A DNA stretch of 64,000 nt, from positions 1 to 64,000 of IMG/VR virus record IMGVR_UViG_3300031851_005926; one strand, 5' to 3'. Shown here piece by piece: positions 1 to 64,000 of this stretch (the stretch's first letter is position 1; each line of letters begins with the position of its first letter). The translations under genes and the position numbers were made by a program. Source of the DNA: a virus. The notes beneath the pieces were generated by a model, which was not told the origin of the DNA, did no database searches, and was given only the letters and a program-made list of their open reading frames with translations.

Positions 1-1
1 G

Positions 2-343
2 CTTAGAGTTAAAAGAAATTATAATCCAGAAAAATGGAACATAATTGAGATACCGTTAAACCCTAGAGAAGCTGTAAAGATCTACCAACTTGATCAACTT
101 TATAGATTCATTGAAGAAACTCAAGGATTAAAGTACGATTGGATAGGAATGATTCTATCTCAATTCGGACCTTATACCGTTAAAAACAAAAACAAATGGT
201 ACTGTTCTGAATGGATAGCCCACGCACTGCAATACTCTAGAATAGTCATGTGGCATGACATAAGTATTTACAATACACCCAACATGTCTCCTGGTAAGCT
301 TTATGATATATTATCAAGCTACAAACCAGAACATTACAAATAA
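2..343 (+). CDS. Permuted NlpC/P60-like cysteine hydrolase (C-terminal part)
   Basis: The reading frame is open from base 2 with no start in the window, so this is the 3' part of a longer gene. The visible 113 residues contain a 'WYCSEW' motif followed by a helix (IAHAL), the pattern of the nucleophile Cys in the circularly permuted papain-like family (YiiX/YaeF type), where the His lies earlier in the chain. That His would be outside the window. Members hydrolyse amide or thioester bonds in cell-wall or lipid-like substrates; the substrate here cannot be told. An internal ATG at 149 is probably not the true start because similarity-type residues (YDWIG) precede it. Confidence 0.6.
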   Translation, partial: LRVKRNYNPEKWNIIEIPLNPREAVKIYQLDQLYRFIEETQGLKYDWIGMILSQFGPYTVKNKNKWYCSEWIAHALQYSRIVMWHDISIYNTPNMSPGKLYDILSSYKPEHYK

Positions 344-398
344 CTTGAATTTAAAAGCCTTATTCTGCTAATAAGCACCTCTCAAAAGGAGGTGTAAT

Positions 399-500
399 AT
401 GAATAAATCTTTAAAAATTTTGGCAACTCTAGCAATTATATTTATAGTTGCTTATGGAGCTGCTTCCCTATTCATTGATTTGAACAGCTTTTTTAATTGA
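399..500 (+). CDS. 33-aa single-span membrane protein
   Basis: A short frame with an excellent ribosome binding site (AGGAGG about 7 nt before the ATG at 399). The product starts MNKSLKI and then has one hydrophobic helix (about residues 5-26) and a short polar tail. Its 3' end overlaps the convergent HNH gene by 33 nt. It is too short to classify; small single-span proteins of this kind are common in large phages and often act on the host inner membrane. Function unknown. Confidence 0.55.
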   Translation: MNKSLKILATLAIIFIVAYGAASLFIDLNSFFN

Positions 501-836
501 TTTTTCTTTATAAATATTTCTAAGCTTTTCTATAAAAGGCGTCAATGCAGTACTTTTCCCATGAACACCCTTGGGTCCAAGATGACACTTCTTGCATAAC
601 GTGATACCATTACTTAGCAATAATGTATATTCTGGTACATAGTACTTAGAAACCATATGATGGGCATGAGTATGCCTTTTTGATTTACAGTTTCTACAAG
701 TGTAAGAATCTCTAGTCCTTACTTGAATTGACCAATCTCTCAATAATCTCTGATCTGGAGAATTGAAAGACTTTTTTCTTTTCTTTTTCTTTCTTTTCCT
801 TTTAACATATAAATTTCTTTTATATTTCTTCATCAA
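468..836 (-). CDS. HNH endonuclease
   Basis: 122 aa. After a very basic N-terminus (Lys/Arg runs, residues 3-23, suited to DNA binding) comes a classic HNH core: CRNC zinc knuckle, HAHH as the first His pair, an N in 'SNGITLC' and a closing CKKC-H. All metal and catalytic positions look intact. Free-standing HNH nucleases in phages usually home into sites lacking the gene or cut host or competing phage DNA. It is encoded opposite to its neighbours and shares the intergenic region 837-903 with a divergent membrane gene, a typical solitary mobile-nuclease arrangement. Confidence 0.85.
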   Translation of the reverse strand: MMKKYKRNLYVKRKRKKKKRKKSFNSPDQRLLRDWSIQVRTRDSYTCRNCKSKRHTHAHHMVSKYYVPEYTLLLSNGITLCKKCHLGPKGVHGKSTALTPFIEKLRNIYKEKSIKKAVQINE

Positions 837-851
837 AGATAACCATTGCTG

Positions 852-886
852 TAGACATAATGTATCATATTATAGACGTAATGCAT
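852..886. promoter_or_regulatory. Tandem 14-bp operator-like repeat
   Basis: Two near-identical direct repeats, TAGACATAATGTAT (852-865) and TAGACGTAATGCAT (873-886), differ at 2 of 14 positions and start exactly 21 bp apart, about two helical turns. The second repeat overlaps a perfect 10-bp palindrome, TAATGCATTA (879-888). They lie in the only gap between the divergent HNH gene and the DUF2061-like gene, so they could bind a repressor or activator controlling both. The binding protein is unknown. Confidence 0.45.
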
Positions 887-903
887 TATACTAGCAGGAT
901 ATA

Positions 904-1173
904 TTGAACAAATCTAACAAGCAAGTAAGAACAATCATGCCAGCTAAAATGTTATTATTAAAGGCTTTAATATGGAGATTCTTCATAGCCATACCAACTG
1001 GTTTTGCTATAACTTATTTCTTTATTAGAGATATAAACACATCTATTCTCGCTTCAATCACTGGAAATATAATAGGAACTTTTCTTTATTTGCTTTATGA
1101 TATGTTATGGTTTAAGATAGTTCCAAAACTTATACGGATCGATAATGATTCCGCAAACAACAGTAAGCAATGA
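904..1173 (+). CDS. DUF2061-like two-span membrane protein
   Basis: 89 aa. The pattern 'KALIWRFFIAIPTGFAITYF...I...ILASITGNIIGTFLYLLYDMLW' resembles the DUF2061 family of short two-helix membrane proteins (K-A-x-x-W-R near the N-terminus, second helix ending in an aromatic-rich segment). The start used is TTG at 904, preceded by AGGA at 896-899; an in-frame ATG at 937 is an alternative. It overlaps the RNase H gene by 4 nt (ATGA), so the two are probably co-translated. Biochemical function of the family is unknown. Confidence 0.6.
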   Translation: MNKSNKQVRTIMPAKMLLLKALIWRFFIAIPTGFAITYFFIRDINTSILASITGNIIGTFLYLLYDMLWFKIVPKLIRIDNDSANNSKQ

Positions 1174-1595
1174 TAACTATTTATACAGACGGTTCATACA
1201 GAAAAAAAATAAGTGCAGCTTCTTCTGCAATGTTAGTAGTTTTTCCTGATGGAAAGCTATATACAGAGCACAAATACCTTGGAAATAAAACAAACAATTA
1301 CGCAGAATTATTTGCTGTAAAAATGGCTTTATCTTGGTGTTTTAAGCAAAAACTTTTAAACGAACAAATACTTATTTGCTCTGACTCTACTTATGCCATT
1401 GGCATTTCCAGTGGTAAGATGACACCCAAAGCCAACAAAGAACTTGCAGAAGTAGCAAACCATTTATATGAATGTTTTTCTAACATAAAAATAGAATGGG
1501 TCAAAAGTCACTCGACAAACAAATACAATAAATTAGTAGATACCATTGCTAACATAGCGATAGATCAGCATCATAATATGACACAAGAATATTAA
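1170..1595 (+). CDS. rnhA: Ribonuclease HI
   Basis: 141 aa, normal family length. It shows the four-carboxylate RNase H site: Asp in 'YTDGS' (residue 6), Glu in 'NNYAEL', Asp in 'SDSTYAI' and the last Asp in 'NKLVDTIA', with the usual 'WVKSHS' strand before it. It degrades RNA in RNA:DNA hybrids, most likely removing lagging-strand primers made by the phage primase-helicase at 37.6-40.1 kb. It is translationally coupled to the upstream membrane gene and followed by a hairpin terminator. Confidence 0.92.
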   Translation: MITIYTDGSYRKKISAASSAMLVVFPDGKLYTEHKYLGNKTNNYAELFAVKMALSWCFKQKLLNEQILICSDSTYAIGISSGKMTPKANKELAEVANHLYECFSNIKIEWVKSHSTNKYNKLVDTIANIAIDQHHNMTQEY

Positions 1596-1624
1596 GAAAG
1601 ACCAATACTCCAATGATTAGTTTT

Positions 1625-1646
1625 CGCGAGCTTGCGCTCGCGTTTT
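1625..1646 (+). terminator. Rho-independent terminator after RNase H
   Basis: Seven-base stem CGCGAGC/GCTCGCG around a TTGC loop, followed by TTTT. It lies between the RNase H stop and the SSB promoter and so separates the two transcripts. Confidence 0.75.
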
Positions 1647-1672
1647 CTGTGGCATTAACGCCATAATACGTT

Positions 1673-1678
1673 TATAAT
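1673..1678 (+). promoter_or_regulatory. Probable -10 box for ssb
   Basis: A perfect TATAAT lies 18 nt before the SSB start, just after the upstream terminator, so SSB needs a promoter here. No good -35 hexamer is visible at 16-18 nt, which would fit a host sigma factor helped by an activator. Confidence 0.45.
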
Positions 1679-1695
1679 TATATGGAGAAAATCAG

Positions 1696-2085
1696 ATGAA
1701 CTTTTTCACTGGTATCGGAAACGTCGGTCAGGACCCAGCACTTCGCAATACTCCCTCTGGCCGAGGAGTAACTAATTTCAATGTTGCTATTGATAGGCGC
1801 TTCTACCAAGGCGCTGGCGACACACGCCGACTTGTCCGTGAGACAGACTGGATTCCTGTTGTTGCTTGGGGACCTCTTGCAGAGGTTTGTGCCAAGTATC
1901 TTCAGAAGGGATCTAAGGTAAGTGTCGAAGGCAGCATCCGTCCTCGACAGTACGATGATTCCAATGGAGTTCGTCATAACACTTTCGAAGTTGTGGCATC
2001 CAAGGTACATTTCCTTGACAAGATCAAGGGTAACGATATGTCTGACAGCATGCCTTCTACCGAAGGCGTTCCTACCGAAGGGTAG
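1696..2085 (+). CDS. ssb: Single-stranded DNA-binding protein
   Basis: 129 aa with a bacterial-type SSB OB-fold: 'MNFFTGIGNVGQDPALR' at the N-terminus, 'TNFNVAID', 'TDWIPVVAWG', 'YLQKGSKVSVEGSIRPRQY' and a final strand. It coats single-stranded DNA during replication and recombination. The C-terminal tail (residues about 112-129) ends in TEGVPTEG and lacks the acidic DDDIPF-type tip that recruits partner proteins in bacteria, so partner binding must differ. Codons are much more C/G-ending than in neighbours, and the gene is bracketed by its own -10 box and terminator, both signs of high expression. RBS GGAG lies before the ATG. Confidence 0.93.
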   Translation: MNFFTGIGNVGQDPALRNTPSGRGVTNFNVAIDRRFYQGAGDTRRLVRETDWIPVVAWGPLAEVCAKYLQKGSKVSVEGSIRPRQYDDSNGVRHNTFEVVASKVHFLDKIKGNDMSDSMPSTEGVPTEG

Positions 2086-2106
2086 TCGTCAAAGACACAA
2101 ATATTA

Positions 2107-2141
2107 GGGGCGCGAGCATCATTGCTCGTGCCCCTTTTTTT
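2107..2141 (+). terminator. Strong terminator after ssb
   Basis: GGGGCGCGAGCA pairs with TGCTCGTGCCCC around a short TCAT loop, followed by seven T residues. It ends the ssb transcript. Confidence 0.88.
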
Positions 2142-2151
2142 AGGTAAAAAA

Positions 2152-2475
2152 ATGGAAGATGAAAAATATAAAGAAAGACTAGAAGCCCTAAGCGCTGACA
2201 AACTAACTATTGACCAGCTCATTAATGCAATGCTTGTTTTCTGTAAAGAAGCAAGCCTAAAGCATCCCAAAAAAACTTTTGAAGCAATCACTATGGCTCT
2301 CTCGAATGGAATATTCGAAGCAGATAGCTACAAATCTTTAGGATATGAAGAAATGGCTATCGTTTTCGGAATGGCATTCAGACTAATAGAAGCCAGAATT
2401 GGTGAACAAGAAAAACTTGATACAGATACCATGATTATGATACATAATAGTGGAGATGATGAGGTTTATCACTAA
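2152..2475 (+). CDS. Hypothetical helical protein
   Basis: 107 aa from the ATG at 2152 (a TTG further upstream would run through the ssb terminator hairpin and is unlikely). The protein is acidic and mostly helical, beginning MEDEKYKERLEAL, with no motif I recognise. It sits directly after the ssb terminator and overlaps the next membrane gene by one base (TAATG), so it probably heads a new transcript with it. Function unknown. Confidence 0.65.
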   Translation: MEDEKYKERLEALSADKLTIDQLINAMLVFCKEASLKHPKKTFEAITMALSNGIFEADSYKSLGYEEMAIVFGMAFRLIEARIGEQEKLDTDTMIMIHNSGDDEVYH

Positions 2476-2729
2476 TGTCTATTCAGTCCCCAGAAGAATC
2501 TAAAAAAACAACGTCTCGTATAAAAGCGTTCCTTTGTGGAACAAAATCTATACTAGATGCTGTACTTGGCAAACTTATAAGTAGAAAACTACTTGCTTTC
2601 ATAGTTGCCACAGTTCTTATTTCTAAACAAACTTTAGAATCTGGAGACTGGACATTGATTGCTTGCATGTACATTGGAGTACAAGGTGCAATCGATTTCT
2701 ACAAAATCAGAAATGGAATCTCTGATTAA
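2475..2729 (+). CDS. Small two-span membrane protein, holin-like
   Basis: 84 aa. A polar N-terminus is followed by two hydrophobic helices (about residues 38-52 and 58-76) separated by a short acidic turn (ESGDW). The segment 'SRKLLAFIVATVL' and the 'YIGVQGAIDFYK' end resemble small phage membrane proteins often listed as putative holins or holin-like proteins. No lysis enzyme is next to it, so a lysis role is only a guess. It overlaps the UDG-like gene by 17 nt. Confidence 0.6.
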   Translation: MSIQSPEESKKTTSRIKAFLCGTKSILDAVLGKLISRKLLAFIVATVLISKQTLESGDWTLIACMYIGVQGAIDFYKIRNGISD

Positions 2730-3288
2730 AACAACATTCGTTTGTAACGAGTGTTTTGGTTCCAAAGAGTATCCTTCTGCTTGGAGTAAAATCCACACTG
2801 AAGGCACACGAGTAAACCTTACTCAAGACAATCCAGACATATTTATCATTCACGAAGCTCCTTGTAACACTCGGCTGCTTCTAGAAATCCTTTGTACGCT
2901 AAATATAACTTCTAATATATACATATCTAGCATTATTAAACATGAAATTCCTGACCACAAGGAACCAACCATGTTGGAAATGATAAATTTAGGCAATGGA
3001 ATTTGCAAAGAGATTATAGACTTAAGACCTAAGTCTATAATTTGCATTGGTGAAGCTGCTTCAGAATACATGATTTGGTTATCCGATAATCCTGATAGCT
3101 CTTCAAAGTCTACTTTTCTTTTACAAGAAAAAAGCAGAAATATAAACGAACAAGACAGAACCATTTGGGAGTGCCCTGTAATCTGTACATGGGAACCATC
3201 AAATGCCATTCAAAATAAAACCAAACTGTTAGAATTGAAGGAAAACTTTTTCAAAGCTCTTCAATTTGCAGAAGGAGGGACCCTATGA
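2713..3288 (+). CDS. Uracil-DNA glycosylase superfamily protein
   Basis: 191 aa from the ATG at 2713. The order of elements fits the family 4/5-type UDG fold: 'DIFIIHEAP' in place of the usual (I)GEAPG active loop, 'NIYISSIIKHEIP' in place of the N-x-V-K-C segment, 'EII..LRPKSIICIGEAAS' and 'VICTWEPSNAIQNK' in place of the terminal HPS loop. Several catalytic positions differ from true glycosylases, so it may recognise DNA without excising uracil. The start chosen avoids a long overlap with the membrane gene. Confidence 0.5.
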   Translation: MESLIKTTFVCNECFGSKEYPSAWSKIHTEGTRVNLTQDNPDIFIIHEAPCNTRLLLEILCTLNITSNIYISSIIKHEIPDHKEPTMLEMINLGNGICKEIIDLRPKSIICIGEAASEYMIWLSDNPDSSSKSTFLLQEKSRNINEQDRTIWECPVICTWEPSNAIQNKTKLLELKENFFKALQFAEGGTL

Positions 3289-3291
3289 AAG

Positions 3292-3750
3292 GTGTACTAT
3301 GAAGATTTTGCTTCTCATCCAGCAATGCAGGAGCAGCCACCTGGCGGATATAGGCATTTTGCTTTAGCTTCTATAAAAAAAGAAAAGTTTTTAGGTTGGA
3401 ATAATCCAAAAACTAGTCCTAAAATAAACTATTTTAAGCAAAATGGGCATATTACCCATATGCATCATGCAGAAACCCATGCCATATACAAAGTTCCTAA
3501 AGCAAAAAGATCTAAAGTTCGAATATACATAGCAAGAATGTCACCTTTGGGTCGCTTTGCGAATAGCAAGCCTTGCCCAGGATGTATGTTTACTTTACTC
3601 TCTGAAGGTGTTAAGCTTAAAAATATATGGTATACAAATACTGAAGGTATTTGGACTAAAATGAACAAACTAGACTTAGGAGAATACTATGCTAACGAAT
3701 CATGCCGACATTTCGGCAAAAAAAGAAAAAAATCTAAAAGATTTACGTAA
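3292..3750 (+). CDS. Cytidine/deoxycytidylate deaminase-family enzyme
   Basis: 152 aa with the zinc deaminase signature: 'HHAETHAI' (His ligand and proton-shuttling Glu) and 'PCPGCM' (two Cys ligands). It probably deaminates dCMP to dUMP, feeding thymidylate synthesis and complementing the dUTPase at 21.2 kb. The start is GTG at 3292; a strong GAAGGAGGG lies 12-20 nt upstream, and a tiny ATG frame at 3285 overlaps the previous stop. The exact substrate (dCMP, cytidine or another amino-pyrimidine) cannot be read from sequence. The last 62 nt overlap the next gene. Confidence 0.75.
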   Translation: MYYEDFASHPAMQEQPPGGYRHFALASIKKEKFLGWNNPKTSPKINYFKQNGHITHMHHAETHAIYKVPKAKRSKVRIYIARMSPLGRFANSKPCPGCMFTLLSEGVKLKNIWYTNTEGIWTKMNKLDLGEYYANESCRHFGKKRKKSKRFT

Positions 3751-3931
3751 CAAGATTGCTGAATTAATTAAAGAGAATATTGAGTTAAAAACTCAAGTTT
3801 CAATTCTTTCTGACGAACTCTCAAAAATTAAAACTTCTGCAAGAAAAGTGTCAAAAGCTACAAATAAATCAACTATGAAAGCTGAAACTTCTAAAGAAGG
3901 TACAAATGGAAATATCTCAACTACTGATTAA
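3689..3931 (+). CDS. Small coiled-coil protein
   Basis: 80 aa. The first 55 residues form an obvious coiled coil (NLKDLRNKIAELIKENIELK), followed by a Lys/Thr/Ser-rich, probably disordered tail. TTAGGAG lies 8 nt before the ATG, supporting translation despite a 62-nt overlap with the deaminase gene. No known family recognised. Confidence 0.6.
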   Translation: MLTNHADISAKKEKNLKDLRNKIAELIKENIELKTQVSILSDELSKIKTSARKVSKATNKSTMKAETSKEGTNGNISTTD

Positions 3932-4151
3932 TACACTCGCTTTAATTGGTATACTGACTATTTCTACATTAATACAATTCAGCATAAAATATATTATACA
4001 TTATATTAAACACAAAACTTTTCCTACCTCAATAGAGGAAGAAAAGATGTCTTTACTTAAGGAAGAAATTCTCTCCTTAAGAGAAACCATATCTCGCTTA
4101 GAAGATGAAAATACAGAAATGTCTAAAGCTCTTCTAAGAAGAATACAATAG
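3906..4151 (+). CDS. Membrane-anchored coiled-coil protein
   Basis: 81 aa. A hydrophobic N-terminal helix (about residues 5-30) is followed by a basic hinge and a charged coiled coil (LKEEILSLRETISRLEDEN). This is a type II membrane anchor with a coiled-coil domain. It starts inside the preceding gene (26-nt overlap). The layout resembles an inner-membrane spanin, but no outer-membrane lipoprotein partner is encoded with it, so I do not assign that function. Confidence 0.6.
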   Translation: MEISQLLINTLALIGILTISTLIQFSIKYIIHYIKHKTFPTSIEEEKMSLLKEEILSLRETISRLEDENTEMSKALLRRIQ

Positions 4152-4159
4152 GAAAAAAA

Positions 4160-4822
4160 ATGAAATACAAAATAAAGCTAAGTTTCGAACACAATCCCAT
4201 TGATGGTGTTGTAGAAACAGTTGAAGCTAATAATGTAGATGAAGCTCAAGAAATTGCTGTTTCTCTTGCTAGCTCTATCTATGAGACTGATTCAAATCTA
4301 GGAACCTGGATAATAGAAGAAGTCGAAGAATTAGTAGAAGTGGAGACCGCCAGTGCAAAAAGTACATATACCAGTTACAACACATTCGGCTATGATGAAC
4401 TATCTGTTTCCTATAGCCCTTACATGGTATCTTTTTCTCAGAATGCTGATAATGATCCCACTTGGACTTGCATGGGCTATTCCACGTATAGCGATTTTAA
4501 TGGCGACGGGTATATTTTCACGACTGGAGAAACAAGCGCATCAGGAGAGCCAGCAGAAACAGGATACTCTCCTTACCTGACAGCTTCAAACGAAAAAGAG
4601 CAAGAAGGTAGTTACACACCTTATGTTTCAGCAACAACTCCTGCTACTTCTAACGAAGGGCCAGGAATGGATGCTAATCAAATTGCTGGCTATGCAGCTG
4701 TATCTGCACCTGCAGACTTTAAAGCTTCATGCTCTTACCATAAGACTCTTCCTAACGGATACTTGCCTTATCGCTCTTCGTGGATTGTCGCAGTAAAACC
4801 TGGACAAACCTTAGTCGTCTAA
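4160..4822 (+). CDS. Hypothetical protein with YxPY repeats
   Basis: 220 aa. The N-terminal 60 residues form an acidic alpha/beta-looking module (KIKLSFEHNP..., DEAQEIAVSLAS). The rest is low-complexity and Ser/Thr/Tyr-rich, with four copies of a Y-x-P-Y motif: SYSPY, GYSPY, SYTPY, GYLPY. The product of the gene at 7562 begins with the same motif (MAYTPY). The repeats suggest a short linear binding motif used several times. No homologous family recognised; a virion or scaffolding role is possible but unproven. Confidence 0.65.
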   Translation: MKYKIKLSFEHNPIDGVVETVEANNVDEAQEIAVSLASSIYETDSNLGTWIIEEVEELVEVETASAKSTYTSYNTFGYDELSVSYSPYMVSFSQNADNDPTWTCMGYSTYSDFNGDGYIFTTGETSASGEPAETGYSPYLTASNEKEQEGSYTPYVSATTPATSNEGPGMDANQIAGYAAVSAPADFKASCSYHKTLPNGYLPYRSSWIVAVKPGQTLVV

Positions 4823-4911
4823 AATTGTCAAATTTATACCCTTAAGACAGCTTGCACGACAACATCCCATATGTGTAAGATAATACTAAGTACTCATCAG
4901 AGGTGGTCACT

Positions 4912-6663
4912 GTGCATGAAATCCCTTTAACAATATTGTCAAAAGAAGAAGGTATTCCGATACCTAATAATCTTTTTAGATTTAGCCTTTCTCATGAAGC
5001 AGCTGCCAAGATGGAAACTGTTGAAGTAGAGCTTAGACCAGGTATAAAAGAAAAATTCTTTGCAATAGGTGTGTCTAACGATACATCTATTGCAATTGAA
5101 CTATGTGCTTCTGAAGAAGAAAAAAAAGATAACCTGAATCCAATAGGTGTAATCTGTATACTAAAAGCTGAAAAAGTTAGAGATTTTGACACTTTGGTCA
5201 AAGCAAAAATAGTCTGCAGAACTCACTTGAGGCAGCTTGCTTTAAAAAGAGAATCCTACTGGATACCTTTTGAGAAGATTAAAGAAGAGATCCTTCCTGG
5301 AGAAGAAGAATTAGTTAACGACTTATCAATTCTTATAAATTATATAATTGCTAACGAAAACATTTTCTCTCCAACTCTAAAAGCAAAAGTCAAAACTACT
5401 GACGATCTAATTAAAATTGCTAACGTGATAGTCAGTGACATACCACTAGATCATGAAGATCGATTAGAGTATCTTCAATATCAAAGTAATTTAGAAAGAA
5501 TCACTTTTGTAATAAGGCACTTATTTGTAATACTTGCCTCAATAAGAGCTGGTGACAATAATAGGAGTACAGCCACTATTAGGAGAAATATGACTCCCAG
5601 TGAAGCGGCCAGCATTATATACGCTGCCAATGCTGCTCACAACAACCCCTCTATTGAGAAGGAAACTAATTCATCTGTTTCCGCTCCAAAAGAAGTAAGG
5701 TCAAAAATAGAGAAGGAAAAGCAAAGACTCAAAGAGCTACCACCTTCTTCTCTTGAATATCAAACTATAAAAGAATACCTCGCTTGGCTTGAAGGCTTAC
5801 CTTGGGGCAATTTTTCTTACAAAGAGCCAGATCTTAAAAAATTCATATCTATATTAAATAAATCACACTACGGTCTTGACCAAGTTAAAGAATGTATTCT
5901 CGAACACATGGTAATAGAGAAACTATCAGACAATAGTAGAGGGTCAGTGATATGCTTTTTAGGCCCACCAGGTACTGGTAAAACCAGTATAGCAAAATCT
6001 ATAGCTGAAGCCACTAACAGAGAAATTATTAAAATTGCTCTTGGTGGAATGTCTGATGAAGCAGAATTAAGAGGTCACAGAAGAACTTATGTTGCATCTA
6101 GACCTGGTAGAATTATAGCTGGTTTAAAAAATTGTGGAACCTTTGACCCTATTGTACTACTCGACGAAGTAGACAAAATGGGGAATAGTAGAGGAGACCC
6201 TACAAGCGCTCTTCTTGAAATCTTAGATCCAGAACAAAATAATGAATTTATAGACAGATACATTGAGTCTCCAATAGACCTGTCTAAAGTTATGTTTATT
6301 TGTACTGCGAACTACGAAGAACAAATACCTCCAGCTCTAAAAGACAGATTTGAAATAATCTATTTTAGAGACTACGATTATGAAGAAAAGCTTGTTATTC
6401 TAGAAGAATTTTTAATTCCTGAAGTCAAAGCAGACTTTCATCTAGACAGCCATCCGATATCATTTTCTAGTGATACGCTTGCGCGCATCGCTTCTTTGGG
6501 AGGTATCAGAGATATAAAAAGAGGCGTTCAAAAACTACTAAGAAAAGCTGCAGTACAGATAGTCGTAAACGAACAAACTTCTGTTGAGATAACTCCAGAA
6601 GATGTAGAAAGCTTAAAAAAGAATAAAAACAAAACAAAAAATATTGGCTTTGGAGGCGATTAA
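4912..6663 (+). CDS. Lon-like AAA+ ATPase lacking the protease domain
   Basis: 583 aa from GTG 4912, chosen because AGAGGTGG lies at the right distance. Regions in order: Lon N-terminal-like domain (about 1-200), helical linker (about 260-345), AAA+ module with Walker A GPPGTGKT (351-358), Walker B VLLDEVDK (Asp418-Glu419), and sensor/arginine regions near 'TANYEEQIPPALKDRFEII' and 'GGIRDIKRGVQ'. It aligns with Lon as far as the end of the AAA+ lid and then stops, about 200 residues short, with no Ser-Lys peptidase domain; the next gene is unrelated. The C-terminus is a Lys/Asn-rich tail ending IGFGGD. It could be a stand-alone unfoldase, a partner of the phage ClpP at 43.2 kb, or a poison subunit for host Lon. 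Confidence 0.85.
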   Translation: MHEIPLTILSKEEGIPIPNNLFRFSLSHEAAAKMETVEVELRPGIKEKFFAIGVSNDTSIAIELCASEEEKKDNLNPIGVICILKAEKVRDFDTLVKAKIVCRTHLRQLALKRESYWIPFEKIKEEILPGEEELVNDLSILINYIIANENIFSPTLKAKVKTTDDLIKIANVIVSDIPLDHEDRLEYLQYQSNLERITFVIRHLFVILASIRAGDNNRSTATIRRNMTPSEAASIIYAANAAHNNPSIEKETNSSVSAPKEVRSKIEKEKQRLKELPPSSLEYQTIKEYLAWLEGLPWGNFSYKEPDLKKFISILNKSHYGLDQVKECILEHMVIEKLSDNSRGSVICFLGPPGTGKTSIAKSIAEATNREIIKIALGGMSDEAELRGHRRTYVASRPGRIIAGLKNCGTFDPIVLLDEVDKMGNSRGDPTSALLEILDPEQNNEFIDRYIESPIDLSKVMFICTANYEEQIPPALKDRFEIIYFRDYDYEEKLVILEEFLIPEVKADFHLDSHPISFSSDTLARIASLGGIRDIKRGVQKLLRKAAVQIVVNEQTSVEITPEDVESLKKNKNKTKNIGFGGD

Positions 6664-7553
6664 TGATCAAGCAGGTAAACTTATCGCAGATAAGAACAGT
6701 CCTAGCTAACAATATCGAATCAATTCATAAAAAATCTAAAGCTTCTAAAGAGATAGAGCACTTGAATCCACTCTATGCAGGTGGGTACCCAATGTCTCTT
6801 CTCTTTGCTCCTAGAGATAAAGGAGCTTTAGATGAAATTAATAGTTTGTATTACTCTGATTATGACATTTATTTCACTGATGAAGAAAAAGCACAAGAAG
6901 CAATAAGCATCTTATCAAAGATTTCTATTGCTGAAGCATACGTTACAGAAAATGCTACGACGTTACGCGTCAAGCATCCAGAACATGCTGAAAATAAATT
7001 TGAAGTTTTTCAAATTGTACACAAAGTCAATGGTGACGCAGAGTCTATTCTGCCAACATTTGACTTTGTCAATTGCGCTGTTGGCTTTGCGCCATTAAAA
7101 AATCAATTCTTTTTACACAAAGACGCTCCCCTTTTTCATAATGAAAGGATTCTAAACATATTGAATCCTTGGATGATAAAAGAAGCTCTAGAAGAAAAGA
7201 AAGAAATAAATGACAATATCATTATCCAATTACTTAGATTTAAAAAATACTGCTATAGATGGGGCTACAATTTAAGCGACAGTTCTTTTGACTTGCTTAT
7301 TCAAGCTTATGAAGCATACCCCAATATTGTATTATCTTCTAATCAAGTAATTAGAGCTACTGGCGGTAGTTATTCCGGCCAGGAGTACTACGCATGGCGT
7401 AATCAGAATATATGGAAATCTGTTGCTAGACTAATGAAGTCTCATTCCAAATGGAGAGACTATAAAGATACGATTGGACAAATAGAGGCTGTAGATTCTC
7501 ATAATGAGAATTTCAGAAATATACAACCAGACGCAAGTCAACTACCATTTTAG
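6663..7553 (+). CDS. Polymerase-beta-type nucleotidyltransferase
   Basis: 296 aa. An 'AGGYPMSLL' turn followed by 'SDYDIYF' gives the G-G...D-x-D signature of the pol-beta nucleotidyltransferase fold, with a possible third carboxylate in 'LPTFDFVNCAVGF'. Such enzymes transfer nucleotides to RNA, protein or small molecules; CCA-type repair is not indicated because no tRNA genes are visible. The ATG overlaps the stop of the Lon-like gene by one base (TAATG), indicating co-translation. The exact acceptor is unknown. Confidence 0.55.
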   Translation: MIKQVNLSQIRTVLANNIESIHKKSKASKEIEHLNPLYAGGYPMSLLFAPRDKGALDEINSLYYSDYDIYFTDEEKAQEAISILSKISIAEAYVTENATTLRVKHPEHAENKFEVFQIVHKVNGDAESILPTFDFVNCAVGFAPLKNQFFLHKDAPLFHNERILNILNPWMIKEALEEKKEINDNIIIQLLRFKKYCYRWGYNLSDSSFDLLIQAYEAYPNIVLSSNQVIRATGGSYSGQEYYAWRNQNIWKSVARLMKSHSKWRDYKDTIGQIEAVDSHNENFRNIQPDASQLPF

Positions 7554-7561
7554 GAGAAAAA

Positions 7562-7837
7562 ATGGCTTACACACCTTACAACTCTACTGACACTACTACC
7601 CAAACCACTAACACTCGCTTGAATTACTCAGATTTTTCAGGAGAAGGCATTTCTAATGTGCCGGGATACCTGTATTACATCGCTATGGGTGACGGAAATA
7701 GAGCTCTTCCAGGCTTTGTCTTTATCTCGCGAGAAGATGCTCGCACAGCTCGTCGATCACTCTCTACGGCCCATCCTGGATCAAAGTTCAGAATGTATAG
7801 AGTTTCTGTTAGTTCGGAAATTGAAAAGACTTCTTAA
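7562..7837 (+). CDS. Hypothetical protein, YTPY N-terminus
   Basis: 91 aa. It starts MAYTPYNSTDTTTQT, a Thr-rich stretch, followed by a compact domain with 'FVFISREDARTARRSLSTAHPGSKFRMYRVSV'. RBS AGGAGAAAAA precedes the ATG. The leading Y-T-P-Y matches the repeated motif of the gene at 4160. It ends convergently with the serine protease gene (4-nt overlap). Function unknown. Confidence 0.65.
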   Translation: MAYTPYNSTDTTTQTTNTRLNYSDFSGEGISNVPGYLYYIAMGDGNRALPGFVFISREDARTARRSLSTAHPGSKFRMYRVSVSSEIEKTS

Positions 7838-8493
7838 AATAAGTCTAGTTCTGAGATAGGGACCACAAGAACAAAGTTTTCTTGGGTTCCTATCTCATTA
7901 ACTCTTATCGCAACAGTTATACCGACTAATTCACCTTTTGTATTAAATACTCCACCGCCACTAAAACCAGGCACACTGTAAGTATTTAATATATAAATTT
8001 TGCGACCATTAGCTTGTTCTACCCAAGCAAGAGTTCCTTTGACGACCATCGAGCTGTCTCCAAAGGCTCTACCTGCGGACCAAAGCTCATCCCCTATTGC
8101 AGGCTCTCTCCTTGAGATACGAGCCGCTCGAATTCCTTCTGGAAATTCTTCTACAAAGTAAGCAGCCCAATCCGTATCTAGCGAACTAGAAGAATCAGAA
8201 ATATAATTACTAATTCCTCTTATGCATTCATCATAAAAAGAACAAATATCAACAGGAAAAGGCAACGCAGCAGCAACATGCTCTGCTGTCAAGATTGCTT
8301 TCTTTCCGTTTATTTGTACAGCAATACCAGTCCCTATTCCAACTCCAGGCATTGGAGTAGGTGACAACCAAACGCTAGATTTTAAAATTTTACTTGGTAA
8401 CGGGCCTGTATTGATATCATAGTTCACGACAGGTGAACTGGCAGGTAAAAAACTTAGTGCTGAGCACAATGCAATTAATCTAAAATTACTCAT
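7834..8493 (-). CDS. Exported trypsin-like serine protease
   Basis: 219 aa. A hydrophobic signal-like segment (residues about 4-22) ends near ASS, so the protein is probably exported. The chymotrypsin-fold triad is complete: His in 'LTAEHVAA', Asp in 'SLDTDWAAY', Ser in 'GFSGGGVF'. No PDZ domain is present. It lies alone on the minus strand between plus-strand genes, directly upstream of and divergent from the ubiquitin-like cassette. Phages rarely carry secreted trypsin-like proteases; it could process virion or host envelope proteins. Confidence 0.8.
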   Translation of the reverse strand: MSNFRLIALCSALSFLPASSPVVNYDINTGPLPSKILKSSVWLSPTPMPGVGIGTGIAVQINGKKAILTAEHVAAALPFPVDICSFYDECIRGISNYISDSSSSLDTDWAAYFVEEFPEGIRAARISRREPAIGDELWSAGRAFGDSSMVVKGTLAWVEQANGRKIYILNTYSVPGFSGGGVFNTKGELVGITVAIRVNEIGTQENFVLVVPISELDLF

Positions 8494-8519
8494 AACAAAT
8501 CTCTAGTACAATTAAAACG

Positions 8520-8525
8520 TATAAT
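8520..8525 (+). promoter_or_regulatory. Possible -10 box upstream of the conjugation cassette
   Basis: TATAAT lies in the 81-bp divergent gap between the serine protease and the gene at 8575. The -35 region is not recognisable. It could start the transcript that runs through the ubiquitin-like cassette to the terminator at 13.8 kb. Confidence 0.35.
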
Positions 8526-8574
8526 TACGCTATGTACTATCGTACTACACACACCTCACAAATGGAAAGTTAAA

Positions 8575-8835
8575 ATGAAACTCATCTGTTTAAATCAAGA
8601 TGAATGTGGTCATATAGAAAAGCTTGAGTACATGTCTGATGAAGAGATTTCTAATTTCTCTGTTCCAGAAAATTTGATTTGCAGCCTATGCTGCTCTTTA
8701 GCATTACTCTACACCGATGACCATAAGCCAATTTTTTATAGCAATGATCATGATTTTTTAAATGAATCAAATGCACTCATTGCTTTAATTCACAATTTGA
8801 TAACCACACCTAAAGAAGGAGGCAGTGATGCCTGA
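8575..8835 (+). CDS. Small putative zinc-ribbon protein
   Basis: 86 aa. Cysteines at 'MKLICLNQDECGH' and 'LICSLCCSLALLY' could form a C-x5-C...C-x2-C zinc ribbon. It ends inside the next gene (8-nt overlap with ATG 8828), and its last codons contain that gene's RBS (AAGGAGG). It is therefore the first gene of the ubiquitin-like cassette transcript. A role as adaptor or substrate selector is only a guess from position. Confidence 0.55.
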   Translation: MKLICLNQDECGHIEKLEYMSDEEISNFSVPENLICSLCCSLALLYTDDHKPIFYSNDHDFLNESNALIALIHNLITTPKEGGSDA

Positions 8836-11638
8836 ATTAACAATCCAAGACCACGAAGGCTTGGAAGAAGCTCCAACGTCAGAAGAGAGTCAAGACGTTT
8901 TGGTTGAGCAAGATACAAACACCAATACGTCGATTGCTACAGATTGCTCTTTTGTTGTTGACAACAAAGCCTTTGCATACCTCAATGGAAATCGTCGCCC
9001 ATATATGCAATTGTTTAGTCGCTATAACAGTCTTCTTCGCCACTTTGACGAGCGTAGAGATAATTACAGATATTATTACAATACTCACGAAAGCCTTCGT
9101 AACGAAATTGATGGTATAGCAGCTAGCTTTGATGACGAATCCAATCAGTTTCTTCCAGAAGTCTTGAAATTTCTCTCCAAGAACTCATGCGGTCCTATTT
9201 ATTACTCTGGACCTTTAACAAACTTTACGTATGCTCATCATGGCAGCTTACAATCAACATACTCTTCTCACCTTATGGAAATTTCTTCAAGTAGAAATCT
9301 TGACCACTCAGTCTATAGCTCTCCAGATTATAGTTTTACAGAAGATGAGCGCTTTGTATTAATTGATCTTAATACAAAAATAAACGAAAAGAAAACTTAC
9401 TATGTATCAGAATACAATACCTACACTATAGATGGAGAGAAAGTATATTCAAAGATACCTCTTGAAATAATAAACCATATGGGAAAAATCTTTGATTTCA
9501 CTTCGTTAACATCTGCACCAAATTGCTCTGAATTTACTAGAACCTTTGCAAGAAAACAATCTGCTTCTAGTAGAAGTGATAAATTTCCTCAATGGAGAGG
9601 TCGTAGCTATTCGGTAGGAGAGATGTCAGACGTAGTATTTGCTGGACCAGAAACTATAATTCCTGGTACCTCAATTACATATGAGTCTGTATTAAGTTCT
9701 AACACTAGCATGATGAATATCAAAAACTTCTCTTCTGTATACAGAGGTTCAGGTGAAGTTCGTACTGACACTAGGTCAAGAAAAACTTCAGCACTTTTCT
9801 CTTCACCATGTTTTTTCTTATTTAAAATTAATTACAATATTCTAAATCAAAAAACTGGTGAAATTGAGAAAGCAACTTTTATCAATTCTATAGTTACTCT
9901 TCCAACTGAAAAAATCTTAAAATATAAAAGAGCTATTAACTTTATCCCTAGTTTCTTGAATAAGGTTTTCGCAGAAAAAGGAATCGGAATCATTGATCCA
10001 GAAGCTCATAGAAAAATGATTGCTGAAAAATTTGCTAATAACTTAGTTTATTGGGACAAGCTTTCTGAAATCTTTAGAGATCGATTAGAAAACCCAGATT
10101 TTGCAATGAGCAATGAAGATTTCAAAAGTAACAAACAAACAATTAATGACAATGATATTGATCATCTTTCAAAATATGCAATTGCTTTAAAAGATCCTAA
10201 TATCGCTGAGTATGACAGAGCAAAAGAAGCTTATAAAAATGTAAAAGAATCTGTTAGGAAAGCCAAAAATGACATAAGTTCTTCTACTTCGACTCTAGAT
10301 CATACTAAAACAAGAATAGAGAAGTATAAAGAACTAATTGAAGAGCTTGCAAAAGATCAAATCCACCTTGAAGGCAAAATAACTCAAGCTTCAACTACGG
10401 TTGAAGGCTATATGCCTGCGATTGAAGAACTTAGTTCCAAAATCAAAACACTTGAAAGTGCCAAAGAAGCTTCTTTTAAAAGAGTAATGGAAAGCGATAA
10501 TTCTGAAACTGGATCTTTCATTAAGAATATGGCTGAATCTGGAATCATCATTACTAAAATTGATTATTGCATACCAGCAATCCACGAAATATCCACAAGA
10601 TGGGGACTGGAAACTCAACTATCAGCTGCTTTTGCTAATGTTAATAAGTCAAATCCAGAAAATCCATGGATATTCTCTATTAAAGAATATCCCGAAATAG
10701 CACTTTATGCAAAAATGAAGAAAGAATTTCTTGTTGCAAAAGAAATAATTTTAGCTTTAAGAGATGAAGACACAGAAGGATCAGAAATAATTCAAGATAT
10801 ATCTAGCGAGTTATGGGAAAAGCTTCTTCTAGGATTCGTTCCAAAGATAGAATCAATCACCTTTCATACAAAAAAGCCAGTTATTATTAAAGTAGACTAT
10901 GCATTAAAAGGCGAAGATTGTACCAAGCGAGTCGCTGGTCCATACGAAGTCAAAGTGCATTACGCTCCCGACAGAATAGACCGCTATGAAAATTGTTGGA
11001 GAAACAGTAGTCAAACTGTGAACATTAGACTATGTTCTACTGATGCCGTATTTGGTCATGATCCAAATAATAGACAAATTTGGACTCACCCACATACTTC
11101 TTCAAGAAGTTACTCTGATGTATCTTGGAATAATTTTAAATCTACTCTTTCGCTTTGGACTAGTGGTTGCCTTGGAGATATTTCACCGACAATAAACTCT
11201 GCTTATCAAGATGGAGATGTTAAGGTTGCAATATTTGCTGCAATGACTTGGGTAACTTCTGCTAACTCAGTTGATACTTGGGGCAGAAACCACACTAAGT
11301 TTCCGCTTCTTTCTGAAGTCACTCTAGAAAAAGTAACGGAAATCTCAGAAGAAGAAAAGATTAACGAACATCTTCTCTCAACTGAAGAAGGTATGGAGGA
11401 TTCGATTTTAGATCTTATGGATACTCTTGATTTGCAACTCAGTACTGTAAACGTAGAAATACCAGAGCAACCAATTACAGAAGAACTTACTCAAGCTACA
11501 CCAACTGCTGTAATAAGTGAACCACAAATTCTTCCAAATATTAGAAGAATTGAAAGGCAACGTTTGTCCAGAAATCCTGGATACGTTTCTTATGCGCAAC
11601 TCACAACCCGAACCATCGAGGAAAACAATGAAGCCTAA
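8828..11638 (+). CDS. Large fusion protein with E2-like (UBC/RWD) C-terminal domain
   Basis: 936 aa from ATG 8828 (AAGGAGG upstream). Residues 1-40 are acidic; 40-430 are an unknown mixed domain; about 460-560 is a coiled coil; about 670-830 looks like an E2 fold: 'AGPYEVKVHY' strand, 'TVNIRLC' strand, 'WTHPHTSS' (His754-Pro-His756, matching the HPN/HPH motif) and 'TSGCLGD' with candidate catalytic Cys781, then a helix 'DVKVAIFAAMTWVTSAN'. The spacing from HPH to Cys (25 residues) is longer than in eukaryotic E2s. The tail (830-936) is acidic and flexible. It overlaps the JAMM gene by 11 nt. I infer it is the transfer enzyme of the cassette, perhaps with its target-binding region built in. 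The E2 call is by eye only. Confidence 0.6.
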   Translation: MPELTIQDHEGLEEAPTSEESQDVLVEQDTNTNTSIATDCSFVVDNKAFAYLNGNRRPYMQLFSRYNSLLRHFDERRDNYRYYYNTHESLRNEIDGIAASFDDESNQFLPEVLKFLSKNSCGPIYYSGPLTNFTYAHHGSLQSTYSSHLMEISSSRNLDHSVYSSPDYSFTEDERFVLIDLNTKINEKKTYYVSEYNTYTIDGEKVYSKIPLEIINHMGKIFDFTSLTSAPNCSEFTRTFARKQSASSRSDKFPQWRGRSYSVGEMSDVVFAGPETIIPGTSITYESVLSSNTSMMNIKNFSSVYRGSGEVRTDTRSRKTSALFSSPCFFLFKINYNILNQKTGEIEKATFINSIVTLPTEKILKYKRAINFIPSFLNKVFAEKGIGIIDPEAHRKMIAEKFANNLVYWDKLSEIFRDRLENPDFAMSNEDFKSNKQTINDNDIDHLSKYAIALKDPNIAEYDRAKEAYKNVKESVRKAKNDISSSTSTLDHTKTRIEKYKELIEELAKDQIHLEGKITQASTTVEGYMPAIEELSSKIKTLESAKEASFKRVMESDNSETGSFIKNMAESGIIITKIDYCIPAIHEISTRWGLETQLSAAFANVNKSNPENPWIFSIKEYPEIALYAKMKKEFLVAKEIILALRDEDTEGSEIIQDISSELWEKLLLGFVPKIESITFHTKKPVIIKVDYALKGEDCTKRVAGPYEVKVHYAPDRIDRYENCWRNSSQTVNIRLCSTDAVFGHDPNNRQIWTHPHTSSRSYSDVSWNNFKSTLSLWTSGCLGDISPTINSAYQDGDVKVAIFAAMTWVTSANSVDTWGRNHTKFPLLSEVTLEKVTEISEEEKINEHLLSTEEGMEDSILDLMDTLDLQLSTVNVEIPEQPITEELTQATPTAVISEPQILPNIRRIERQRLSRNPGYVSYAQLTTRTIEENNEA

Positions 11639-12815
11639 TGGTGAATTTAAAATCTTAAATAAAAAGATATACCTACAGATATCTTATGAAGACCTTTCTG
11701 CTATTAGACATATAGTCGACATAGCTCCAAAAGAAGCACAATGGTTTCATAGGCTTAAAAGAATCTCTGAAACAGAAGCTCATACTGTCTATAAAATATA
11801 CGAAATGTATATCCCAGAACAATATTGTTCTGGAGCCGAAGTAGAATCTAATCCTGAGATGATGATCAAGTTCTATAGAGAACTAGTATCTGATCATGGA
11901 AATGACAAAGCTAACGACATACTCTCTGATCTAACTGTATGGTGCCATTCTCATCACAACATGGGCGTAAATCCATCAGGTCAAGACCAGAAGCAATTTA
12001 AAGAGCTTATTAAAAACGGTCAAGAATCGAAAGTCGATCTTCCCCAAGTAATGCTTATCTTTAATAAAAAAGATATGTTCTATTCTAAAATATGGGACCC
12101 CGAAACAGGAATCCTCTCTGAGAATGTTCCAATTCTTGTAGAGACTCCCAACTTTGATCATATTGATGAGCAAGCTAAAGCTAAATTTAAAAAGAAGCCA
12201 GCACCAAAGCGTACATTGTCACTTGGTGCAACCAAGAGCTATGGCAATCAAGGCTTTTTAGACTGGCCAGGCACATCTGGAGGTTACTTGTCACAAACTA
12301 CGGCAGCCAATGCGAAGGCTGGACGTAGTAAAAAAAAAAGAAACAAACAAGCAAGCCTACGCCCCGTATCAAGTTCAAATAAAAAAGTAACTTCTAGAAA
12401 GATCACTCAATACCGTGACGAAGTAACAGAGCTTGCAGAAGACTGCATGATGAGCAACAACTGCGGAACTGCTGTAGACAGTCTTATGAAATGCTTAATG
12501 CAAATTTGTGACCTTAAAGAACTTTGCGTCATGGACTTGTTGCTTAATGGAACAGACTTTGAAATACAAGAATTAAAATTAACAACTTTATATTATGACG
12601 ATGACGACTACATGGATTCTCAAATCAACATGCATGAATTGCTTATAGATGCAGTTCTGCCAGCGCCAATAATAAGCTTAGCTTTTGAAGTTGCAGTAGC
12701 TTTGCAAACTGCTGAGACAATAGATGAAGCTTCTGCTTTAATTGACTTTTGGCTAGACGCTTACGCGTCTGCTTTCGGTGGAATTTCAACTGAAACGGAG
12801 CTACCAGCTCTATAG
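11628..12815 (+). CDS. JAMM/JAB metallo-isopeptidase (deubiquitinase-like)
   Basis: 395 aa from ATG 11628, with GAGG 7 nt upstream. It carries a textbook JAMM site: Glu36 in 'KEAQWF', then His107-Ser-His109, seven residues, Ser117, two residues, Asp120. These are the zinc ligands and catalytic Glu of Rpn11/AMSH/JAB peptidases, which cut isopeptide or peptide bonds after the Gly end of ubiquitin-like proteins. After residue about 200 come a basic linker (KKKRNKQ) and a helical C-terminal domain of unknown role (about 260-395). It lies between the E2-like fusion and the E1 genes, so it probably matures the modifier and/or removes it from targets. Confidence 0.88.
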   Translation: MKPNGEFKILNKKIYLQISYEDLSAIRHIVDIAPKEAQWFHRLKRISETEAHTVYKIYEMYIPEQYCSGAEVESNPEMMIKFYRELVSDHGNDKANDILSDLTVWCHSHHNMGVNPSGQDQKQFKELIKNGQESKVDLPQVMLIFNKKDMFYSKIWDPETGILSENVPILVETPNFDHIDEQAKAKFKKKPAPKRTLSLGATKSYGNQGFLDWPGTSGGYLSQTTAANAKAGRSKKKRNKQASLRPVSSSNKKVTSRKITQYRDEVTELAEDCMMSNNCGTAVDSLMKCLMQICDLKELCVMDLLLNGTDFEIQELKLTTLYYDDDDYMDSQINMHELLIDAVLPAPIISLAFEVAVALQTAETIDEASALIDFWLDAYASAFGGISTETELPAL

Positions 12816-12823
12816 GAGGCACT

Positions 12824-13507
12824 ATGTCATCACCAAGCTTCCTTAGGCATGCCGGATGGTTCGGTCCCGAAGATGCTAAAACACTTAACATCGTCGGGGT
12901 CGGAGCAACCGGAAGTCATATAGGACTTTATGCAGCAAAAATGGGTTTTCATAATTTTCGCGTCTGGGACGCTGATATTGTAGAAAGCCATAATCTGCCA
13001 AATCAAATATACGATACTGAACACATAGGCATGAGAAAAGTAGACGCTTTTAAAGCAGTACTACAAAGATTCAATCCAGAAGTTAAGGTTGAAACTCATG
13101 ACTACTTTTTTGATAGCTCTCATAAAGATTTATTAAATGGGCCGATGGTTCTTACAGTAGACACTATGTCTGCAAGAAAAGAATCTCTTTCCACTTTTAA
13201 ACTAAACTACAAAGTTAACAATGTTTTTGAAACAAGACTTGGCTTTGACTTTGGAGAGCTAAACATTATTGACAATATGAATGTAAACGAAGCTGACTCA
13301 TGGTTTTCTTGTTTAAGAAGTGATTCTGAACTTGAAGAAGGACCATGCAATCTTCGAATTTGTACAACACTAGTTTCAATGGTTTCGAGCTATACAGTGC
13401 ATTGTATTTGCGCAATGCTATCTTCGCGAAGAAAAGGAACAAGTTGGGAGTATAGTAAAAAAACTCTTTTCAACTTGGATCCAAAGATAACCACTCACTC
13501 TATTTAG
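12824..13507 (+). CDS. ThiF/E1-like ubiquitin-activating enzyme homolog
   Basis: 227 aa, a minimal E1-type Rossmann adenylyltransferase. The nucleotide loop is G25-V-G27-A-T-G30; 'VWDADIVESHNLPNQ' gives the Asp49/Asp51 and Asn57/Gln61 positions; 'GMRKVDA' holds the ATP-binding Lys72; 'VDTMSARK' holds the Mg-binding Asp113. Cys residues at 'FSCLRSD', 'GPCNLRICTT' and 'VHCICAM' are candidates for a thioester or zinc. The Arg usual in N-x-N-R-Q is replaced (N-L-P-N-Q). It has its own strong RBS (TAGGAGG) 8 nt after the JAMM stop. It should adenylate the C-terminus of the beta-grasp protein encoded immediately downstream. Confidence 0.87.
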   Translation: MSSPSFLRHAGWFGPEDAKTLNIVGVGATGSHIGLYAAKMGFHNFRVWDADIVESHNLPNQIYDTEHIGMRKVDAFKAVLQRFNPEVKVETHDYFFDSSHKDLLNGPMVLTVDTMSARKESLSTFKLNYKVNNVFETRLGFDFGELNIIDNMNVNEADSWFSCLRSDSELEEGPCNLRICTTLVSMVSSYTVHCICAMLSSRRKGTSWEYSKKTLFNLDPKITTHSI

Positions 13508-13515
13508 GAAAAAAA

Positions 13516-13734
13516 ATGCGAAACATCACTCTCGTTCGTGTACCAGGCCCAGGTGCCTCATCCGTTCAGGTTGCCGAAGGCACCACACTTGCTCAGTTTG
13601 CAGCTGACAATAGCCTTAATGGCCGACAGCTTATTGTTGACGGCGAAGGTGTAGCCCCAACTGCTTGGGCTGCTACCACTCTTGATGGTGCTACAGAAGT
13701 ATTCGCTACTGGCGCCGTTAAGGGCAACCAGTAA
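13516..13734 (+). CDS. Ubiquitin-like beta-grasp modifier (ThiS/MoaD-like)
   Basis: 72 aa. The pattern 'SSVQVAEGTTLAQFAADNSL' (strand, turn, helix), 'RQLIVDGEGV' and 'TTLDGATEVFATGAVKG' matches the ThiS/MoaD/ubiquitin-like beta-grasp order, with the usual L-x-D-G before the last strand. The chain ends VKGNQ rather than GG, so removal of the final Asn-Gln would expose a Gly for activation. Codon use is strikingly C/G-rich, as in ssb, and a strong terminator follows 30 nt downstream, both pointing to abundant product. It is the last gene of the E2-JAMM-E1-modifier cassette. Confidence 0.75.
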   Translation: MRNITLVRVPGPGASSVQVAEGTTLAQFAADNSLNGRQLIVDGEGVAPTAWAATTLDGATEVFATGAVKGNQ

Positions 13735-13763
13735 CAATAAAAACTAGGCTTTAGCCAATGTTT

Positions 13764-13794
13764 AGGAGAACCCCGTTTGGGGTTCTCCTTTTTT
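13764..13794 (+). terminator. Strong terminator closing the conjugation cassette
   Basis: An 11-bp perfect stem AGGAGAACCCC/GGGGTTCTCCT with a GTTT loop is followed by six T residues. It ends the transcript right after the ubiquitin-like gene. Confidence 0.93.
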
Positions 13795-13809
13795 ATACCC
13801 AAGTGAAAA

Positions 13810-14193
13810 ATGAAAGTACAAATAATAGGATTACCATGTTCGGGTAAAACAACTATAATAAAAAAATACCTATCAAAAAACTTAGATATCGATTATATTG
13901 ATATAAGAAGTTTCAACGAACCCAACAAAAATTTTAAATATGTAAAAAAAATTAGAAAATCAACCTCACTACTAATAGCAGAATCTGCTTGTGGGGTTTC
14001 AATTCCAGGTACAGAAGTAGTAAGATTAGATATACCTAAAAAGGAACTCTTTACAAGAATGCTAGATAGAGATAATCAGTTAGACGAGGATTATTTATCG
14101 TTATTAGAGACTCAGATGATACCAGCTAAGTTCACCGTTAGGAGCGAATCTGCTCTGATTGGATTGCTTAATAATATTTTTTATGGAAAGTAA
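13810..14193 (+). CDS. Small P-loop kinase-like protein
   Basis: 127 aa. Walker A 'GLPCSGKTT' (residues 7-15) opens the protein. The rest is short for a nucleotide kinase, with 'LLIAESACGV' in the place of a Walker B-like strand and a Lys/Arg-rich lid-like segment (TRMLDRDNQLDE). It may be a reduced adenylate-kinase-like or polynucleotide-kinase-like phosphotransferase. It starts 15 nt after the cassette terminator, so it belongs to the next transcript. Confidence 0.65.
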   Translation: MKVQIIGLPCSGKTTIIKKYLSKNLDIDYIDIRSFNEPNKNFKYVKKIRKSTSLLIAESACGVSIPGTEVVRLDIPKKELFTRMLDRDNQLDEDYLSLLETQMIPAKFTVRSESALIGLLNNIFYGK

Positions 14194-14195
14194 AT

Positions 14196-15104
14196 ATGAC
14201 AACTTCTTCTCTTCCTAAGGTCCTACTGCCTCAAGAGATTTTTAATGCACTAAGTAGCACTGAAAATGTTTTTATACCAGATTTTAAACCTGGTGCTTCA
14301 ATCAACTCTTTTTTTCTAGCTCAAAATGAGCTCGAACATAAAGAAATTTTTCTTTGCAAAGTAGTTGGAGAAAAAGAAGTTAGAAAGATTTATACACCAC
14401 CCAATTTTAATTATTTTGGAATTGCATCCAAAGACGCAAGACAAGCAGCGTTTTTAAATACTCTCTCTGACGAAGAGATTAGAGTATCAGTTTGTCTCGG
14501 AGCAGCAGGGACAGGTAAGACAACTCTTGCTCTCGCCTATGCTCTAGAACAATTATTCAATGATAACAAAACTATATACTTATGCAAGCCTACACATCTT
14601 GTCGGAAGAAGCAAAACTTTCGGACCAGTTCCAGGTGATCAGCATGAAAAATACGCACCACACTTAGCTTCTTATGAAATCATCTTAAAGAAGCTAACAG
14701 GCTCTGAAGGCAGGTACATGTCCCTGCTCAGAGATAAAAAGAAAATACAGTTTGTTCCTGTAGAATACATGAGAGGTAACAATTACGAAGACGGAGTCTT
14801 CATATTAGATGAAGTTCAAAACTTTGATTGGCACGAACTAAAAACTTTAGTTTCTAGGATTGCAGAATCTACAAAACTCATTATAATAGGTGACCCTCAG
14901 CAAATTGATGCTCGCTTTCGTTATGAACAAAGTGGGCTTTATCAAATGATAAACTCATATGCTTTCAGGCAATCTGACTTTACGTCAGAAATAACGCTTG
15001 AAAAGCAATATCGAGGTAGAATACCTCAACTAGTTCACGACATAGATATGGAAATAAATAAAAATGAAGGAACAAGTACTAGAAGAAATTCTAAACAACA
15101 TTGA
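14196..15104 (+). CDS. phoH: PhoH-like ATPase
   Basis: 302 aa. A variable N-terminal 95 residues precede the PhoH core: Walker A 'GAAGTGKTTLALA', 'LCKPTHLVGRSKTFGPVPG', Walker B 'FILDEVQN', and 'IIIGDPQQID' with a final 'QYRGRIPQLV'. PhoH proteins are P-loop NTPases related to the helicase fold and are frequent in large marine phages; their cellular role is poorly known (RNA metabolism or phosphate stress). It follows the kinase gene by 2 nt and overlaps the next gene by 41 nt. Confidence 0.88.
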   Translation: MTTSSLPKVLLPQEIFNALSSTENVFIPDFKPGASINSFFLAQNELEHKEIFLCKVVGEKEVRKIYTPPNFNYFGIASKDARQAAFLNTLSDEEIRVSVCLGAAGTGKTTLALAYALEQLFNDNKTIYLCKPTHLVGRSKTFGPVPGDQHEKYAPHLASYEIILKKLTGSEGRYMSLLRDKKKIQFVPVEYMRGNNYEDGVFILDEVQNFDWHELKTLVSRIAESTKLIIIGDPQQIDARFRYEQSGLYQMINSYAFRQSDFTSEITLEKQYRGRIPQLVHDIDMEINKNEGTSTRRNSKQH

Positions 15105-15324
15105 AAGCGTAGATGACTTTCAAACAAAAATTGAAATATTAGCAAACATCTTCATACGAGTTGGCCTAGGTGCTATGGATGTACCAAAAGGCAAGCACTT
15201 CAATACAGAAAATGTTTTAAGCTTTGTAATGGATGACATAGAAAAAAACGGAGAACACACTGCTAACGCAGTTGTTCGACAAGGATTATTAATACTTACT
15301 TGGTTAAATAAGGAGAAACTATGA
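15064..15324 (+). CDS. Hypothetical helical protein
   Basis: 86 aa, predicted mostly alpha-helical (MKEQVLEEILNNIESVDDF...). It begins within the 3' end of phoH and overlaps the following gene by 4 nt, so it is part of the same translated string. No motif recognised. Confidence 0.6.
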   Translation: MKEQVLEEILNNIESVDDFQTKIEILANIFIRVGLGAMDVPKGKHFNTENVLSFVMDDIEKNGEHTANAVVRQGLLILTWLNKEKL

Positions 15325-15770
15325 GACAATATCCCGGAGTATTTAGTATTTACAAGAAAAACGGAGCTGCCCAGTTCACAATCATTCCCCCCAGAGAAGG
15401 AGAGAATGGTCGTATTAAAAAGAACGGGGCTATTTTATTAGAAGCAGCTGCAGGAACAGGTGACAAAAGCTATAGTTGGTCAGATAAAGTTACATTTGCA
15501 TTAGGAATGAATGATTTAAGTAATTTATTTTCCAACCCAGATGAACCGCCAAAACTTATACATCAAATGCCAGAATCCCCTATCGTTAAAACCTTGGAAC
15601 TTACTCCAGGAAAAGATAGATACGCTGGTACTTTTATGTTAAAGCTTAGCGAAAGAAACAAGAGCAGAGATGAATCGAAGTATATTAACGTGCCAATATC
15701 GGCAGGTGAGTATACAGTTCTTCTTAGACTATTCATGTCTGCAGCACCACTAATCATAGGATGGAATTAA
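15321..15770 (+). CDS. Whirly-like single-stranded DNA-binding protein
   Basis: 149 aa. The pattern 'FSIYKKNGAAQFTIIPP', 'IKKNGAILLEAAAG', 'YSWSDKVTFALGMNDLSNLF' and later strands matches the Whirly/PC4-like fold, in which 'K-G-x-L-L-E' and 'Y-x-W-x-x-K-x-x-F-x-L' are characteristic. Such proteins bind single-stranded DNA in transcription or repair. In this phage it would be a second ssDNA binder beside SSB. RBS AAGGAGAAACT precedes the ATG, which overlaps the previous stop (ATGA). Confidence 0.55.
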   Translation: MRQYPGVFSIYKKNGAAQFTIIPPREGENGRIKKNGAILLEAAAGTGDKSYSWSDKVTFALGMNDLSNLFSNPDEPPKLIHQMPESPIVKTLELTPGKDRYAGTFMLKLSERNKSRDESKYINVPISAGEYTVLLRLFMSAAPLIIGWN

Positions 15771-15775
15771 TCAAT

Positions 15776-16171
15776 ATGGAAACTCCAAAAACCACATGGA
15801 CAGTAACCACTAAAGAAGGCAAAGTAGATTTCGATTCGAACACTTTGCTTGAAGCGCTATTGGGCAGAGTAGTAAATGCACCAAAAGCAGATTTTGACGA
15901 ACTTATTGTAAATTTTGGTAGATTTCTTCAAAGCAGAGATCTATTCGGAGATATGAAATTCAACCAACTCGTTGGCATGAGTTTCGCTCTCGGTTATTTC
16001 TACAGAGTCTTCCTTGAGAAGAATGACGTAGCAATACAGATAACAGACAATTCTAACGTTGAAGAACCATCAGGCGTAAATCAGGAAAATTCTATGGAGA
16101 AAAAAGATGAAATGGTTAGTGAATCTGATAGCATCCCCAATAGTGAGGAAAGCAGCAGCTCAGCTAGCTGA
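15776..16171 (+). CDS. Hypothetical protein with acidic Ser-rich tail
   Basis: 131 aa from ATG 15776 (an alternative ATG at 15761 overlaps the upstream stop). A folded-looking N-terminal 85 residues (TWTVTTKEGKVDFDSNTLLEALL...) precede a Glu/Ser-rich tail ending SESSSSAS-like, probably disordered. No family recognised. It shares its 3' end with the next short frame. Confidence 0.6.
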   Translation: METPKTTWTVTTKEGKVDFDSNTLLEALLGRVVNAPKADFDELIVNFGRFLQSRDLFGDMKFNQLVGMSFALGYFYRVFLEKNDVAIQITDNSNVEEPSGVNQENSMEKKDEMVSESDSIPNSEESSSSAS

Positions 16172-16349
16172 GTTTATAATTGAAGCAGCCGCAGAAGCAG
16201 TCAGTAGATGGCTTCTTGAAAATCAGCGGCAAAGTAATAAAAACAAGTTGACAAATAAGGAAAAAGATAATGTTCAGCTATTCAATCAGAATAAAAAGAG
16301 TAAAGAACCCGCGAGGCAAAATAATGGCCTTCGCATCGCTAATAATTGA
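16107..16349 (+). CDS. Small amphipathic-helix protein (uncertain)
   Basis: 80 aa. A strongly amphipathic, Ala-rich helix (residues 1-40, MKWLVNLIASPIVRKAAAQL) precedes a Lys/Asn-rich tail. It overlaps both neighbours (65 nt upstream, 80 nt downstream). GGAG lies near 16096. The first part covers the only otherwise non-coding stretch here (16172-16269), which supports it, but the tail may simply read through the SpoVG gene. Confidence 0.4.
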   Translation: MKWLVNLIASPIVRKAAAQLAEFIIEAAAEAVSRWLLENQRQSNKNKLTNKEKDNVQLFNQNKKSKEPARQNNGLRIANN

Positions 16350-16665
16350 CGACGTATTAGAAGTCGACGGATTCAAAGTAATTGATGGATCTAAAGGTCT
16401 CTTCGTCTCAGCCCCTCAACATAAGGGCAAAGACAAAGAGGGTAACGATTCTTGGTTTGAAGATGTACGCTTCATCGGTGACGAAACAGTCAGAGATACA
16501 GTTAAAACTGAGATCTACCAGTCAATCATTACCGAGTTCAATAAGGGCCAAGGTACGGCATCAAGAGCCTCAGCTGCTCAGTCACACGTTGCTAAGAACG
16601 GAGGCACTAATGATGCCAACGCTCCAGCTTCTAACAATGACAACGACAGACGACCTCTCTGGTAA
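16270..16665 (+). CDS. spoVG: SpoVG-family nucleic-acid-binding protein
   Basis: 131 aa. Residues 5-90 follow the SpoVG pattern: 'IRIKRVKNPRGKIMAFASLIIDDVLEVDG', then 'KVIDGSKGLFVSAP' and a helix with 'ETVRDTVKTEIYQ'. Bacterial SpoVG binds DNA and RNA and acts as a pleiotropic regulator. The C-terminal 40 residues are an Ala/Asn-rich disordered tail ending DNDRRPLW. AAGGAAAAAG precedes ATG 16270; an inner ATG at 16324 would remove the first strand. Codon use is C-rich and the gene has its own terminator, suggesting high expression. Confidence 0.72.
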   Translation: MFSYSIRIKRVKNPRGKIMAFASLIIDDVLEVDGFKVIDGSKGLFVSAPQHKGKDKEGNDSWFEDVRFIGDETVRDTVKTEIYQSIITEFNKGQGTASRASAAQSHVAKNGGTNDANAPASNNDNDRRPLW

Positions 16666-16689
16666 GAAGATAACATAAAGTGTAATTAG

Positions 16690-16720
16690 GCCCCCACCTT
16701 TTTAGGTGGGGGCTTTTTTA
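16690..16720 (+). terminator. Terminator after spoVG
   Basis: A 10-bp stem GCCCCCACCT/AGGTGGGGGC with a small T-rich loop is followed by six T residues. Confidence 0.93.
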
Positions 16721-16745
16721 TGCTTCAAAACCAAGGATAAAACCA

Positions 16746-17120
16746 ATGACTATTGAGAACAAAAAAGAATACAAGTCTTTAGGAGACATGGTCTCTTCAA
16801 TGCTCGACGATGCATTAGAAGAAGAGCAAGTTCCAACCGAAAGCTGGATGAAAGAAAACCTTTGGCAAAAAGGTAAAAACGGCGGCAAGGTTAAACACTT
16901 CCAAGGAAGGATTCTTTATCTTAAGAAAAACCAAATGCCAGGTAAGCTTGAAAACTGGCCCGACTATATAAAAAAACTCAAAGATAAGAAATATACTCAC
17001 GTATGCATACCGCTATCTTGGGCAGGATCAACAGCTCATGAATTAATAAAGCTTAAAAGTAAATTGACTAAAGCAAGAAAGCTACTGTCTGGACCTATTG
17101 TAACAAGGAGAAGCCTATGA
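16746..17120 (+). CDS. Hypothetical protein with SLxDMVSSxLDD motif
   Basis: 124 aa. Near the N-terminus it carries 'SLGDMVSSMLDDA', nearly identical to a segment of the unrelated gene at 21639 both in protein and in DNA. The centre has 'GKVKHFQGRILYLKKNQMP' and a basic C-terminus. It is the first gene after the spoVG terminator and overlaps the next gene by 4 nt. No function recognised. Confidence 0.65.
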   Translation: MTIENKKEYKSLGDMVSSMLDDALEEEQVPTESWMKENLWQKGKNGGKVKHFQGRILYLKKNQMPGKLENWPDYIKKLKDKKYTHVCIPLSWAGSTAHELIKLKSKLTKARKLLSGPIVTRRSL

Positions 17121-17389
17121 AAATTAATAGTATAATTGAAAGTTGGCTCTCCGCAGAAGATGCAAGCTCAAGAACAAATAATCTTTCTTGTGTTGGCTCT
17201 ATGCTTTTTTCCTACTCTTTGCCTATTGCTAGATATGGCTGGTCAGATGATCAGCCTATAGTGTACAACTACACAGCCAAAGATAATGGACAGTTTGTAA
17301 GCGCTACAACAAGCAAGCATATCACCCAAGTATGGCAACATCTTATAAAAAATAACTATCAACCAATCATGGAGGATCCGCCATGTTGA
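17117..17389 (+). CDS. Hypothetical protein
   Basis: 90 aa with a mixed composition (ESWLSAEDASSRTNNL... ending EDPPC). AAGGAGAAGCCT precedes the ATG, which overlaps the preceding stop (ATGA); the gene overlaps the following one by 7 nt. No known domain seen. Confidence 0.6.
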   Translation: MKINSIIESWLSAEDASSRTNNLSCVGSMLFSYSLPIARYGWSDDQPIVYNYTAKDNGQFVSATTSKHITQVWQHLIKNNYQPIMEDPPC

Positions 17390-17964
17390 CAGAGGCAATA
17401 ATTATGGATGACGAAAAAATCGATTCAGATGACAACGAACATGAAGTCAACGCAAACACTATTATAGAAGTAGTCAAAGAAGGTTCAGAAATTTATTCTG
17501 AAATTACTAGCTCTTTTGTAAAAGAATTTGTCTTTTACGACAAGACTCTTTACGAGTGGGCAACAGAGCTCATGATACAAATACCAAATGCTAGGACTCT
17601 TGACGAAGTAGTTTATAGAGACCTATTGATCAAGCTTGCCAACAATATTCAGCTTGCAAGCAACTACCATAGTGTAGCTTCATCTATGACTGATGCAATT
17701 ACTGGTGGAAACTCAATTAAAAAGTCTGATGTCGTTAATGCAATAGTTATGAACTTTGGAAAAAGAGGCGCTAGACGCCCTGCAGCATCTGTCATCGAAA
17801 GAATGGCAGAAAGCTATATGTCTTCAACTGTATCCGCAAGGGTAGCAGCGAAGATAGTCAAAAACTTTTGGAAACAGCGGCTAGACACTCTACTTGAAGT
17901 AAGAAAAATTCTCGAACAGATAGGTATGAGCTTACATGTGGAGATGAAATGGACGAATCAATGA
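17383..17964 (+). CDS. Hypothetical helical protein
   Basis: 193 aa. An acidic N-terminus (residues 1-30, DDEKIDSDDNEHEV) precedes an entirely helical domain with a basic patch near 'MNFGKRGARRPAASVIERM' and a Lys/Arg-rich C-terminal half. Size and composition would fit a small DNA-transaction accessory factor, but no recognisable motif supports this. Overlaps both neighbours by a few bases. Confidence 0.6.
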   Translation: MLTEAIIMDDEKIDSDDNEHEVNANTIIEVVKEGSEIYSEITSSFVKEFVFYDKTLYEWATELMIQIPNARTLDEVVYRDLLIKLANNIQLASNYHSVASSMTDAITGGNSIKKSDVVNAIVMNFGKRGARRPAASVIERMAESYMSSTVSARVAAKIVKNFWKQRLDTLLEVRKILEQIGMSLHVEMKWTNQ

Positions 17965-18152
17965 ACGACATTTTTGTAAGAAACTTCTATCCAGATGCTG
18001 ATGCAATCCATATCGAAGATAAAAACGATACATGGGGCATCACTATAGCTAGGAGTGAAGACGGCGAAGTATCCATAATAGTCGTGGACAAACTAGAACA
18101 CACGCGTATGGATCTAACATTAGGCCAGGAAGGCTTTACACAAAAAACATAA
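17949..18152 (+). CDS. Hypothetical small beta-rich protein
   Basis: 67 aa, alternating strand-like segments (TWGITIARSEDGEVSIIVVDK). The ATG lies inside the previous gene's 3' end (16-nt overlap) after a GGAGATGAAA site. No family recognised. Confidence 0.55.
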   Translation: MDESMNDIFVRNFYPDADAIHIEDKNDTWGITIARSEDGEVSIIVVDKLEHTRMDLTLGQEGFTQKT

Positions 18153-18175
18153 ACAATAAAACAAAAGAGAAACAA

Positions 18176-18364
18176 ATGGATGAATTAATAGAAGAAACTA
18201 TCTATCGCGTTGCTATGACTTGGACTTGTAAAGCCAATTTCTTAGTGAGTGCAATAGATGAAAAAACTGCATCAACACTCGTTTATGATGGGCATGTTAC
18301 GCCTCAAGAAGTAATTGAAGACAACTACATCGTATACAAAGTAGATAAGGAGGAGAGATGTTAG
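18176..18364 (+). CDS. Hypothetical small protein
   Basis: 62 aa, begins MDELIEETIYRVAMTW and contains two Cys. AAAGAGAAACA precedes the ATG; the gene overlaps the next membrane gene by 7 nt. No function recognised. Confidence 0.5.
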   Translation: MDELIEETIYRVAMTWTCKANFLVSAIDEKTASTLVYDGHVTPQEVIEDNYIVYKVDKEERC

Positions 18365-18633
18365 ACGGGCTAATACTAGGTATTCTCACCTGGCTTAGCT
18401 TTCTTTTCTCTTTCCTTCATTTTCCAACACTTATCAAAAGAATAATGTTAAAATATTTTTTATTAACTGACCTTATTAGTGTCATGTTAACTTTTTTCTT
18501 GTTAAGCGGTATATCTCACAGTATAACTTCTGTCATAGGCTCGATAACTTGTGGACTTCTAGTTAATCTGAGCCTAATGTTGAATCAAACATTAGGAGAA
18601 AATAATGAAAGACCTCCAGTTCAAGCTAAATGA
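18358..18633 (+). CDS. Small multi-span membrane protein
   Basis: 91 aa with about three hydrophobic segments (residues 4-26, 33-52, 55-76) and a polar C-terminus. AAGGAGGAG precedes the ATG. Three-helix phage proteins of this size can be holins or membrane-remodelling factors, but nothing specific is recognisable. Confidence 0.6.
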   Translation: MLDGLILGILTWLSFLFSFLHFPTLIKRIMLKYFLLTDLISVMLTFFLLSGISHSITSVIGSITCGLLVNLSLMLNQTLGENNERPPVQAK

Positions 18634-18856
18634 TGAAGAAAAAATTATTTTTACTAGAAACATCTTCTACGATATACAAGCACAAATCGACGTTCTTCTT
18701 ACATGTTTAGAAGAACATTCTATAGAAGACTTCCAAACTATATTGAACAAAGCTATAAGTGAAGATAACCTCTCCATGCTTTGCTTTTTCGTTGGAATGA
18801 AAGAAAGAGATCTCTCTAGCTACTTTAATGAAATCAAATCTATAGATGAAGATTGA
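18605..18856 (+). CDS. Hypothetical acidic helical protein
   Basis: 83 aa, acidic, mostly helical (MKDLQFKLNDEEKIIFTRNI...). TTAGGAGAAAATA precedes the ATG, within the 3' end of the membrane gene (29-nt overlap). Function unknown. Confidence 0.6.
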   Translation: MKDLQFKLNDEEKIIFTRNIFYDIQAQIDVLLTCLEEHSIEDFQTILNKAISEDNLSMLCFFVGMKERDLSSYFNEIKSIDED

Positions 18857-18874
18857 TTCATAAGGAACTAGAAT

Positions 18875-19117
18875 ATGCTAGAAAACATATATTATCAAAT
18901 TAAAAAAATCTTAAAAGATTTGTTATTTTCTGTAGGAAATCTTTTACTAACGATAGTATCTTATCTTTTGCAAATCAGTGCATTAATAATAATAGTATTA
19001 ATTGCTATACTTATCGTAAATGCTGCTTTGCTAATAAAAATTATAACTTTAATTAAAACTAAAAATGAAAAACACATTTATGGAGAAGACACAAATGTAC
19101 ATAGCGAAATATTTTGA
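18875..19117 (+). CDS. Small membrane protein
   Basis: 80 aa. A long hydrophobic stretch (about residues 17-60) can form two transmembrane helices, followed by a charged cytoplasmic-looking tail. AAGGAACTAG precedes the ATG. It overlaps the ribonucleotide reductase start by 23 nt. Confidence 0.55.
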   Translation: MLENIYYQIKKILKDLLFSVGNLLLTIVSYLLQISALIIIVLIAILIVNAALLIKIITLIKTKNEKHIYGEDTNVHSEIF

Positions 19118-21197
19118 AGGAAGAAAAATAAGAACTTTTTCACTTAGTGATATTTTTATTGAATCCTATCAAAACAAACAACCTAATTGGGGGCCAGTAG
19201 GATACTTTACTTATAAAAGAACTTATGCGCGCCCCATATCCAAAGACCAAACAGAAGAATTTTGGCAGACCTGCAAAAGAGTCGTAGAAGGCGTGTACAA
19301 TGTTCAGAAGCAACATACTAGAGCCATGGGGCTCCCTTGGGATGACCGAAAAGCCCAAGCTTCAGCTCAAGAAATGTTTGAAAGAATGTGGCAATTCAAG
19401 TTTACTCCCCCAGGCAGAGGTCTGTGGATGATGGGAACTGACGTAATTTACAAAAAAGGAGGCGCAGCTTTAAACAACTGCGCATTCGTTACTACTGAAA
19501 ATATAGATATAGATTTTGCAGCACCCTTCTGCTTCTTAATGGACATGTCCATGTTTGGAGTTGGGGTTGGCTCAGATACTAGAGGAGCAGGCAAGGTCAA
19601 AATACAAGCACCAAAAACTACTACTGAGCCCTATATAGTTGAAGATTCTAGAGAAGGCTGGGTAGAATTACTCAGAACAATTCTTAATTCTTTTGTCGGA
19701 AAGGGTTCCCTTCCCTTAAACATTGATTATTCAAACGTCAGAGAGATGGGATCACCAATTAAAGGATTCGGAGGCGTAGCTTCTGGACCAGAACCATTGA
19801 TAGAGCTTATTAACGGCACCATGCAGCTTCTTTCTCGAGCAGATGGAAAACCATACTACATATCTTCAACACAAATTGTTGATTTGCACAACATGGTTGG
19901 AGTTTGCGTAGTGTCTGGAGGAGTAAGAAGAACTGCGGAGATCATGTTTGGAGCTCACGACGACCAAGATTTTGCTAAGCTTAAAGACCCAACAGAATTA
20001 AATGCTTGGTCTGAAGAGCTTTCTGAACTTGAGAACAAGAGAAAGAAAATTAATACTGATAGCTCGAAGTCAAGAATAGAAGATCTTAAAGAACTTATCA
20101 ATAGCCACCCTTTAAGAACTCATCGATGGGCAAGCAACAACTCTATCTTTGCTAACCTTGGCATGGACTATGAAGATGTTTCAAAATCTATAGCCAAAAA
20201 TGGTGAACCTGGAGCAATCTGGTTAGAAAACATGAGGAATTATGGAAGAATGGTTGACCCCCCTTCTTTCAAAGATTATAGGGTTGCAGGATGCAACCCC
20301 TGTGCTGAGCAATCATTGGAAGATCATGAATTATGCTGCTTGGTGGAAACATTTCCAGCAAACCATGACTCATTCGAAGACTTTAAGCGAACGCTTAAGT
20401 TTGCATACCTTTACGCAAAAACAGTTACTTTAATTCCAACTCATAACCAGAAAACGAACCAAGTCATGATGAGAAATCGAAGAATTGGTTGCTCTATGAG
20501 TGGTATCCAGCAATCGAAAGGCAAGCTTGGCCGACGCAACTTCTTAAAATGGTGCGATCAGGGTTACGAATATATTCAAGACCTAGACGTTAAGTATTCA
20601 GAATGGCTTTGTGTTCCACGCTCAATAAAGACTACAAGCGTCAAGCCTTCTGGAACCGTGTCACTGCTTTGTGGAGCCACGCCGGGGATTCACTATGCTC
20701 ATAGTGAATACTATATAAGAAATATTAGAGTTCAAGAAGGCTCTCCCCTTCTTGATGCAGCCAGAAATTCTGGATACCCTGTAGAAAAAGACTCTTACGC
20801 CAAGAGTAGCTGGGTTGTATCTTTTCCTGTTAAAGAAAAGAACTTTACTAAATCTAAAAAAGATGTTTCCATTTGGGAACAATTTTGTGATGCTTCAGAT
20901 ATGCAAAAGTATTGGGCTGACAATCAAGTCAGCGCAACAGTTACTTTTGCGCAAGAAGAGTCTAAGTATATTCAATCATGTCTTGAGATATTTGAAACTC
21001 AACTTAAATCTATCTCTTTACTGCCATTGACAGAACACGGCTATGCACAAGCCCCTTACATTACAATAACAAAGGAAGTATATGAAGCTTTATCAGCTAA
21101 TATAACTCCATTAATTCTTGACAAATCTTATCACGAAGCAGAAGATAAATTCTGTGACGGAGATACATGCACGGTGAGTTTTAATAATGCTGATTAA
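19095..21197 (+). CDS. rtpR: Adenosylcobalamin-dependent ribonucleotide reductase (class II)
   Basis: 700 aa from ATG 19095 (GGAG upstream; two earlier in-frame ATGs at 19065 and 19080 have weaker sites). It matches the monomeric B12-dependent ribonucleoside-triphosphate reductases: 'TPPGRGLWMMGTD', 'LNNCAFVTT' with the first redox Cys, 'NPCAEQSLEDHELC' carrying the radical Cys and catalytic Glu, and a C-terminal 'CDGDTC' pair that relays electrons. It converts ribonucleoside triphosphates to dNTPs without oxygen, given a host supply of adenosylcobalamin. The ATG of dUTPase lies 11 nt inside its 3' end, consistent with joint dNTP supply. Confidence 0.92.
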   Translation: MYIAKYFEGRKIRTFSLSDIFIESYQNKQPNWGPVGYFTYKRTYARPISKDQTEEFWQTCKRVVEGVYNVQKQHTRAMGLPWDDRKAQASAQEMFERMWQFKFTPPGRGLWMMGTDVIYKKGGAALNNCAFVTTENIDIDFAAPFCFLMDMSMFGVGVGSDTRGAGKVKIQAPKTTTEPYIVEDSREGWVELLRTILNSFVGKGSLPLNIDYSNVREMGSPIKGFGGVASGPEPLIELINGTMQLLSRADGKPYYISSTQIVDLHNMVGVCVVSGGVRRTAEIMFGAHDDQDFAKLKDPTELNAWSEELSELENKRKKINTDSSKSRIEDLKELINSHPLRTHRWASNNSIFANLGMDYEDVSKSIAKNGEPGAIWLENMRNYGRMVDPPSFKDYRVAGCNPCAEQSLEDHELCCLVETFPANHDSFEDFKRTLKFAYLYAKTVTLIPTHNQKTNQVMMRNRRIGCSMSGIQQSKGKLGRRNFLKWCDQGYEYIQDLDVKYSEWLCVPRSIKTTSVKPSGTVSLLCGATPGIHYAHSEYYIRNIRVQEGSPLLDAARNSGYPVEKDSYAKSSWVVSFPVKEKNFTKSKKDVSIWEQFCDASDMQKYWADNQVSATVTFAQEESKYIQSCLEIFETQLKSISLLPLTEHGYAQAPYITITKEVYEALSANITPLILDKSYHEAEDKFCDGDTCTVSFNNAD

Positions 21198-21633
21198 ATA
21201 TTCAAATATTGCTGGCGATACCCTCCAGCCGGTTAGAGCCAATCCATCTGATGCTGGTTTAGACATCTTTTATAACGGACCTGATTGTGAAATCGCCCCA
21301 AGCGAAAACAGAATCATGGCTACCGGGATAAGAATGGAGATACCGCATGGCTATATGATACAAGTTTGCAACAGAGGAAGTATGGGTGCGACACGATCTT
21401 TGATCGTAGGAGCACACATAATTGACTCTGGCTATAGTGGAGAAATATTCATAGACCTACATAATGTGGGGACTGAAAATCAACACTTAAAATTTGGGTC
21501 AAAAATAGCTCAATTGGTTATGGTTCCTATTGTTTCATTTAGACTTATACAAGTTGAAGAAAATGAGTTATACTCTGATTGTATTACTATAAGTAATAGA
21601 GAACAGGGTTCATTAGGAAGCACAGGAGCTTGA
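21187..21633 (+). CDS. dut: dUTPase
   Basis: 148 aa, normal for a trimeric dUTPase. The five motifs are visible in order: 'DAGLDI', 'NRGSMG', 'GAHIIDSGYSGEI', 'GSKIAQLVM', 'REQGSLGSTGA'. It hydrolyses dUTP to dUMP and pyrophosphate, keeping uracil out of DNA. Translated with the upstream reductase. Confidence 0.93.
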   Translation: MLIKYSNIAGDTLQPVRANPSDAGLDIFYNGPDCEIAPSENRIMATGIRMEIPHGYMIQVCNRGSMGATRSLIVGAHIIDSGYSGEIFIDLHNVGTENQHLKFGSKIAQLVMVPIVSFRLIQVEENELYSDCITISNREQGSLGSTGA

Positions 21634-21638
21634 ACGTG

Positions 21639-22220
21639 ATGGAAGATGCGTATGATTATAAAATGTTATTAAATGCTATATTACGACAAGCTATGGACGA
21701 CTACGTAAAGCTTCAACATCCCAAGTTTAGAAAAAAGAAATATATGCAAGAAGCCTTTAACTCTGCAGTTGATATGTTTTTCGACTCAGAGTTTAGGCTC
21801 TTACATGTAAAGAACGATAACGGAGAATTCATGTCTTTAAAGGATATGGTCTCTTCAATACTCGACGACGATAGATTACAAATGGAAAAAATGAAAGAAC
21901 ACCTTGTTGTTGAAGCAAGAAGTTTTTGGGAAACCAAAATGGTTAATACCATCTATATACCAGATAGCTTCATATACGATGGTCACGTTTATTCTATCGA
22001 ACATTCAGAAGAAGAAGACATAGAAATAGACTTCGACCTCAAAACTATCACCTTAAACAAAAATATAAAAAACTCTGAGAATCAACAAAGATTCGTAGAG
22101 TCTACCGTCAAGGTAGTATGCTATCATGAAGACTTGGCTATATCCCAAGCCAATTTAGACAAAATTGGAAAAGGAATTTTCAAGATGCTTAGAATAAATT
22201 CATGCTTTAGTGGGGACTAA
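21639..22220 (+). CDS. Hypothetical protein with SLxDMVSSxLDD motif
   Basis: 193 aa from ATG 21639 (GTG at 21636 is equally possible; AGGAG lies at 21624). The N-terminal 85 residues are helical and charged and contain 'SLKDMVSSILDDD', the same motif as the gene at 16746. The rest is beta-rich with many acidic residues (SEEEDIEIDFDLK). It ends by overlapping the convergent minus-strand gene by 4 nt. No function recognised. Confidence 0.65.
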   Translation: MEDAYDYKMLLNAILRQAMDDYVKLQHPKFRKKKYMQEAFNSAVDMFFDSEFRLLHVKNDNGEFMSLKDMVSSILDDDRLQMEKMKEHLVVEARSFWETKMVNTIYIPDSFIYDGHVYSIEHSEEEDIEIDFDLKTITLNKNIKNSENQQRFVESTVKVVCYHEDLAISQANLDKIGKGIFKMLRINSCFSGD

Positions 22221-22588
22221 TATGCAACGATTGTGATGCTGGTCCCTGCCGAAAGATCTTCTGAGAAAACAAAAGAATCAACTAATAGCTGAGGGAAGTT
22301 TGAATTAGAATTCCAAGTATCGCTAATTCTAATTTGAGCGCCTTCATTATCTGAAAAGTTCCAAACATCTGTAGATGATCTCAAATTTCTCTCAAGAGAA
22401 TTCAAGACAACAATTATCTCGGCATCTTGACCTGGATCGATATAAAGACCTCTTGCTGGGCGACCAAGAAGACGACTTATATCAATCTTTGATCCTACTT
22501 CAATGTCTGATATAGTTACTATCCGAGTTTCCTCAGTTATGTTTCTATTTACAGGATCAGGTTGATTACTTTCATCATAAACAGGCAT
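22217..22588 (-). CDS. Hypothetical protein, paralog of the gene inside split dnaE
   Basis: 123 aa from ATG 22588 (GGGAGG 5 nt upstream). The segment 'TISDIEVGSKIDISRLLGRPA' and 'VVLNSLERN' match the reverse-strand gene at 30128-30499 ('VSSVSMSDQIDVVTLLGRPA', 'LVLNTM'), so the two are diverged paralogs of almost the same length. Strand-rich composition suits a virion-associated or structural protein. It lies in opposite orientation to all genes around it, just before a set of fibre genes. Function unknown. Confidence 0.7.
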   Translation of the reverse strand: MPVYDESNQPDPVNRNITEETRIVTISDIEVGSKIDISRLLGRPARGLYIDPGQDAEIIVVLNSLERNLRSSTDVWNFSDNEGAQIRISDTWNSNSNFPQLLVDSFVFSEDLSAGTSITIVAY

Positions 22589-22628
22589 ATTACCTCCCAC
22601 TTGAATATGTTAACACTGGAGACAAATA

Positions 22629-23048
22629 ATGTCCATAATTCAAGGAACAATTAAAACTAGTCAAATATCGAAAAAAGAATTTGTTTCCGTATATTTTAAA
22701 ATTTCAGGTTCTGCCGTCGTAACTGACGAGTGGATCCAAATTGAAATTCCTAATACTCCAGCCGAAGGTTTAATAAAAAGAGCAAGAGCTACACTTTTAT
22801 CTGGAGACGCCACTTTACTAAACTTCTTCGTATCCGAAGATAATAGTATGCTAATACAGGATACTGTTGTCAAGTACGAAAATATAGATTTAACAACGAC
22901 CCACCTTGATTCAGAAGAAGCCATCTATTATAATCTAATTCAAAGAAGTGAAACGAATTACTCCTTGGGCACGATGTATGTTTATATAAAAAGCAACACT
23001 GCTCAAAATAATATTTGGTATCGACTTGATATCATGGAAGTGGGCTAA
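22629..23048 (+). CDS. Hypothetical beta-rich virion protein
   Basis: 139 aa, rich in predicted strands (EFVSVYFKISGSAVVTDEW) and in Thr/Ser. CTGGAGACAA precedes the ATG. It opens the set of fibre-like genes 22.6-26.2 kb. No catalytic motif; probably a virion component. Confidence 0.6.
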   Translation: MSIIQGTIKTSQISKKEFVSVYFKISGSAVVTDEWIQIEIPNTPAEGLIKRARATLLSGDATLLNFFVSEDNSMLIQDTVVKYENIDLTTTHLDSEEAIYYNLIQRSETNYSLGTMYVYIKSNTAQNNIWYRLDIMEVG

Positions 23049-23066
23049 CTATAATAAGGATATGGA

Positions 23067-23345
23067 ATGCCTTCTATATACAGAACAATCCCACCACTAA
23101 AAACAACAACGACATCAAGCTCGGGCTCAGGAAACTCGGTAACAGTAGACTTAACAGCCCAAGTAAATGGCACTAACCAAAATTTTATATTAGTTGAACC
23201 GCTCCCGGAAGGAGTCAGTTTTTTAGCTCATAACGGAGTTGTAAACTCCGAGAACACTAATTACATTATATCATTAGACAGACAGAGTGTACAAACCTTA
23301 TTTGTACCATCAGTAGGTGACGATATCGTCATCTTTATTATATAA
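23067..23345 (+). CDS. Hypothetical small virion protein
   Basis: 92 aa. After 'MPSIYRTIPPLK' comes a Thr/Ser/Gly linker and a strand-rich domain (NFILVEPLPEGVSFLAHNGV...), typical of small fibre- or neck-associated phage proteins with a flexible N-terminal attachment. Inferred from composition and place only. Confidence 0.55.
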   Translation: MPSIYRTIPPLKTTTTSSSGSGNSVTVDLTAQVNGTNQNFILVEPLPEGVSFLAHNGVVNSENTNYIISLDRQSVQTLFVPSVGDDIVIFII

Positions 23346-23374
23346 CTAACCAATAAATTGTTAAGGAAATAAAT

Positions 23375-24493
23375 ATGTCAATTAAACAAGTATCATTAGA
23401 GCAGATCCGAGGTAAAGACGGAAGAATGGACATGCAGGCTGAGCTCGCTCATAGAGAAGGCGAACTTGCTGCCGAAGTCATTCGTGCTCAAGGTGTAGAA
23501 GGTGGCCTTCAAGGTCAAATTACTGCTGAAGTAGGTCGTGCTACTGGTGCAGAAGGTGCATTAGATACCAAAATCGATCAGGAAATACAGGATCGCGGTG
23601 CTGCAATAACAGCTGAAGCTGCAGCTCGCGCTGCTGCAATTCTTGTCGTTCAGAACGATGTAAACCTGAATGAATCAGACGGCGATACTGATCGTGCTGC
23701 TATCCGTAGTGAGTTTGCTGCTGCAGACACATCTCTTGTAGCTGGCTTGAAGGGTGACGTACATGTCGATTACGACACTCTCGGTAAGCTTGAAGACAAA
23801 ATTCAAGACGAAGAAAGTCGTATCGACTCAATTCTTTCAGCTTCGACTGCTGACAAAGACAGCTTTGCTGAAATCGTTACCTTAATCAACTCTGTTGATA
23901 CTGAGAACGATACTGCTTTTGCTGGATATGTTACTTCTAACAATGCAGCTCTTGTTCAAGATCGTGCTGATCGCCTTGCTGGTGACGATGCTCTTCAACT
24001 TGAGATCGATGCAGAAGAGACTCGTGCTCTTGCTGCAGAAAGTGGCCTTACAGCTGCTTTAGGTCAAGAGGTTCAAGATCGTGTTGCTGATGTGAATGCA
24101 GAAGAGCAGCGTGCTCTTGCTGCAGAAGGCGTACTTTCGTCTTCTATCACAAGCTTAACTACTAGCATGGATAACAAATTCACTTCTATCGAACAAGGTG
24201 AGCAGTCAATAGCCAAGGGGGACTACCTCCACGTTAACGGCTTATTCTTGAAGAAAGAAGTTGTTATGCCAGCCGGTGGCTTGCGAATCATCAAAGCTGA
24301 CTTTTATGTGAACGGTGTTCGCATGGAAGAGTGTGATGCCAACGACTTTACTGTCGGTGGTGGTTTCTCTCAGAACTCACATGGTGATTTCATGGTAGCT
24401 GAAGATGGTGGCGTTTTGTTCGTCTTCCTTAAGGAAGAGTACAATGGAATGGACTTCGACTCCGTTCTTTCTACGCTGCAAGGCCCTAACTAA
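23375..24493 (+). CDS. Abundant repeat-rich fibre or decoration protein
   Basis: 372 aa. Residues about 15-265 are Ala/Glu/Asp-rich coiled-coil-like repeats with recurring 'AEE.RALAAE' and 'QDRVAD' units (for example near 205-225 and 235-250). The C-terminal about 95 residues form a strand-rich knob ('GDYLHVNGLFLKKEVVMP', 'DFYVNGVRMEECDANDF'). This is the build of a trimeric phage fibre: a shaft with a tip domain that carries 'VNG' surface loops. Codon use is C/G-rich compared with neighbours and a terminator follows, both suggesting a highly expressed virion protein. RBS AAGGAAATAA. Confidence 0.7.
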   Translation: MSIKQVSLEQIRGKDGRMDMQAELAHREGELAAEVIRAQGVEGGLQGQITAEVGRATGAEGALDTKIDQEIQDRGAAITAEAAARAAAILVVQNDVNLNESDGDTDRAAIRSEFAAADTSLVAGLKGDVHVDYDTLGKLEDKIQDEESRIDSILSASTADKDSFAEIVTLINSVDTENDTAFAGYVTSNNAALVQDRADRLAGDDALQLEIDAEETRALAAESGLTAALGQEVQDRVADVNAEEQRALAAEGVLSSSITSLTTSMDNKFTSIEQGEQSIAKGDYLHVNGLFLKKEVVMPAGGLRIIKADFYVNGVRMEECDANDFTVGGGFSQNSHGDFMVAEDGGVLFVFLKEEYNGMDFDSVLSTLQGPN

Positions 24494-24529
24494 TAATATA
24501 AATACACTATAGTATTATACTATAATGTA

Positions 24530-24564
24530 GGGCGGGGGCTTTCGGGTCCCTGCCCATTTTTTTT
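24530..24564 (+). terminator. Terminator after the fibre gene
   Basis: GGGCGGGG pairs with TCCCTGCCC (two G-T pairs) around a GCTTTCGGG loop, followed by ATTTTTTTT. Confidence 0.85.
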
Positions 24565-24574
24565 GGAGACAACG

Positions 24575-24901
24575 ATGAAAAAATTATTCTTATTTCTAAA
24601 GCTTTCTTTTAGAAAGCATAAAAGCCAAGCCCCTTTGCTAGAATCCACTTCGCCTTTAAAAAGCCCTCTTCCGAATATAATAGATAAAAAAAGTGCCAAA
24701 GCTCTAGAAGTATATTTAAGAAAAAGAAACGCTATCACATACCCCATGTATTTGAAATATCTTGCTTTGAATGTTAGTAAGGGACCAATGAAGACAAATG
24801 AACTTAAAAAAGCCATCATAAATATGATAGTCTTTTTAGCAGATTGGCTTCAGAAAATTGAGACTGCTGAAAAAAAGAAGCCTAAAGAGGAGAAAACATG
24901 A
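24575..24901 (+). CDS. Hypothetical basic protein, tandem paralog 1
   Basis: 108 aa from ATG 24575, with TTGGAGAC upstream. A basic N-terminus (MKKLFLFLKLSFRKHK) precedes a helical domain with 'KALEVYLRKRNAITYPMYLKYLALN' and 'ELKKAIINMIVFLADWLQK'. This helical domain resembles the next gene's (R-x-L-R/E... T-x-x-x-Y-L-x-x-L-x-L ... EL-x-K ... W). The two probably arose by duplication. Function unknown. Confidence 0.6.
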   Translation: MKKLFLFLKLSFRKHKSQAPLLESTSPLKSPLPNIIDKKSAKALEVYLRKRNAITYPMYLKYLALNVSKGPMKTNELKKAIINMIVFLADWLQKIETAEKKKPKEEKT

Positions 24902-25239
24902 TAACTAATATCAAAAATTTATTAAGAAAATATTTCATTTTAATTAAAATCTTTTTTATTAACTTCTTTTCTATAAAAGTACTTGGTAATAAACCAGTAC
25001 TGAAGATCCCCGCAGGCGCCAGTATAGAAGTTAGAGCTTCAAGAAGAAAATTGCGTGCTCTAGAAAGAGCATTTCAGAAAAATCCTGAAAACTTTACACA
25101 CTCAAACTATTTGAACATGCTAACTTTAAGTAGTATTATCAATAGTAATCTATCTAATGATGAAGAATTAAATAAAAATCTCGACGAAATAATTAAAGTC
25201 TGCATAGACTGGAAATCTAGAAAAAGGGATAAAAAATGA
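24898..25239 (+). CDS. Hypothetical basic protein, tandem paralog 2
   Basis: 113 aa. A hydrophobic/basic N-terminus (residues 1-30) may sit at a membrane; 'KLRALERAFQKNPENFTHSNYL' and 'ELNKNLDEIIKVCIDW' echo the preceding gene. Overlaps both neighbours by 4 nt. Function unknown. Confidence 0.6.
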   Translation: MITNIKNLLRKYFILIKIFFINFFSIKVLGNKPVLKIPAGASIEVRASRRKLRALERAFQKNPENFTHSNYLNMLTLSSIINSNLSNDEELNKNLDEIIKVCIDWKSRKRDKK

Positions 25240-26183
25240 GTGAAAAAGACATGAAAGGCATACACTTTCTCAAAAGCGTTAAATCTATTATTTCTGAGCT
25301 ACCAAGCAATCCAGAAACTGGAGACAGATATCTAATGGACAAGATCCCTCACCTGAACTACATAATAGAATATGTAGATGGTGACTGGGTAAGAGACCCC
25401 CTATATCCTTTCTCAGGAGTATTGGTAGAAGACAAAGATTGTGCTTTTACTTACAGTAAACATTCAAGCCATAAATTTAAATGGTTTAAATCTGCCACAG
25501 TGAACACGTTAGCGAAAATATATGGTACGCCTTACAGCGTACACCAAATGAAAGAGACTTTGAATTTGTCAAAAGGTCTCTGCGAAGAAAATGGCAGAAT
25601 GAGCATCAGTTTAGATTCTGATTCTTGTTTAACATTTTCCAATCCTGATAGTCAGGAAGCATCAATTAAACTTTCTTATGATTCTGAAAAATTTAAAATC
25701 AAAGACAGTGAATTAACTTTAAAAAACAACTACTTAGAAAAGCTTCAGTATTTACAAGACAGGCATCAAGACGTAATAGAACAGAACAAAACTAATCAAG
25801 CGATTCTACAGCAACTTAAAAAGCTTAGAGAATTTGTTATCTTTAATAAAGAAATGAACGACGATAACTTAAATCAGATTTTGTTAAAGACTAGAGAATT
25901 CTCACATATAGAATATGTAGAAGATCCAGAATTAGAAGGCATAGATTTACCAATCCATTTATCGATTTATGAAAACTATAACCAGGCTATAAAACAACCA
26001 AAGCTTGGTAGATACTTGACCATTACTATCGATAGTGAAGAATTAATATATGGAGACTTATTTAAGAATCCTGAAGCCGACTTCACTTTAATTAAATCAG
26101 ACAAATATTTAAGAATAATTTTCCATCAAGATCTTGAAGTGGGAAGTAGAATAGAAATTAAGGGAATCACGAGTACTTTTTAA
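25236..26183 (+). CDS. Tail fibre-type protein with DUF2793-like start
   Basis: 315 aa. The N-terminal region 'ELPSNPETGDRYLMD...LNYIIEYVDGDWVRDPLYPFSGVLVEDKD' has the spacing of DUF2793 and related fibre modules (P-x-x-G-D-R-Y, G-x-W, P-x-x-G). A coiled coil (about residues 165-205) and a strand-rich C-terminal domain follow. Probably a minor fibre or adhesin component. It overlaps the 3' end of the convergent adenylyltransferase gene by 17 nt. Confidence 0.55.
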   Translation: MSEKDMKGIHFLKSVKSIISELPSNPETGDRYLMDKIPHLNYIIEYVDGDWVRDPLYPFSGVLVEDKDCAFTYSKHSSHKFKWFKSATVNTLAKIYGTPYSVHQMKETLNLSKGLCEENGRMSISLDSDSCLTFSNPDSQEASIKLSYDSEKFKIKDSELTLKNNYLEKLQYLQDRHQDVIEQNKTNQAILQQLKKLREFVIFNKEMNDDNLNQILLKTREFSHIEYVEDPELEGIDLPIHLSIYENYNQAIKQPKLGRYLTITIDSEELIYGDLFKNPEADFTLIKSDKYLRIIFHQDLEVGSRIEIKGITSTF

Positions 26184-26601
26184 AATTCTGAAAAGCTGAC
26201 TTCTTCAACATTTGAACTAACTCTGACGAGTTATATTCTTTGTTGGCTGGATGTATTATTATTTTACTTCTAGCTTTTTTTAAAGCTTTTAGTTCTGGAA
26301 GAGCTTCAATTGTATAATCTGGACCTTTTATATAAACTTCAGGTTGTAGGCTAAGTATTAAATCACTAGGCTCATCTTCCCTGAACATTACTACTTCGTC
26401 TACAAATTTGCAGGACAATAAAACATAACTTCTGTCTACTAACGATACAGCTTTCTCTCCATATTTTTCTTTAAGATATGGATCTGCATTTATGCCAACT
26501 GTAACTTTGCCAAATCTTGATGCAAATTCTAGAAGCCTTACATGGCCTGCATGAACTACATTAAAAGTTCCTGTAACTAGTACTTCAGTAGAAGTTTTTT
26601 T
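26167..26601 (-). CDS. ADP-heptose synthase-type adenylyltransferase (HldE C-domain/HldC-like)
   Basis: 144 aa from the ATG at 26601 (MKKTSTEVLVTG). The HIGH-type signature is 'TGTFNVVHAGHVRLLE', followed by 'VGINADPYLKEKYG' and 'YIKGPDYT', as in heptose-1-phosphate and glycerol-phosphate nucleotidyltransferases. It is the size of a stand-alone HldC. A separate HldE-type kinase is encoded at 36.7 kb and a heptosyltransferase at 52.6 kb, so ADP-heptose is the most likely product; CDP-glycerol or similar is possible. It is encoded opposite to its neighbours and its start is 15 nt from the divergent resolvase gene. Confidence 0.75.
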   Translation of the reverse strand, partial: KKTSTEVLVTGTFNVVHAGHVRLLEFASRFGKVTVGINADPYLKEKYGEKAVSLVDRSYVLLSCKFVDEVVMFREDEPSDLILSLQPEVYIKGPDYTIEALPELKALKKARSKIIIHPANKEYNSSELVQMLKKSAFQNFKKYS

Positions 26602-26615
26602 CATGGAGCAACACC

Positions 26616-27104
26616 TTGGAACACGCATTTTTAACAATTGCAAACGTAATATTTATTTTCATTATATACAAATATATAGAATATAGATCAAAAAAGCAAC
26701 ACGAACAGCTAATAAAACAATTAGACAGCTCGAATCTAAAAAAATTCGAAGCTTGGAAAATATCCTTTCAAAAGGATACAATACCAAAGATCAAAAAAGA
26801 AACACTAGCAAGGTCTAGAAATACTATAAGAGGTTTAGCAACCGAACATCTAGCACCTATTATGCAAAATAAATATAACCCTAAAGACTTTAGACATCTA
26901 GGCAATCCTATCGATTTTATAGTATTCGAAGGATTATCTGATGTCATTGACAAGAAGACAAACGAAATAACAAGTATCATTCTTTTAGATGTAAAAACCG
27001 GCAACTCAAAACTCAATAAGTCTCAAAGAAAAATTAGAGACGCTTTGAATGCAGGTAAGATAAAGTTTGAAATTTACAATCCAGACAAAAACTTGGAGCC
27101 CTAA
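26616..27104 (+). CDS. Membrane-anchored Holliday-junction resolvase-like endonuclease
   Basis: 162 aa, TTG start with GGAG 8 nt upstream. An N-terminal hydrophobic helix (residues 5-20) precedes a coiled segment and a PD-(D/E)XK-type core: 'ARSRNTIRGLATEHLAPIM', 'DFRHLGNPIDFIVFEGL', 'IILLDVKTG' and 'KLNKSQRKIRDAL', the pattern of the Endonuc_Holl family. Catalytic Asp in 'PIDFIVF' and Asp-x-Lys in 'LDVKTG' are visible. It probably resolves branched DNA made during recombination by the downstream RecA. Confidence 0.8.
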   Translation: MEHAFLTIANVIFIFIIYKYIEYRSKKQHEQLIKQLDSSNLKKFEAWKISFQKDTIPKIKKETLARSRNTIRGLATEHLAPIMQNKYNPKDFRHLGNPIDFIVFEGLSDVIDKKTNEITSIILLDVKTGNSKLNKSQRKIRDALNAGKIKFEIYNPDKNLEP

Positions 27105-27451
27105 TGTCAGATGAAAACGAAAATGAAAAAGCCGACCTAAAGCCTAAGCCTCCAGCCAAATTGGCTCCTCAAGGCATTAGAACTTTTACTGTCTGCCGTA
27201 CAGTTGATGAAACTGGTGTTTCAGGACAAGGCATTGTGATTGAAGGCACAATACATGCAACTGGTCAAGCCGTAGTACATTGGCTTTATCCACCTCCTAG
27301 AGGTTCATTTGCTATCTTTGATAGCATGGAAGACTTTTTAAGAGTTCACGTTAAGCCACATCCCGTCAATAAGACTATAATCACATTTGACGATGGCGAA
27401 CAAAAGACATATCCTGAGGAAAAAGAAAACAATCAAATCAAAGGAAAATAA
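27104..27451 (+). CDS. Hypothetical conserved-type protein
   Basis: 115 aa. A Lys/Pro/Glu-rich leader precedes 'RTFTVCRTVDETGVSGQGIVIEGTIHATGQAVVHWLYPP', a pattern I recognise as recurring in short phage and bacterial proteins of unknown function (T-G-V-S-G-x-G; strand with W). It overlaps the resolvase gene by one base and directly precedes recA. Confidence 0.65.
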   Translation: MSDENENEKADLKPKPPAKLAPQGIRTFTVCRTVDETGVSGQGIVIEGTIHATGQAVVHWLYPPPRGSFAIFDSMEDFLRVHVKPHPVNKTIITFDDGEQKTYPEEKENNQIKGK

Positions 27452-28525
27452 ATGGCAACCAAAAAAATAACAGGAATACCTGAAGTTGATGCTATAGCTC
27501 GCGCTCTTACTAAGAAATTTGGTAAGAGCGTTTTGTCTATGGGACCAAAGATTGAAGAATGCGAAACAGTCACTACAGGCAGTCTAGCATTAGACTGCGT
27601 GCTAGGTGTTGGAGGTTTTCCAACTGATAGAATCGTAGAGATATATGGTCCAGAATCCGCAGGTAAGACATCACTTGCTCTCCAATTCATGAGAGAGTAT
27701 CTAAACAATAACGGCTATGATCGGCCTCCAGTATTTATCGATTTAGAGAGAACTACTGGTTTAGATCTTATAGTGTCAATGGGAATTGACCCAGACAAAG
27801 TAATATTTTGCTACCCAGATACAGCGGAAGAAGCACTGCAAATAGCAGTAGACCTAGGTAGGTCAGGAGCAGTGGGCTTAATCATATTTGATTCAGTTGA
27901 CGCTGCTCAAACAGAAAAGGAAACAAAAAGACAAATGACAGAGATGGGCGTTGGTGATTTACCAAGAATCATGTCTAAGTCTATGAGAAGCCTTTCTAAG
28001 ATATGTGTAGACAATAAGGTCTGCTACATATTTATTAATCAAATACGTATGAAGATTGGAGTAATGTATGGCAATCCAGAAACCACTTCTGGTGGAAACG
28101 CTTTACCATACTACGCCTCTTTAAGACTAAGAGTAACTTCCAAACCTTCGCCTTCTGCACCTGGTACTCTCGATATGAAAGTGAGAGTAAAGAAAAATAA
28201 GCTAGCACCAGCTCTTTCTCAAGCTGCTGAATTCCAGTTTATTTGTGGAAAAGGTATTGACCCGTATTCAGATCTTTTAATTTATGCAAAAGATCTAGGC
28301 ATAATTAGATATGCAGGTCCTTCCGTAAGATTGGCTTTGCCAACTAAAGAAGAGATCACAATGTGCTCAGGAGGAAAAGTTGGCGCAAGAGAATTTATTA
28401 TTGAAAATCAAGACATTTACAACAAAATACGAAGAGCTTGTTACGAAGTCTCAGGACTCACAACAAGCACTGAAGAAAGTAAAGAAAGCACTAAACCAGA
28501 ACAGCCAGAAACCACTGCAGAGTAA
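27452..28525 (+). CDS. recA: RecA recombinase
   Basis: 357 aa, a full bacterial-type RecA: 'TTGSLALDCVLGVGGFPTDRIVEIYGPESAGKTSLALQ' with Walker A GPESAGKT, 'LIIFDSVDAAQT' as Walker B, loop L1/L2 region, 'FINQIRMKIGVMYGNPETTSGGNALPYYASLRLRV', and an acidic Glu/Thr-rich C-terminus. It promotes strand exchange in recombination-dependent replication and repair. It starts directly after the previous stop. An unusual 9-bp stem-loop followed by TTTT lies 50-80 nt into the coding sequence (see separate entry). Confidence 0.95.
   Translation: MATKKITGIPEVDAIARALTKKFGKSVLSMGPKIEECETVTTGSLALDCVLGVGGFPTDRIVEIYGPESAGKTSLALQFMREYLNNNGYDRPPVFIDLERTTGLDLIVSMGIDPDKVIFCYPDTAEEALQIAVDLGRSGAVGLIIFDSVDAAQTEKETKRQMTEMGVGDLPRIMSKSMRSLSKICVDNKVCYIFINQIRMKIGVMYGNPETTSGGNALPYYASLRLRVTSKPSPSAPGTLDMKVRVKKNKLAPALSQAAEFQFICGKGIDPYSDLLIYAKDLGIIRYAGPSVRLALPTKEEITMCSGGKVGAREFIIENQDIYNKIRRACYEVSGLTTSTEESKESTKPEQPETTAE
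27502..27534 (+). other. Terminator-like stem-loop inside recA
   Basis: CGCTCTTAC (27502-27510) pairs perfectly with GTAAGAGCG (27522-27530) around an 11-nt loop, followed by TTTT. It sits in the first 80 bases of the recA coding sequence, a place where it could slow ribosomes or act as an attenuator when translation is weak. Confidence 0.45.
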
Positions 28526-28805
28526 AGACTTAGAATCGATTGAAAGCTTTCTTGATCTCTTCATAGAGCATAACGAAAGCTTAGAAAGTCAAGACATGAT
28601 AATGTATTGCAGAGAAACCGGGGCAGCAATGTATGAAACTATGCCAACCGGATACGACACATATCTTTCATCGCATGGACAATGCCGCGAATGCAATGTG
28701 TATAAATCTATAGATGCATTATATACTCACGACGGCATGTCTCGTGCCAAGTGGCCAGTAAGATACGTTGGATATACTTGTAAAAACTGTTTTGAAAACC
28801 TTTAA
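28380..28805 (+). CDS. Small zinc-ribbon protein overlapping recA (start uncertain)
   Basis: Up to 141 aa. The C-terminal half is convincing: 'GQCRECNVYKSIDALYTH' and 'YTCKNCFENL' give two C-x2-C pairs of a zinc ribbon. The start is unclear: the open frame runs back 146 nt into recA from a TTG at 28380, while an ATG at 28596 would give only 69 aa. Segment 'SKDLESIESFLDLFIEHNE' before that ATG looks like real protein, so an early start within recA is favoured. Function unknown; probably nucleic-acid or protein binding. Confidence 0.5.
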   Translation: MAQENLLLKIKTFTTKYEELVTKSQDSQQALKKVKKALNQNSQKPLQSKDLESIESFLDLFIEHNESLESQDMIMYCRETGAAMYETMPTGYDTYLSSHGQCRECNVYKSIDALYTHDGMSRAKWPVRYVGYTCKNCFENL

Positions 28806-28823
28806 ACTAAAACTGGGGAACGA

Positions 28824-30125
28824 ATGAATGGAAAAGATTTTGTTCACCTTCATCTACATACTGAATATTCCTTACTTGATGGAATTAATCGTGTTGATAC
28901 TTTACCTAGCTATATAGAATCAATAGATCAGAAGGCAGTCGCCATCACTGATCATGGGAATGTTAGTGGTTCATTTAGATTTTTCAATCAATGTAAAAAG
29001 AACAATATTAAACCCATAATAGGTATGGAAGCTTACTATACCGTTCGAGATAGAACGGTTAGGGAAGTAGATGATCTGGGTGAATCTTACTACCACCTTG
29101 TCCTTATTGCCTTAAACAATAAAGGACTTCACAACTTATTTAAATTAAGCTCTTTGGCCTATACCGAAGGCATGTATAGGAAGCCTCGTTTAGACGACGC
29201 TATACTGGCAGACCATACAGAAGGCATTGTTGCAACAACTTCATGTCTTGGCTCTAGAATTTCTCAACTAATACTAAGAGACAGAAAGAAAGAAGCAGAG
29301 ATGATGATGCATCATCATGCTTCCCTCTTTGACAAGAGGTTGCTTGTTGAGGTTCAGCTTCATCAAATGCAAGATCAAGTTGTAGTAAATAAGGCTTTAA
29401 TAGAAATGGCTAAAAGAAATAATTATCCATTAATATTAACTAATGATTGTCATTATACTCATGAGTTCGACAAACAACTACATGAAGCAGCTCTATGTAT
29501 GCAAACGCACGCCGTTTTAAGTGATGAAAAAAGATTCACTTTTGGCGATATCGATGTACACGTAGGCACTCATGACTGGATGTGGGACAAAGCTCAAGAA
29601 CAAAGTATACCCTATGAAGCTATATCTAATACCGCATCATTAGCAAGCATGGTAGATTCGAACGATTACTTTTCTGATAGAAAAAATAGATATCCAAAAT
29701 TCCAAAACCTCATTGAAGGTGTTCAAAGCTGGGATCATCTAGAAATTCTATCCAAAAGAATGCTTTTTAACAAATTTAACGGCATGCCACCGCAAGTCTA
29801 TAGGGATAGGCTTGATCACGAGCTCAATGCAATCAAAAGAATGGGCTTCTCAGACTACATGTTGATAGTTTGGGAATTCTTGAATGGTGCAAGAGAAGAA
29901 GGAGTTTATATAGGCCCTGGAAGAGGCAGTGCTGCAGGTAGCCTTGTAGCTTACGCTCTAGACATAACAAGACTAGACCCAATTGAATATGGGCTAATCT
30001 TTGAAAGATTCTTGAATATTGGTAGGGCTGCTAAGCCAATGATTTTTAATCAAAAAATGTATGAAGAAGTTGAAAACATGAAATTAACAAAAACTCCATG
30101 CTCTCACTCTCATCAAAGCCATTAG
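28824..30125 (+). CDS. dnaE: DNA polymerase III alpha, N-terminal fragment (PHP and first half of palm)
   Basis: 433 aa. It begins with an intact PHP domain ('HLHLHTEYSLLDG', 'AITDHGN', 'GMEAYY', 'TSCLGS', 'LTNDCHY') and continues into the polymerase core with 'GPGRGSAAGSLVAYAL' and 'DPIEYGLIFERFLN' (about residue 398). In ordinary DnaE the catalytic 'PDxDxDF' follows about ten residues later. Here the chain instead ends after 35 further residues (...HSHQSH). The catalytic Asp residues are encoded by the separate gene at 30544. All PHP metal ligands look intact. The two proteins must associate to give an active replicative polymerase. GGGGAACGA precedes the ATG. Confidence 0.9.
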   Translation: MNGKDFVHLHLHTEYSLLDGINRVDTLPSYIESIDQKAVAITDHGNVSGSFRFFNQCKKNNIKPIIGMEAYYTVRDRTVREVDDLGESYYHLVLIALNNKGLHNLFKLSSLAYTEGMYRKPRLDDAILADHTEGIVATTSCLGSRISQLILRDRKKEAEMMMHHHASLFDKRLLVEVQLHQMQDQVVVNKALIEMAKRNNYPLILTNDCHYTHEFDKQLHEAALCMQTHAVLSDEKRFTFGDIDVHVGTHDWMWDKAQEQSIPYEAISNTASLASMVDSNDYFSDRKNRYPKFQNLIEGVQSWDHLEILSKRMLFNKFNGMPPQVYRDRLDHELNAIKRMGFSDYMLIVWEFLNGAREEGVYIGPGRGSAAGSLVAYALDITRLDPIEYGLIFERFLNIGRAAKPMIFNQKMYEEVENMKLTKTPCSHSHQSH

Positions 30126-30127
30126 CA

Positions 30128-30499
30128 CTACCAAATTATTAAGTCTCCAGTCTGCAACGCAGTTAAGCCAATCACCTCTAACGAGGTGATTGGTAAGCCT
30201 TGTAGCTCTCCTCCTATCCCGATAAAGTCGTTTTCTGACAAAACAGCTTTTGGAGCATCACTATAAACTGTGCTGGTGTTGGATGCCCAGCTACTGATTG
30301 AACTATCAACAGTTTCAATGTTTTCAACATTGACGATAGTCATAGTGTTAAGCACCAATTCAACTTCTGTCACTCCAGGTGTTGTAGTGTCTGCAAACAT
30401 AACTCTTTCAGCAGGTCTGCCAAGAAGCGTTACTACATCTATTTGGTCAGACATGCTAACCGAACTAACTCTTACGCTTGTTTTTCGAGTCGCTTTCAT
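30128..30499 (-). CDS. Reverse-strand gene separating the two dnaE halves
   Basis: 123 aa, with GGAG 8 nt upstream of the ATG. It is a paralog of the minus-strand gene at 22217-22588: both share 'LLGRPA' about residue 25-40 and 'VLN' some 20 residues later. It is beta-rich with many Val/Ser/Thr, resembling virion proteins rather than DNA enzymes. Its stop is only 2 nt from the stop of the dnaE N-fragment. Because it is intact, the split of dnaE is not a sequencing frameshift. Confidence 0.75.
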   Translation of the reverse strand: MKATRKTSVRVSSVSMSDQIDVVTLLGRPAERVMFADTTTPGVTEVELVLNTMTIVNVENIETVDSSISSWASNTSTVYSDAPKAVLSENDFIGIGGELQGLPITSLEVIGLTALQTGDLIIW

Positions 30500-30518
30500 A
30501 ATTAAAACTCCAATAATT

Positions 30519-30524
30519 TATAAT
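30519..30524 (+). promoter_or_regulatory. Possible -10 box for the dnaE C-fragment
   Basis: TATAAT lies 20 nt before the ATG at 30544, in the 44-bp divergent gap. The C-fragment cannot rely on simple read-through translation from the N-fragment, so a local promoter is plausible. The -35 is weak. Confidence 0.3.
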
Positions 30525-30543
30525 TCATGTTAAGGAATACTGA

Positions 30544-32967
30544 ATGTTAACATTAGATAAATACTATATCCCCGAAAGGATAGAACAAGTTGATCCAGAT
30601 TTCCTCTCATATGAAGAAGAAATGATTGATCAAAATGATAACGAACTAATATTAAGATTACTATATAACAGTAATCATAACTCAATCAAGTTGTCAAATC
30701 CACATAATAGTATATTGCTTTTTATATGCGGATTAACTGACGAATTTGATTTTGACAAAGCTAGAGCTGACACTATTGATGGTTCCCCACCAGATATCGA
30801 TATTGACTTTGATGCACTTGAAAGAGAAAAAGCAATCGATTGGGTCATAAACCACTGGGGCCGAGACAATGTCTCAAATATAATTACTCATGGAACGTTT
30901 AAGCCAAAATCATTAGCTAGAGCGTTCTATCGAGTAACTGAAAGTTCTGCAAAAGATCTTTCAGATATACTTAAGAACATTCCTGCTCCAAAATTTGGCA
31001 AAGAAGCAACTTTAGCTGAGATAGTAACTACGTACCCAGACTTAAAGAAAGAAGATAGATTCAATCAATTCTATTCTGCAGCTGAAAAGCTAGAAAATAT
31101 GATATCTAACTTTGGAATTCATGCAGCAGGCATAGTCATTTCAGACTTCCCAATACATGATACAGTACCAGTTTGGAAAAATAGTAAAGCTGAAAGAATT
31201 ACTCAATACAACAAAGACGAAGTAGAAAATCTTGGTCTTATCAAATTCGACTTTTTAGGAATCGATACTTTATCAATTATTAAAGAAGCCGTAGCTCTTA
31301 TTAAGCAAACCAAAGATCTAGAAATAGATATTTTCTCTATCGAAGATGGAGACAGTAAAACATATACGTTGATGCACCAAGGACTACTTACTGGTGTTTT
31401 TCAAATGGAAACATCAGGCAAAGCAAAAGAACTCATATATAAGATAAAGCCAATATCTATATTAGAAGTCAGTGACATTTCTGCTCTCAATAGACCTGGG
31501 CCTGCAACTGCAGGAATGGATAAGCAATATATTGAAAACAAAGCGAATGGTTACAAACCAGACGATATGCCAGATGTAGTTGCTAACTTACTCAAAGATA
31601 CTTACTGGACCTTAGTTTATCAAGAACAAGTCATGAACCTTTGCTCTGAACTAGCTGGCTTTACTTTAAAGGAAGCTGACGATATTAGAAGAGCAATGGG
31701 TAAAAAGAAAAAGGAAGTACTAGATTCTTATAAAGATCAATTTGTAAGTGGCTGTGTTGATAACTCAGGGCTTACAGAAGACTATTCAGAGAACCTTTGG
31801 GAAGAGCTAGTCGGCTTCGCTGACTACTGCTTCAACAAAGCTCATTCATGCTCATACAGTGTGATTACTTATATATCTGCTTATCTTAAAGCGCATTACC
31901 CTACAGAGTTTTTCTGTGCATTGATGACTATTAGATCTCAATCATTACAGCCTAAAACTTGGGCACAAAAAGCTCCAGAATACATTCAAGAAGGAAAAGT
32001 ACTCGATGTGCACGTTTATCCGCCATCAGTAAACTCCTCTGATCTAGAATTTACAATTTCTGATAATGAAATTTATTTTGGACTTAATGCTATTAGAGAT
32101 GTAGGTAAAACAGCAGCAAGATCTATTGTAAAATGTAGAGGCAAGACCCCATACAAAGATATATATGATTTCATATTCAGAGTAAATGGTAAGAAGGTTA
32201 CCATCAAAACCTTCATAAGCCTGATTAAAGCAGGCGCATTCGATAAGATGGGTTATAATCGTTCTCAGCTTCTTGAACATTCACAAAACTTATTTGACTA
32301 TGTTAGAGACATTGAAGATTACAATGAAAGAATCATAGCCATAAAAGAGCGTGACGAACATAACGCAAGAATGACAATAATAATTGAAGAAAGAGATAAT
32401 TTGCGCAAGCAAATAAAAACGTTTAAAAAAGAATATAAGAAACAACCCACCTTAGCCTTAGAAGTCTCCATCGAAAATATTGAAAAACAAATAGAACTAA
32501 TTCAAGGAACAAAGCCTAGGAGACTTCCCAAACTCAAACTTAAAAATGAACCTGTAAAACCAGAACTTTCAAGAGGCACTATAGTTGAGCTCAACCTTAC
32601 TCAAGTAATGGAACAAGCACACTACATAGGTTGTTACATTGGAACACATCCAGCTAAAATGATAAATAATGGGTGTGAATCAATCGGATCGTTGTATACT
32701 GGCCAAAGAACAAAAGTTTGCGGCGTAGTAAACACTATCAAGAAAATAAAAACCAAAAGGGGACAAGCAATGGCATTTATGGAATTAGACGATTCAACTG
32801 GTATAGCAGAAATAGTAGTATTCCCCAAAACGTGGTCTTATATGAAAGATATGGATCTAACGGAAGGTTCCTTAATATGGCTCAACTGCAAAGTAGAGCA
32901 AGAGGAACCAGTCAAATTGATTGCAGAATCTATCTCGATATATAAAGATATTGATGATATAATCTAA
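30544..32967 (+). CDS. dnaE: DNA polymerase III alpha, C-terminal fragment (catalytic palm, fingers, OB)
   Basis: 807 aa. After an 80-residue N-terminal extension comes 'SPPDIDIDFD' with catalytic Asp84 and Asp86, 'GIHAAGIVIS', 'IKFDFLGIDTLS' with the third catalytic Asp, 'YQEQVMNLCSELAGF', 'RRAMGKKK', 'FNKAHSCSYSVITYISAYLKAHYPTEF', a helix-hairpin-helix-like stretch and a C-terminal OB-fold ('TKVCGVVNTIKKIKTKRGQAMAFMELDD'). This is the catalytic part of DnaE. It has its own RBS (TTAAGGAA, 9 nt) and ATG, so it is translated independently of the N-fragment. Confidence 0.92.
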   Translation: MLTLDKYYIPERIEQVDPDFLSYEEEMIDQNDNELILRLLYNSNHNSIKLSNPHNSILLFICGLTDEFDFDKARADTIDGSPPDIDIDFDALEREKAIDWVINHWGRDNVSNIITHGTFKPKSLARAFYRVTESSAKDLSDILKNIPAPKFGKEATLAEIVTTYPDLKKEDRFNQFYSAAEKLENMISNFGIHAAGIVISDFPIHDTVPVWKNSKAERITQYNKDEVENLGLIKFDFLGIDTLSIIKEAVALIKQTKDLEIDIFSIEDGDSKTYTLMHQGLLTGVFQMETSGKAKELIYKIKPISILEVSDISALNRPGPATAGMDKQYIENKANGYKPDDMPDVVANLLKDTYWTLVYQEQVMNLCSELAGFTLKEADDIRRAMGKKKKEVLDSYKDQFVSGCVDNSGLTEDYSENLWEELVGFADYCFNKAHSCSYSVITYISAYLKAHYPTEFFCALMTIRSQSLQPKTWAQKAPEYIQEGKVLDVHVYPPSVNSSDLEFTISDNEIYFGLNAIRDVGKTAARSIVKCRGKTPYKDIYDFIFRVNGKKVTIKTFISLIKAGAFDKMGYNRSQLLEHSQNLFDYVRDIEDYNERIIAIKERDEHNARMTIIIEERDNLRKQIKTFKKEYKKQPTLALEVSIENIEKQIELIQGTKPRRLPKLKLKNEPVKPELSRGTIVELNLTQVMEQAHYIGCYIGTHPAKMINNGCESIGSLYTGQRTKVCGVVNTIKKIKTKRGQAMAFMELDDSTGIAEIVVFPKTWSYMKDMDLTEGSLIWLNCKVEQEEPVKLIAESISIYKDIDDII

Positions 32968-32997
32968 TAAATTCTTTACAGGCTTATAGGAGAAAAT

Positions 32998-34071
32998 ATG
33001 AAATGGCAAGAAGAAGAAGAGCATTTATTAAGGGTTCTTAGACCCACCAATAGTTACAATGAGATAGCAGAAGAGTTCAGAAGAAGAACTGAAAAGAAAC
33101 TTCCTGGACACAAAATAGTTCGCTCAGCTGAAGCTATTAGAAAAAAATGTCAAAGAGACGATATTGCTGTAGAAGATACTTACACAGACCCATACGAAGA
33201 AAGATGGGAGCTTATTAAGAATCTACAAAAAGAGTACTTTATGGATGCAGAATCCAATAGGACTGGAATTGTAGATGAAATTTCTAGAAAAATACTGACT
33301 CTTTCAGACATACACTTTCCCTTTGCAATGGTTGATGAGCTAGACAAAGCAATAGAGCTCCACAGTGATGCAGACGTAGTTGTAATCAATGGAGACATGC
33401 TTGACGGCTATGCATTTTCAACCTACGGCAGAGCAAAAAGAATAGCAGCACTAAAAGAATATAGAGCTGCTTTTGAATTTGTAAGAAGACTTTCTGAAAA
33501 CTTTCCTAAAGTTGTCATCGTGAGTGGTAACCATGATCGAAGACCAGCTAAAACCTTAGCAAGGAATGATTTTGAAAAAGATGCAACTCAAATACTTAGG
33601 CCAGATCTACTAGCAAGAATCGCCAATGGCGAAGTGTTAAATGAAGCTGGGGAAATGGTAGAAATGTTAGCTTTTGATAATGTTGTTTACCAGAAATACG
33701 ATTCGTGGTATGTAAGAATAGGGCAAACAATATTTTGCCATCCTGACGCCTATCAAGGCGGAAATCCTGGTGCTACAGTTATAAGATTATGTGATTACTT
33801 TATTAAACGCATTGGTGGAGATAAATTCGATTCAGTTGTTGTAGGTCATACACATAGACTATATAAGGGTATTGTCATGAACAAACTCCTTATAGAGCAG
33901 GGAGCTATGGCCGCAAGAATGCCTTATCAACATAAGGCTGACTTAAGATTCCCCCATGCGATGAACGGCTATGCCGTAATTTACCAAGATAGCGAAGGTA
34001 ATACAGATTTCTCTAATTCAAGAATCTATTACCTTGGCAGTCAATTACCTCCAAAGAAGGAAATAATATGA
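32998..34071 (+). CDS. Metallophosphoesterase with N-terminal HTH-like region
   Basis: 357 aa. The first 60 residues (KWQEEEEHLLRVLRP...YNEIAEEF..R) look like a Myb/SANT-type or HTH DNA-binding helix bundle. The catalytic part has all calcineurin-like motifs: 'LSDIHF', 'INGDMLDG', 'SGNHD', 'FCHPD', 'VVGHTH'. It hydrolyses a phosphodiester or phosphomonoester, possibly nucleic acid given the N-terminal module. RBS TAGGAGAAAAT. It overlaps the next gene by 4 nt. Confidence 0.85.
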   Translation: MKWQEEEEHLLRVLRPTNSYNEIAEEFRRRTEKKLPGHKIVRSAEAIRKKCQRDDIAVEDTYTDPYEERWELIKNLQKEYFMDAESNRTGIVDEISRKILTLSDIHFPFAMVDELDKAIELHSDADVVVINGDMLDGYAFSTYGRAKRIAALKEYRAAFEFVRRLSENFPKVVIVSGNHDRRPAKTLARNDFEKDATQILRPDLLARIANGEVLNEAGEMVEMLAFDNVVYQKYDSWYVRIGQTIFCHPDAYQGGNPGATVIRLCDYFIKRIGGDKFDSVVVGHTHRLYKGIVMNKLLIEQGAMAARMPYQHKADLRFPHAMNGYAVIYQDSEGNTDFSNSRIYYLGSQLPPKKEII

Positions 34072-34391
34072 GTGAAACACCCGAAGAAAAAATGAAGCAA
34101 GTTGCTCAGAAAATAATTTCTCAGCAAGAAACTGTTAACATTTTAAAGGCGCTATCAATGAAAGTTGATGTCGCTAACGCTCAGATTCTCAATCTGGGTT
34201 TACTTACAGAATATTTATACGAAAAGCTTGCAGATGCTAAAATAGAACTTCATATAGATGCTTTCCCAGAATGGGCGGCAGAACGACATGAAGAGATCAA
34301 GAAGCAGGCAAGTGAAATGATAGAGCAAGGCGTAGTAGACGATCTAAAGGAAGAGCTTGAAAAAGCCTCAAACATAAACCTCACTGAATAG
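34068..34391 (+). CDS. Hypothetical helical protein
   Basis: 107 aa, charged and mostly helical (MSETPEEKMKQVAQKIISQQ...), with heptad-like spacing suggesting oligomerisation. Co-translated with the phosphoesterase (ATGA overlap) and 8 nt before the Cas4-like gene. No motif recognised. Confidence 0.6.
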   Translation: MSETPEEKMKQVAQKIISQQETVNILKALSMKVDVANAQILNLGLLTEYLYEKLADAKIELHIDAFPEWAAERHEEIKKQASEMIEQGVVDDLKEELEKASNINLTE

Positions 34392-34399
34392 GAGTCAAC

Positions 34400-35422
34400 A
34401 TGGCATGGTCTTTTATAACCCATGTAACAAATTACCTGGGTAGAAAGAGGCTCGGAGAGCAAAAGGCTCCGAGCCAATGGCCATCCGAAGCTTCTGTAAT
34501 TGTTGAAAACGACTATGGAGAAGAAGTTCAACTAGGGAAATGCCGCAGAGCGGCTTACTTTAGGCTTCTTCTTGATAGCTTTAAATTTTATGATAAGAAA
34601 TACGAATTCTATAAAGACTTAGTTGGTAGATTAAAAACAGAATATATAGAAGCTGATCCATATCTTAGATGGATATGGAAAAGTGGTCAAATGTACGAAG
34701 ATATTTGTACAGATTTATCAAAAGAGTCAGGGATCTTCATTGCAGATCAAGTTGCAATTTATATTCCTGAATACAATGTATCGGGTAAGATTGACTTAGT
34801 TTCAATCAATCCCGAAACATCAAAACTTAGTGTAATAGAAATTAAGTCCGTTTACGGCTACAACGCAAACTCAGTACTAGGTACGCCAGCTCAAAGAAAG
34901 AAGAATCAACTAGGCACGCCTAGAGACACTCACTTAATGCAAATTGGTTTGTACCATTGGTGGTATTGCAGAAACAACGAAGACTTTGAAGCTTCCTTCT
35001 TAGTCTACGGCGCTAGAGATACTGGCAGGTATGCAGAGTATTTAATCACTACTGAAGAAATAGATGGAGAAGACTTCATTTGCTACCAAGGTAATTCGCC
35101 TAATGTTACATCTAAAACTGTAACTAAGATATCTATACAGAAAGTTCTTGCTAGTTACAAATATATAGCTGATTGTTTAGATTCTGGCGAAATACCAGGA
35201 AGAGATTTCGACATTCGTTTCTCTGATGAAAAGGTAGACACCTTGTACGAAAGGGGAGAGCTTTCAATGACTGATAAAAAGCAGTACGAAAAGCGACAAG
35301 CCCAAGTAGAAGAAGGTAAAACCCGGCTAGTAAAGAAAGTAGAGAAGGGAGACTGGCAATGCAGATTCTGCAATTACAGAAACCTTTGTTATGATAAAGA
35401 TAATAATACTTTAGACCTGTAG
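34400..35422 (+). CDS. Cas4/RecB-like exonuclease with Fe-S cluster
   Basis: 340 aa. The nuclease core has 'SGKIDLVSI' (Asp) and 'VIEIKSV' (Glu-x-Lys) followed by 'QIGLYHWWY', the motif II-III-QhxxY order of RecB/Cas4 nucleases. Cys48 plus Cys321, Cys324 and Cys330 ('CRFCNYRNLC') have the one-plus-three layout of a 4Fe-4S cluster clamp. It probably resects DNA ends for RecA-mediated recombination; no CRISPR array or Cas1 is present, so a CRISPR role is unlikely. A 9-bp stem-loop lies inside the first 80 bases of the gene. Confidence 0.82.
   Translation: MAWSFITHVTNYLGRKRLGEQKAPSQWPSEASVIVENDYGEEVQLGKCRRAAYFRLLLDSFKFYDKKYEFYKDLVGRLKTEYIEADPYLRWIWKSGQMYEDICTDLSKESGIFIADQVAIYIPEYNVSGKIDLVSINPETSKLSVIEIKSVYGYNANSVLGTPAQRKKNQLGTPRDTHLMQIGLYHWWYCRNNEDFEASFLVYGARDTGRYAEYLITTEEIDGEDFICYQGNSPNVTSKTVTKISIQKVLASYKYIADCLDSGEIPGRDFDIRFSDEKVDTLYERGELSMTDKKQYEKRQAQVEEGKTRLVKKVEKGDWQCRFCNYRNLCYDKDNNTLDL
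34449..34475 (+). other. Stem-loop in the 5' coding region of the Cas4-like gene
   Basis: GGCTCGGAG (34449-34457) pairs perfectly with CTCCGAGCC (34467-34475) around a 9-nt loop, 50 nt after the start codon. GC-rich hairpins are rare in this AT-rich genome, so it may control translation or mRNA stability. Confidence 0.45.
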
Positions 35423-35429
35423 GTGGTAT

Positions 35430-35699
35430 ATGCATCCCGATACTTATTTTATAATAAAGCTCTGGGTTAATTCAGAGCCTTATGTATATGGTCCATACTG
35501 TGATCTGCAGTATGCGACTTTAATATTGGTTGACCACCTTCCAGATATAACGAACCTTTTAGCTAAAACATCAAGCTTTAACTATAAAGCAGAAATTCAC
35601 GAATGCATCTTGCAAGAAGGAGGAATGCTTTGGAATACGATATCAGTTCCAATTACGGAAAACAAATGCAGAAGGAAGCGCCTGTCAATGGGCTCTTAA
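35430..35699 (+). CDS. Hypothetical protein overlapping the GMP reductase start
   Basis: 89 aa, begins MHPDTYFIIKLWVNSEPYVYG. GTAGGTGGTATATG supplies the RBS. Its last 70 nt overlap the next gene, whose RBS (AAGGAGGA) lies inside it. A CATACTG/CAGTATG hairpin lies at 35504-35524. No function recognised. Confidence 0.55.
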   Translation: MHPDTYFIIKLWVNSEPYVYGPYCDLQYATLILVDHLPDITNLLAKTSSFNYKAEIHECILQEGGMLWNTISVPITENKCRRKRLSMGS

Positions 35700-36718
35700 C
35701 AAAACAATCGATACTAGAAGATAGCTGGCTTACTACTTCAGACGTAACCTTGAAGCCAAAATTAGGAGTACTCACCTCAAGAAAACAAGCACAGATTAGA
35801 CCATTTATTTTCAGCTCGCCAATGGATACAGTCACTGGCTTAGAAATGACAGGAGCTATGCTTAAACAAGGTGAGCATCCAGTAGTATGCAGATTTATTG
35901 ACGAGTGGTACGCATGTTTAGACATATATTGTAATGATCCAGAAGTATTCTTTGCAATAGGTACTAAAGGTCAAAAGCTTAAAGCCATTCAAGAGAAATA
36001 TGAAAATGGGCAATTAACTAACCCAATTTCTTTATCTATTGATATAGCTCATGGCGACTCTATATCTGGACACAAAACAGCAGTAGAACTATCCCAGCTA
36101 CCTTATGTTGGGAACATCATGTCAGGAACAGTATGTACACCTGAAGGTGCTTTGCGTGCTATTGAAAGTGGATGTAACTATATTAGAGTAGGAGTTGGAC
36201 CTGGTAGCGCTTGCACAACTAGACTTATGACTGGTTGTGGCTTACCAAATTTGACCGCCGTTTACCAAATCTATAGAGCTATAGAACTCAATTATGGATT
36301 TGACAACGATATTAAAATTATCGCAGACGGAGGAATCAAGACACCTGGAGATGCTGTTAAGTATTTAGCAGCAGGTGCTCAAGCTATAATGGCTGGTGGC
36401 ATATTCTCCAAATGCATTGAAAGCCCTGGCTGGAAATCTGATCATACAGGTCAATACAAGAACTATAGAGGCCAAGCCTCTTCTCAGTTCCAAATAGACT
36501 TGCTTGGGAAGACTCCAGATTGTGCTGAAGGTGCAGTAGGTCCAGAAATTAGACCAGAATTTGAATGCAAAGAAGTTATTGCTCGCTTTAGAGGCGGTTT
36601 AAGATCCGCAATTAGCTATCTTGGATTCACTTCTATTGAAGACCTGTGCCCTGATTCTGTTACTTTTATTAAAGTTACTTCAGCAGGATTCCATGAGGGA
36701 ACCCCTCATGGAACATGA
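35630..36718 (+). CDS. GMP reductase/IMP dehydrogenase-family enzyme
   Basis: 362 aa from TTG 35630 (AAGGAGGA at good spacing; longer starts add residues unlike the family). It has a TIM barrel without CBS domains, typical of GMP reductase: 'FIFSSPMDTVTG', 'SIDIAHGDS', 'NIMSGTVCTPEGALRAIESGCNYIRVGVGPGSACTTR' with the catalytic Cys in 'GSACTT', and 'IIADGGIKTPGDAVKYLAAGA'. It reduces GMP to IMP or the reverse oxidation, adjusting purine pools for phage DNA. Next to the gene for the sugar kinase. Confidence 0.85.
   Translation: MEYDISSNYGKQMQKEAPVNGLLTKQSILEDSWLTTSDVTLKPKLGVLTSRKQAQIRPFIFSSPMDTVTGLEMTGAMLKQGEHPVVCRFIDEWYACLDIYCNDPEVFFAIGTKGQKLKAIQEKYENGQLTNPISLSIDIAHGDSISGHKTAVELSQLPYVGNIMSGTVCTPEGALRAIESGCNYIRVGVGPGSACTTRLMTGCGLPNLTAVYQIYRAIELNYGFDNDIKIIADGGIKTPGDAVKYLAAGAQAIMAGGIFSKCIESPGWKSDHTGQYKNYRGQASSQFQIDLLGKTPDCAEGAVGPEIRPEFECKEVIARFRGGLRSAISYLGFTSIEDLCPDSVTFIKVTSAGFHEGTPHGT
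36691..36711 (+). promoter_or_regulatory. Hairpin enclosing the RBS and start codon of the sugar kinase
   Basis: CCATGAGGG (36691-36699) pairs perfectly with CCCTCATGG (36703-36711) around a 3-nt loop. The left arm contains the Shine-Dalgarno GAGGG and the right arm contains the ATG at 36708. Folded, it would block initiation; ribosomes finishing the upstream GMP reductase gene (stop at 36718) would open it. This is the layout of translational coupling. Confidence 0.55.
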
Positions 36719-37592
36719 TAGGCTACTTGTAATAATAGGCGACCCTATAAAAGACGTATACGTAGAAGAAGTCGAGCTTAAAAACAGACTCGTAACCCAA
36801 GAGATAGTTAGCCTTCCAGGCGGAAGTTTAAATGTGTATTCTAATGCGCATGAAGCTTCAGCTAACACGGGAACTCTGGTGCTTCATGCGCCAGAGTTCC
36901 CCCTGGGGAAGAGACTCACAGACTACGTAATGAATTTTGAAGAACTTTCAAAAGCCTCTTACTCCGATATATACACTATATTGAGATCCTCTCATCTTGG
37001 AAGAGAAATTACTCTTTCACCATATGAATCTAGAAAGAACTTTTATAAAGCCATTCAAATAAACAGTAAGCAAACGATCAGCCTTAGAACTAAAAGAATC
37101 AATCAATTCAATATGGCAAGTATGCCAAAAGGATTGGTTTTATCAGACTATAACAAAGGCATACTAAATCGAACTTTCTATAGAGACTATATTGGTTCTT
37201 ATTTTGATTTTTGTATCATAGATTCCAAATATAGATCATTGAACACTTTACTCTTTAACGATTGTAAAGTAAAAATATGGCATGCAACTGGCAATGAATA
37301 TTGTCCACTGTTTGCTAAAAACTTTGATTGGGTAATTCATACAGATGGGCCCAATCCCGTTAGACTTCTTCAAGACAATGTAACAGTAAAAACATTCTTG
37401 GTTCCCGATACTCAGATAATTAATACTTGTGGTGCTGGTGATACATTCACCGCTACTTTTGCCAGCATGTTGCTTAGAATCAAGATAGTGAATTTACAAT
37501 CAATCTCTAGATCTATAGAGTATGCGATACAATCATGTCAAGAAGTTATAAAGTCTAAATACACTGCAACTGTAAAAACAAAAATAAGGTGA
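36708..37592 (+). CDS. PfkB-type sugar kinase, HldE kinase-domain-like
   Basis: 294 aa from ATG 36708 (an upstream ATG at 36693 is also possible). 'LLVIIGDPIKDVYVEE', 'SLPGGSLNVYSNAHEA', 'LSDYNKGIL' and 'NTCGAGDTFTATFA' follow the heptose-7-phosphate kinase half of HldE (G-D-x-x-x-D, P-G-G-x-x-N, D-Y-x-K-G, GAGD with catalytic Asp). It probably phosphorylates D-glycero-D-manno-heptose-7-phosphate at C1. The partner adenylyltransferase is a separate gene at 26.2 kb, so the HldE functions are split and distant. Unusual overlapping inverted repeats lie at 36846-36901. Confidence 0.78.
   Translation: MEHDRLLVIIGDPIKDVYVEEVELKNRLVTQEIVSLPGGSLNVYSNAHEASANTGTLVLHAPEFPLGKRLTDYVMNFEELSKASYSDIYTILRSSHLGREITLSPYESRKNFYKAIQINSKQTISLRTKRINQFNMASMPKGLVLSDYNKGILNRTFYRDYIGSYFDFCIIDSKYRSLNTLLFNDCKVKIWHATGNEYCPLFAKNFDWVIHTDGPNPVRLLQDNVTVKTFLVPDTQIINTCGAGDTFTATFASMLLRIKIVNLQSISRSIEYAIQSCQEVIKSKYTATVKTKIR
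36846..36901 (+). other. Two interlocking 11-bp inverted repeats in the kinase gene
   Basis: GCGCATGAAGC (36846-36856) pairs with GCTTCATGCGC (36881-36891). GGGAACTCTGG (36869-36879) pairs with CCAGAGTTCCC (36891-36901). The arms are ordered A-B-A'-B', so the two hairpins exclude one another or form a partial pseudoknot (zero nt in the last loop argues against a full one). Two perfect 11-bp repeats in 56 bases of coding DNA are unlikely by chance. Confidence 0.55.
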
Positions 37593-37594
37593 AT

Positions 37595-40129
37595 ATGTAT
37601 ATTACAAATTTAGAAGAAGTCGTCCCACAACTTAGGGACAACTTAAGAAATTATTTAAATATAAAACTAAACATTAGATCAAATGCACGTAAGATAAAAT
37701 GCTTCGTTCACGAAGACAATGATCCAAGCATGCATTTCAACCCAAAGACAAATGACCAAACAGTAAAGTGCTTTGCTTGTGGATGGAGTGGAGACATCTT
37801 CGCTGCTGCTGCTGCAATAGAGGAGCTTCCATCTTCTGGGCCTGAATGGTTATCAGTAACCATACCTTCTCTTTGCGATACCTTGGATATACCAATTAAA
37901 ATTGGTGAACCAAGTTCAGCTGATAAAGAGAAAGCCAAGCTTCAAAAACTACTTCAAGATACTGCTGACATCATTTTAGATAAAGGCAACAATCCTGAGT
38001 ATGCTAAAGAAAGAAATTGGTTGCAAGAAGAGCTGCCTCCCGTCTCTATGGACGAAGATGAGCTCGTATCTCATCTAGTAGAGAAGGGCTGGGAAGCCTC
38101 AGACATTGTTTCTTCTGGTGCTATAAAGACTCGTTATTTGTCTTTATTCGGACAAGATAAAGTAACTTTCATTATTAGAAAAGCAAACGGTTCTCCAATC
38201 GGTTTCATTTCTAGAATGATAGGTACTGAAGCAAGATCAAAATATATAAATTCTCCAGAAAGCACACTGTATTCAAAGAGTCATGCTCTGCTAGGCATAG
38301 ACGTAGCTAAAAGAAATGGTGCAGCCAAAAAGGGTCTATACATTGTAGAAGGCCCTGGAGATTTAGCCCAGCTCTATAGACTTGGTATATACAACGCAGT
38401 AGCCGTTTGCGGCACAGCGTTTACTGAGAACCATCTGTTACTACTCAAGTCTCTTGGTATAAGAAGATTATACTTTAACTTCGACTGGGACAATGCTGGA
38501 CATCTTGCTACTCAAAGAGTATTCGAGAATGTTCTTGGTTCAACTAGTGGTGTTTCTGCTTTTGTCGTTACTGCTCCTTCAGAATCAGAAACAATAAAGA
38601 GCGCATATGAAGCCAAAGAGCTCAAAGATTTTACAGATCCTGACAACTTCTTATTTACTTTAGAAGCAAACCAAAACGAACTGTATTTAAATTTAGAGAA
38701 AGTAACTGCATTCGAATGGCAGCTAAGTCAAGTTTCTTCAAATGAGTCTCCTGACTCTATATGCCAAAGAATGATAAGCACTATTGCGACTGAAGAAGCA
38801 GCTGTAAAGAGAGAATTACTTATAAAAACTCTTGGAGAGTTTACCGGCATATCGCCACAAGCGATTTCTACCGACGTTAACGCTCTAAGAGATGACAAAT
38901 TTAGAAAAAGAACTGAAAAAATAGTAGCAGCTAGTGAGCTTTACGCTTCTGCCGTTCAGGAAGATCCTGATAACATTATGGCTCACATCTCTAACCACGA
39001 ATCAAGGATTCATGGAATTGAGAAAGAGTTCAGAAAGCATAGCGTAGGCATTAACTACCAAATCTCAAGATATGAAGCAATTCAAGAAAGAAGAGCCAAT
39101 TGTAATCAAGATGAGAACATGAGTACTTTCAAAATGAATTATTTTAATCAATTTGAAAAAGCTATGGCGGGTGGAATGAATTGGACTTCTGGTTGTTTGA
39201 TGTATGTCGGAGGAAGAGCGAACAGTGGTAAGACCGCCACAGTGCTCAGCATCGCTTGCGATGTAGCAATGTCTGATCCTAATGCAACCGTACTTGTCCA
39301 TTCTACAGACGACAGTTACGAGCAAATAGAACCCAGATTAAAGTCAAACGTTTTCTCAATGATAAATCAGTCTGAACTTAAATTATCAATAGGAATGATT
39401 GTTCAGCCTCATATTTACTTAAATCCAGCAGCTGATACCTACCATGACATGCATGATAGTGCGACAGAAATAATGAAAGAGCTTCTCAATGATGAGAGAC
39501 TTGTTATCATCGATTCTGAAGATGGTAACACGCTTTCAGTACTAGAGAAAAACCTAAGATACTATAGACAAAGATATCCAGGTAGAAAAATTATGGTTGT
39601 ATGTGACAATACACACAACTATATGGATTTCATCAATATGGATCAAACGACTAGAATGACTTACATATCCAATCAGCAAAAGACTTTGACAGTAAAGTAT
39701 GCTTGCTGCGTGATTGCTACTGCAGAATACAGAAAGAACATGCCAATGGACCACTCTAAGATGAGGTTGCCTGTAGATGATGACTTAGCTGATGCTAGAT
39801 CACTAATGTATAGACCCAACGTCATCTTCCATGTATACAATGACCTACATGATCGTAAAGAACATGCAGAGATTTTCTGGAAGAACGAAGAAGGGAAAGC
39901 TTTACCTCGCTTGTTGCTCCATTTTACTAAAAACAAAATTTCAGGATTTAAGGAAAAGTTAGTACTTGACCTTGATCCAGATACAGTATCTTTGAGGCCA
40001 AAGCAATCAAGTATTGCTCTAACTGAAGCAGAGAAATACATAGATGCTAAATCATCTGGTATGACAAAGCTACAAGGCACTCAAGTAGTCCAGATAAAGG
40101 CAACAGAATATGAAGAACAATCCGTATGA
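37595..40129 (+). CDS. Bifunctional DNA primase-helicase
   Basis: 844 aa from ATG 37595 (GTG 37589 also in frame). Order: CHC2-type zinc finger ('CFVHEDNDPSMHF', 'KCFACG'), linker, TOPRIM primase core ('GLYIVEGPGDLAQL', 'RRLYFNFDWDNAG'), then a RecA-fold helicase with Walker A 'GGRANSGKTATVLS', 'VIIDSEDGN' near Walker B and 'MVVCDNTHNYMDF'. This is the phage gp4-like fusion of DnaG-type primase and DnaB-type helicase; it unwinds the fork and makes primers for the split DnaE. Longer than T7 gp4 because of an extended helical linker (about 390-500). Confidence 0.88.
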   Translation: MYITNLEEVVPQLRDNLRNYLNIKLNIRSNARKIKCFVHEDNDPSMHFNPKTNDQTVKCFACGWSGDIFAAAAAIEELPSSGPEWLSVTIPSLCDTLDIPIKIGEPSSADKEKAKLQKLLQDTADIILDKGNNPEYAKERNWLQEELPPVSMDEDELVSHLVEKGWEASDIVSSGAIKTRYLSLFGQDKVTFIIRKANGSPIGFISRMIGTEARSKYINSPESTLYSKSHALLGIDVAKRNGAAKKGLYIVEGPGDLAQLYRLGIYNAVAVCGTAFTENHLLLLKSLGIRRLYFNFDWDNAGHLATQRVFENVLGSTSGVSAFVVTAPSESETIKSAYEAKELKDFTDPDNFLFTLEANQNELYLNLEKVTAFEWQLSQVSSNESPDSICQRMISTIATEEAAVKRELLIKTLGEFTGISPQAISTDVNALRDDKFRKRTEKIVAASELYASAVQEDPDNIMAHISNHESRIHGIEKEFRKHSVGINYQISRYEAIQERRANCNQDENMSTFKMNYFNQFEKAMAGGMNWTSGCLMYVGGRANSGKTATVLSIACDVAMSDPNATVLVHSTDDSYEQIEPRLKSNVFSMINQSELKLSIGMIVQPHIYLNPAADTYHDMHDSATEIMKELLNDERLVIIDSEDGNTLSVLEKNLRYYRQRYPGRKIMVVCDNTHNYMDFINMDQTTRMTYISNQQKTLTVKYACCVIATAEYRKNMPMDHSKMRLPVDDDLADARSLMYRPNVIFHVYNDLHDRKEHAEIFWKNEEGKALPRLLLHFTKNKISGFKEKLVLDLDPDTVSLRPKQSSIALTEAEKYIDAKSSGMTKLQGTQVVQIKATEYEEQSV

Positions 40130-40520
40130 TGGTTCACCAATAATAGAACCAATAAACAAAACTGGTAGAAAACAAAGATTTTCTGGTCCAGTAACACCGC
40201 AATATGTAGAAAAACGATGGGGATTTGAAAAAATCTATGCGAATGATGTATATTGTTGTAAGATGTTAGTGATTAATCCAGGTTGTGAAACTTCGATGCA
40301 TTTACATCTTGACAAAGAAGAAACATTTTTAGTTGTTGCAGGCGAATTAATGGTTAGATATATAAAGGATAAGGAAGAAGAAAGTTACATAGTTGGTGAA
40401 TTTGAAGCCTTCACAGTTTCTCCTGGATTCCCACATGCTCTTGTAGCTTTGGGAGAACAGGTTAAGCTTGTAGAAGCTTCTACACCTTCTTTTGACACAG
40501 ACTCGATAAGGATTTACTAA
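40110..40520 (+). CDS. Cupin, sugar-phosphate isomerase-like
   Basis: 136 aa. 'VEKRWGFEKIYAND' and 'PGCETSMHLHLDKEETFLVVAGELMV' with H-x-H-x3-KEE, then 'FPHALVAL', match the metal-binding cupin of type II mannose-6-phosphate isomerase and related sugar-nucleotide enzymes. It could act on sugar phosphates feeding the glycan genes. It overlaps the primase-helicase 3' end by 20 nt. Confidence 0.7.
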   Translation: MKNNPYDGSPIIEPINKTGRKQRFSGPVTPQYVEKRWGFEKIYANDVYCCKMLVINPGCETSMHLHLDKEETFLVVAGELMVRYIKDKEEESYIVGEFEAFTVSPGFPHALVALGEQVKLVEASTPSFDTDSIRIY

Positions 40521-40930
40521 TGAAAGACAATGATCTAGGAATTTACTGCGTTTCCGAAAAGAAATTTTTCTATCTAGAGACAGGGAACCTAAAGGTACAC
40601 AACCCTATCCCTAGACTAAGGAACACTCTCCAACAAAGAGGAATGATTGATTTTAATCCTCATTCTTATATGAATACAAGCGACTATCAAATAGTTACTG
40701 TCAAACAGGCAAAACTAAATGACTGGGTTATAGAGCCAATCTATATTAGCGATCATATAAGATCTATCGTTACAGGAGTGTCTTCAACTGAACCTACTTT
40801 AAAACGTAAATGGGGCGCTAAGCCTTCAAAAACAGAAGAAGTAGAAGTTAAGGCTGAAAAACCCAAGCCTAAGCAAAGAAGAAGAACCTCAAAGAAGAAA
40901 ACTGAAACTCCAGAATCACAAAGTGAATGA
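40520..40930 (+). CDS. Hypothetical protein with basic C-terminal tail
   Basis: 136 aa. An N-terminal domain of about 90 residues is followed by a Lys/Arg/Pro/Glu-rich tail (KPKPKQRRRTSKKK), probably disordered and nucleic-acid-binding. It overlaps the cupin stop by one base and the next gene by 4 nt. Function unknown. Confidence 0.6.
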   Translation: MKDNDLGIYCVSEKKFFYLETGNLKVHNPIPRLRNTLQQRGMIDFNPHSYMNTSDYQIVTVKQAKLNDWVIEPIYISDHIRSIVTGVSSTEPTLKRKWGAKPSKTEEVEVKAEKPKPKQRRRTSKKKTETPESQSE

Positions 40931-41793
40931 GTCAAGAAAAGCCGATAACAGAACTTTTAGGGCAACTTAAAAGCTTTTTTGCGATATTATTTATTATCGC
41001 ATTAGTGTTTATTGGCGGCTTCTTCCTTTCGAGACATATTTCAAGTGAAAAGTACGACGCTCTTCTACAGCAAGCAAACGCTTCTGTAGAGGAGCTTAGT
41101 ATTGAAAAAAATAGAACCAGAACTCTAAATCAAGCTCTCTCCGAAAACAACCAAGAGACACAAAGACTTAGAGAAATAATAGTGGATTATGAAAATAGAC
41201 CAGAACAGATCAGATACATTGTCAAAACAGAAACAATACTGGTTGGTAACGAAGAAACCACACCAGAGTTACCAGAAGAATACGTGTTTCGGTTCGAAAA
41301 TGGATTGCCCGTCTCTAGGTTTGCCCCTACAGAAGACGGGTTTCAATTTAATACATTTGATATAACATTTAATTCAATTACAGTAATATCAGAAGATGAA
41401 ACAGCGTTGTCTTTAGTAGCAGTCTCTTCATTCGATCCAGAAATTCAATACCCTATTAATGTCACTAACGAAGTAATTAAAGTTAGAGAAACAAAGTTAT
41501 TCGAGCCACATATCTCTGTAGGCATAATGGCTTCTTTAGATTTTCAGCCAGTCGGAGGAGATTTGACAGCATCTATCTCCGTTCCACTTCTGCATCCTAA
41601 CGAGAACTTAGATTTTTTAGCACCAAAAATTGCTTTCAATTCAAATAGTTTTCGTCTCGGTGCTGATATAGTCGGTTATAATGTCGGTACCCATATCCCA
41701 ATTCTTACTGACTTGTGGATAAGTGGAGGTGTATCTGCCAAAATAGGCAATGAAGCACCAAGCATAGACATTACAATTGGCAGTAAGTTTTGA
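40927..41793 (+). CDS. Inner-membrane-anchored protein with coiled coil and beta-rich, OMP-like C-terminus
   Basis: 288 aa. Residues about 17-36 are a transmembrane helix; 40-85 a coiled coil (EKYDALLQQANASVEELSIEK); 100-195 a beta domain; 195-288 a series of alternating amphipathic strands (ISVGIMASLDF, LTASISVPLL, FRLGADIVGYNVG) ending 'SIDITIGSKF' with a terminal Phe, like the final strand of outer-membrane barrels. It looks built to bridge the inner membrane and the outer membrane. A spanin-like lysis role is a hypothesis; there is no lipobox. Confidence 0.6.
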   Translation: MSQEKPITELLGQLKSFFAILFIIALVFIGGFFLSRHISSEKYDALLQQANASVEELSIEKNRTRTLNQALSENNQETQRLREIIVDYENRPEQIRYIVKTETILVGNEETTPELPEEYVFRFENGLPVSRFAPTEDGFQFNTFDITFNSITVISEDETALSLVAVSSFDPEIQYPINVTNEVIKVRETKLFEPHISVGIMASLDFQPVGGDLTASISVPLLHPNENLDFLAPKIAFNSNSFRLGADIVGYNVGTHIPILTDLWISGGVSAKIGNEAPSIDITIGSKF

Positions 41794-42533
41794 CCAGTGG
41801 AAAACATTTAACAGAATCTGAAATTAGAGCATATTTTAAATGCTCTAGTTTTTATAATTTTGGTGGACTTGTTGAGCCAGAGATAGGCCTCAAAATAGTT
41901 CAAGATGTAATTGAAGTCTTAACAGTATCCTCGATTAGAGGCATAACCAAAGAGCCACTCAAAGAGATACACAGCGCTCTTATCAAAGCAGTATCAACTT
42001 ATGGCCAACAAAGCAATCTTATGGAGCCGCAAGTTGAAAGGTACTTGAATTCTTGCTTACTATGGTTGCAAGATTTCTTTGAAATATTTTCTTTTTCAAC
42101 TTACCTACCAGTCTTTGGACCTATCGAACCAGTAATCAAGATCGATAGAACATCAATAAAACTGCATTTTGCTGGACTGTACAGATCTGAAAAAAACAGT
42201 ACGATACATGCTTTATCCTTTTCTCCGTATAAGACAAAGCATTCAATAGTAAACGATCCAATATCTATATTAAAGTTAGAGCTCTTAAAGCCTTTCGTCA
42301 AAAAACATTTTCCCACAAATAGACCTCAAGTAAAATTACATACTTTTTATTACGGTAAAAATCACAACATGGGATATGTTTCTTTAGACTCCAATTCTAT
42401 ACCAGACAATACAGTTAATAATGTAGAGTCTCAAATAATCAATATGCAGAATAGTTTTCACTATCCTGTCATTCCTTGCTTGTATTCATGCAAGTACAAA
42501 AAAACATGCTTACCGGGAGGTATAAATGAGTGA
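41790..42533 (+). CDS. Degenerate Cas4/RecB-like Fe-S protein
   Basis: 247 aa, TTG start overlapping the previous stop. Cys18 ('YFKCSSFYNFGG') and Cys230, Cys234, Cys240 ('CLYSCKYKKTC') keep the one-plus-three Fe-S layout of Cas4-type nucleases, and 'LTESEIRAYFKC' is their usual entry motif. But where a nuclease should have G-x-x-D and E-x-K it has 'AGLYRSEK' and 'ALSFSPYK', so catalysis is probably lost. It may be an architectural DNA-binding subunit working with the intact Cas4-like enzyme at 34.4 kb. Confidence 0.6.
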   Translation: MTSGKHLTESEIRAYFKCSSFYNFGGLVEPEIGLKIVQDVIEVLTVSSIRGITKEPLKEIHSALIKAVSTYGQQSNLMEPQVERYLNSCLLWLQDFFEIFSFSTYLPVFGPIEPVIKIDRTSIKLHFAGLYRSEKNSTIHALSFSPYKTKHSIVNDPISILKLELLKPFVKKHFPTNRPQVKLHTFYYGKNHNMGYVSLDSNSIPDNTVNNVESQIINMQNSFHYPVIPCLYSCKYKKTCLPGGINE

Positions 42534-42828
42534 AGCATTTGGAACAAACTTTATAGTAATAAACGACACCCAACAGATACTCAATCCCAAAATATTTCAA
42601 AACGGACCATGGATGCATATAGCGTCAGTCGTAAGAGGCTTGAGAGAATACATGTGCTTTAAACATGTACCAACAGATGCTGTCTACATAGAAGAAGTAG
42701 ACCCCACAATACCAACGCTATTTAAGAAAATAAAAAGTGATAATGAATTTAATGATTTACGCGATTTTCTTAAGGAAAAAGGCTTACTGTCTTTTGGCGT
42801 AAACAGGGAGTTCAAAGTTGCAAAATAA
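42526..42828 (+). CDS. Hypothetical protein
   Basis: 100 aa (MSEAFGTNFIVINDTQQIL...), mixed alpha/beta. CGGGAGGTATAA supplies the RBS; it overlaps both neighbours by 8-11 nt. No motif recognised. Confidence 0.6.
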   Translation: MSEAFGTNFIVINDTQQILNPKIFQNGPWMHIASVVRGLREYMCFKHVPTDAVYIEEVDPTIPTLFKKIKSDNEFNDLRDFLKEKGLLSFGVNREFKVAK

Positions 42829-43249
42829 AAGAAGCCAATGGAAAAACCAATATTTTGAAATCGAATCCGCTTCCATCTTGCACAATAATCTTAGAGAAAT
42901 TTTTATCTCTGATAACTTTTTTAAAAACCTAAAATGTTTTCAAGAGGTTCCTGTTGCTGCTTTAGTACCTAGCTATAAACACAACAGCCATAAAGTAGAT
43001 TGGTACATCGACGAATTAGGCATTGTAATTGAAGTACATGGAAAGCAACATTACCAAATGCAAAACTTTGGCAATAGCCCATATATGGATGCTTTAAAAG
43101 ACTTCAATAATATTCGTTACAGAGACAACATGAAGAAGTCTGCATTAATAGATGCAGAATATCAATATGTAGAAATACACTACAAAATAGCTAAAAAAAT
43201 AAATGCTAAAATACTGAAAGAATTAATCTTTGGAGATCGAAGTGACTAA
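42818..43249 (+). CDS. VSR/PD-(D/E)XK-type endonuclease
   Basis: 143 aa, TTG start. 'KVDWYIDELGIVIEVHGKQHYQ' carries the Asp and the Glu-x-His/Lys-type centre seen in very-short-patch-repair-like and phage restriction-like nucleases, followed by 'ALKDFNNIRYRDNMKKSALIDAEYQYVEIHY', typical for that fold (R-D-x-x-K...A...Y). It probably nicks or cuts DNA; the role in phage is unclear (repair or host DNA breakdown). Overlaps the ClpP gene by 8 nt. Confidence 0.68.
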   Translation: MQNKRSQWKNQYFEIESASILHNNLREIFISDNFFKNLKCFQEVPVAALVPSYKHNSHKVDWYIDELGIVIEVHGKQHYQMQNFGNSPYMDALKDFNNIRYRDNMKKSALIDAEYQYVEIHYKIAKKINAKILKELIFGDRSD

Positions 43250-43877
43250 AGAAACAAATCAAGAAGAACAAATAAGAATGATGCAACTAGCCCAAAGCTG
43301 GTCTCCAAACGATATACTTTACTTTGGACCTCTACGTAGAGCAATAGCGCTTTATGGACCAGTTACTAGAGAAACTGTTTTCCCCTTAATAAGTCAAATC
43401 TTAGAACTTGAGCAACAAGATCCTGGAAAACCAATCAGATTGCATATCAATACTGAAGGCGGTAGCCTATCAGACGCTCTAGCGCTCTACGATGCCCTCA
43501 GAAGCGTCTCGGCTCCTATCATCACAGTTACTACTGGCATGTGTGCTTCTGCTGGCCTGCTGCTACTAGCAGCTGGAGATTTGCGTCTAGCAACTCCTAA
43601 TACAGTATTCTTTTACCATGAGCCAATTTTGCCTTTAGAAGAAATAAGTTCACTAAAAAGCTTAAGAGAGACAGGCGAAGCTTACAAGATGTGCAAGCAT
43701 ACTTATGAATCAATTATAAAGAATCGAACTAAGATATCTGACAAGCTATGGAGAAAAGATTTTGATGGAGAAACATCGAAATACTTCAATGTGGAACAAG
43801 CACTAAAATATAACTTTATCGACGACATAGTTTCTCACAATAAAAGAGAAGCTATAATAACCAAGGAAGAAGACTAA
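43242..43877 (+). CDS. clpP: ClpP-like serine protease
   Basis: 211 aa from GTG 43242 with GGAG 6 nt upstream. ClpP fold: 'PIRLHINTEGGSLSDALALYDALR', nucleophile Ser103 in 'TGMCASAGLLLLAAG', His126 in 'FFYHEP', and an Asp in the 'DGETSKYFNVEQALKYNFID' region. Triad and oligomer-face elements appear present, length is normal. ClpP needs an AAA+ unfoldase; the only AAA+ candidate in this window is the Lon-like ATPase at 4.9 kb with its IGF-containing tail. It could also process capsid or other virion proteins. Confidence 0.88.
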   Translation: MTKETNQEEQIRMMQLAQSWSPNDILYFGPLRRAIALYGPVTRETVFPLISQILELEQQDPGKPIRLHINTEGGSLSDALALYDALRSVSAPIITVTTGMCASAGLLLLAAGDLRLATPNTVFFYHEPILPLEEISSLKSLRETGEAYKMCKHTYESIIKNRTKISDKLWRKDFDGETSKYFNVEQALKYNFIDDIVSHNKREAIITKEED

Positions 43878-44266
43878 TGGCTAGCAGAGGAAAAGGAGCA
43901 CGAATAAAAGGAGCTAATTTCGAAAGAGATTTAGCAAAAATCTTTGCTGAAAAAACTCCACTTAAAGATGCAAAACGCGGCTTAGGCCAAACTCGTGGTG
44001 GTGGTGGAGAAGTCTCAGACGTAGACATACCGATACTACACGTTGAAGCAAAAAGACATAAACGCTGCAATATCAAAGCGGCACTTAAACAGGCTATCGC
44101 TGACTCAGCTAGTAATGGTAAGATACCTGTAGCTATTACAAAGGACGATAGAGAAGAAATACTAGTTACAATGAGACTTGATGATTGGTTAGAATTCTTT
44201 AATTCTTTTCTAGGAACAATAGATGTACAAGACATTTCCAACGAACAGGAGACCACTACCACTTGA
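43877..44266 (+). CDS. Hjc-like PD-(D/E)XK nuclease
   Basis: 129 aa. 'GANFERDLAKIFAE', 'TRGGGGEVSDVDIPILHVEAKRHKR', 'ALKQAIAD' and 'PVAITKDDREEILVTMRLDDWLEF' match small Holliday-junction-resolvase-like phage nucleases with Glu (helix 1), Asp and Glu-x-Lys. It probably cuts branched DNA. It overlaps the ClpP stop by one base and the next gene by 44 nt. Confidence 0.75.
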   Translation: MASRGKGARIKGANFERDLAKIFAEKTPLKDAKRGLGQTRGGGGEVSDVDIPILHVEAKRHKRCNIKAALKQAIADSASNGKIPVAITKDDREEILVTMRLDDWLEFFNSFLGTIDVQDISNEQETTTT

Positions 44267-44900
44267 TGTAGACAGCCATTCATTTGCTTCAGTTTGGAAA
44301 GCTTGTGCAAAAAACAAGCAATCAGATCTAACCAAACTGCTTCAGATGATGGAGCCAGTCTTTGAACGTTGGGAAGTCTTTCTTTTGAGAGTAGATCACA
44401 ATATAGATATAAATTTTCTAACATTGTGTAGAATGCTATCTAAGAATCCCGACATCGCATTATATAAAATAGACAACTGGATCAAGTGGGCAAAGTCATC
44501 TTCTTCAATAAAAGAAGAATTACAATTAATATTCTTAGAAAGAATTAGAAAAATAAAATATACACCTGATGTCGCTTCTGATGTTATGGTGGAGTACGTT
44601 GTTGCAAGAGATTTTAAACGAGCTCTGCACCACCACATAAGAGCAATAAATAGATTAAAATTTAGAGATTGTCTCTTCTATGCAGATATATTTGACGAAA
44701 TAGTAGTAGAAACTTATACTAACGAAGTAGACATTTGGATACTAGATAGAATAAAATCTAATAAATGGAACTCTTATCTTTTTCATTTAATAACAGAAGG
44801 ATATACTTCTAGACAAAGATCTGAGTTAACTAGAATACACAGAAGAACTTTATACAATGAGGAAAAAAAGTTATGCCAATTACTAAAGCCGAAGCCATAG
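44223..44900 (+). CDS. Hypothetical helical protein with C-terminal HTH-like segment
   Basis: 225 aa. All-helical, basic; the C-terminal segment 'LFHLITEGYTSRQRSELTRIHRRTLYNEEKKL' has the shape of a helix-turn-helix as in sigma region 4-type or resolvase-type domains. AGGAACAATAG precedes the ATG. It might be a transcription factor, but the similarity is weak and no sigma region 2 is visible. Confidence 0.55.
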   Translation: MYKTFPTNRRPLPLDVDSHSFASVWKACAKNKQSDLTKLLQMMEPVFERWEVFLLRVDHNIDINFLTLCRMLSKNPDIALYKIDNWIKWAKSSSSIKEELQLIFLERIRKIKYTPDVASDVMVEYVVARDFKRALHHHIRAINRLKFRDCLFYADIFDEIVVETYTNEVDIWILDRIKSNKWNSYLFHLITEGYTSRQRSELTRIHRRTLYNEEKKLCQLLKPKP

Positions 44901-45367
44901 AGCAGCTTTCAGGTCCTAACAGCTTGAGTAATCAGCAAGCGTTAGTCAAGAAGATTGTCGGCTCTCAAGCAAACAAAACTGTTAAAAGAATGATTCCAGG
45001 AGGAAAGACACTTGTTTCTGACATTTCAGACAAGGAGCTTCCAACTGCAATCTACAACTGGTTGAGACACTGTAGACACTTCACTTCAGCAACAATCTCT
45101 TTTGCAAGAGATCTATCTGTTACCGAAACAAATAGAGAGAAAGTAATCGACTTTAACGCAAGATCAAAGCATACCGAGTGGGAAACCAGAGGTAAGCGAT
45201 GGCTTGCAGAAAGAGTTGCTGATATTATTACTAGAGAAAATGTTGTCGCTGTAGAAATACAGAAAGATGGCCTATATCTTTTAACAAACAAAGGTGACTT
45301 TTCACCAGAAAGCGAGACATGGGAACCGTACATACAGTTTTCACCGTTTCGTCCACCAACATTTTAA
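44873..45367 (+). CDS. Hypothetical protein
   Basis: 164 aa, basic N-terminal half with 'VKKIVGSQANKTVKRMIPGGK' and a C-terminal part with strand-rich 'VVAVEIQKDGLYLLTNKGDF' and a final 'FSPFRPPTF'. It starts inside the 3' end of the previous gene (28-nt overlap). No function recognised. Confidence 0.6.
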   Translation: MPITKAEAIEQLSGPNSLSNQQALVKKIVGSQANKTVKRMIPGGKTLVSDISDKELPTAIYNWLRHCRHFTSATISFARDLSVTETNREKVIDFNARSKHTEWETRGKRWLAERVADIITRENVVAVEIQKDGLYLLTNKGDFSPESETWEPYIQFSPFRPPTF

Positions 45368-45379
45368 AAGGAGACTAAC

Positions 45380-45583
45380 ATGTCTATTAGAAATGAAAAG
45401 CTTGCAGCTTTAGCCGCAAGTAAACAAAAGCAAGACGTAGCTAAACTAACAGCTGAAAACATTAACTTAAAGAAGCAGCTTGCTGTCTTGACAGCAGACA
45501 ATGCAAAACTTGCAGCAGAGCTTAAGAAAGCGAAGAGCAATAAGAAGCCTGCTAGCTTATTGAGCTCTTTTACTGATGAGTAG
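45380..45583 (+). CDS. Small coiled-coil protein
   Basis: 67 aa, one continuous Lys/Ala/Leu-rich coiled coil (AKLTAENINLKKQLAVL). AAAGGAGACTAAC precedes the ATG. Overlaps the next short gene by 8 nt. Comparable to the small coiled-coil gene at 3689. Confidence 0.6.
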   Translation: MSIRNEKLAALAASKQKQDVAKLTAENINLKKQLAVLTADNAKLAAELKKAKSNKKPASLLSSFTDE

Positions 45584-45752
45584 ATCTTCAGAAATAATAA
45601 ATTCTTTAAAAGAAGAACTACGTCAAGTAGAAGCTTCAAAAGAATCTTTAGATAAAAGAATACAAGAAATAAAAAACCGTTTAAAAAATGTTGAAGATCT
45701 TACGACTAAATCAACCAACGATACTAAAGATTTCTTAATATTCAAAGACTAG
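45576..45752 (+). CDS. 58-aa coiled-coil protein
   Basis: Short frame from ATG 45576 to TAG 45752. The product (MSRSSEIINSLKEELRQVEA..., ending DFLIFKD) is a charged coiled coil. It overlaps the preceding coiled-coil gene by 8 nt (ATGAG overlap type), which supports translation by coupling, and it fills the otherwise non-coding stretch before 45768. Function unknown. Confidence 0.55.
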   Translation: MSRSSEIINSLKEELRQVEASKESLDKRIQEIKNRLKNVEDLTTKSTNDTKDFLIFKD

Positions 45753-45767
45753 TGATATCGATGCTAA

Positions 45768-46088
45768 ATGGAAGAAAGATATAAAGTATACAAAACTCTT
45801 ATTAAAGCATTAGTTTTATTAAATCTTTATGATGCTATATTTACCTCGATATGGGTAATATCAGGACTTGCAACAGAGGCTAATCCTTTGATGAGTCTAC
45901 TGATTGAACAAAACGTATTACTGTTCATCGCCACCAAGCTCACACTAGTCAATCTCGGTATATGGATTGTCTGGCAAAATATAGGAAACTTGTTTGCCAG
46001 GCTTTCCGTATTTCTTTCTTTTGCAATCTACTTCTTTGTTTGTGTTTTCCACACTATAGTTTCTTTACTTTATATAATAAACGTATAA
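45768..46088 (+). CDS. DUF5658-like membrane protein
   Basis: 106 aa with three transmembrane helices (about residues 10-33, 42-72, 76-103). The conserved pattern 'LLNLYDAIFTSIWVISGLATEANPLM' with D, T, E-x-N-P-L-M is that of DUF5658. Family function unknown. It is the last plus-strand gene of this block and is followed by a terminator. Confidence 0.75.
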   Translation: MEERYKVYKTLIKALVLLNLYDAIFTSIWVISGLATEANPLMSLLIEQNVLLFIATKLTLVNLGIWIVWQNIGNLFARLSVFLSFAIYFFVCVFHTIVSLLYIINV

Positions 46089-46089
46089 G

Positions 46090-46115
46090 CCCGGTCATTT
46101 TTTGACCGGGTTTTT
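46090..46115 (+). terminator. Terminator at the strand switch
   Basis: CCCGGTCA/TGACCGGG stem with a T-rich loop is followed by TTTTTATTTT. It ends the plus-strand transcript where it meets the minus-strand block. Confidence 0.88.
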
Positions 46116-46119
46116 ATTT

Positions 46120-46293
46120 TTAATCTGAATTTAAATCATAGGCTAGAAGCATCAAAGCAGCAGAACCAATATTTATTAAAGCCATATTTAGTGAGCCAAG
46201 AGCAAGGCTGAACGCTAACAACCCTAAATTAAGACCCGACAATATAAGAAACAATTCTTTATATTTTTTTAAAAAATTAAATAGCTTGTTCAA
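46120..46293 (-). CDS. 57-aa small membrane protein
   Basis: TTG start at 46293 (AAGG about 8 nt upstream), overlapping the stop of the thioredoxin-like gene, with TAA at 46120-46122. The product begins MNKLFNFLKKYKELF and has two hydrophobic helices (about 14-35 and 37-51), ending AYDLNSD. It is the last gene of the minus-strand block. Function unknown. Confidence 0.5.
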   Translation of the reverse strand: MNKLFNFLKKYKELFLILSGLNLGLLAFSLALGSLNMALINIGSAALMLLAYDLNSD

Positions 46294-46855
46294 TTGCTTG
46301 CCTTATCATAGCTTCATTAAAACCACGCAATGTAGTGAGCACTTTCCCCTCTCTATCTACAAGTATAAAAGTTGGCCAACTTTCAACAGGGAAGCCATTC
46401 AAACTTCCACCAGAAACTAAAAGGCTCCTATCTCCAGCAAGTACTGGAGCACTTGTGATCCCGAAAGATTCTGTCCAAACTTTCAAGTCTTCTGCTTCAA
46501 CAGAATCGTTTGCTAAGTCAGCAATAAGCAAAGTAACATATTGAAAACCAGAACCTTGATAATGATCTTGAGTTTCCTGCGTAGTCTGACCAGCAGCTTG
46601 ACATGGCCCACACCACATCGCTGAAAGGTCTAATAATAAAACCTCTCCTTTGTAATCAGAAAGCCTCCACATTTCATCTTCGCTATCAAGCAAAATAAAA
46701 TCGCACGCCTTCTCTCCATCTGCAAAACCACAGTCTTCTGTTTCAATGAAACCTGGTTCGTAAACCAAGTCTTCAATGCTTGCAGAATCTGAAGAATCTA
46801 GAATCGGACTACAGGCTGTAAGCTGTGCTAAAAATATTGTATGTAAAATTTTCAT
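46277..46855 (-). CDS. Thioredoxin-fold (TlpA-like) lipoprotein
   Basis: 192 aa. An N-terminal signal with a lipobox-like 'QLTAC' (Cys15) marks it as an exported lipoprotein. The thioredoxin fold contains 'LLLDLSAMWCGPCQAAGQ' (WCGPC redox pair) and the cis-Pro region 'ESWPTFILVDREG'. It reduces or rearranges disulfides in the periplasm. Its ATG overlaps the stop of the vWA lipoprotein (4 nt), so both are co-translated; the vWA protein contains several Cys that could be clients. Confidence 0.82.
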   Translation of the reverse strand: MKILHTIFLAQLTACSPILDSSDSASIEDLVYEPGFIETEDCGFADGEKACDFILLDSEDEMWRLSDYKGEVLLLDLSAMWCGPCQAAGQTTQETQDHYQGSGFQYVTLLIADLANDSVEAEDLKVWTESFGITSAPVLAGDRSLLVSGGSLNGFPVESWPTFILVDREGKVLTTLRGFNEAMIRQAIEQAI

Positions 46856-47847
46856 TGTCCTGTATCCCCTGTATCTGCATTAGATACAGTTTTTTCATAA
46901 TGGTAAGCTATTTCTACTAAAGTTGAAGCTGGCGGAATTACTGTAAAGTAAACTCTATTTTCAGTCGAATCATAATAGAAGTCATAATTTGGAACTCCAT
47001 CAATAAACACAACTATTGAGCCACCATTAACTACTGGATAAGTGAGGTCCCAATACTCATGAGGCTCGACTTGGTTCGAAGCATCAGCAACTCCAGCTGA
47101 CCAATCTGGTGAACAAATATCTACAATGATCCCACCGAAGTAATTAGTAGCATCAATGTATCTATCACCTATGTTTTGAGCTGAAGGAGGTGGACTGCAA
47201 ACTGAATCTGCTTGTGTAACGTTGATAATAGAAGATATAAAAGTAGATCCGCCCCTCAAAGAACCATACCAGTTTGTAAAGTCTGGAACCTGAAGCATGT
47301 ACTGGTTGCTTTGCTCTTCCTCGTCGGAAACAAAAACAACTAATAAGGCAGCATCATCTCTCATCCAAGTTTGAGCATACGAATTGTTTACAACGTATTC
47401 GTATGTAGCATCAAACCCTTCTTCCATGCCTCCTCTTAACATCGCTTCATACATCGCTACAGCATCTTCAACCGTATCCCCAGGAACCAATGGAAACTGA
47501 GCTTCCTGTAATGCTTTGGAAGGATCATTAGAGGTCATAGCTAATCGCCAGCCAGTTGGAGGCAGAGCGTTCATCATCGCTTCAATGCCTGCAATCAGCT
47601 CATCTGAATAACGATTCATAGAGCCTGAAGTATCTATAACCCATAGAATGTCAACTCCGTCAACACTTCGAGGTTGGATAAAATTGTCTACCCATATTTC
47701 TCCGTACTCTTCAGACGGTATCTCTACATAAACTGTTTCTCCTGGAACCTCGACGTATACGGTCTCAGTATTAGGATAGCGAGCAGTTATACTATAATCG
47801 CTGCATCCTCCCATGAAGATTAGCAAACAAAAAAATAAATACCTCAT
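46852..47847 (-). CDS. von Willebrand factor A-domain lipoprotein
   Basis: 331 aa. Signal peptide with lipobox-like 'FMGGC' (Cys15), repeated Val-Tyr-Val-Glu linker, then a vWA domain with MIDAS 'WVIDTSGSM' and 'VVFVSDEEEQ'. The C-terminal part is beta-rich and ends 'NADTGDTGQ', a DTG repeat typical of surface lipoproteins in some delta-proteobacterial-type genomes. TAGGAGATTG precedes the ATG. Placed on the cell surface or periplasm during infection; it may bind a ligand or block superinfection. Confidence 0.8.
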   Translation of the reverse strand: MRYLFFCLLIFMGGCSDYSITARYPNTETVYVEVPGETVYVEIPSEEYGEIWVDNFIQPRSVDGVDILWVIDTSGSMNRYSDELIAGIEAMMNALPPTGWRLAMTSNDPSKALQEAQFPLVPGDTVEDAVAMYEAMLRGGMEEGFDATYEYVVNNSYAQTWMRDDAALLVVFVSDEEEQSNQYMLQVPDFTNWYGSLRGGSTFISSIINVTQADSVCSPPPSAQNIGDRYIDATNYFGGIIVDICSPDWSAGVADASNQVEPHEYWDLTYPVVNGGSIVVFIDGVPNYDFYYDSTENRVYFTVIPPASTLVEIAYHYEKTVSNADTGDTGQ

Positions 47848-47953
47848 TACAATCTCCTAAGGCTAAGTACATAAAAATCTTAACACCTAGGCAATACAGA
47901 AGTACAGCCTACTTTAAAAAAACATAGTATCTCTAAACTGCAAAGCCATAAGA

Positions 47954-47983
47954 TTGCAAATAAAACTTCCGATTAGTTATAAT
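47954..47983 (+). promoter_or_regulatory. Sigma70-type promoter for the OmpA-vWA gene
   Basis: TTGCAA (47954-47959), an 18-nt spacer and a perfect TATAAT (47978-47983) lie 17 nt before the ATG at 48000. It is the best two-box promoter I see in the window, and the plus-strand gene it serves is isolated. Confidence 0.6.
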
Positions 47984-47999
47984 CTGTGAAGGTGACAAT

Positions 48000-48860
48000 A
48001 TGATTTTATGGAAAAATAAGGCAAGAATTCTTTTTGCCATGCTAATAATTCCTATCTTAGGATTAAGTGGGCATACTGGGAAAAGTGCTAGAGCAAGCAC
48101 GCCAATCGAAAGATGTACAGTTAGAGACTGTACGTGCAGAGTTATTCCTCAACGCGCAAGTGGAACTAGAACTATATCCACTACAGGATACAACTCTTCA
48201 TCAATAATGTTTGCAGAAGACGAGCACGCATTAGACGATGAGGATAAGGAAACTATCAAAGACTTTCTGCAGCAGAACCCCTCATCTCAAATCAGTCTCA
48301 TTGGCTATACGGATGGATGTGGAACGCACTCTTACAATCTGGGTTTAGCATCTAGAAGATGCAACAATGCCAGGAGTTTTATAAGATCGGAAACTAGAGG
48401 TAGATCTGCCAGAGTAGAAGTTGCTGGAGAAAAAGTAGAAGGGCACTTGCCAGAAGCAAGAAGAGTCGACTTAATTGCAGGAACAGTTACTGATATTCAA
48501 GTTAGTCTTCAATCAATACCTGCAGACGTATACTTGGTAGATGGTTCAGCCTCTATGGGTAATAGACATTTTCAACATTGGACAGATGTCATATCTACTT
48601 CATTTAGTCGCAACAGTCGAGTATATGTATCTATGATGACTGGCTGCAGAAACGGCCAAACTCTAAACTCTGTTTCACCTCAAAATGGAACAGAGATCTG
48701 GTACTCATATTTTTGGGTCATCGACCGAATGAGACCAGGAGAAACCCTATTAATAATCTCTGATTTTCAATCTAACGTGCCATTGCATCCTTATGAAGCA
48801 AGAATGATAGAGCAGAAAGTCCAAGAAGCAGGTATTAAAGTTTACGCAATAACGCTCTAG
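48000..48860 (+). CDS. OmpA-like peptidoglycan-binding / vWA fusion protein
   Basis: 286 aa. Signal peptide (residues about 8-33, ending ARA). Residues about 65-155 are an OmpA-C domain: 'IMFAEDEHALDDEDKETI', 'SLIGYTDGCGTHSYNLGLASRRCNNARSFI' and 'EARRVDLI', the peptidoglycan-binding pattern (D...R). Residues about 170-286 are a vWA-like domain with 'YLVDGSASMG' (MIDAS). This two-domain order is unusual. It is the only plus-strand gene in the last 18 kb, with its own promoter, between the exported-protein genes and the glycan genes. Confidence 0.78.
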   Translation: MILWKNKARILFAMLIIPILGLSGHTGKSARASTPIERCTVRDCTCRVIPQRASGTRTISTTGYNSSSIMFAEDEHALDDEDKETIKDFLQQNPSSQISLIGYTDGCGTHSYNLGLASRRCNNARSFIRSETRGRSARVEVAGEKVEGHLPEARRVDLIAGTVTDIQVSLQSIPADVYLVDGSASMGNRHFQHWTDVISTSFSRNSRVYVSMMTGCRNGQTLNSVSPQNGTEIWYSYFWVIDRMRPGETLLIISDFQSNVPLHPYEARMIEQKVQEAGIKVYAITL

Positions 48861-49534
48861 AGAATATAAGAGCTAGCTTTACCTTCTACATAATCTATGT
48901 ATGGAGCTCTTCTTGTTCTTAAGAATTCTGTTGGGTTCTTAGCTCTGTCATGATCCCAGCTATCGCCACTATGAATTCCATAAGCTCCTAGGTGGTCTAA
49001 GTAGCTAGTTCTTGTTACTAGGAACTCCTTTTTTAAGAGCTGTGGGAATTTATAGTCCCAACCATCTTTCTTATCGATGTTTTTTGCACGCTCTAAGATA
49101 TCTTCAATCATCTCTCTAGTGTAAAAATGAGAGATCCCTCCGCTCCACTTTCTCTTAAAAGTCTCTTTCTTCGAAATGAAAGCATTGCAATCACTTGTGT
49201 AAAGTGAAATTGGATTACCTTTTGGCAATCCTTTTAAAACGTTTAGAAAGTTTGGATCGTGAAAAGAATCTGAATCTGTAAGATAAATGTATTTAAAGTC
49301 AGACTCAATAAAATCATGTAATTGCTTCCAGCGTATACCATGAACACCTAAGTTTTTATGTCCCATGACTAGCTTATCAGCATAACCGGCTAAAAATTCA
49401 GGACCAAATTCAGTAGAGCAATCATCGTAAACCCACAAAGTGCTATTTTGTTTATACTTGCTAAGGTTTGATAGCGATATTTCTACCGTTCTTTTCCTAT
49501 TATAAACTGGAACTACAATAACTAAGTCTTTCAT
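48857..49534 (-). CDS. Family-2-type glycosyltransferase
   Basis: 225 aa, GT-A fold: 'VIVVPVYNRKRTVEISLSNL', 'WVYDDCST', and the metal-binding 'YLTDSDSFHD' (DxD), then 'YTSDCNAFISK'. It transfers a sugar from a nucleotide donor onto a glycan or virion protein. Last gene of the glycan cluster; its start overlaps the methyltransferase stop. Confidence 0.8.
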   Translation of the reverse strand: MKDLVIVVPVYNRKRTVEISLSNLSKYKQNSTLWVYDDCSTEFGPEFLAGYADKLVMGHKNLGVHGIRWKQLHDFIESDFKYIYLTDSDSFHDPNFLNVLKGLPKGNPISLYTSDCNAFISKKETFKRKWSGGISHFYTREMIEDILERAKNIDKKDGWDYKFPQLLKKEFLVTRTSYLDHLGAYGIHSGDSWDHDRAKNPTEFLRTRRAPYIDYVEGKASSYIL

Positions 49535-50103
49535 TTAGACTTTAATCTGCCTAAAAAATAAATGTTCTTTCCTATCACCTTGGTGTTCAAGTCCCATTCT
49601 TTAAACTGGCTTTTGAACTCTTCTTCATTTTTATAAACTTGCAAATGAGCGACATAGGGAAAATTTAATGGAACGGTACCAATTATACAATTAGATATTT
49701 TTGCTAAACCCTTTGACAGTCTTTGAGGATTTTGCAAGTGCTCTATGACTTCTGTCATCAACACATAGTCAAACTTTCCCCATTTCTTTGTATCGTATGA
49801 TTCGATATACTCGTAACAATTCATACAGAAGTAATTTATGTCTCTCGTATTAGCTCTAGCTTTTTTTATTCTTTCTTTTGAGAAATCTACTCCAAAAGGT
49901 CTAGCGCCCAAATCTTCTTTTAAGTAGGTCGAAAACCTTCCGTCCCCACAACCCAGATCGAGTACTTTTCTTTTATCAAAATCAATCTCTGGAAACCGAG
50001 CAAAGAACTTCTCAACATCTACTGACCCATAATCTGGATTACTGTCATAATGCTTTAACAAAGCTTCTTCTTTCTTGTATAAACCCTCCTTATACTTTCC
50101 CAT
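49531..50103 (-). CDS. SAM-dependent methyltransferase
   Basis: 190 aa, class I fold: motif I 'VLDLGCGDGRFS', 'FGVDFSKERIKKA', motif IV-like 'FDYVLMTEVIEHLQNP'. In this glycan cluster it most likely methylates a sugar. Overlaps both neighbours (14 nt with the sulfotransferase). Confidence 0.82.
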   Translation of the reverse strand: MGKYKEGLYKKEEALLKHYDSNPDYGSVDVEKFFARFPEIDFDKRKVLDLGCGDGRFSTYLKEDLGARPFGVDFSKERIKKARANTRDINYFCMNCYEYIESYDTKKWGKFDYVLMTEVIEHLQNPQRLSKGLAKISNCIIGTVPLNFPYVAHLQVYKNEEEFKSQFKEWDLNTKVIGKNIYFLGRLKSK

Positions 50104-50839
50104 AATTTAAAACCTCCTTATAATAATCGTTGTCAATCCAGCCTATATTATACTTTTCTCTAAGAGAGAATTCCACTTCTTTGAAAGAATCAATTTCTTT
50201 TTGAGAATATATAGTCTTTTTAGTATTCTTATTTTTATATAAAGGTCGATTATTAAAAGATCTAGTTTTAATTCCTAATTCGTTAAAAACTCTTTCTACA
50301 GTCACCTTCGGACTTTTTGTCAACTCTTCAAAAGTAATATAAGAGACATGATCAAACAGATCTTTATTTACCCAAAATCTATGTTCATGTTCAAACCAGT
50401 CTAAAAATATTTTTTCTAAATTGCTCATTGAGCTCCACTCTTCACTTGTCACTCTCAAGAGAGTGTCTTCATCGAAAGGTGGTCTTACCCAGGGACTGTT
50501 TCCTGGAATTTCTTTCCTATTCAATTTTGAGACCGCCACCTCTATTGGATTTCTTACAAGTTTTATTACTTTAAGATTTGGCATCTCTTCTAATGCATAC
50601 TTGTAGAAGCCCCTCATAAATTGGTGAGCTGTATCAATATAGAAAGGATTCTTTTTTATCTCCAATGCTTTGGTAGACAAAGCTTTAGAAGCCGTCCCAT
50701 TTCTATTAGCTTCTATCAAAAGTTTTCCAGCGACTATTGGTCTTTCTTCGTGGTTTGCAGAAATGTAAGTATAATTCTTGAAACAAGAAGCTAAGAAACC
50801 TGTACCACATCTTCCAGAGGAAGCAACAAAGATATGCAT
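50090..50839 (-). CDS. Sulfotransferase-family protein
   Basis: 249 aa. PAPS-binding loop 'VASSGRCGTGFLA' and the 3'-phosphate site 'VIKLVRNPIEVAVSKLNR' are clear; the family moves sulfate from PAPS to sugars or proteins. Here it probably sulfates a glycan on the phage or host surface. Unusual in phages. Confidence 0.78.
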   Translation of the reverse strand: MHIFVASSGRCGTGFLASCFKNYTYISANHEERPIVAGKLLIEANRNGTASKALSTKALEIKKNPFYIDTAHQFMRGFYKYALEEMPNLKVIKLVRNPIEVAVSKLNRKEIPGNSPWVRPPFDEDTLLRVTSEEWSSMSNLEKIFLDWFEHEHRFWVNKDLFDHVSYITFEELTKSPKVTVERVFNELGIKTRSFNNRPLYKNKNTKKTIYSQKEIDSFKEVEFSLREKYNIGWIDNDYYKEVLNYGKV

Positions 50840-50841
50840 AA

Positions 50842-51555
50842 TTATCTCACAAAATTATCTGATTGTTGCCTTTTGTGACTTTTAGCAATCACAGAGTAAC
50901 CGACTTGGTGTTGTACATAATGCTTATTTGTGCAATAAAAATTAAATCCATTTTGTTCAAAAACATTTCCAAGCTTTATATCCCATCCAGCATAGTTGTT
51001 ATTCCAAACATCATGCCTATGATTGTACCACCAGTTCATAGTTTTTGGAGAGAAAGCAACGGCTAAGTTGCCGTAATAACCTTTTCCATCAAACTTGTAG
51101 ATTGGATGCTTTGCTTTATTATTTTTTGATGGCCAATAGCATTGGCCACTACCATAAAAAGTAACTATATCTACTACAGGATAGTTTCGAAATTGTTTTT
51201 CAACCTCATTTACAGCGTATTCAAATCTACTGGAAAATTCAATATCATCTTCTAAAAATAAAACAGTCTCTTTTTTATAAATAGCACTTTGAGCAATTAT
51301 TTTTGGAAACTCCCAAATAGCCTTATAGTCTATTGTATTAGAATAAGCGCCAAACTGTTTGGATGGAAAAACTCCTTGCTTTATCTTCTCAATAGGATTC
51401 ATAGAATCTATAAGTTTATGATATTCTTTGTTATCACCATCGTAGTAAACGATTGGTCGAGCTAAAGAACCCTTTGCATACTTATTGTAAGACTTGACAA
51501 ACCTTTTGAAGGTTTTCATTCTTTTATCGCATGTACATATGAAAGGTCTTATCAT
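50842..51555 (-). CDS. GT-A-type glycosyltransferase
   Basis: 237 aa. 'IRPFICTCDKRMKTFKRFVKSY' resembles the donor-binding start of GT-A enzymes and 'VLFLEDDIEFSSRF' carries an acidic DxD-like metal site; later 'GYYGNLAVAFSPKTMNWWYN' and a C-terminal HxxGYS. Likely adds a sugar in the same pathway. Donor unknown. Confidence 0.65.
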   Translation of the reverse strand: MIRPFICTCDKRMKTFKRFVKSYNKYAKGSLARPIVYYDGDNKEYHKLIDSMNPIEKIKQGVFPSKQFGAYSNTIDYKAIWEFPKIIAQSAIYKKETVLFLEDDIEFSSRFEYAVNEVEKQFRNYPVVDIVTFYGSGQCYWPSKNNKAKHPIYKFDGKGYYGNLAVAFSPKTMNWWYNHRHDVWNNNYAGWDIKLGNVFEQNGFNFYCTNKHYVQHQVGYSVIAKSHKRQQSDNFVR

Positions 51556-51556
51556 C

Positions 51557-51781
51557 TTAACTCAAGGGCTCTTCTTCGATAGACTGGATTCTTTCTTCAA
51601 GACCCTCTACAACGGTGCTGACAGCCTCTAGCTCGGTTTGTACTACAACTAGTAGCTCGTGTACCTGGTTGACACTAGCAAGCCTCCCCATAGCTACTAG
51701 AGCGTCGTTAATGGTTGTTTCGATAGCAGTTATTCTGCTCATAAGATTTATATACTTTTGTTCTGTAAATGACCAAGCCAT
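51557..51781 (-). CDS. Small coiled-coil protein
   Basis: 74 aa, acidic coiled coil (NQVHELLVVVQTELEAVSTV) with a Trp-containing start MAWSFTEQKY. It sits between the glycosyltransferase and a membrane-anchored coiled-coil gene. Function unknown; may pair with the neighbour. Confidence 0.55.
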   Translation of the reverse strand: MAWSFTEQKYINLMSRITAIETTINDALVAMGRLASVNQVHELLVVVQTELEAVSTVVEGLEERIQSIEEEPLS

Positions 51782-51789
51782 TATTCACC

Positions 51790-52143
51790 TCAATTAAAAG
51801 CTAGTTCTACTAGCTGTGCTAAACCAGCAACAAGGCCACCGCCTAAGCCACCATAAACAAGCTTTTCAGCCATTGTAATTCTTACACTCACTACATCTTT
51901 TTCTAATGTAGTGATCTTATCTTCAAGAGCTTTTATCTTTTCATTAGACTGCACGAGCGCTTGAGAAACAAGCGCTTGCTTTTCTTTTGTTTCAGTGTAT
52001 CTGTCCAGAAGTATATCTATCTTCTTTGACAGCTGATCAAGAGATTCATCTAACTTAGTCTCTATCGTACCTAGTCTATAAGTCATTAAGCTTAACTCTG
52101 ATTTTAAAGTTGACAATTCCGTGTTAAGTGCTTCATCAGACAT
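51790..52143 (-). CDS. Coiled-coil protein with C-terminal membrane helix (XhlA-like)
   Basis: 117 aa from ATG 52143. A long charged coiled coil (about residues 5-90) ends in a hydrophobic helix 'LVYGGLGGGLVAGLAQLVELAF'. The same layout occurs in XhlA-like holin accessory proteins. Cell-lysis function is possible, not shown. Confidence 0.55.
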   Translation of the reverse strand: MSDEALNTELSTLKSELSLMTYRLGTIETKLDESLDQLSKKIDILLDRYTETKEKQALVSQALVQSNEKIKALEDKITTLEKDVVSVRITMAEKLVYGGLGGGLVAGLAQLVELAFN

Positions 52144-52148
52144 GATAA

Positions 52149-52565
52149 TCAATCCTTTGTACAGTCTTCTATTTTAGACATCATGCCTTCAATCTTGTTA
52201 CAAAAGTTATTAACTTTCGAAGTACTTTTTTGCATCTTATCTAAATAGCCTTCAAGAATATCTAAATCTGAAGCATGGAAAGCTTTGTCGTCTATATAGA
52301 CTTCAGCATTAGGCTTGCCAAAATAAATCTCATCGTAAATAAAATCCCAAGACTCCAGCTGGTTTAAAGTTAGTTTACCAATAGAAGCAATAGTAGCACC
52401 GACATTAGAAGAGTTGGTACCCATGCCCCTGGCAGTATGTATTATAATTACATAACCTTTTTCTTTCAATCTTATTAATAATTCTTTTGCGCCTCTTAGT
52501 GGAACTGCCTCTTCATAAGGTTTCCCAGAACAAAGGGTGTTGTCAAGATCAAAACAAATTCTCAT
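52149..52565 (-). CDS. HAD-family phosphatase
   Basis: 138 aa. 'ICFDLDNTLC' (nucleophile Asp and D-x-D-x-T), 'VIIIHTARGMGT' (Thr/Ser motif II) and 'AEVYIDDKAF' (acidic motif IV) define a small HAD phosphatase, as found beside LPS and capsule genes. In this context it could act as the GmhB-type heptose bisphosphatase that lies between HldE kinase and adenylyltransferase steps. Substrate is inferred only. Confidence 0.8.
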   Translation of the reverse strand: MRICFDLDNTLCSGKPYEEAVPLRGAKELLIRLKEKGYVIIIHTARGMGTNSSNVGATIASIGKLTLNQLESWDFIYDEIYFGKPNAEVYIDDKAFHASDLDILEGYLDKMQKSTSKVNNFCNKIEGMMSKIEDCTKD

Positions 52566-52588
52566 AGTATCCTCATTATACTATATAA

Positions 52589-53641
52589 TCATATATTAGA
52601 AGTGTCGCTATGAGCAACTTTATTTAGTGCTTCTTCAACTACAAGGTCAACATCAATTTCTTTCATACATCGAACACTGTATGGGCATTTAGAATACCAA
52701 CACCCCAAACAGTTTAGATGTTCAGCTCTAAACCCTTTGTGAGTTTCGTAATGATTGATTCTAGCATCAGGAGGTATGGAGCCAAAAAGAACTATTGATT
52801 CTTTTTTAAGTGCACCTGAAATATGCATAGGGCCAGAATCTGGGCCTACAAATAAATCAGCTTGCTGTATCAGCGCAGCCATCTCTCTGACAGTTGTCTT
52901 TTTGCAATGTAAAACATTTTTTCTTTCTTTTAATGAAGCATCAATGCAATCGTGCATGTCAAATAAAACTATCAATAAATCTTGATTCTTAGCAAGAAGC
53001 TTCTTTATAAAAGAGTTACAACTTTTTTTATCCCAAGACCGTTTATCTTCATTAGAAGAGGGAGCAAAAGCTATAACTTTTGACTTTTTAGATAGCTTAC
53101 TATCTTCTATAATTTTCTTTGCAATAGATTTCTCACTCTCTTCAATCTTAAGAAAGGGCACTTTGTCAGGCATATGGTTGATACCCAAATGCCTTGCAAA
53201 TAAATCGATTCTATTCCTGCTTGGAATTTCTTTTTTCTCATACGGTATACAGACAGCAGAAATATCTATAATCTTGTCAAATTTCTTTCTACTTACATAC
53301 CTAGCATCAATCACTTGGTGTATGAAAGGAGCATTTGAAATAAGATTATAATAGCTATCATCCCAAACTCTGTGCCTATCAACAGCTACAGTTATCTTGA
53401 GCTTTGGGTATTTTGCTTTAACTGCTCTTATCCCCGGAGTCATCATCAAAACGTCTCCGATCCCACCAACAGAACGAATAATGCAAAGCGTACCTTCAGT
53501 GTTACTTACCCTCAAAAAGTTATTTCGGCTCGCATAACGCCCACTACCTTCAGGATGATCTACAACTTTAATATCTCTTCGTTTTAAAACTAGAGTTTTT
53601 CTTAAAAGAGCTTTCTTACTTTTTCTTTTTTTTCGAAACAT
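52589..53641 (-). CDS. Heptosyltransferase-family glycosyltransferase (GT9)
   Basis: 350 aa. A basic N-terminus precedes 'IIRSVGGIGDVLMMTPGIRAVKAKYP', the GT9 start; 'AFAPSSNEDKRSWDKKS' and 'DLFVGPDSGPMHISGALKKESIVLFG' are the ADP-heptose-binding motifs; a Cys-rich end ('CLGCWYSKCPYSVRCM') may bind metal. It transfers a heptose, most likely from ADP-heptose made by the genes at 36.7 and 26.2 kb. Confidence 0.85.
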   Translation of the reverse strand: MFRKKRKSKKALLRKTLVLKRRDIKVVDHPEGSGRYASRNNFLRVSNTEGTLCIIRSVGGIGDVLMMTPGIRAVKAKYPKLKITVAVDRHRVWDDSYYNLISNAPFIHQVIDARYVSRKKFDKIIDISAVCIPYEKKEIPSRNRIDLFARHLGINHMPDKVPFLKIEESEKSIAKKIIEDSKLSKKSKVIAFAPSSNEDKRSWDKKSCNSFIKKLLAKNQDLLIVLFDMHDCIDASLKERKNVLHCKKTTVREMAALIQQADLFVGPDSGPMHISGALKKESIVLFGSIPPDARINHYETHKGFRAEHLNCLGCWYSKCPYSVRCMKEIDVDLVVEEALNKVAHSDTSNI

Positions 53642-53656
53642 TTAGCTTCCTTGAAC

Positions 53657-56600
53657 TTAGCTATAGTCAAGCCTTAAGCCAAGGAAATGATGTCTTACAT
53701 CATCTTGATTAAAATAGCCTTGCCCAGCCACTGGTGTAATTCTAAATGATAGTAATCCATTTCCAGGATTACTAAGAACTATATCTTCAAACTCAATCAC
53801 CGTTACTTGGTAATCTGAGAGAATGTCAGTACTTGTTACCTCAGAGGTACCATTCACACCAAGTCCTCCTGGAAAGCTAATGTTAGGAGAAGCTAAGCTT
53901 TGCCCATCTAGCCATGGTGCTACTTGACCAGGAGTTCCGTTATCAGAAAGACTCAATCTGTAAGTAACTCTATCCCCTGGCTGGTAAGAACCTTGCCTAG
54001 GAGAAGACAAGAATATTCCTGTCGCTGTTACTTTAGTTGGATAAATCCAGCCTCCCCCTCCATCGGGAACTCTCGGAAGATGTGTGCTTGCATAAGTAAG
54101 CTGATCATCCCAAACTAAAGCATTATTAAAAACGAATGGTACAGAGTTGTAAGCCATCCACTCGTCACTAGTGCCTCCGCTAGCAACTGGTACGTATATT
54201 TTTCCTCTATGGACATTATTCTCAAAGTGTAAGCCATCATGACTTGCTCCGTGATTCGGCCCATTCAAATCACCATTAACGCTTTCTGCTCTCTGATCCC
54301 ACTCTACAGCAGAGAGCCATTGATCAACATTGCCAAGAGGCGTAGGAGGCAAAGTCAAAGGCGTCGGAACCCATTCAGAAGAACCAGAATTCCAACGAAG
54401 AAGATCTCCGTTATTCGCTGGAGAAGAAGATACGTCTCCTAAATCTCCAACATCAATTTGATCTGGTACTAATTCAAAAGCAATTTCTGTTGGTGATTGA
54501 TTAATATTCAAAGCAGACGTATGAGAACCTACAGACAGCAAGCTTCTAAAAAGATGATCTTTGGCGGCTGGTCCATACCCAGCATAAACGTTTGCTCCAG
54601 TACCAACAGAAAGCATGTTGCCTGGATGGTATTCTCCCGTCCCAACATCCCAGACAAGGAATTCTCCATCCATAGCAGCAGGAACTGAACTTACATCTGA
54701 CAAGAATGTAGTAGGCATAGGATTTACCGACCAAGTTAAAAAGTCAGATAAACCAACACCCTGTTCCACTGCATCAATATTGATATAATCGCCCGCAACA
54801 GCTACAAGATTTGAAACCATATCTTGTGGAACGAGCCCGCTCATTGTTGCCCCGCTTACACTAGCTCCTACAGCTGAACCATCTGTAGCAATACCTATTG
54901 TTCTCCAAGCCTCAAGGGCGCCTCCACCTCCACCACCTGTAGCAGTAAGATCATAAATTGAACCATTGTTTGGATCTCTCCAATGAATATGTGGATGTGT
55001 AGTAGTTGGATCTATTTTGCAATACAGCGATCCTTGATGCGCTGGCGTTAATGGATCACTATCTCTAATGCTAAAGTTTACTGGAGAGAGATGATTGTTT
55101 ACACTCATCTCGGGTATCTGAGCATTTTTGCTTATTGAAAAGTGGACATCAGCATCATTGGCTTGTGAACTCATTCCAACTGCAAGAAGAGGATTGCCAT
55201 ACAAGCCAGTAAGCCATGGCCCAGAATTATGCACTTCGGAAACGTTGTCGTATATATGGATACCAGCAGGAAAATCTGCATTCATTTCGAGATTTATGCG
55301 TCCACCGTCTGGTAAAGCATTTCCACTGCTATCGACATTATAAGTCTGCCCCAAGTTAAGTGGGGCGCCTCCTCCACCAGCTCCACAGCAAAGTAGATTC
55401 CATATGTCCCCGCCACTAGGCTCTCTATAGTAAAGCCCACCAAAACGAATTGGCTGACCATCTCTATCTGGGATTGGACCATTACCAGAACCAACAAAGA
55501 TAGCCCCTTCAGGCTCACTATAAGTGAAGCCTGGATCAGCCGCATTAAAGTGCCCAGGACCACTAGTGTCAGGAACTAGGTCTCCCGATACAGGATGCAA
55601 ATACAACGGATGCTTCCACCCGTCATTTCTATATGATTGAAATGAGCTTGGACCTGCTGGAACACCAGTAGACTGAAGTTCTCCTGCAGGAGTACCTAAA
55701 CCAGACAGGTAAAGTGGATGTCTTCCTGACTGAAAAATTGGGCTTTTAAGCAACCCTCCTATGCCACCACCCGCTGCAGGGTATTCCCAAGACAAGACTT
55801 CAAACAAATCAGTTGTTAAAGCAGTACTAAGAGAATTCCTTATTGAAAGTGTCCCTCCTTCTGGATAGCCACCATCAAGGTGAATCATTCCAGCTGTTGA
55901 AGCTGCTCCTGCGTCATAACTATCTTGAAGAGGACAGCATTCTCCTGGGAGACTATTAAGGTCTAAACCAATAGTAATTACATCATTTCCAGGCCCTCCG
56001 GGAGGAGCATCTCCAAAATCTAAATGTATTCCAGCACCAGCAACAAGATCAAGCTTTAAACCAGTTCCATCTGCTTGCACCGCTGCGTCACCTGTTATGA
56101 GCCCACCTGCTGCAACAGCATTGATTTTGCTCCAGAAAAGCATATGCAAATCTAATGCTTTCATTCCCGAAGTAATAGGATCGCCATCACCAAGAACGTT
56201 GTTTCCGACACTTGGTGGAAGCGGAGTCTTTAAGGAGTAATCTGGAAGTTCATCAAAGCAATCATCCATCCCTAAGTAAGTTTGCGTTGCTTGTAGAGCG
56301 TCGAATATGCTTCGACCTTCAACGCAGTACTCTACAAATTCTGAAGGAATAAAGTCGTCATAAATTAAAGTTGATACTCTATTCTCAATAGAAAGCGTTG
56401 GATAGTCATCATCAAAACATCCTTCGAGACCTATAGCGGGTGCACCAATAATTACTTGATTAAACATCTCATAAATATGCCTACCTAAAGAATAAGGCAG
56501 GTTTGGATTTCCATCGCAATCCCATATGTAGCAATCTGCAAAAAGATCTTTTCTAGCTTGCTCGAGGTTTAACTCGATACACTTAATTAAAGATCTAAGG

Positions 56601-56998
56601 TCGCTATCGTCGTACTCTTCTACAACTGTCTCACTAGCAAGATTTGCAATCCTTGCGCTTAAGCAAAGAATTGAACCAAGAATAGATTGAGGCTGGCCTC
56701 TAGTGAAATCCCACAAACACTCCATGCTATCTTCTGTAGCATATAGGTCAGTAGTAACTGTTCCACCATGGATTCCATGCTCTAAGACATCTTGCTCATG
56801 CTCTGGAGCAGACCTTAGAGTCTTCATCATTGGATGAATAAACTTGTTCCAGTTCCTAACATTAATTGCTGCATCAATTTTTGCAGCTCTTACAAAAGCA
56901 CGCATCTCCTCTGGAGATTGCGCGTTTACAATTGCGCCAGTACTTTGAGTAATAGTACTGAAAAGATTCTTAAAGTATTCGCTTTTTGATAAAGCCAT
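53657..56998 (-). CDS. Large tail fibre protein
   Basis: 1113 aa. N-terminal about 270 residues form an attachment-type domain with several Cys (CFDDDYP..., CVEGRSIFDAL). The rest is beta-rich Gly/Pro/Asp/Ser repeats, including two copies of a fibre motif: 'FLSDVSSVPAAMDGEFLVWD' and 'LGDVSSSPANNGDLLRWN' (D-V-S-S-x-P ... G-x-L-x-W). These are typical of long phage fibres and host-receptor contact. The tip (about 1000-1113) is an immunoglobulin-like or sandwich domain. It follows the 673-aa protein without a gap. Confidence 0.75.
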   Translation of the reverse strand: MALSKSEYFKNLFSTITQSTGAIVNAQSPEEMRAFVRAAKIDAAINVRNWNKFIHPMMKTLRSAPEHEQDVLEHGIHGGTVTTDLYATEDSMECLWDFTRGQPQSILGSILCLSARIANLASETVVEEYDDSDLRSLIKCIELNLEQARKDLFADCYIWDCDGNPNLPYSLGRHIYEMFNQVIIGAPAIGLEGCFDDDYPTLSIENRVSTLIYDDFIPSEFVEYCVEGRSIFDALQATQTYLGMDDCFDELPDYSLKTPLPPSVGNNVLGDGDPITSGMKALDLHMLFWSKINAVAAGGLITGDAAVQADGTGLKLDLVAGAGIHLDFGDAPPGGPGNDVITIGLDLNSLPGECCPLQDSYDAGAASTAGMIHLDGGYPEGGTLSIRNSLSTALTTDLFEVLSWEYPAAGGGIGGLLKSPIFQSGRHPLYLSGLGTPAGELQSTGVPAGPSSFQSYRNDGWKHPLYLHPVSGDLVPDTSGPGHFNAADPGFTYSEPEGAIFVGSGNGPIPDRDGQPIRFGGLYYREPSGGDIWNLLCCGAGGGGAPLNLGQTYNVDSSGNALPDGGRINLEMNADFPAGIHIYDNVSEVHNSGPWLTGLYGNPLLAVGMSSQANDADVHFSISKNAQIPEMSVNNHLSPVNFSIRDSDPLTPAHQGSLYCKIDPTTTHPHIHWRDPNNGSIYDLTATGGGGGGALEAWRTIGIATDGSAVGASVSGATMSGLVPQDMVSNLVAVAGDYINIDAVEQGVGLSDFLTWSVNPMPTTFLSDVSSVPAAMDGEFLVWDVGTGEYHPGNMLSVGTGANVYAGYGPAAKDHLFRSLLSVGSHTSALNINQSPTEIAFELVPDQIDVGDLGDVSSSPANNGDLLRWNSGSSEWVPTPLTLPPTPLGNVDQWLSAVEWDQRAESVNGDLNGPNHGASHDGLHFENNVHRGKIYVPVASGGTSDEWMAYNSVPFVFNNALVWDDQLTYASTHLPRVPDGGGGWIYPTKVTATGIFLSSPRQGSYQPGDRVTYRLSLSDNGTPGQVAPWLDGQSLASPNISFPGGLGVNGTSEVTSTDILSDYQVTVIEFEDIVLSNPGNGLLSFRITPVAGQGYFNQDDVRHHFLGLRLDYS

Positions 56999-59019
56999 TA
57001 TACCACCCTTGCTTGAAAGCTTAGTATGTGAGGAGAAAGTGTACTATCGTTACTCTTTAAAATAGCTTTAACATAAAGAGTATTTACCTCATCTAATCGA
57101 AGCATATATTTAACATGAATTTGTTCATACTGCCAAGATGAATCACTTGGATCTATCTTAATCTTGAAGTAGAGATTACCATAATAATCTTCTATAGTAT
57201 AGATGTTTAGATTATTATCAAACTCTGAATTGTTGAATTTTTCTGGAGTCACATATTCTAATAGGGATCCAAAGTTTCTTTCTACGCCATTGTAGACTTT
57301 TTCACCTGAAAAGTCTGACCCATAAGGGTAGCCTTCTACTATAAGCTTATGGTTGTAAGGATACAACGGATCTTTTTCTCTCAAATCGTCTGCATTGTCA
57401 ATCCCTGATGGAATATTGTACCAATTAGATTCAGGAGTAGAAAACTTGTGGTAACCTTTTGGCAAGTTTACTTGACCGCTCACAAGTCTTCCATCAATAT
57501 AAGCAGAATTCGTTCCTAGATCTATGAGTCTTCCTTCAATACTCTGAATATCTATAACAGTGTTGTATCGTTGGCTTCCGTTATCGTAAAACCAGCCGCT
57601 TGGAGCTCCATACAATTCAACTCCAGATCCTTGAGGCAAGTTCCTTTCAACGTATGTATTTCTTAAAACAAACTTGTCAGACCATTCATCAGATATAAAA
57701 AGATTAAGCAACCCTTCTTTAGAGTATTCTAAGTCTACAATTCCAGTCGGATTCAGTATGATTGACGACTGGCTTTTTGTTTCATCAATCAGATTAATAC
57801 TTTGAGCTGGATTAGTACTATTAAACTGTACAACTGAATAAGAGTCTCCATTGTACGATGCTGGCAACCAATTCACATTATCCTTACTCAAAAAGAAAGA
57901 GACACTTGTTGATCCTGGATAAATGCAGCAAGTCCCCTTGCTTAAAGTAGCTAAAGAAAAGTTAACTGGCTGATTGAATTCATCGGTAACTTCATAAGGG
58001 CCAGCATAAAGAACAGAATCTGATTGTCGATTAAACTTATCTGATGTTATCTCTACTGAATCTAAACTAAAGATATAAGCATTTTTACCACCAGAAGGAG
58101 AAATATCATCTGCAGCATCTTTTGTTAGAATTATCTGCACTTTTTTCACTGACTCTAAACCTACAGAGATTGAATTCATACCTTTTCTAAAAACTCTTTC
58201 AGCATCCAAAGAGTTATAGGTGCTTCCATCTAAAGAGTATAGAACGTTCCAAGAAGACATTCCATTTACATCTACGCCAGAACCAGTGAGCCTAACTTCT
58301 CCAACATAAATTCCGTCTTCATTATCAAAATCTATTTCAAGAACTAAACTAACTCTACCCGATTTATAATTTGTATAAACGTAATAGTCCCAGATGTTTC
58401 CATCTTCTTCTTTGATGCAATTGATATTACTACTTGGCCTTGCGCTAATATGCCCCCTCTCTGCGTTTACATAGAAATGTAATCGAGTAGCATCTAGCGT
58501 ATTCAAGGCGGCACCATCCCTACCTAAAGTTACGTAACCAGGCTCTACAGAAGCAGTTGTGTTTTCAAGATCTACATGCTCATTCGTATCGAATGACTCT
58601 TCTACTCCATATAAAAACACATCTGACTTACCATTCAATAAGATAAGATTGTTTAATCTTCTCTCTACTGATTTTACAAGCTTGTGGCACCTATTAGCAG
58701 TAACCATATAGCCTGTAAAAGATGAATTCATAAGCTCTATGAGATCACTGATTCTTTCTTCAGCAACAAGAAGATCTTGTTTCATAGCTCTTCTATTTTT
58801 ATTCTCAACTGAGCTAGATGAAGGATTGTTGAAAAAAGGAGTTTTCAAATCCATTCCAGAAAAACCCACAACATCTAAGTTTGGATACTTTTTCTTATAC
58901 TCTCTTTCAAGTTCAAAAAGAGCCGCCTTGCTAGGAGAGCGCCTATGCTCTTTTACATAGTCTTCAACTATCCGCTTTCTAAGCATGTTTTCGTATGCTT
59001 CTTTAGTGTGATGAGCCAT
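56998..59019 (-). CDS. Large virion protein, probable baseplate or fibre connector
   Basis: 673 aa. A basic helical N-terminus (residues 1-55, KALFELEREYKKKYPN-like) and a coiled region precede many beta domains with Asn/Asp/Ser/Tyr-rich loops (about 140-673), including jelly-roll-like segments. Overlaps the fibre gene start by one base and the next protein's stop by one base. Place and composition argue for a tail or baseplate structural role. Confidence 0.65.
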   Translation of the reverse strand: MAHHTKEAYENMLRKRIVEDYVKEHRRSPSKAALFELEREYKKKYPNLDVVGFSGMDLKTPFFNNPSSSSVENKNRRAMKQDLLVAEERISDLIELMNSSFTGYMVTANRCHKLVKSVERRLNNLILLNGKSDVFLYGVEESFDTNEHVDLENTTASVEPGYVTLGRDGAALNTLDATRLHFYVNAERGHISARPSSNINCIKEEDGNIWDYYVYTNYKSGRVSLVLEIDFDNEDGIYVGEVRLTGSGVDVNGMSSWNVLYSLDGSTYNSLDAERVFRKGMNSISVGLESVKKVQIILTKDAADDISPSGGKNAYIFSLDSVEITSDKFNRQSDSVLYAGPYEVTDEFNQPVNFSLATLSKGTCCIYPGSTSVSFFLSKDNVNWLPASYNGDSYSVVQFNSTNPAQSINLIDETKSQSSIILNPTGIVDLEYSKEGLLNLFISDEWSDKFVLRNTYVERNLPQGSGVELYGAPSGWFYDNGSQRYNTVIDIQSIEGRLIDLGTNSAYIDGRLVSGQVNLPKGYHKFSTPESNWYNIPSGIDNADDLREKDPLYPYNHKLIVEGYPYGSDFSGEKVYNGVERNFGSLLEYVTPEKFNNSEFDNNLNIYTIEDYYGNLYFKIKIDPSDSSWQYEQIHVKYMLRLDEVNTLYVKAILKSNDSTLSPHILSFQARVV

Positions 59020-62000
59020 TATTGGAACCTAAAAGAGATGTTTGATATTAATGGAGAGAAAAAATCTTTCATATCTCTAAGTGGAATAAAGTCGTCTGGT
59101 ATTGCATAGAATACTTTTACTCTTTTATTTATTCTTTTTAAAATATTTTCTGTATTGATTGCCACAATATTACTGCCAGAATCGTAAGAATAAGAGTCTA
59201 TATCCCTTACTATATCATACTCAGCCTTATATCTTGCAACCTTAAACCTGACCACAGGTGAATCATATTCATAGTCGCCAATAGTGATAGTTCCTCTGCG
59301 AATATCTTCAGACCCGTAAAGGATTCCCAATTCATAATCTACGCTAAAAAGATTCGCACTGTCATGTGTTGGGTCTACATAACTATACATATACTTAATT
59401 CCGCCAATCAGAACGTCTTCAGCTGAAGATCCAACCTTGACACTGACCACTCCATCATCAGCAACGTAGTAGTCGCCTACATCGCTAATCCAGTCTACAT
59501 TTCCTTCTTCAACTTTGAATACGTCTGCATCTAGAAATTCTATGCCTAGAGGTTTATACCAAGCAGATCCTGCAGCTAGTTTAAACTGAACTATTCCAAG
59601 ACCGTCTGCATTCATCTCAACAGTTGCTTCCTGGTCCATATTTATTAGACCAAGAAACTCTGTTATTCCATCAGCGTATTCCATTTCTGTTGGTGCTGGA
59701 AAATCTGAGCTTCTTCCAAAAAGAGTCGCATCTACTGAAATTGAATATTTGACAATATAATCATAAGGCAAATCGATTGCCTTTCCGCTAGTAAATAGCG
59801 GAACCATTTCTCTTTTTGATCCAGTATTAATATCTATTATGTCATGATAGACTGGGGTAGAGGTTATTTTAAATTCGCAATCTTTACATTCTAATTTGTC
59901 TGGAGATATAACCAGACCTTTCAAATCAATACCATCTTCAACCCAAATTTTATAATCTTCGTCTTTTAAAATTTTTGGCTCAACGTGATCGTAAACAACC
60001 TTAACAAGAGCGGGGCCTCCGTGAACTTCTCCAATTTTTCTATCGAAATATAACTTTCCATTTGTTGCATCCAAATAGTACTGTATAGTATCAGGAGCTC
60101 CTCCTCCAGCAGATCTCGCTGCCAACACTTCTGCTCTTGTAGATAGTTCAGTAAAAACTAAAGAAGTGTCAGAGCCTATCTTGAAAGAGTCTTCTACAAT
60201 CTTTCCATATTTTAAACTGAATCTATATTTAGATGGACTGAGAGTTTCAGAAGTTGTCGCAGAATATGGAGATAATCCTTTTATATTGATTCGTTTTTTA
60301 TCTGGATCAAACTTATTTTTAAGAGGAACGTAATAACCATCACTCCTTTGCTCTATCTGTACTTGCTCTGCTGGCATTCTCCAATAAACTGGAACACCAG
60401 GCCTCAACATTTGGACTGCTATGTTTTTCCAATTTGGACCAAGAGCCCAGATTCTGTCAGTAGTTCCTGTTCCTTGAGTAATTGCAAAGTAATCATATGT
60501 TGTTCCAGCACCATCTTCGTGTGAATAAAGCTCTCTGTTCCCCCCATAAACTACAAGATTGTCTGGATCTATATTGTATCCTTCTTCATCTAACTCTATA
60601 GGAAGTGGAACTACAAAGCCTTCTCCAGGCTCCGTGCCAGTTGGCGAAATAAATATTTGAATTTTCTCTCTATCATCATCGCTACAGCGAAGTATCCTGG
60701 GTTGATAAGCACCAACTTTTTTATTATAGGGCTTGTCTTCTAGGGCTATTCTAGCTGGAGAGATTGCAGGTGAAACCAAGCTTGAAGCAACCTTTAAAGT
60801 AGTTGGTATTTCTTGATCAGTATAAGAAGCAATATTTTTAAAAGCTTCGTTATCCCTTTGCAATAAAAGTCTCCAAAAACCTTGAGTTCCAAGTCCGTCC
60901 ATAGTTACAGTATTTGAAGTTTCACTATTTTCAAAACCAAAAATATCCAAATTCCAACTTTCTCCGTTGTCTACAGATAGGTCTAGCTTAGCGCTATAGA
61001 GATTATTTATATTGGGAAATATTCTACTTGAAGACTCTGCAGCATAAAGTCCTTCTGGAAGATCGAAAGCCTTAGAGCTTATGCCTCCTGAAGGAGCATA
61101 CTTATGCCTTGCAGCAGAAATAGACTTGATTGCTATTCCATATCTTTTTCTAGAAACGGCCCTCCCATCATTAGAGGAAGTTTGAATCCTATAATAATTC
61201 TTTTGCTTAAGCTTTAAGACTATATTTGAACATGTCACTGGCAGGAAGCTCATGCTCCAGTAAATATCAGTACCAATTGTTTTTACATAGAAATCAGAGC
61301 TGCCAACAGCAGGGCTGACTAAGTCTTTTATAGAAACTGTCTGGTAGCCTGAAATAGTAAAAAGTATATCTTCGATTTCAAAGTTGCTTTGAGAACCAAC
61401 ATTAACAGCTCTTATTGCCAGATAGTTTACAATCTCTGGAGTTGAATAGTCTAAAGACACTGTAAGCTCACAAGGCCCAGAATCTAATCTTTCGTATTCA
61501 AACCAAGTATCAGGGTTGCCGTCAAATATGAATTGCGGTCTAATATTGTGGGTAGTTACATCTTCATCTGAATTACCAATAAAACCATTACCTGAAACAA
61601 TTCTAACATTGTTGACTAACAACTTAGACGTAGACTCAATAGGCAATGTAAGTAATCCTTGAGAAGTGTCTACATTCATTATTCTAGATACAGAGTTATC
61701 TGCAGAAATATTATCTAAATTTAAAAACTTCTCAGCTATAACCCACTTTGCTTTCTCTCTGTCCCACAAGTCTAAGGCTGCTTTCTTTTGCCGAACTCTC
61801 TTTAATGCTCCTGCAAGCTCCATAAGCGTTTTTACTTTGTTGTTATAATTCGATATATAAAGCTCAATCAGCTTATTTATTCTAGACAGATGCATGTTTG
61901 CTTTATGCTTTACGTCTACTCTCTGTTTTCCGTAAGAACCTAAATGCGGACTTTCTAAAGACGAAACACCCGGAAGGAAAAGATTATCAGCAAGAATTCT

Positions 62001-62150
62001 TTCAAAGAATTCAACAGTCCTTGACTCTATGATCAGCTTATCTTCTACAGTTCTACTATTCCTCCAGCTTAACAAAAAATCATTAAGTACAGGAACAAGC
62101 GCCTCTATGTCCATAAGGTGATTTCTGTCTGATATGGTATTAAGAGCCAT
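59019..62150 (-). CDS. Large tail/baseplate protein with discoidin-like domain
   Basis: 1043 aa. A helical N-terminal region (1-150) is followed by a beta domain with 'FDGNPDTWFEYER...ELTVSLDYSTPEIVNYLAIRAVN', which matches discoidin (F5/8C)-type sugar-binding folds, then several further beta domains. It shares the style of its neighbours. It overlaps the next gene by 11 nt and is part of the same polycistron. Confidence 0.65.
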   Translation of the reverse strand: MALNTISDRNHLMDIEALVPVLNDFLLSWRNSRTVEDKLIIESRTVEFFERILADNLFLPGVSSLESPHLGSYGKQRVDVKHKANMHLSRINKLIELYISNYNNKVKTLMELAGALKRVRQKKAALDLWDREKAKWVIAEKFLNLDNISADNSVSRIMNVDTSQGLLTLPIESTSKLLVNNVRIVSGNGFIGNSDEDVTTHNIRPQFIFDGNPDTWFEYERLDSGPCELTVSLDYSTPEIVNYLAIRAVNVGSQSNFEIEDILFTISGYQTVSIKDLVSPAVGSSDFYVKTIGTDIYWSMSFLPVTCSNIVLKLKQKNYYRIQTSSNDGRAVSRKRYGIAIKSISAARHKYAPSGGISSKAFDLPEGLYAAESSSRIFPNINNLYSAKLDLSVDNGESWNLDIFGFENSETSNTVTMDGLGTQGFWRLLLQRDNEAFKNIASYTDQEIPTTLKVASSLVSPAISPARIALEDKPYNKKVGAYQPRILRCSDDDREKIQIFISPTGTEPGEGFVVPLPIELDEEGYNIDPDNLVVYGGNRELYSHEDGAGTTYDYFAITQGTGTTDRIWALGPNWKNIAVQMLRPGVPVYWRMPAEQVQIEQRSDGYYVPLKNKFDPDKKRINIKGLSPYSATTSETLSPSKYRFSLKYGKIVEDSFKIGSDTSLVFTELSTRAEVLAARSAGGGAPDTIQYYLDATNGKLYFDRKIGEVHGGPALVKVVYDHVEPKILKDEDYKIWVEDGIDLKGLVISPDKLECKDCEFKITSTPVYHDIIDINTGSKREMVPLFTSGKAIDLPYDYIVKYSISVDATLFGRSSDFPAPTEMEYADGITEFLGLINMDQEATVEMNADGLGIVQFKLAAGSAWYKPLGIEFLDADVFKVEEGNVDWISDVGDYYVADDGVVSVKVGSSAEDVLIGGIKYMYSYVDPTHDSANLFSVDYELGILYGSEDIRRGTITIGDYEYDSPVVRFKVARYKAEYDIVRDIDSYSYDSGSNIVAINTENILKRINKRVKVFYAIPDDFIPLRDMKDFFSPLISNISFRFQ

Positions 62151-63993
62151 TTAAACTATCTCCCGACAAATAAGTTTTAATAAAATCTTTAGTAACATTT
62201 GCAGTTGCATTATTTTCTATATTCCGTGTTTGAACGGCAATATAGAATTCTCTTAAAATGTTTGTAACGTATGGGTGCATACTATTCGTTCTAGTTATCA
62301 CTACTGGCTGTAAGGTTCCAGTAGTAAACCTCAATTCTTCATCAAAGACAACTCTTCCGTTTTTAAGGTTGATTTGCTTACAAGAACTCAAATATTGATT
62401 TCTTTTAACAAGATACTTAGTCCAGTAAATGTTCGACCTGTCATAGTCCAGCAACTTAACAAAGAATCTTCCAGCGCCAGCTTTACGATAAAAATGACTA
62501 TTCAATATAGTAGCTGTCGGCCACTCGTTGTACCAACTTGAACCGTCATCCATAGATATCTCGTAATCTTCACCAATTTCAAGCAGCTTGTTATTTTTAT
62601 ACACTTCTAAAAGATCAACTGTTAATTGCTGGTTTCCGAAGAAGCATATATTGCCAGATCCAAGCTCGGCGTAAGCATTTATTAATGCCATAGAATCATC
62701 ATCTATTGCTATCCAGTAGCTGTACTCATCAGTTACATGAACCACAACTAATGATAAGCCATCATAGTCAGTACTATCTGGTAAAGAATAAGTAGCTATA
62801 TCACCGATAACCAGCCCATGAGGTGAGTCGGTAGTTATCTTGTAGTATGCATTCCAGTCTGGGCAAGGCATTTCTATTGCCATTGCAATTCGCTCTACGT
62901 CTTCTGGCACATATCCTGTTCCAGTAACTGCTGGATTCATAGAACTGAAATCGAAGCTAGTGTCAGCAGAAAACTGCTTCACATTAACAAGCGTAGGCCT
63001 TTTTGACATTTCTCGAGTTTGATTTTTATTCATTCTCGCAAGCTTGGGACTGGGCCAATACTGACCTTCAGGATCTTCTACAAAAATTGTATTTTTTCTT
63101 TTACTGTCCCATTTGTAACCAAATTTTGCACTAAGCAGAACGTTTCTTTCTTCTGCTAAACCTATCTTAACTCTTTTAAACGCATCAGGGTCAGAAGGAA
63201 TCAGTGAAAAATCTTCATCTATTCTTCTTCTTAAGTCTGATACTTTTTTCAAATGATTCACAACATCGCGGGATCTCTTTGAAAAGCCTGAGCTTCTTTT
63301 TCTTTTAAGACTGTCAGCAAGAGTAATTTCAAATTCAAAGTACTCTTTGTTCAAAGAGTTCAGACTATTATCGTTTACCCTTTTAATAGAAAATAACCTT
63401 CTACTAGAATCCACATTGTTAGAATACAGTCTTTTCCCTTCAACAACGACTTCTCCACCTGTAGAACTACCAGTTACTTTTCCTCCAATACCTAAGAAAA
63501 GTATTGGGTCTGCCTTTATTAAACTTTTAGTTAAAGGATTTATCGTATTGTATATAGTTTCAGTAAAGAAACTTTTAAGCACTTCGTCTGAAACACTGTA
63601 CTTAACAAAAGTTGTCATTGCAGAATTTGGCGTAATCAATCCTTTTGAATTAAACCTCTTTACAATTTCTTTATCTATAGGCTTAGATACAATGTCAACT
63701 GGCTCGTTTGTTACAATCCTTATTCCTTCTAAACTTACGTTCTGCCAAACCCTTTCTGGTGCACTTGCAGGATGAGCCATGTAGTATCTTTTTTCAAACT
63801 GCTGTTCTAACAAAAGTTCCGAGTCTTCAACGTCAATATATTTAGCTTCGAAATCATTTTGAAACATTACTGTTTCAGCTTCGCTTGAAGTGAAGCCATC
63901 CATGTCGGGGCCAAATTCTTCACTAGACATAGTAAGCAACTCTGTAATTTCAGCATTAGCAAAGTCTTCTTCACAAACATCATAGCGTTGCAT
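62140..63993 (-). CDS. Tail/baseplate structural protein (possibly extends past the window)
   Basis: 617 aa as seen, with an ATG 7 nt from the window edge and no stop upstream, so the true start may lie outside. An acidic N-terminus precedes a mixed helical region (about 200-300, KRKRSSGFSKRSRDVV) and beta domains with 'GDIATYSLPDSTDYDGLSLVV', which are typical of phage baseplate proteins. First gene of the leftward-transcribed virion block in this window. Confidence 0.6.
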   Translation of the reverse strand: MQRYDVCEEDFANAEITELLTMSSEEFGPDMDGFTSSEAETVMFQNDFEAKYIDVEDSELLLEQQFEKRYYMAHPASAPERVWQNVSLEGIRIVTNEPVDIVSKPIDKEIVKRFNSKGLITPNSAMTTFVKYSVSDEVLKSFFTETIYNTINPLTKSLIKADPILFLGIGGKVTGSSTGGEVVVEGKRLYSNNVDSSRRLFSIKRVNDNSLNSLNKEYFEFEITLADSLKRKRSSGFSKRSRDVVNHLKKVSDLRRRIDEDFSLIPSDPDAFKRVKIGLAEERNVLLSAKFGYKWDSKRKNTIFVEDPEGQYWPSPKLARMNKNQTREMSKRPTLVNVKQFSADTSFDFSSMNPAVTGTGYVPEDVERIAMAIEMPCPDWNAYYKITTDSPHGLVIGDIATYSLPDSTDYDGLSLVVVHVTDEYSYWIAIDDDSMALINAYAELGSGNICFFGNQQLTVDLLEVYKNNKLLEIGEDYEISMDDGSSWYNEWPTATILNSHFYRKAGAGRFFVKLLDYDRSNIYWTKYLVKRNQYLSSCKQINLKNGRVVFDEELRFTTGTLQPVVITRTNSMHPYVTNILREFYIAVQTRNIENNATANVTKDFIKTYLSGDSLNGS

Positions 63994-64000
63994 ATTCGTT

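Follow-up and report, generated by a model that had tools for sequence, protein, structure and literature searches.

A syntenic phage gene cassette that probably encodes ubiquitin-like conjugation and deconjugation

Bacterial ubiquitin-like (Ubl) conjugation has so far been discussed chiefly as antiphage defence. Operons with these components act against phages (PMC10097602, PMC11354881). In the Bil system, the peptidase BilC processes BilA, a protein with two Ubl domains (PMC11354881). The type 6e polyUbl operons, a class of bacterial operon from Iyer, Burroughs and Aravind (2006), contain a tandem Ubl of two or three units, an E1 and a JAB, together with an E2/RWD-like and a small metal-binding protein (PMC1779556). 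Phages of the Lambda/T1 type carry a Ubl and JAB pair, TAPI-TAPK (PMC1779556). No report of a phage cassette with E1, E2, JAMM and Ubl was found in the open-access literature, and none that describes the crAss-like and Flavobacterium phage loci discussed below as a Ubl cassette.

The cassette lies in a 64,000-nucleotide stretch (the window) of a 65.8-kb IMG/VR virus record, IMGVR_UViG_3300031851_005926. An earlier note, made from the sequence alone, had described four consecutive co-oriented genes that overlap or lie 8 nt apart and end at a strong terminator. The ORF coordinates agree with this description, and all four ORFs are on the plus strand (Table 1). The JAMM ORF, read from the ATG at 11628, overlaps the 936-aa ORF by 11 nt. 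Gaps of 8 nt separate JAMM from E1 and E1 from the modifier. A fifth co-oriented gene, encoding 86 aa, extends over the start of the 936-aa gene, for which there is an alternative GTG at 8825. The terminator is indeed strong (13764-13789; dG -21.2 kcal/mol, z -4.66), and a terminator-like hairpin, judged by eye, occupies the equivalent place in L001, L002, L007 and L008.

Table 1. Coordinates of the block and its main features within the window.
Feature	Position	Strand	Remarks
86-aa zinc-ribbon-like protein	8575..8835	+	first gene of block; C-x5-C ... C-x2-C
936-aa protein	8828..11638	+	divergent N-terminal region; coiled coil; E2-like candidate domain near the C-terminus, then an acidic tail
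E2-like candidate domain (residues 668-829)	10829..11314	+	alignments of 7 and 13 homologues
HPH motif (residues 754-756)	11087..11095	+	invariant in 13 aligned homologues; also in L068, L069
Cys781 of CLG motif	11168..11170	+	domain's only invariant Cys in 13 homologues; proposed thioester acceptor
JAMM/JAB metallopeptidase, 395 aa	11628..12815	+	
JAMM zinc site H107-S-H109-x7-S117-x2-D120	11946..11987	+	catalytic Glu E36 at 11733-11735
Minimal ThiF/E1-type activating enzyme, 227 aa	12824..13507	+	Pfam ThiF 2.3e-19
E1 Cys175 (GPCNLR), proposed catalytic Cys	13346..13348	+	only invariant Cys of 13 E1s
Ubiquitin-like modifier, 72 aa, C-terminal FATGAVKGN-Q	13516..13734	+	AlphaFold, Foldseek, polymeric homologues
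Modifier tail FATGAVKGN (residues 63-71)	13702..13728	+	unit boundary in poly-Ubl precursors
Intrinsic terminator ending block	13764..13794	+	11-bp stem, GTTT loop, T-run

The block is read here as a phage-owned system for Ubl conjugation and deconjugation, with a probability of about 0.7. The earlier note had named Bil, CBASS and PRTRC as related cassettes. The likeness stands at the level of shared parts, and on the best reading the block is a member of none of them. As in Bil, a Ubl, a JAMM peptidase and an E1 are encoded together with an E2, which in the phage is a candidate. However, BilD combines an inactive and an active adenylation domain with a Cys domain, whereas the phage E1 is a single domain. 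BilB carries a CEHH motif and the phage candidate carries HPH and CLG. The block is also phage-encoded. Tandem Ubls, which in Bil are ISG15-like and JAMM-processed, occur on the phage side in relatives only. The E1 and JAMM chemistry of type II CBASS (Cap2, an E1-E2 fusion, and Cap3, a JAB) is shared and the adenylation segment is similar, but the phage E1 stands alone, has a dedicated Ubl and is not part of an E1-E2 fusion beside a CD-NTase. The PRTRC plasmid gene group likewise co-encodes ThiF, JAB and E2-like proteins. The phage E1 scores 17.6 bits against PRTRC_ThiF (cut-off 144.75), and the hhalign value of the E2-like candidate domain against Prok-E2_D is 0.17%. TAPI and TAPK are tail assembly proteins and, unlike the phage cassette, occur without an E1 or E2.

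The type 6e operons are closest in composition. Tandem Ubls of 2, 3 or 4 units are found in 6 of 15 phages, and the window encodes a monomer. In contrast to the JAB-E1 fusion of type 6e, every relative encodes the JAMM and the E1 in two distinct ORFs. The phage counterpart of the E2/RWD-like protein is large and has an invariant Cys with HPH and CLG motifs, without a fold or profile match. The small metal-binding protein of type 6e, protein Y, may be compared with the 86-aa protein, in which four Cys are conserved in L001, L002 and L003. Homologues of the latter are also found in L007, L008, L011, L042 and L043, and it is conserved in most relatives. Neither Pfam nor PHROGs gives it a family above cut-off, and it is possibly a target or partner adaptor. 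The phage cassette further differs from type 6e in its location in core genomes, its monomeric as well as 2-4-meric modifiers, its invariant KGN tail and the lack of a match to a Pfam poly-ubiquitin family.

The enzymatic sites are intact. In the E1, the GxGATGS and DxD.VE..NLPNQ motifs, K72, D113 and A117-R118 are conserved, and the GxGxxG, DxD, Lys, Mg-site Asp and catalytic Cys positions are all invariant across 13 homologues. Cys175 lies 62 residues after Mg-site Asp113 and is also conserved in the E1s of crAss-like and Flavobacterium phages. Together with the Pfam ThiF match, these signature residues confirm the minimal ThiF/E1 of the earlier note. The claim of a perfect E...HxH-x7-S-x2-D site in the JAMM protein is exact, and E36, H107, H109, S117 and D120 are invariant in 13 homologues. 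The peptidase domain (approximately residues 1-200) is followed by a lysine-rich linker and an acidic helical C-terminal part. Profile matches are to Prok-JAB in Pfam (E 0.016, under the curated cut-off) and to JAB in PADLOC (1.4e-4). In L002 and L003, the C-terminal half is encoded by an ORF of its own. By hhalign, this half is unrelated to the extra gene of the crAss-like loci.

The modifier, 71/72 aa in length, is predicted with high confidence to adopt a beta-grasp fold, as had been proposed. The AlphaFold model (pLDDT 90.8) has the order strand-strand-helix-strand-strand-strand, with a free, disordered C-terminal tail. Its Foldseek matches are mostly ubiquitins, with ThiS also present (probability 1.00, TM 0.6-0.7, best E 5e-3). 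The monomer has no match in Pfam. A tripled homologue matches OTU1_UBXL (1.3e-7), ThiS (2.9e-4) and SAMP2 (8.7e-4), all as summed whole-protein scores. The modifier and the JAMM protein were also run as profiles against PDB sequences, which gave nothing useful. The modifier profile found nothing in 398 genomes of one phylum, a search run without a positive control. In tblastn searches of 50,697 annotated phages, the modifier and the 936-aa protein had no match and the JAMM protein had one weak match. In the 161-kb syntenic relative, the codon usage of the modifier is the 4th closest among 139 ORFs to that of the head and sheath genes, and the modifier is apparently made in quantity.

Head-to-tail modifiers are present in the 6 phages noted above, among them a trimer in L011 and a tetramer in L044, and several other relatives carry the modifier fused to C-terminal extensions. 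These poly-modifier and fusion forms are newly found here. The unit end FATG[A/S]VKGN is present in 37 of 38 Ubl units. Such precursors need a processing peptidase and fit the neighbouring JAMM. They also strengthen the case for a true modifier, since sulfur carriers do not need them. This bears on a second interpretation, in which a ThiS/MoaD-like modifier is converted to a thiocarboxylate that serves tRNA, cofactor or cysteine synthesis and the JAMM frees the product, as in CysO/Mec. The Rossmann part of the E1 is ThiF-like, and ThiF is the best likeness of its first 100 residues (NF006395, 68.6 bits; far under the cut-off of 159). The modifier is weakly ThiS-like (E 0.014, small set), and its terminal GN aligns by eye to the GG of ThiS. 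However, the modifier ends in GN(Q) and lacks Gly-Gly, and a catalytic carrier would have no use for tandem and fused forms. Among the window proteins examined, a subset of the ORFs, no rhodanese, sulfurtransferase, ThiG/ThiH, MoaE or cysteine synthase was identified. Nor was a thiamine or molybdopterin pathway, which the earlier note had named as a ground for refutation, identified in the window within the same subset. A bacterial genome scan with the E1 as query returned a single match, an ordinary thiamine operon (L045), from which the block differs in its KGN tail and in its identified neighbours. Sulfur transfer would also leave the large HPH/Cys protein and the zinc-ribbon gene unexplained, and we consider it very improbable.

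The 936-aa protein has 25-36% identity to relatives, compared with 65-82% for the E1; L068 and L069 carry compact versions of it. It has a coiled coil at approximately residues 455-556 and only coiled-coil matches in Pfam, NCBIfam and PHROGs. A PHROG match to a 'minor head protein' (3.9e-6) was rejected as a coiled-coil match. Within the E2-like candidate domain, the invariant elements are GP, HPH, CLG, W, NSxDxWG and FP. The E1 and this domain contain exactly one invariant Cys each. The domain model, built from a 7-sequence alignment, is of moderate confidence (pLDDT 76) and has insertions. Against the PDB it gave noise only, with no E2/UBC match, and against Prok-E2_B and Prok-E2_D an HMM-HMM comparison, run with controls, stayed at noise level. 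A UBC/RWD fold in this protein had been set beforehand as a refutation test, which the E2 assignment did not pass. Of the E2-like end described earlier, the conserved domain with HPH and CLG is confirmed, and the UBC fold stays putative. The E2 assignment, kept provisionally on position and motifs, is the weak link of the reading. In a viral library, the model matched a 1146-aa protein of an uncultured phage (26% identity, 6e-13) and further nameless viral proteins.

The missing fold and profile matches are consistent with two-step conjugation, in which the E1, JAMM and modifier tag proteins without a true E2, as with SAMP and Urm1. The 936-aa protein would then be a scaffold, receptor or main substrate, and its Cys/HPH site would do something else, such as bind zinc or take part in RWD-like binding. 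Its coiled-coil architecture and the inactive RWD-like E2 folds of type 6e polyUbl operons (PMC1779556) also agree with this. Against it, the Cys and HPH are invariant in 15 of 15 phages, and a comparably placed HxH..CxG protein occurs in crAss-like and Flavobacterium phages. Two-step conjugation is an unlikely alternative, though one of some weight.

For the preferred reading, conjugation through an E2, the E1 would adenylate the modifier tail and form a thioester at Cys175. The modifier would then pass to Cys781 in the 936-aa protein. This is a putative E2, or E2 and E3 combined, in which the fast-evolving N-terminal and coiled-coil region may select targets. The JAMM would trim precursors, presumably at the KGN tail (the poly-Ubl and fusion forms of relatives, the terminal Q in the window), and would remove the tag from targets. 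These may be proteins of host or phage that matter for replication or takeover in the infected cell; host defence proteins, other host proteins and virion proteins are the candidates. With this cassette come a candidate for a new class of E2 and a modifier whose C-terminus is unusual. Against the preferred reading stand the missing E2 matches, the GN(Q) end of the modifier in place of GG, the ThiF likeness of the first 100 E1 residues and the sub-cut-off Pfam matches of the JAMM.

The cassette lies amid phage replication genes, as the earlier note had said, with PhoH, RNR, UvsX, DNA polymerase and primase-helicase genes nearby. A search of related phages for the same gene order, which that note had proposed, found the block in synteny on 14 other distinct viral contigs, including records of 158-162 kb. 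The JAMM, E1, modifier and HPH/CLG domain are present in all 15 phages. A syntenic 161-kb relative encodes TerL, portal, major head, tail sheath and baseplate proteins, and one syntenic relative has been shown to be a myophage. Between the window and L001, Ka/Ks figures are 0.096/1.11 for the modifier, 0.39/2.76 for the JAMM and 0.69/2.75 for the 936-aa protein; for the E1, Ka is 0.16 and Ks is saturated. Synteny and purifying selection support a cassette that is probably core rather than accessory, and phage-owned. A conserved, apparently well-expressed cassette in phage core genomes would mean that phages use Ubl chemistry too, and suggests that some run their own ubiquitin-like signalling during infection.

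The same chemistry could serve another purpose, with the cassette acting as a Bil/CBASS-related defence module against superinfecting competitors and not as a takeover tool. The E1 has its best PADLOC likeness, over the adenylation part only, to CBASS E1-E2 models (3.8e-14), and the bacterial Ubl operons are antiphage (PMC10097602, PMC11354881). Against this, all 15 divergent phages keep the cassette at a fixed position amid replication genes, and crAss-like phages have theirs among primase/UDG genes, whereas defence islands are sporadic. No CD-NTase or effector was identified near the cassette. A defence role is accordingly judged improbable. A Lon-like AAA+ unfoldase lies just upstream (4903-6663), with LON substrate-binding and AAA matches at or near significance and a weak lid; a Lon protease domain was not found in it. 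The tag could route proteins to this unfoldase as a mini degradation pathway, and the gene is syntenic with the cassette in close relatives. The relatives of 158 kb and 162 kb retain the cassette but lack the unfoldase, for which reason it was rejected as an obligatory partner. No partner peptidase was identified, and degradation is the most improbable of the alternatives.

The crAss-like gut phages (Steigviridae) and Flavobacterium phages share the order Ubl candidate, HxH..CxG protein, JAMM and E1, and the crAss-like loci adjoin primase and UDG genes. By hhalign, the crAss-like E1 matches at 99.7% and the JAMM at 75% over 124 columns; the E2-like domain matches at motif level only (3.6%). 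In these phages, an SG motif in the Ubl is followed by a long C-terminal extension, the E2-like protein is of smaller size and an extra gene follows the E1. Both the Ubl and the E2-like protein are too divergent from those of the block for profile proof. Tentatively, several phage lineages (the window clade, crAss-like and Flavobacterium phages) might own a Ubl pathway as part of their core, with a 'polyubiquitin' peculiar to viruses and an E2 of a new kind. In the window clade the mature modifier would then end in Gly-Asn instead of Gly-Gly, and the E1 would activate a C-terminal asparagine. Cultured crAss-like phages, for example DAC15 on Bacteroides thetaiotaomicron, provide a concrete test system for prokaryotic Ubl tagging during infection. 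The crAss-like and Flavobacterium loci are at present annotated as 'thiamine biosynthesis' or hypothetical.

In the window, which comes from an IMG/VR virus record of 65.8 kb, the genes for the 936-aa large protein, the JAMM peptidase, the E1 and the modifier lie on one strand at the positions assigned to them in the earlier note. They are separated by -11, 8 and 8 nt and are closed by the strong terminator read there. The block also includes an 86-aa gene, which overlaps the 936-aa gene at its start and encodes four conserved cysteines. The placement among phage replication genes also holds, since the window contains PhoH, ribonucleotide reductase (RNR), UvsX, a split DNA polymerase and a primase-helicase. 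A syntenic relative of 161 kb carries genes for the large terminase, portal, major head protein, tail sheath and baseplate, and the lineage is therefore one of contractile-tailed phages. It stands far from annotated phages; the terminase of this relative has matches in only 4 of 50,697 annotated phage records.

Viral contigs were scanned with four queries (E1, JAMM, large protein and modifier). The cassette occurs in 14 further distinct phages, and three additional contigs are near-duplicates. E1 identity across these phages, where measured, is ~46-82%, and the gene order (large protein, JAMM, E1, modifier or modifiers) is constant. Between the window and the related locus L001, Ka is 0.096 for the modifier, 0.39 for the JAMM and 0.69 for the large protein, so that constraint is unequal among the genes. 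In loci L002 and L003, the JAMM ORF lacks its acidic C-terminal part, which forms an ORF of its own.

The 13 E1 homologues share GxGATGS, DxDxVE-HNLPNQ, K72, D113 and AR118. Their one invariant cysteine, C175, lies 62 residues past D113, and its equivalent is retained in the E1s of crAss-like and Flavobacterium phages. In a profile search of the PDB, the adenylation half matches PaaA, UBA5, MccB, TcdA, ThiF and the NEDD8 E1; the PADLOC matches are CBASS E1-E2 proteins. Motifs, cysteine and profile matches agree with the first reading as ThiF/E1, and the predicted enzyme is a minimal, non-fused E1. The JAMM site is equally well borne out, with E36 and the residues of HSH-x7-S-x2-D invariant in 13 homologues. 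JAMM profile matches are weak or sub-threshold (Prok-JAB, 0.016; PADLOC JAB, 1.4e-4); against crAss-like JAMMs, an HMM-HMM comparison reaches 75% across 124 columns.

The modifier alone has no family match in Pfam, NCBIfam and PHROG searches or in a profile search of PDB sequences. Its AlphaFold model is confident (pLDDT 90.8) and is beta-beta-alpha-beta-beta-beta with a disordered tail. The best PDB neighbours are mostly ubiquitins, with ThiS among them (probability 1.00, TM 0.6-0.7, best E 5e-3), and model and neighbours together uphold a beta-grasp Ubl. The strongest evidence is the tandem and extended forms in relatives. Three head-to-tail Ubl units plus a separate monomer are present in L011 and L037, two head-to-tail units in L042, L043 and L069, and four units followed by an unrelated 94-aa domain in L044. 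Ubls with extensions occur in L039, L041, L043, L068 and L069, most sharing a RPSGGGRGNN-type tail. The tripled L037 homologue scores to the Ubl families OTU1_UBXL, ThiS and SAMP2, the score being a sum over units. By eye, the 94-aa domain of L044 resembles a free-standing 102-aa protein of L011, including HGHxPYSGTI, a likeness that hints at a gene of the ubiquitin-fusion type. When the 139 ORFs of the 161-kb relative are ranked by how closely their codon usage follows that of head and sheath genes, the modifier comes 4th, which is consistent with an abundant product.

The Ubl repeat unit spans M1-N71. FATG[AS]VKGN ends 37 of the 38 units, three of the 38 coming from a near-duplicate contig, and is followed by a stop or by Q, R, S, A, T, N, M, V, K, G or I. 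Because the KGN end is kept while the next residue varies, the Asn is invariant both where it ends the protein and where it does not. The sole exception is a degenerate 68-aa Ubl in L037, without the KGN tail, situated between intact mono-Ubl and tri-Ubl genes. Analogy with the SG of crAss-like and Flavobacterium phage Ubls suggests that the JAMM may cleave between the Gly and Asn of KGN, leaving a Gly end. Alternatively, the mature terminus could be the Asn itself, at the position of the last Gly of ThiS; this is chemically conceivable because MccB, which is E1-like, acts on a C-terminal Asn.

In the E2-like domain of the large protein (residues 668-829), GP, HPH, CLG, W, NSxDxWG and FP are retained across 13 aligned homologues. 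The HPH, CLG and WG motifs are present with small changes in L068 and L069, and the CLG cysteine (C781) is the domain's only invariant cysteine. In crAss-like and Flavobacterium phages, the protein whose gene directly precedes that of the JAMM also shows a HxH ... C-x-G ... (E/N)S arrangement. The domain model (pLDDT 76) has no E2 match in the PDB, matches to the Prok-E2_B and Prok-E2_D profiles are noise, and comparison with the crAss-like counterpart gives 3.6%, barely over controls. For the E2-like end proposed earlier, the conserved HPH/CLG domain is thus confirmed and the UBC fold stays a candidate; from position and motifs, we infer that the domain may be an E2.

Eight records (five Steigviridae, two gut-phage records with taxonomy Caudoviricetes only, and Flavobacterium phage Fpv3) contain a HxH/CxG protein, a JAMM and a ThiF. 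Usually the first gene is that of a Ubl candidate extended at its C-terminus; none was identified at this locus in cr106_1. In the crAss-like candidates (L005, L059, L061-L064), the extension is roughly 130-200 aa and by eye looks SAP-like. In a pairwise test, the cr85_1 candidate shows homology to that of Fpv3 (28%, 3e-9). HMM-HMM comparison of the crAss-like and window E1s gives 99.7%, and their homology is certain. Primase and uracil-DNA glycosylase genes flank the gut-phage loci; the neighbours in DAC15 are annotated only as hypothetical. The genes themselves are annotated as 'thiamine biosynthesis', 'metalloprotease domain', 'E1 enzyme family' or hypothetical, and no description of these loci as a Ubl system was found in the literature searched, of which coverage was partial.

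The block is predicted to act in the manner of a prokaryotic Ubl conjugation system; this variant of the kind is new. Membership in Bil, CBASS and PRTRC fails on defining features. The Iyer type 6e polyUbl operons (PMC1779556) are closest in composition; unlike these, the phage block has an unfused E1 and JAMM, and its E2 fold is a candidate only. Most likely, the JAMM would mature the modifier, and the E1 would adenylate it and then carry it on C175. The modifier would pass to C781 of the large protein, which would attach it to targets, and the JAMM would reverse the attachment by removing it. Target selection could naturally reside in the large protein's N-terminal part, which evolves fast. 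Because its position among replication genes is constant, the cassette's predicted role in the phage's own cycle is favoured over accessory defence.

Positions of the 86-aa gene and of other features in the window and related loci
Feature	Sequence	Position	Strand
Lon-like AAA+ unfoldase	window	4903-6663	+
Trypsin-like serine protease	window	7834-8493	-
86-aa gene	window	8575-8835	
Glycosyltransferase/sulfotransferase block	window	46277-64000	-
102-aa protein	L011	10817-11125	
Degenerate Ubl	L037	11142-11348	
Ubl units with 94-aa domain	L044	11782-12933	
Enlarged or interrupted core genes	G005 (161-kb relative; L025-L026)	55151-59332 and 61613-72714	

The Lon-like unfoldase, with substrate-binding and AAA domains, a weak lid match and no Lon protease domain found, lies upstream of the cassette and is syntenic in close relatives. 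It is absent from two large distant relatives and was therefore rejected as an obligate partner. The trypsin-like protease, with a hydrophobic N-terminus, is directly before the cassette, and its gene is kept in L001, L002, L003 and L008. The block at the end of the window encodes GT2 and GT9 glycosyltransferases, a sulfotransferase, a methyltransferase and unannotated proteins of 617-1113 aa; a glycan- or sulfate-decorated virion surface is possible. In G005, the RNR product is 1393 aa, compared with 710 aa in the window, and extra ORFs interrupt both the UvsX-like gene and the DNA polymerase gene, which suggests inteins or homing elements in these three core genes.
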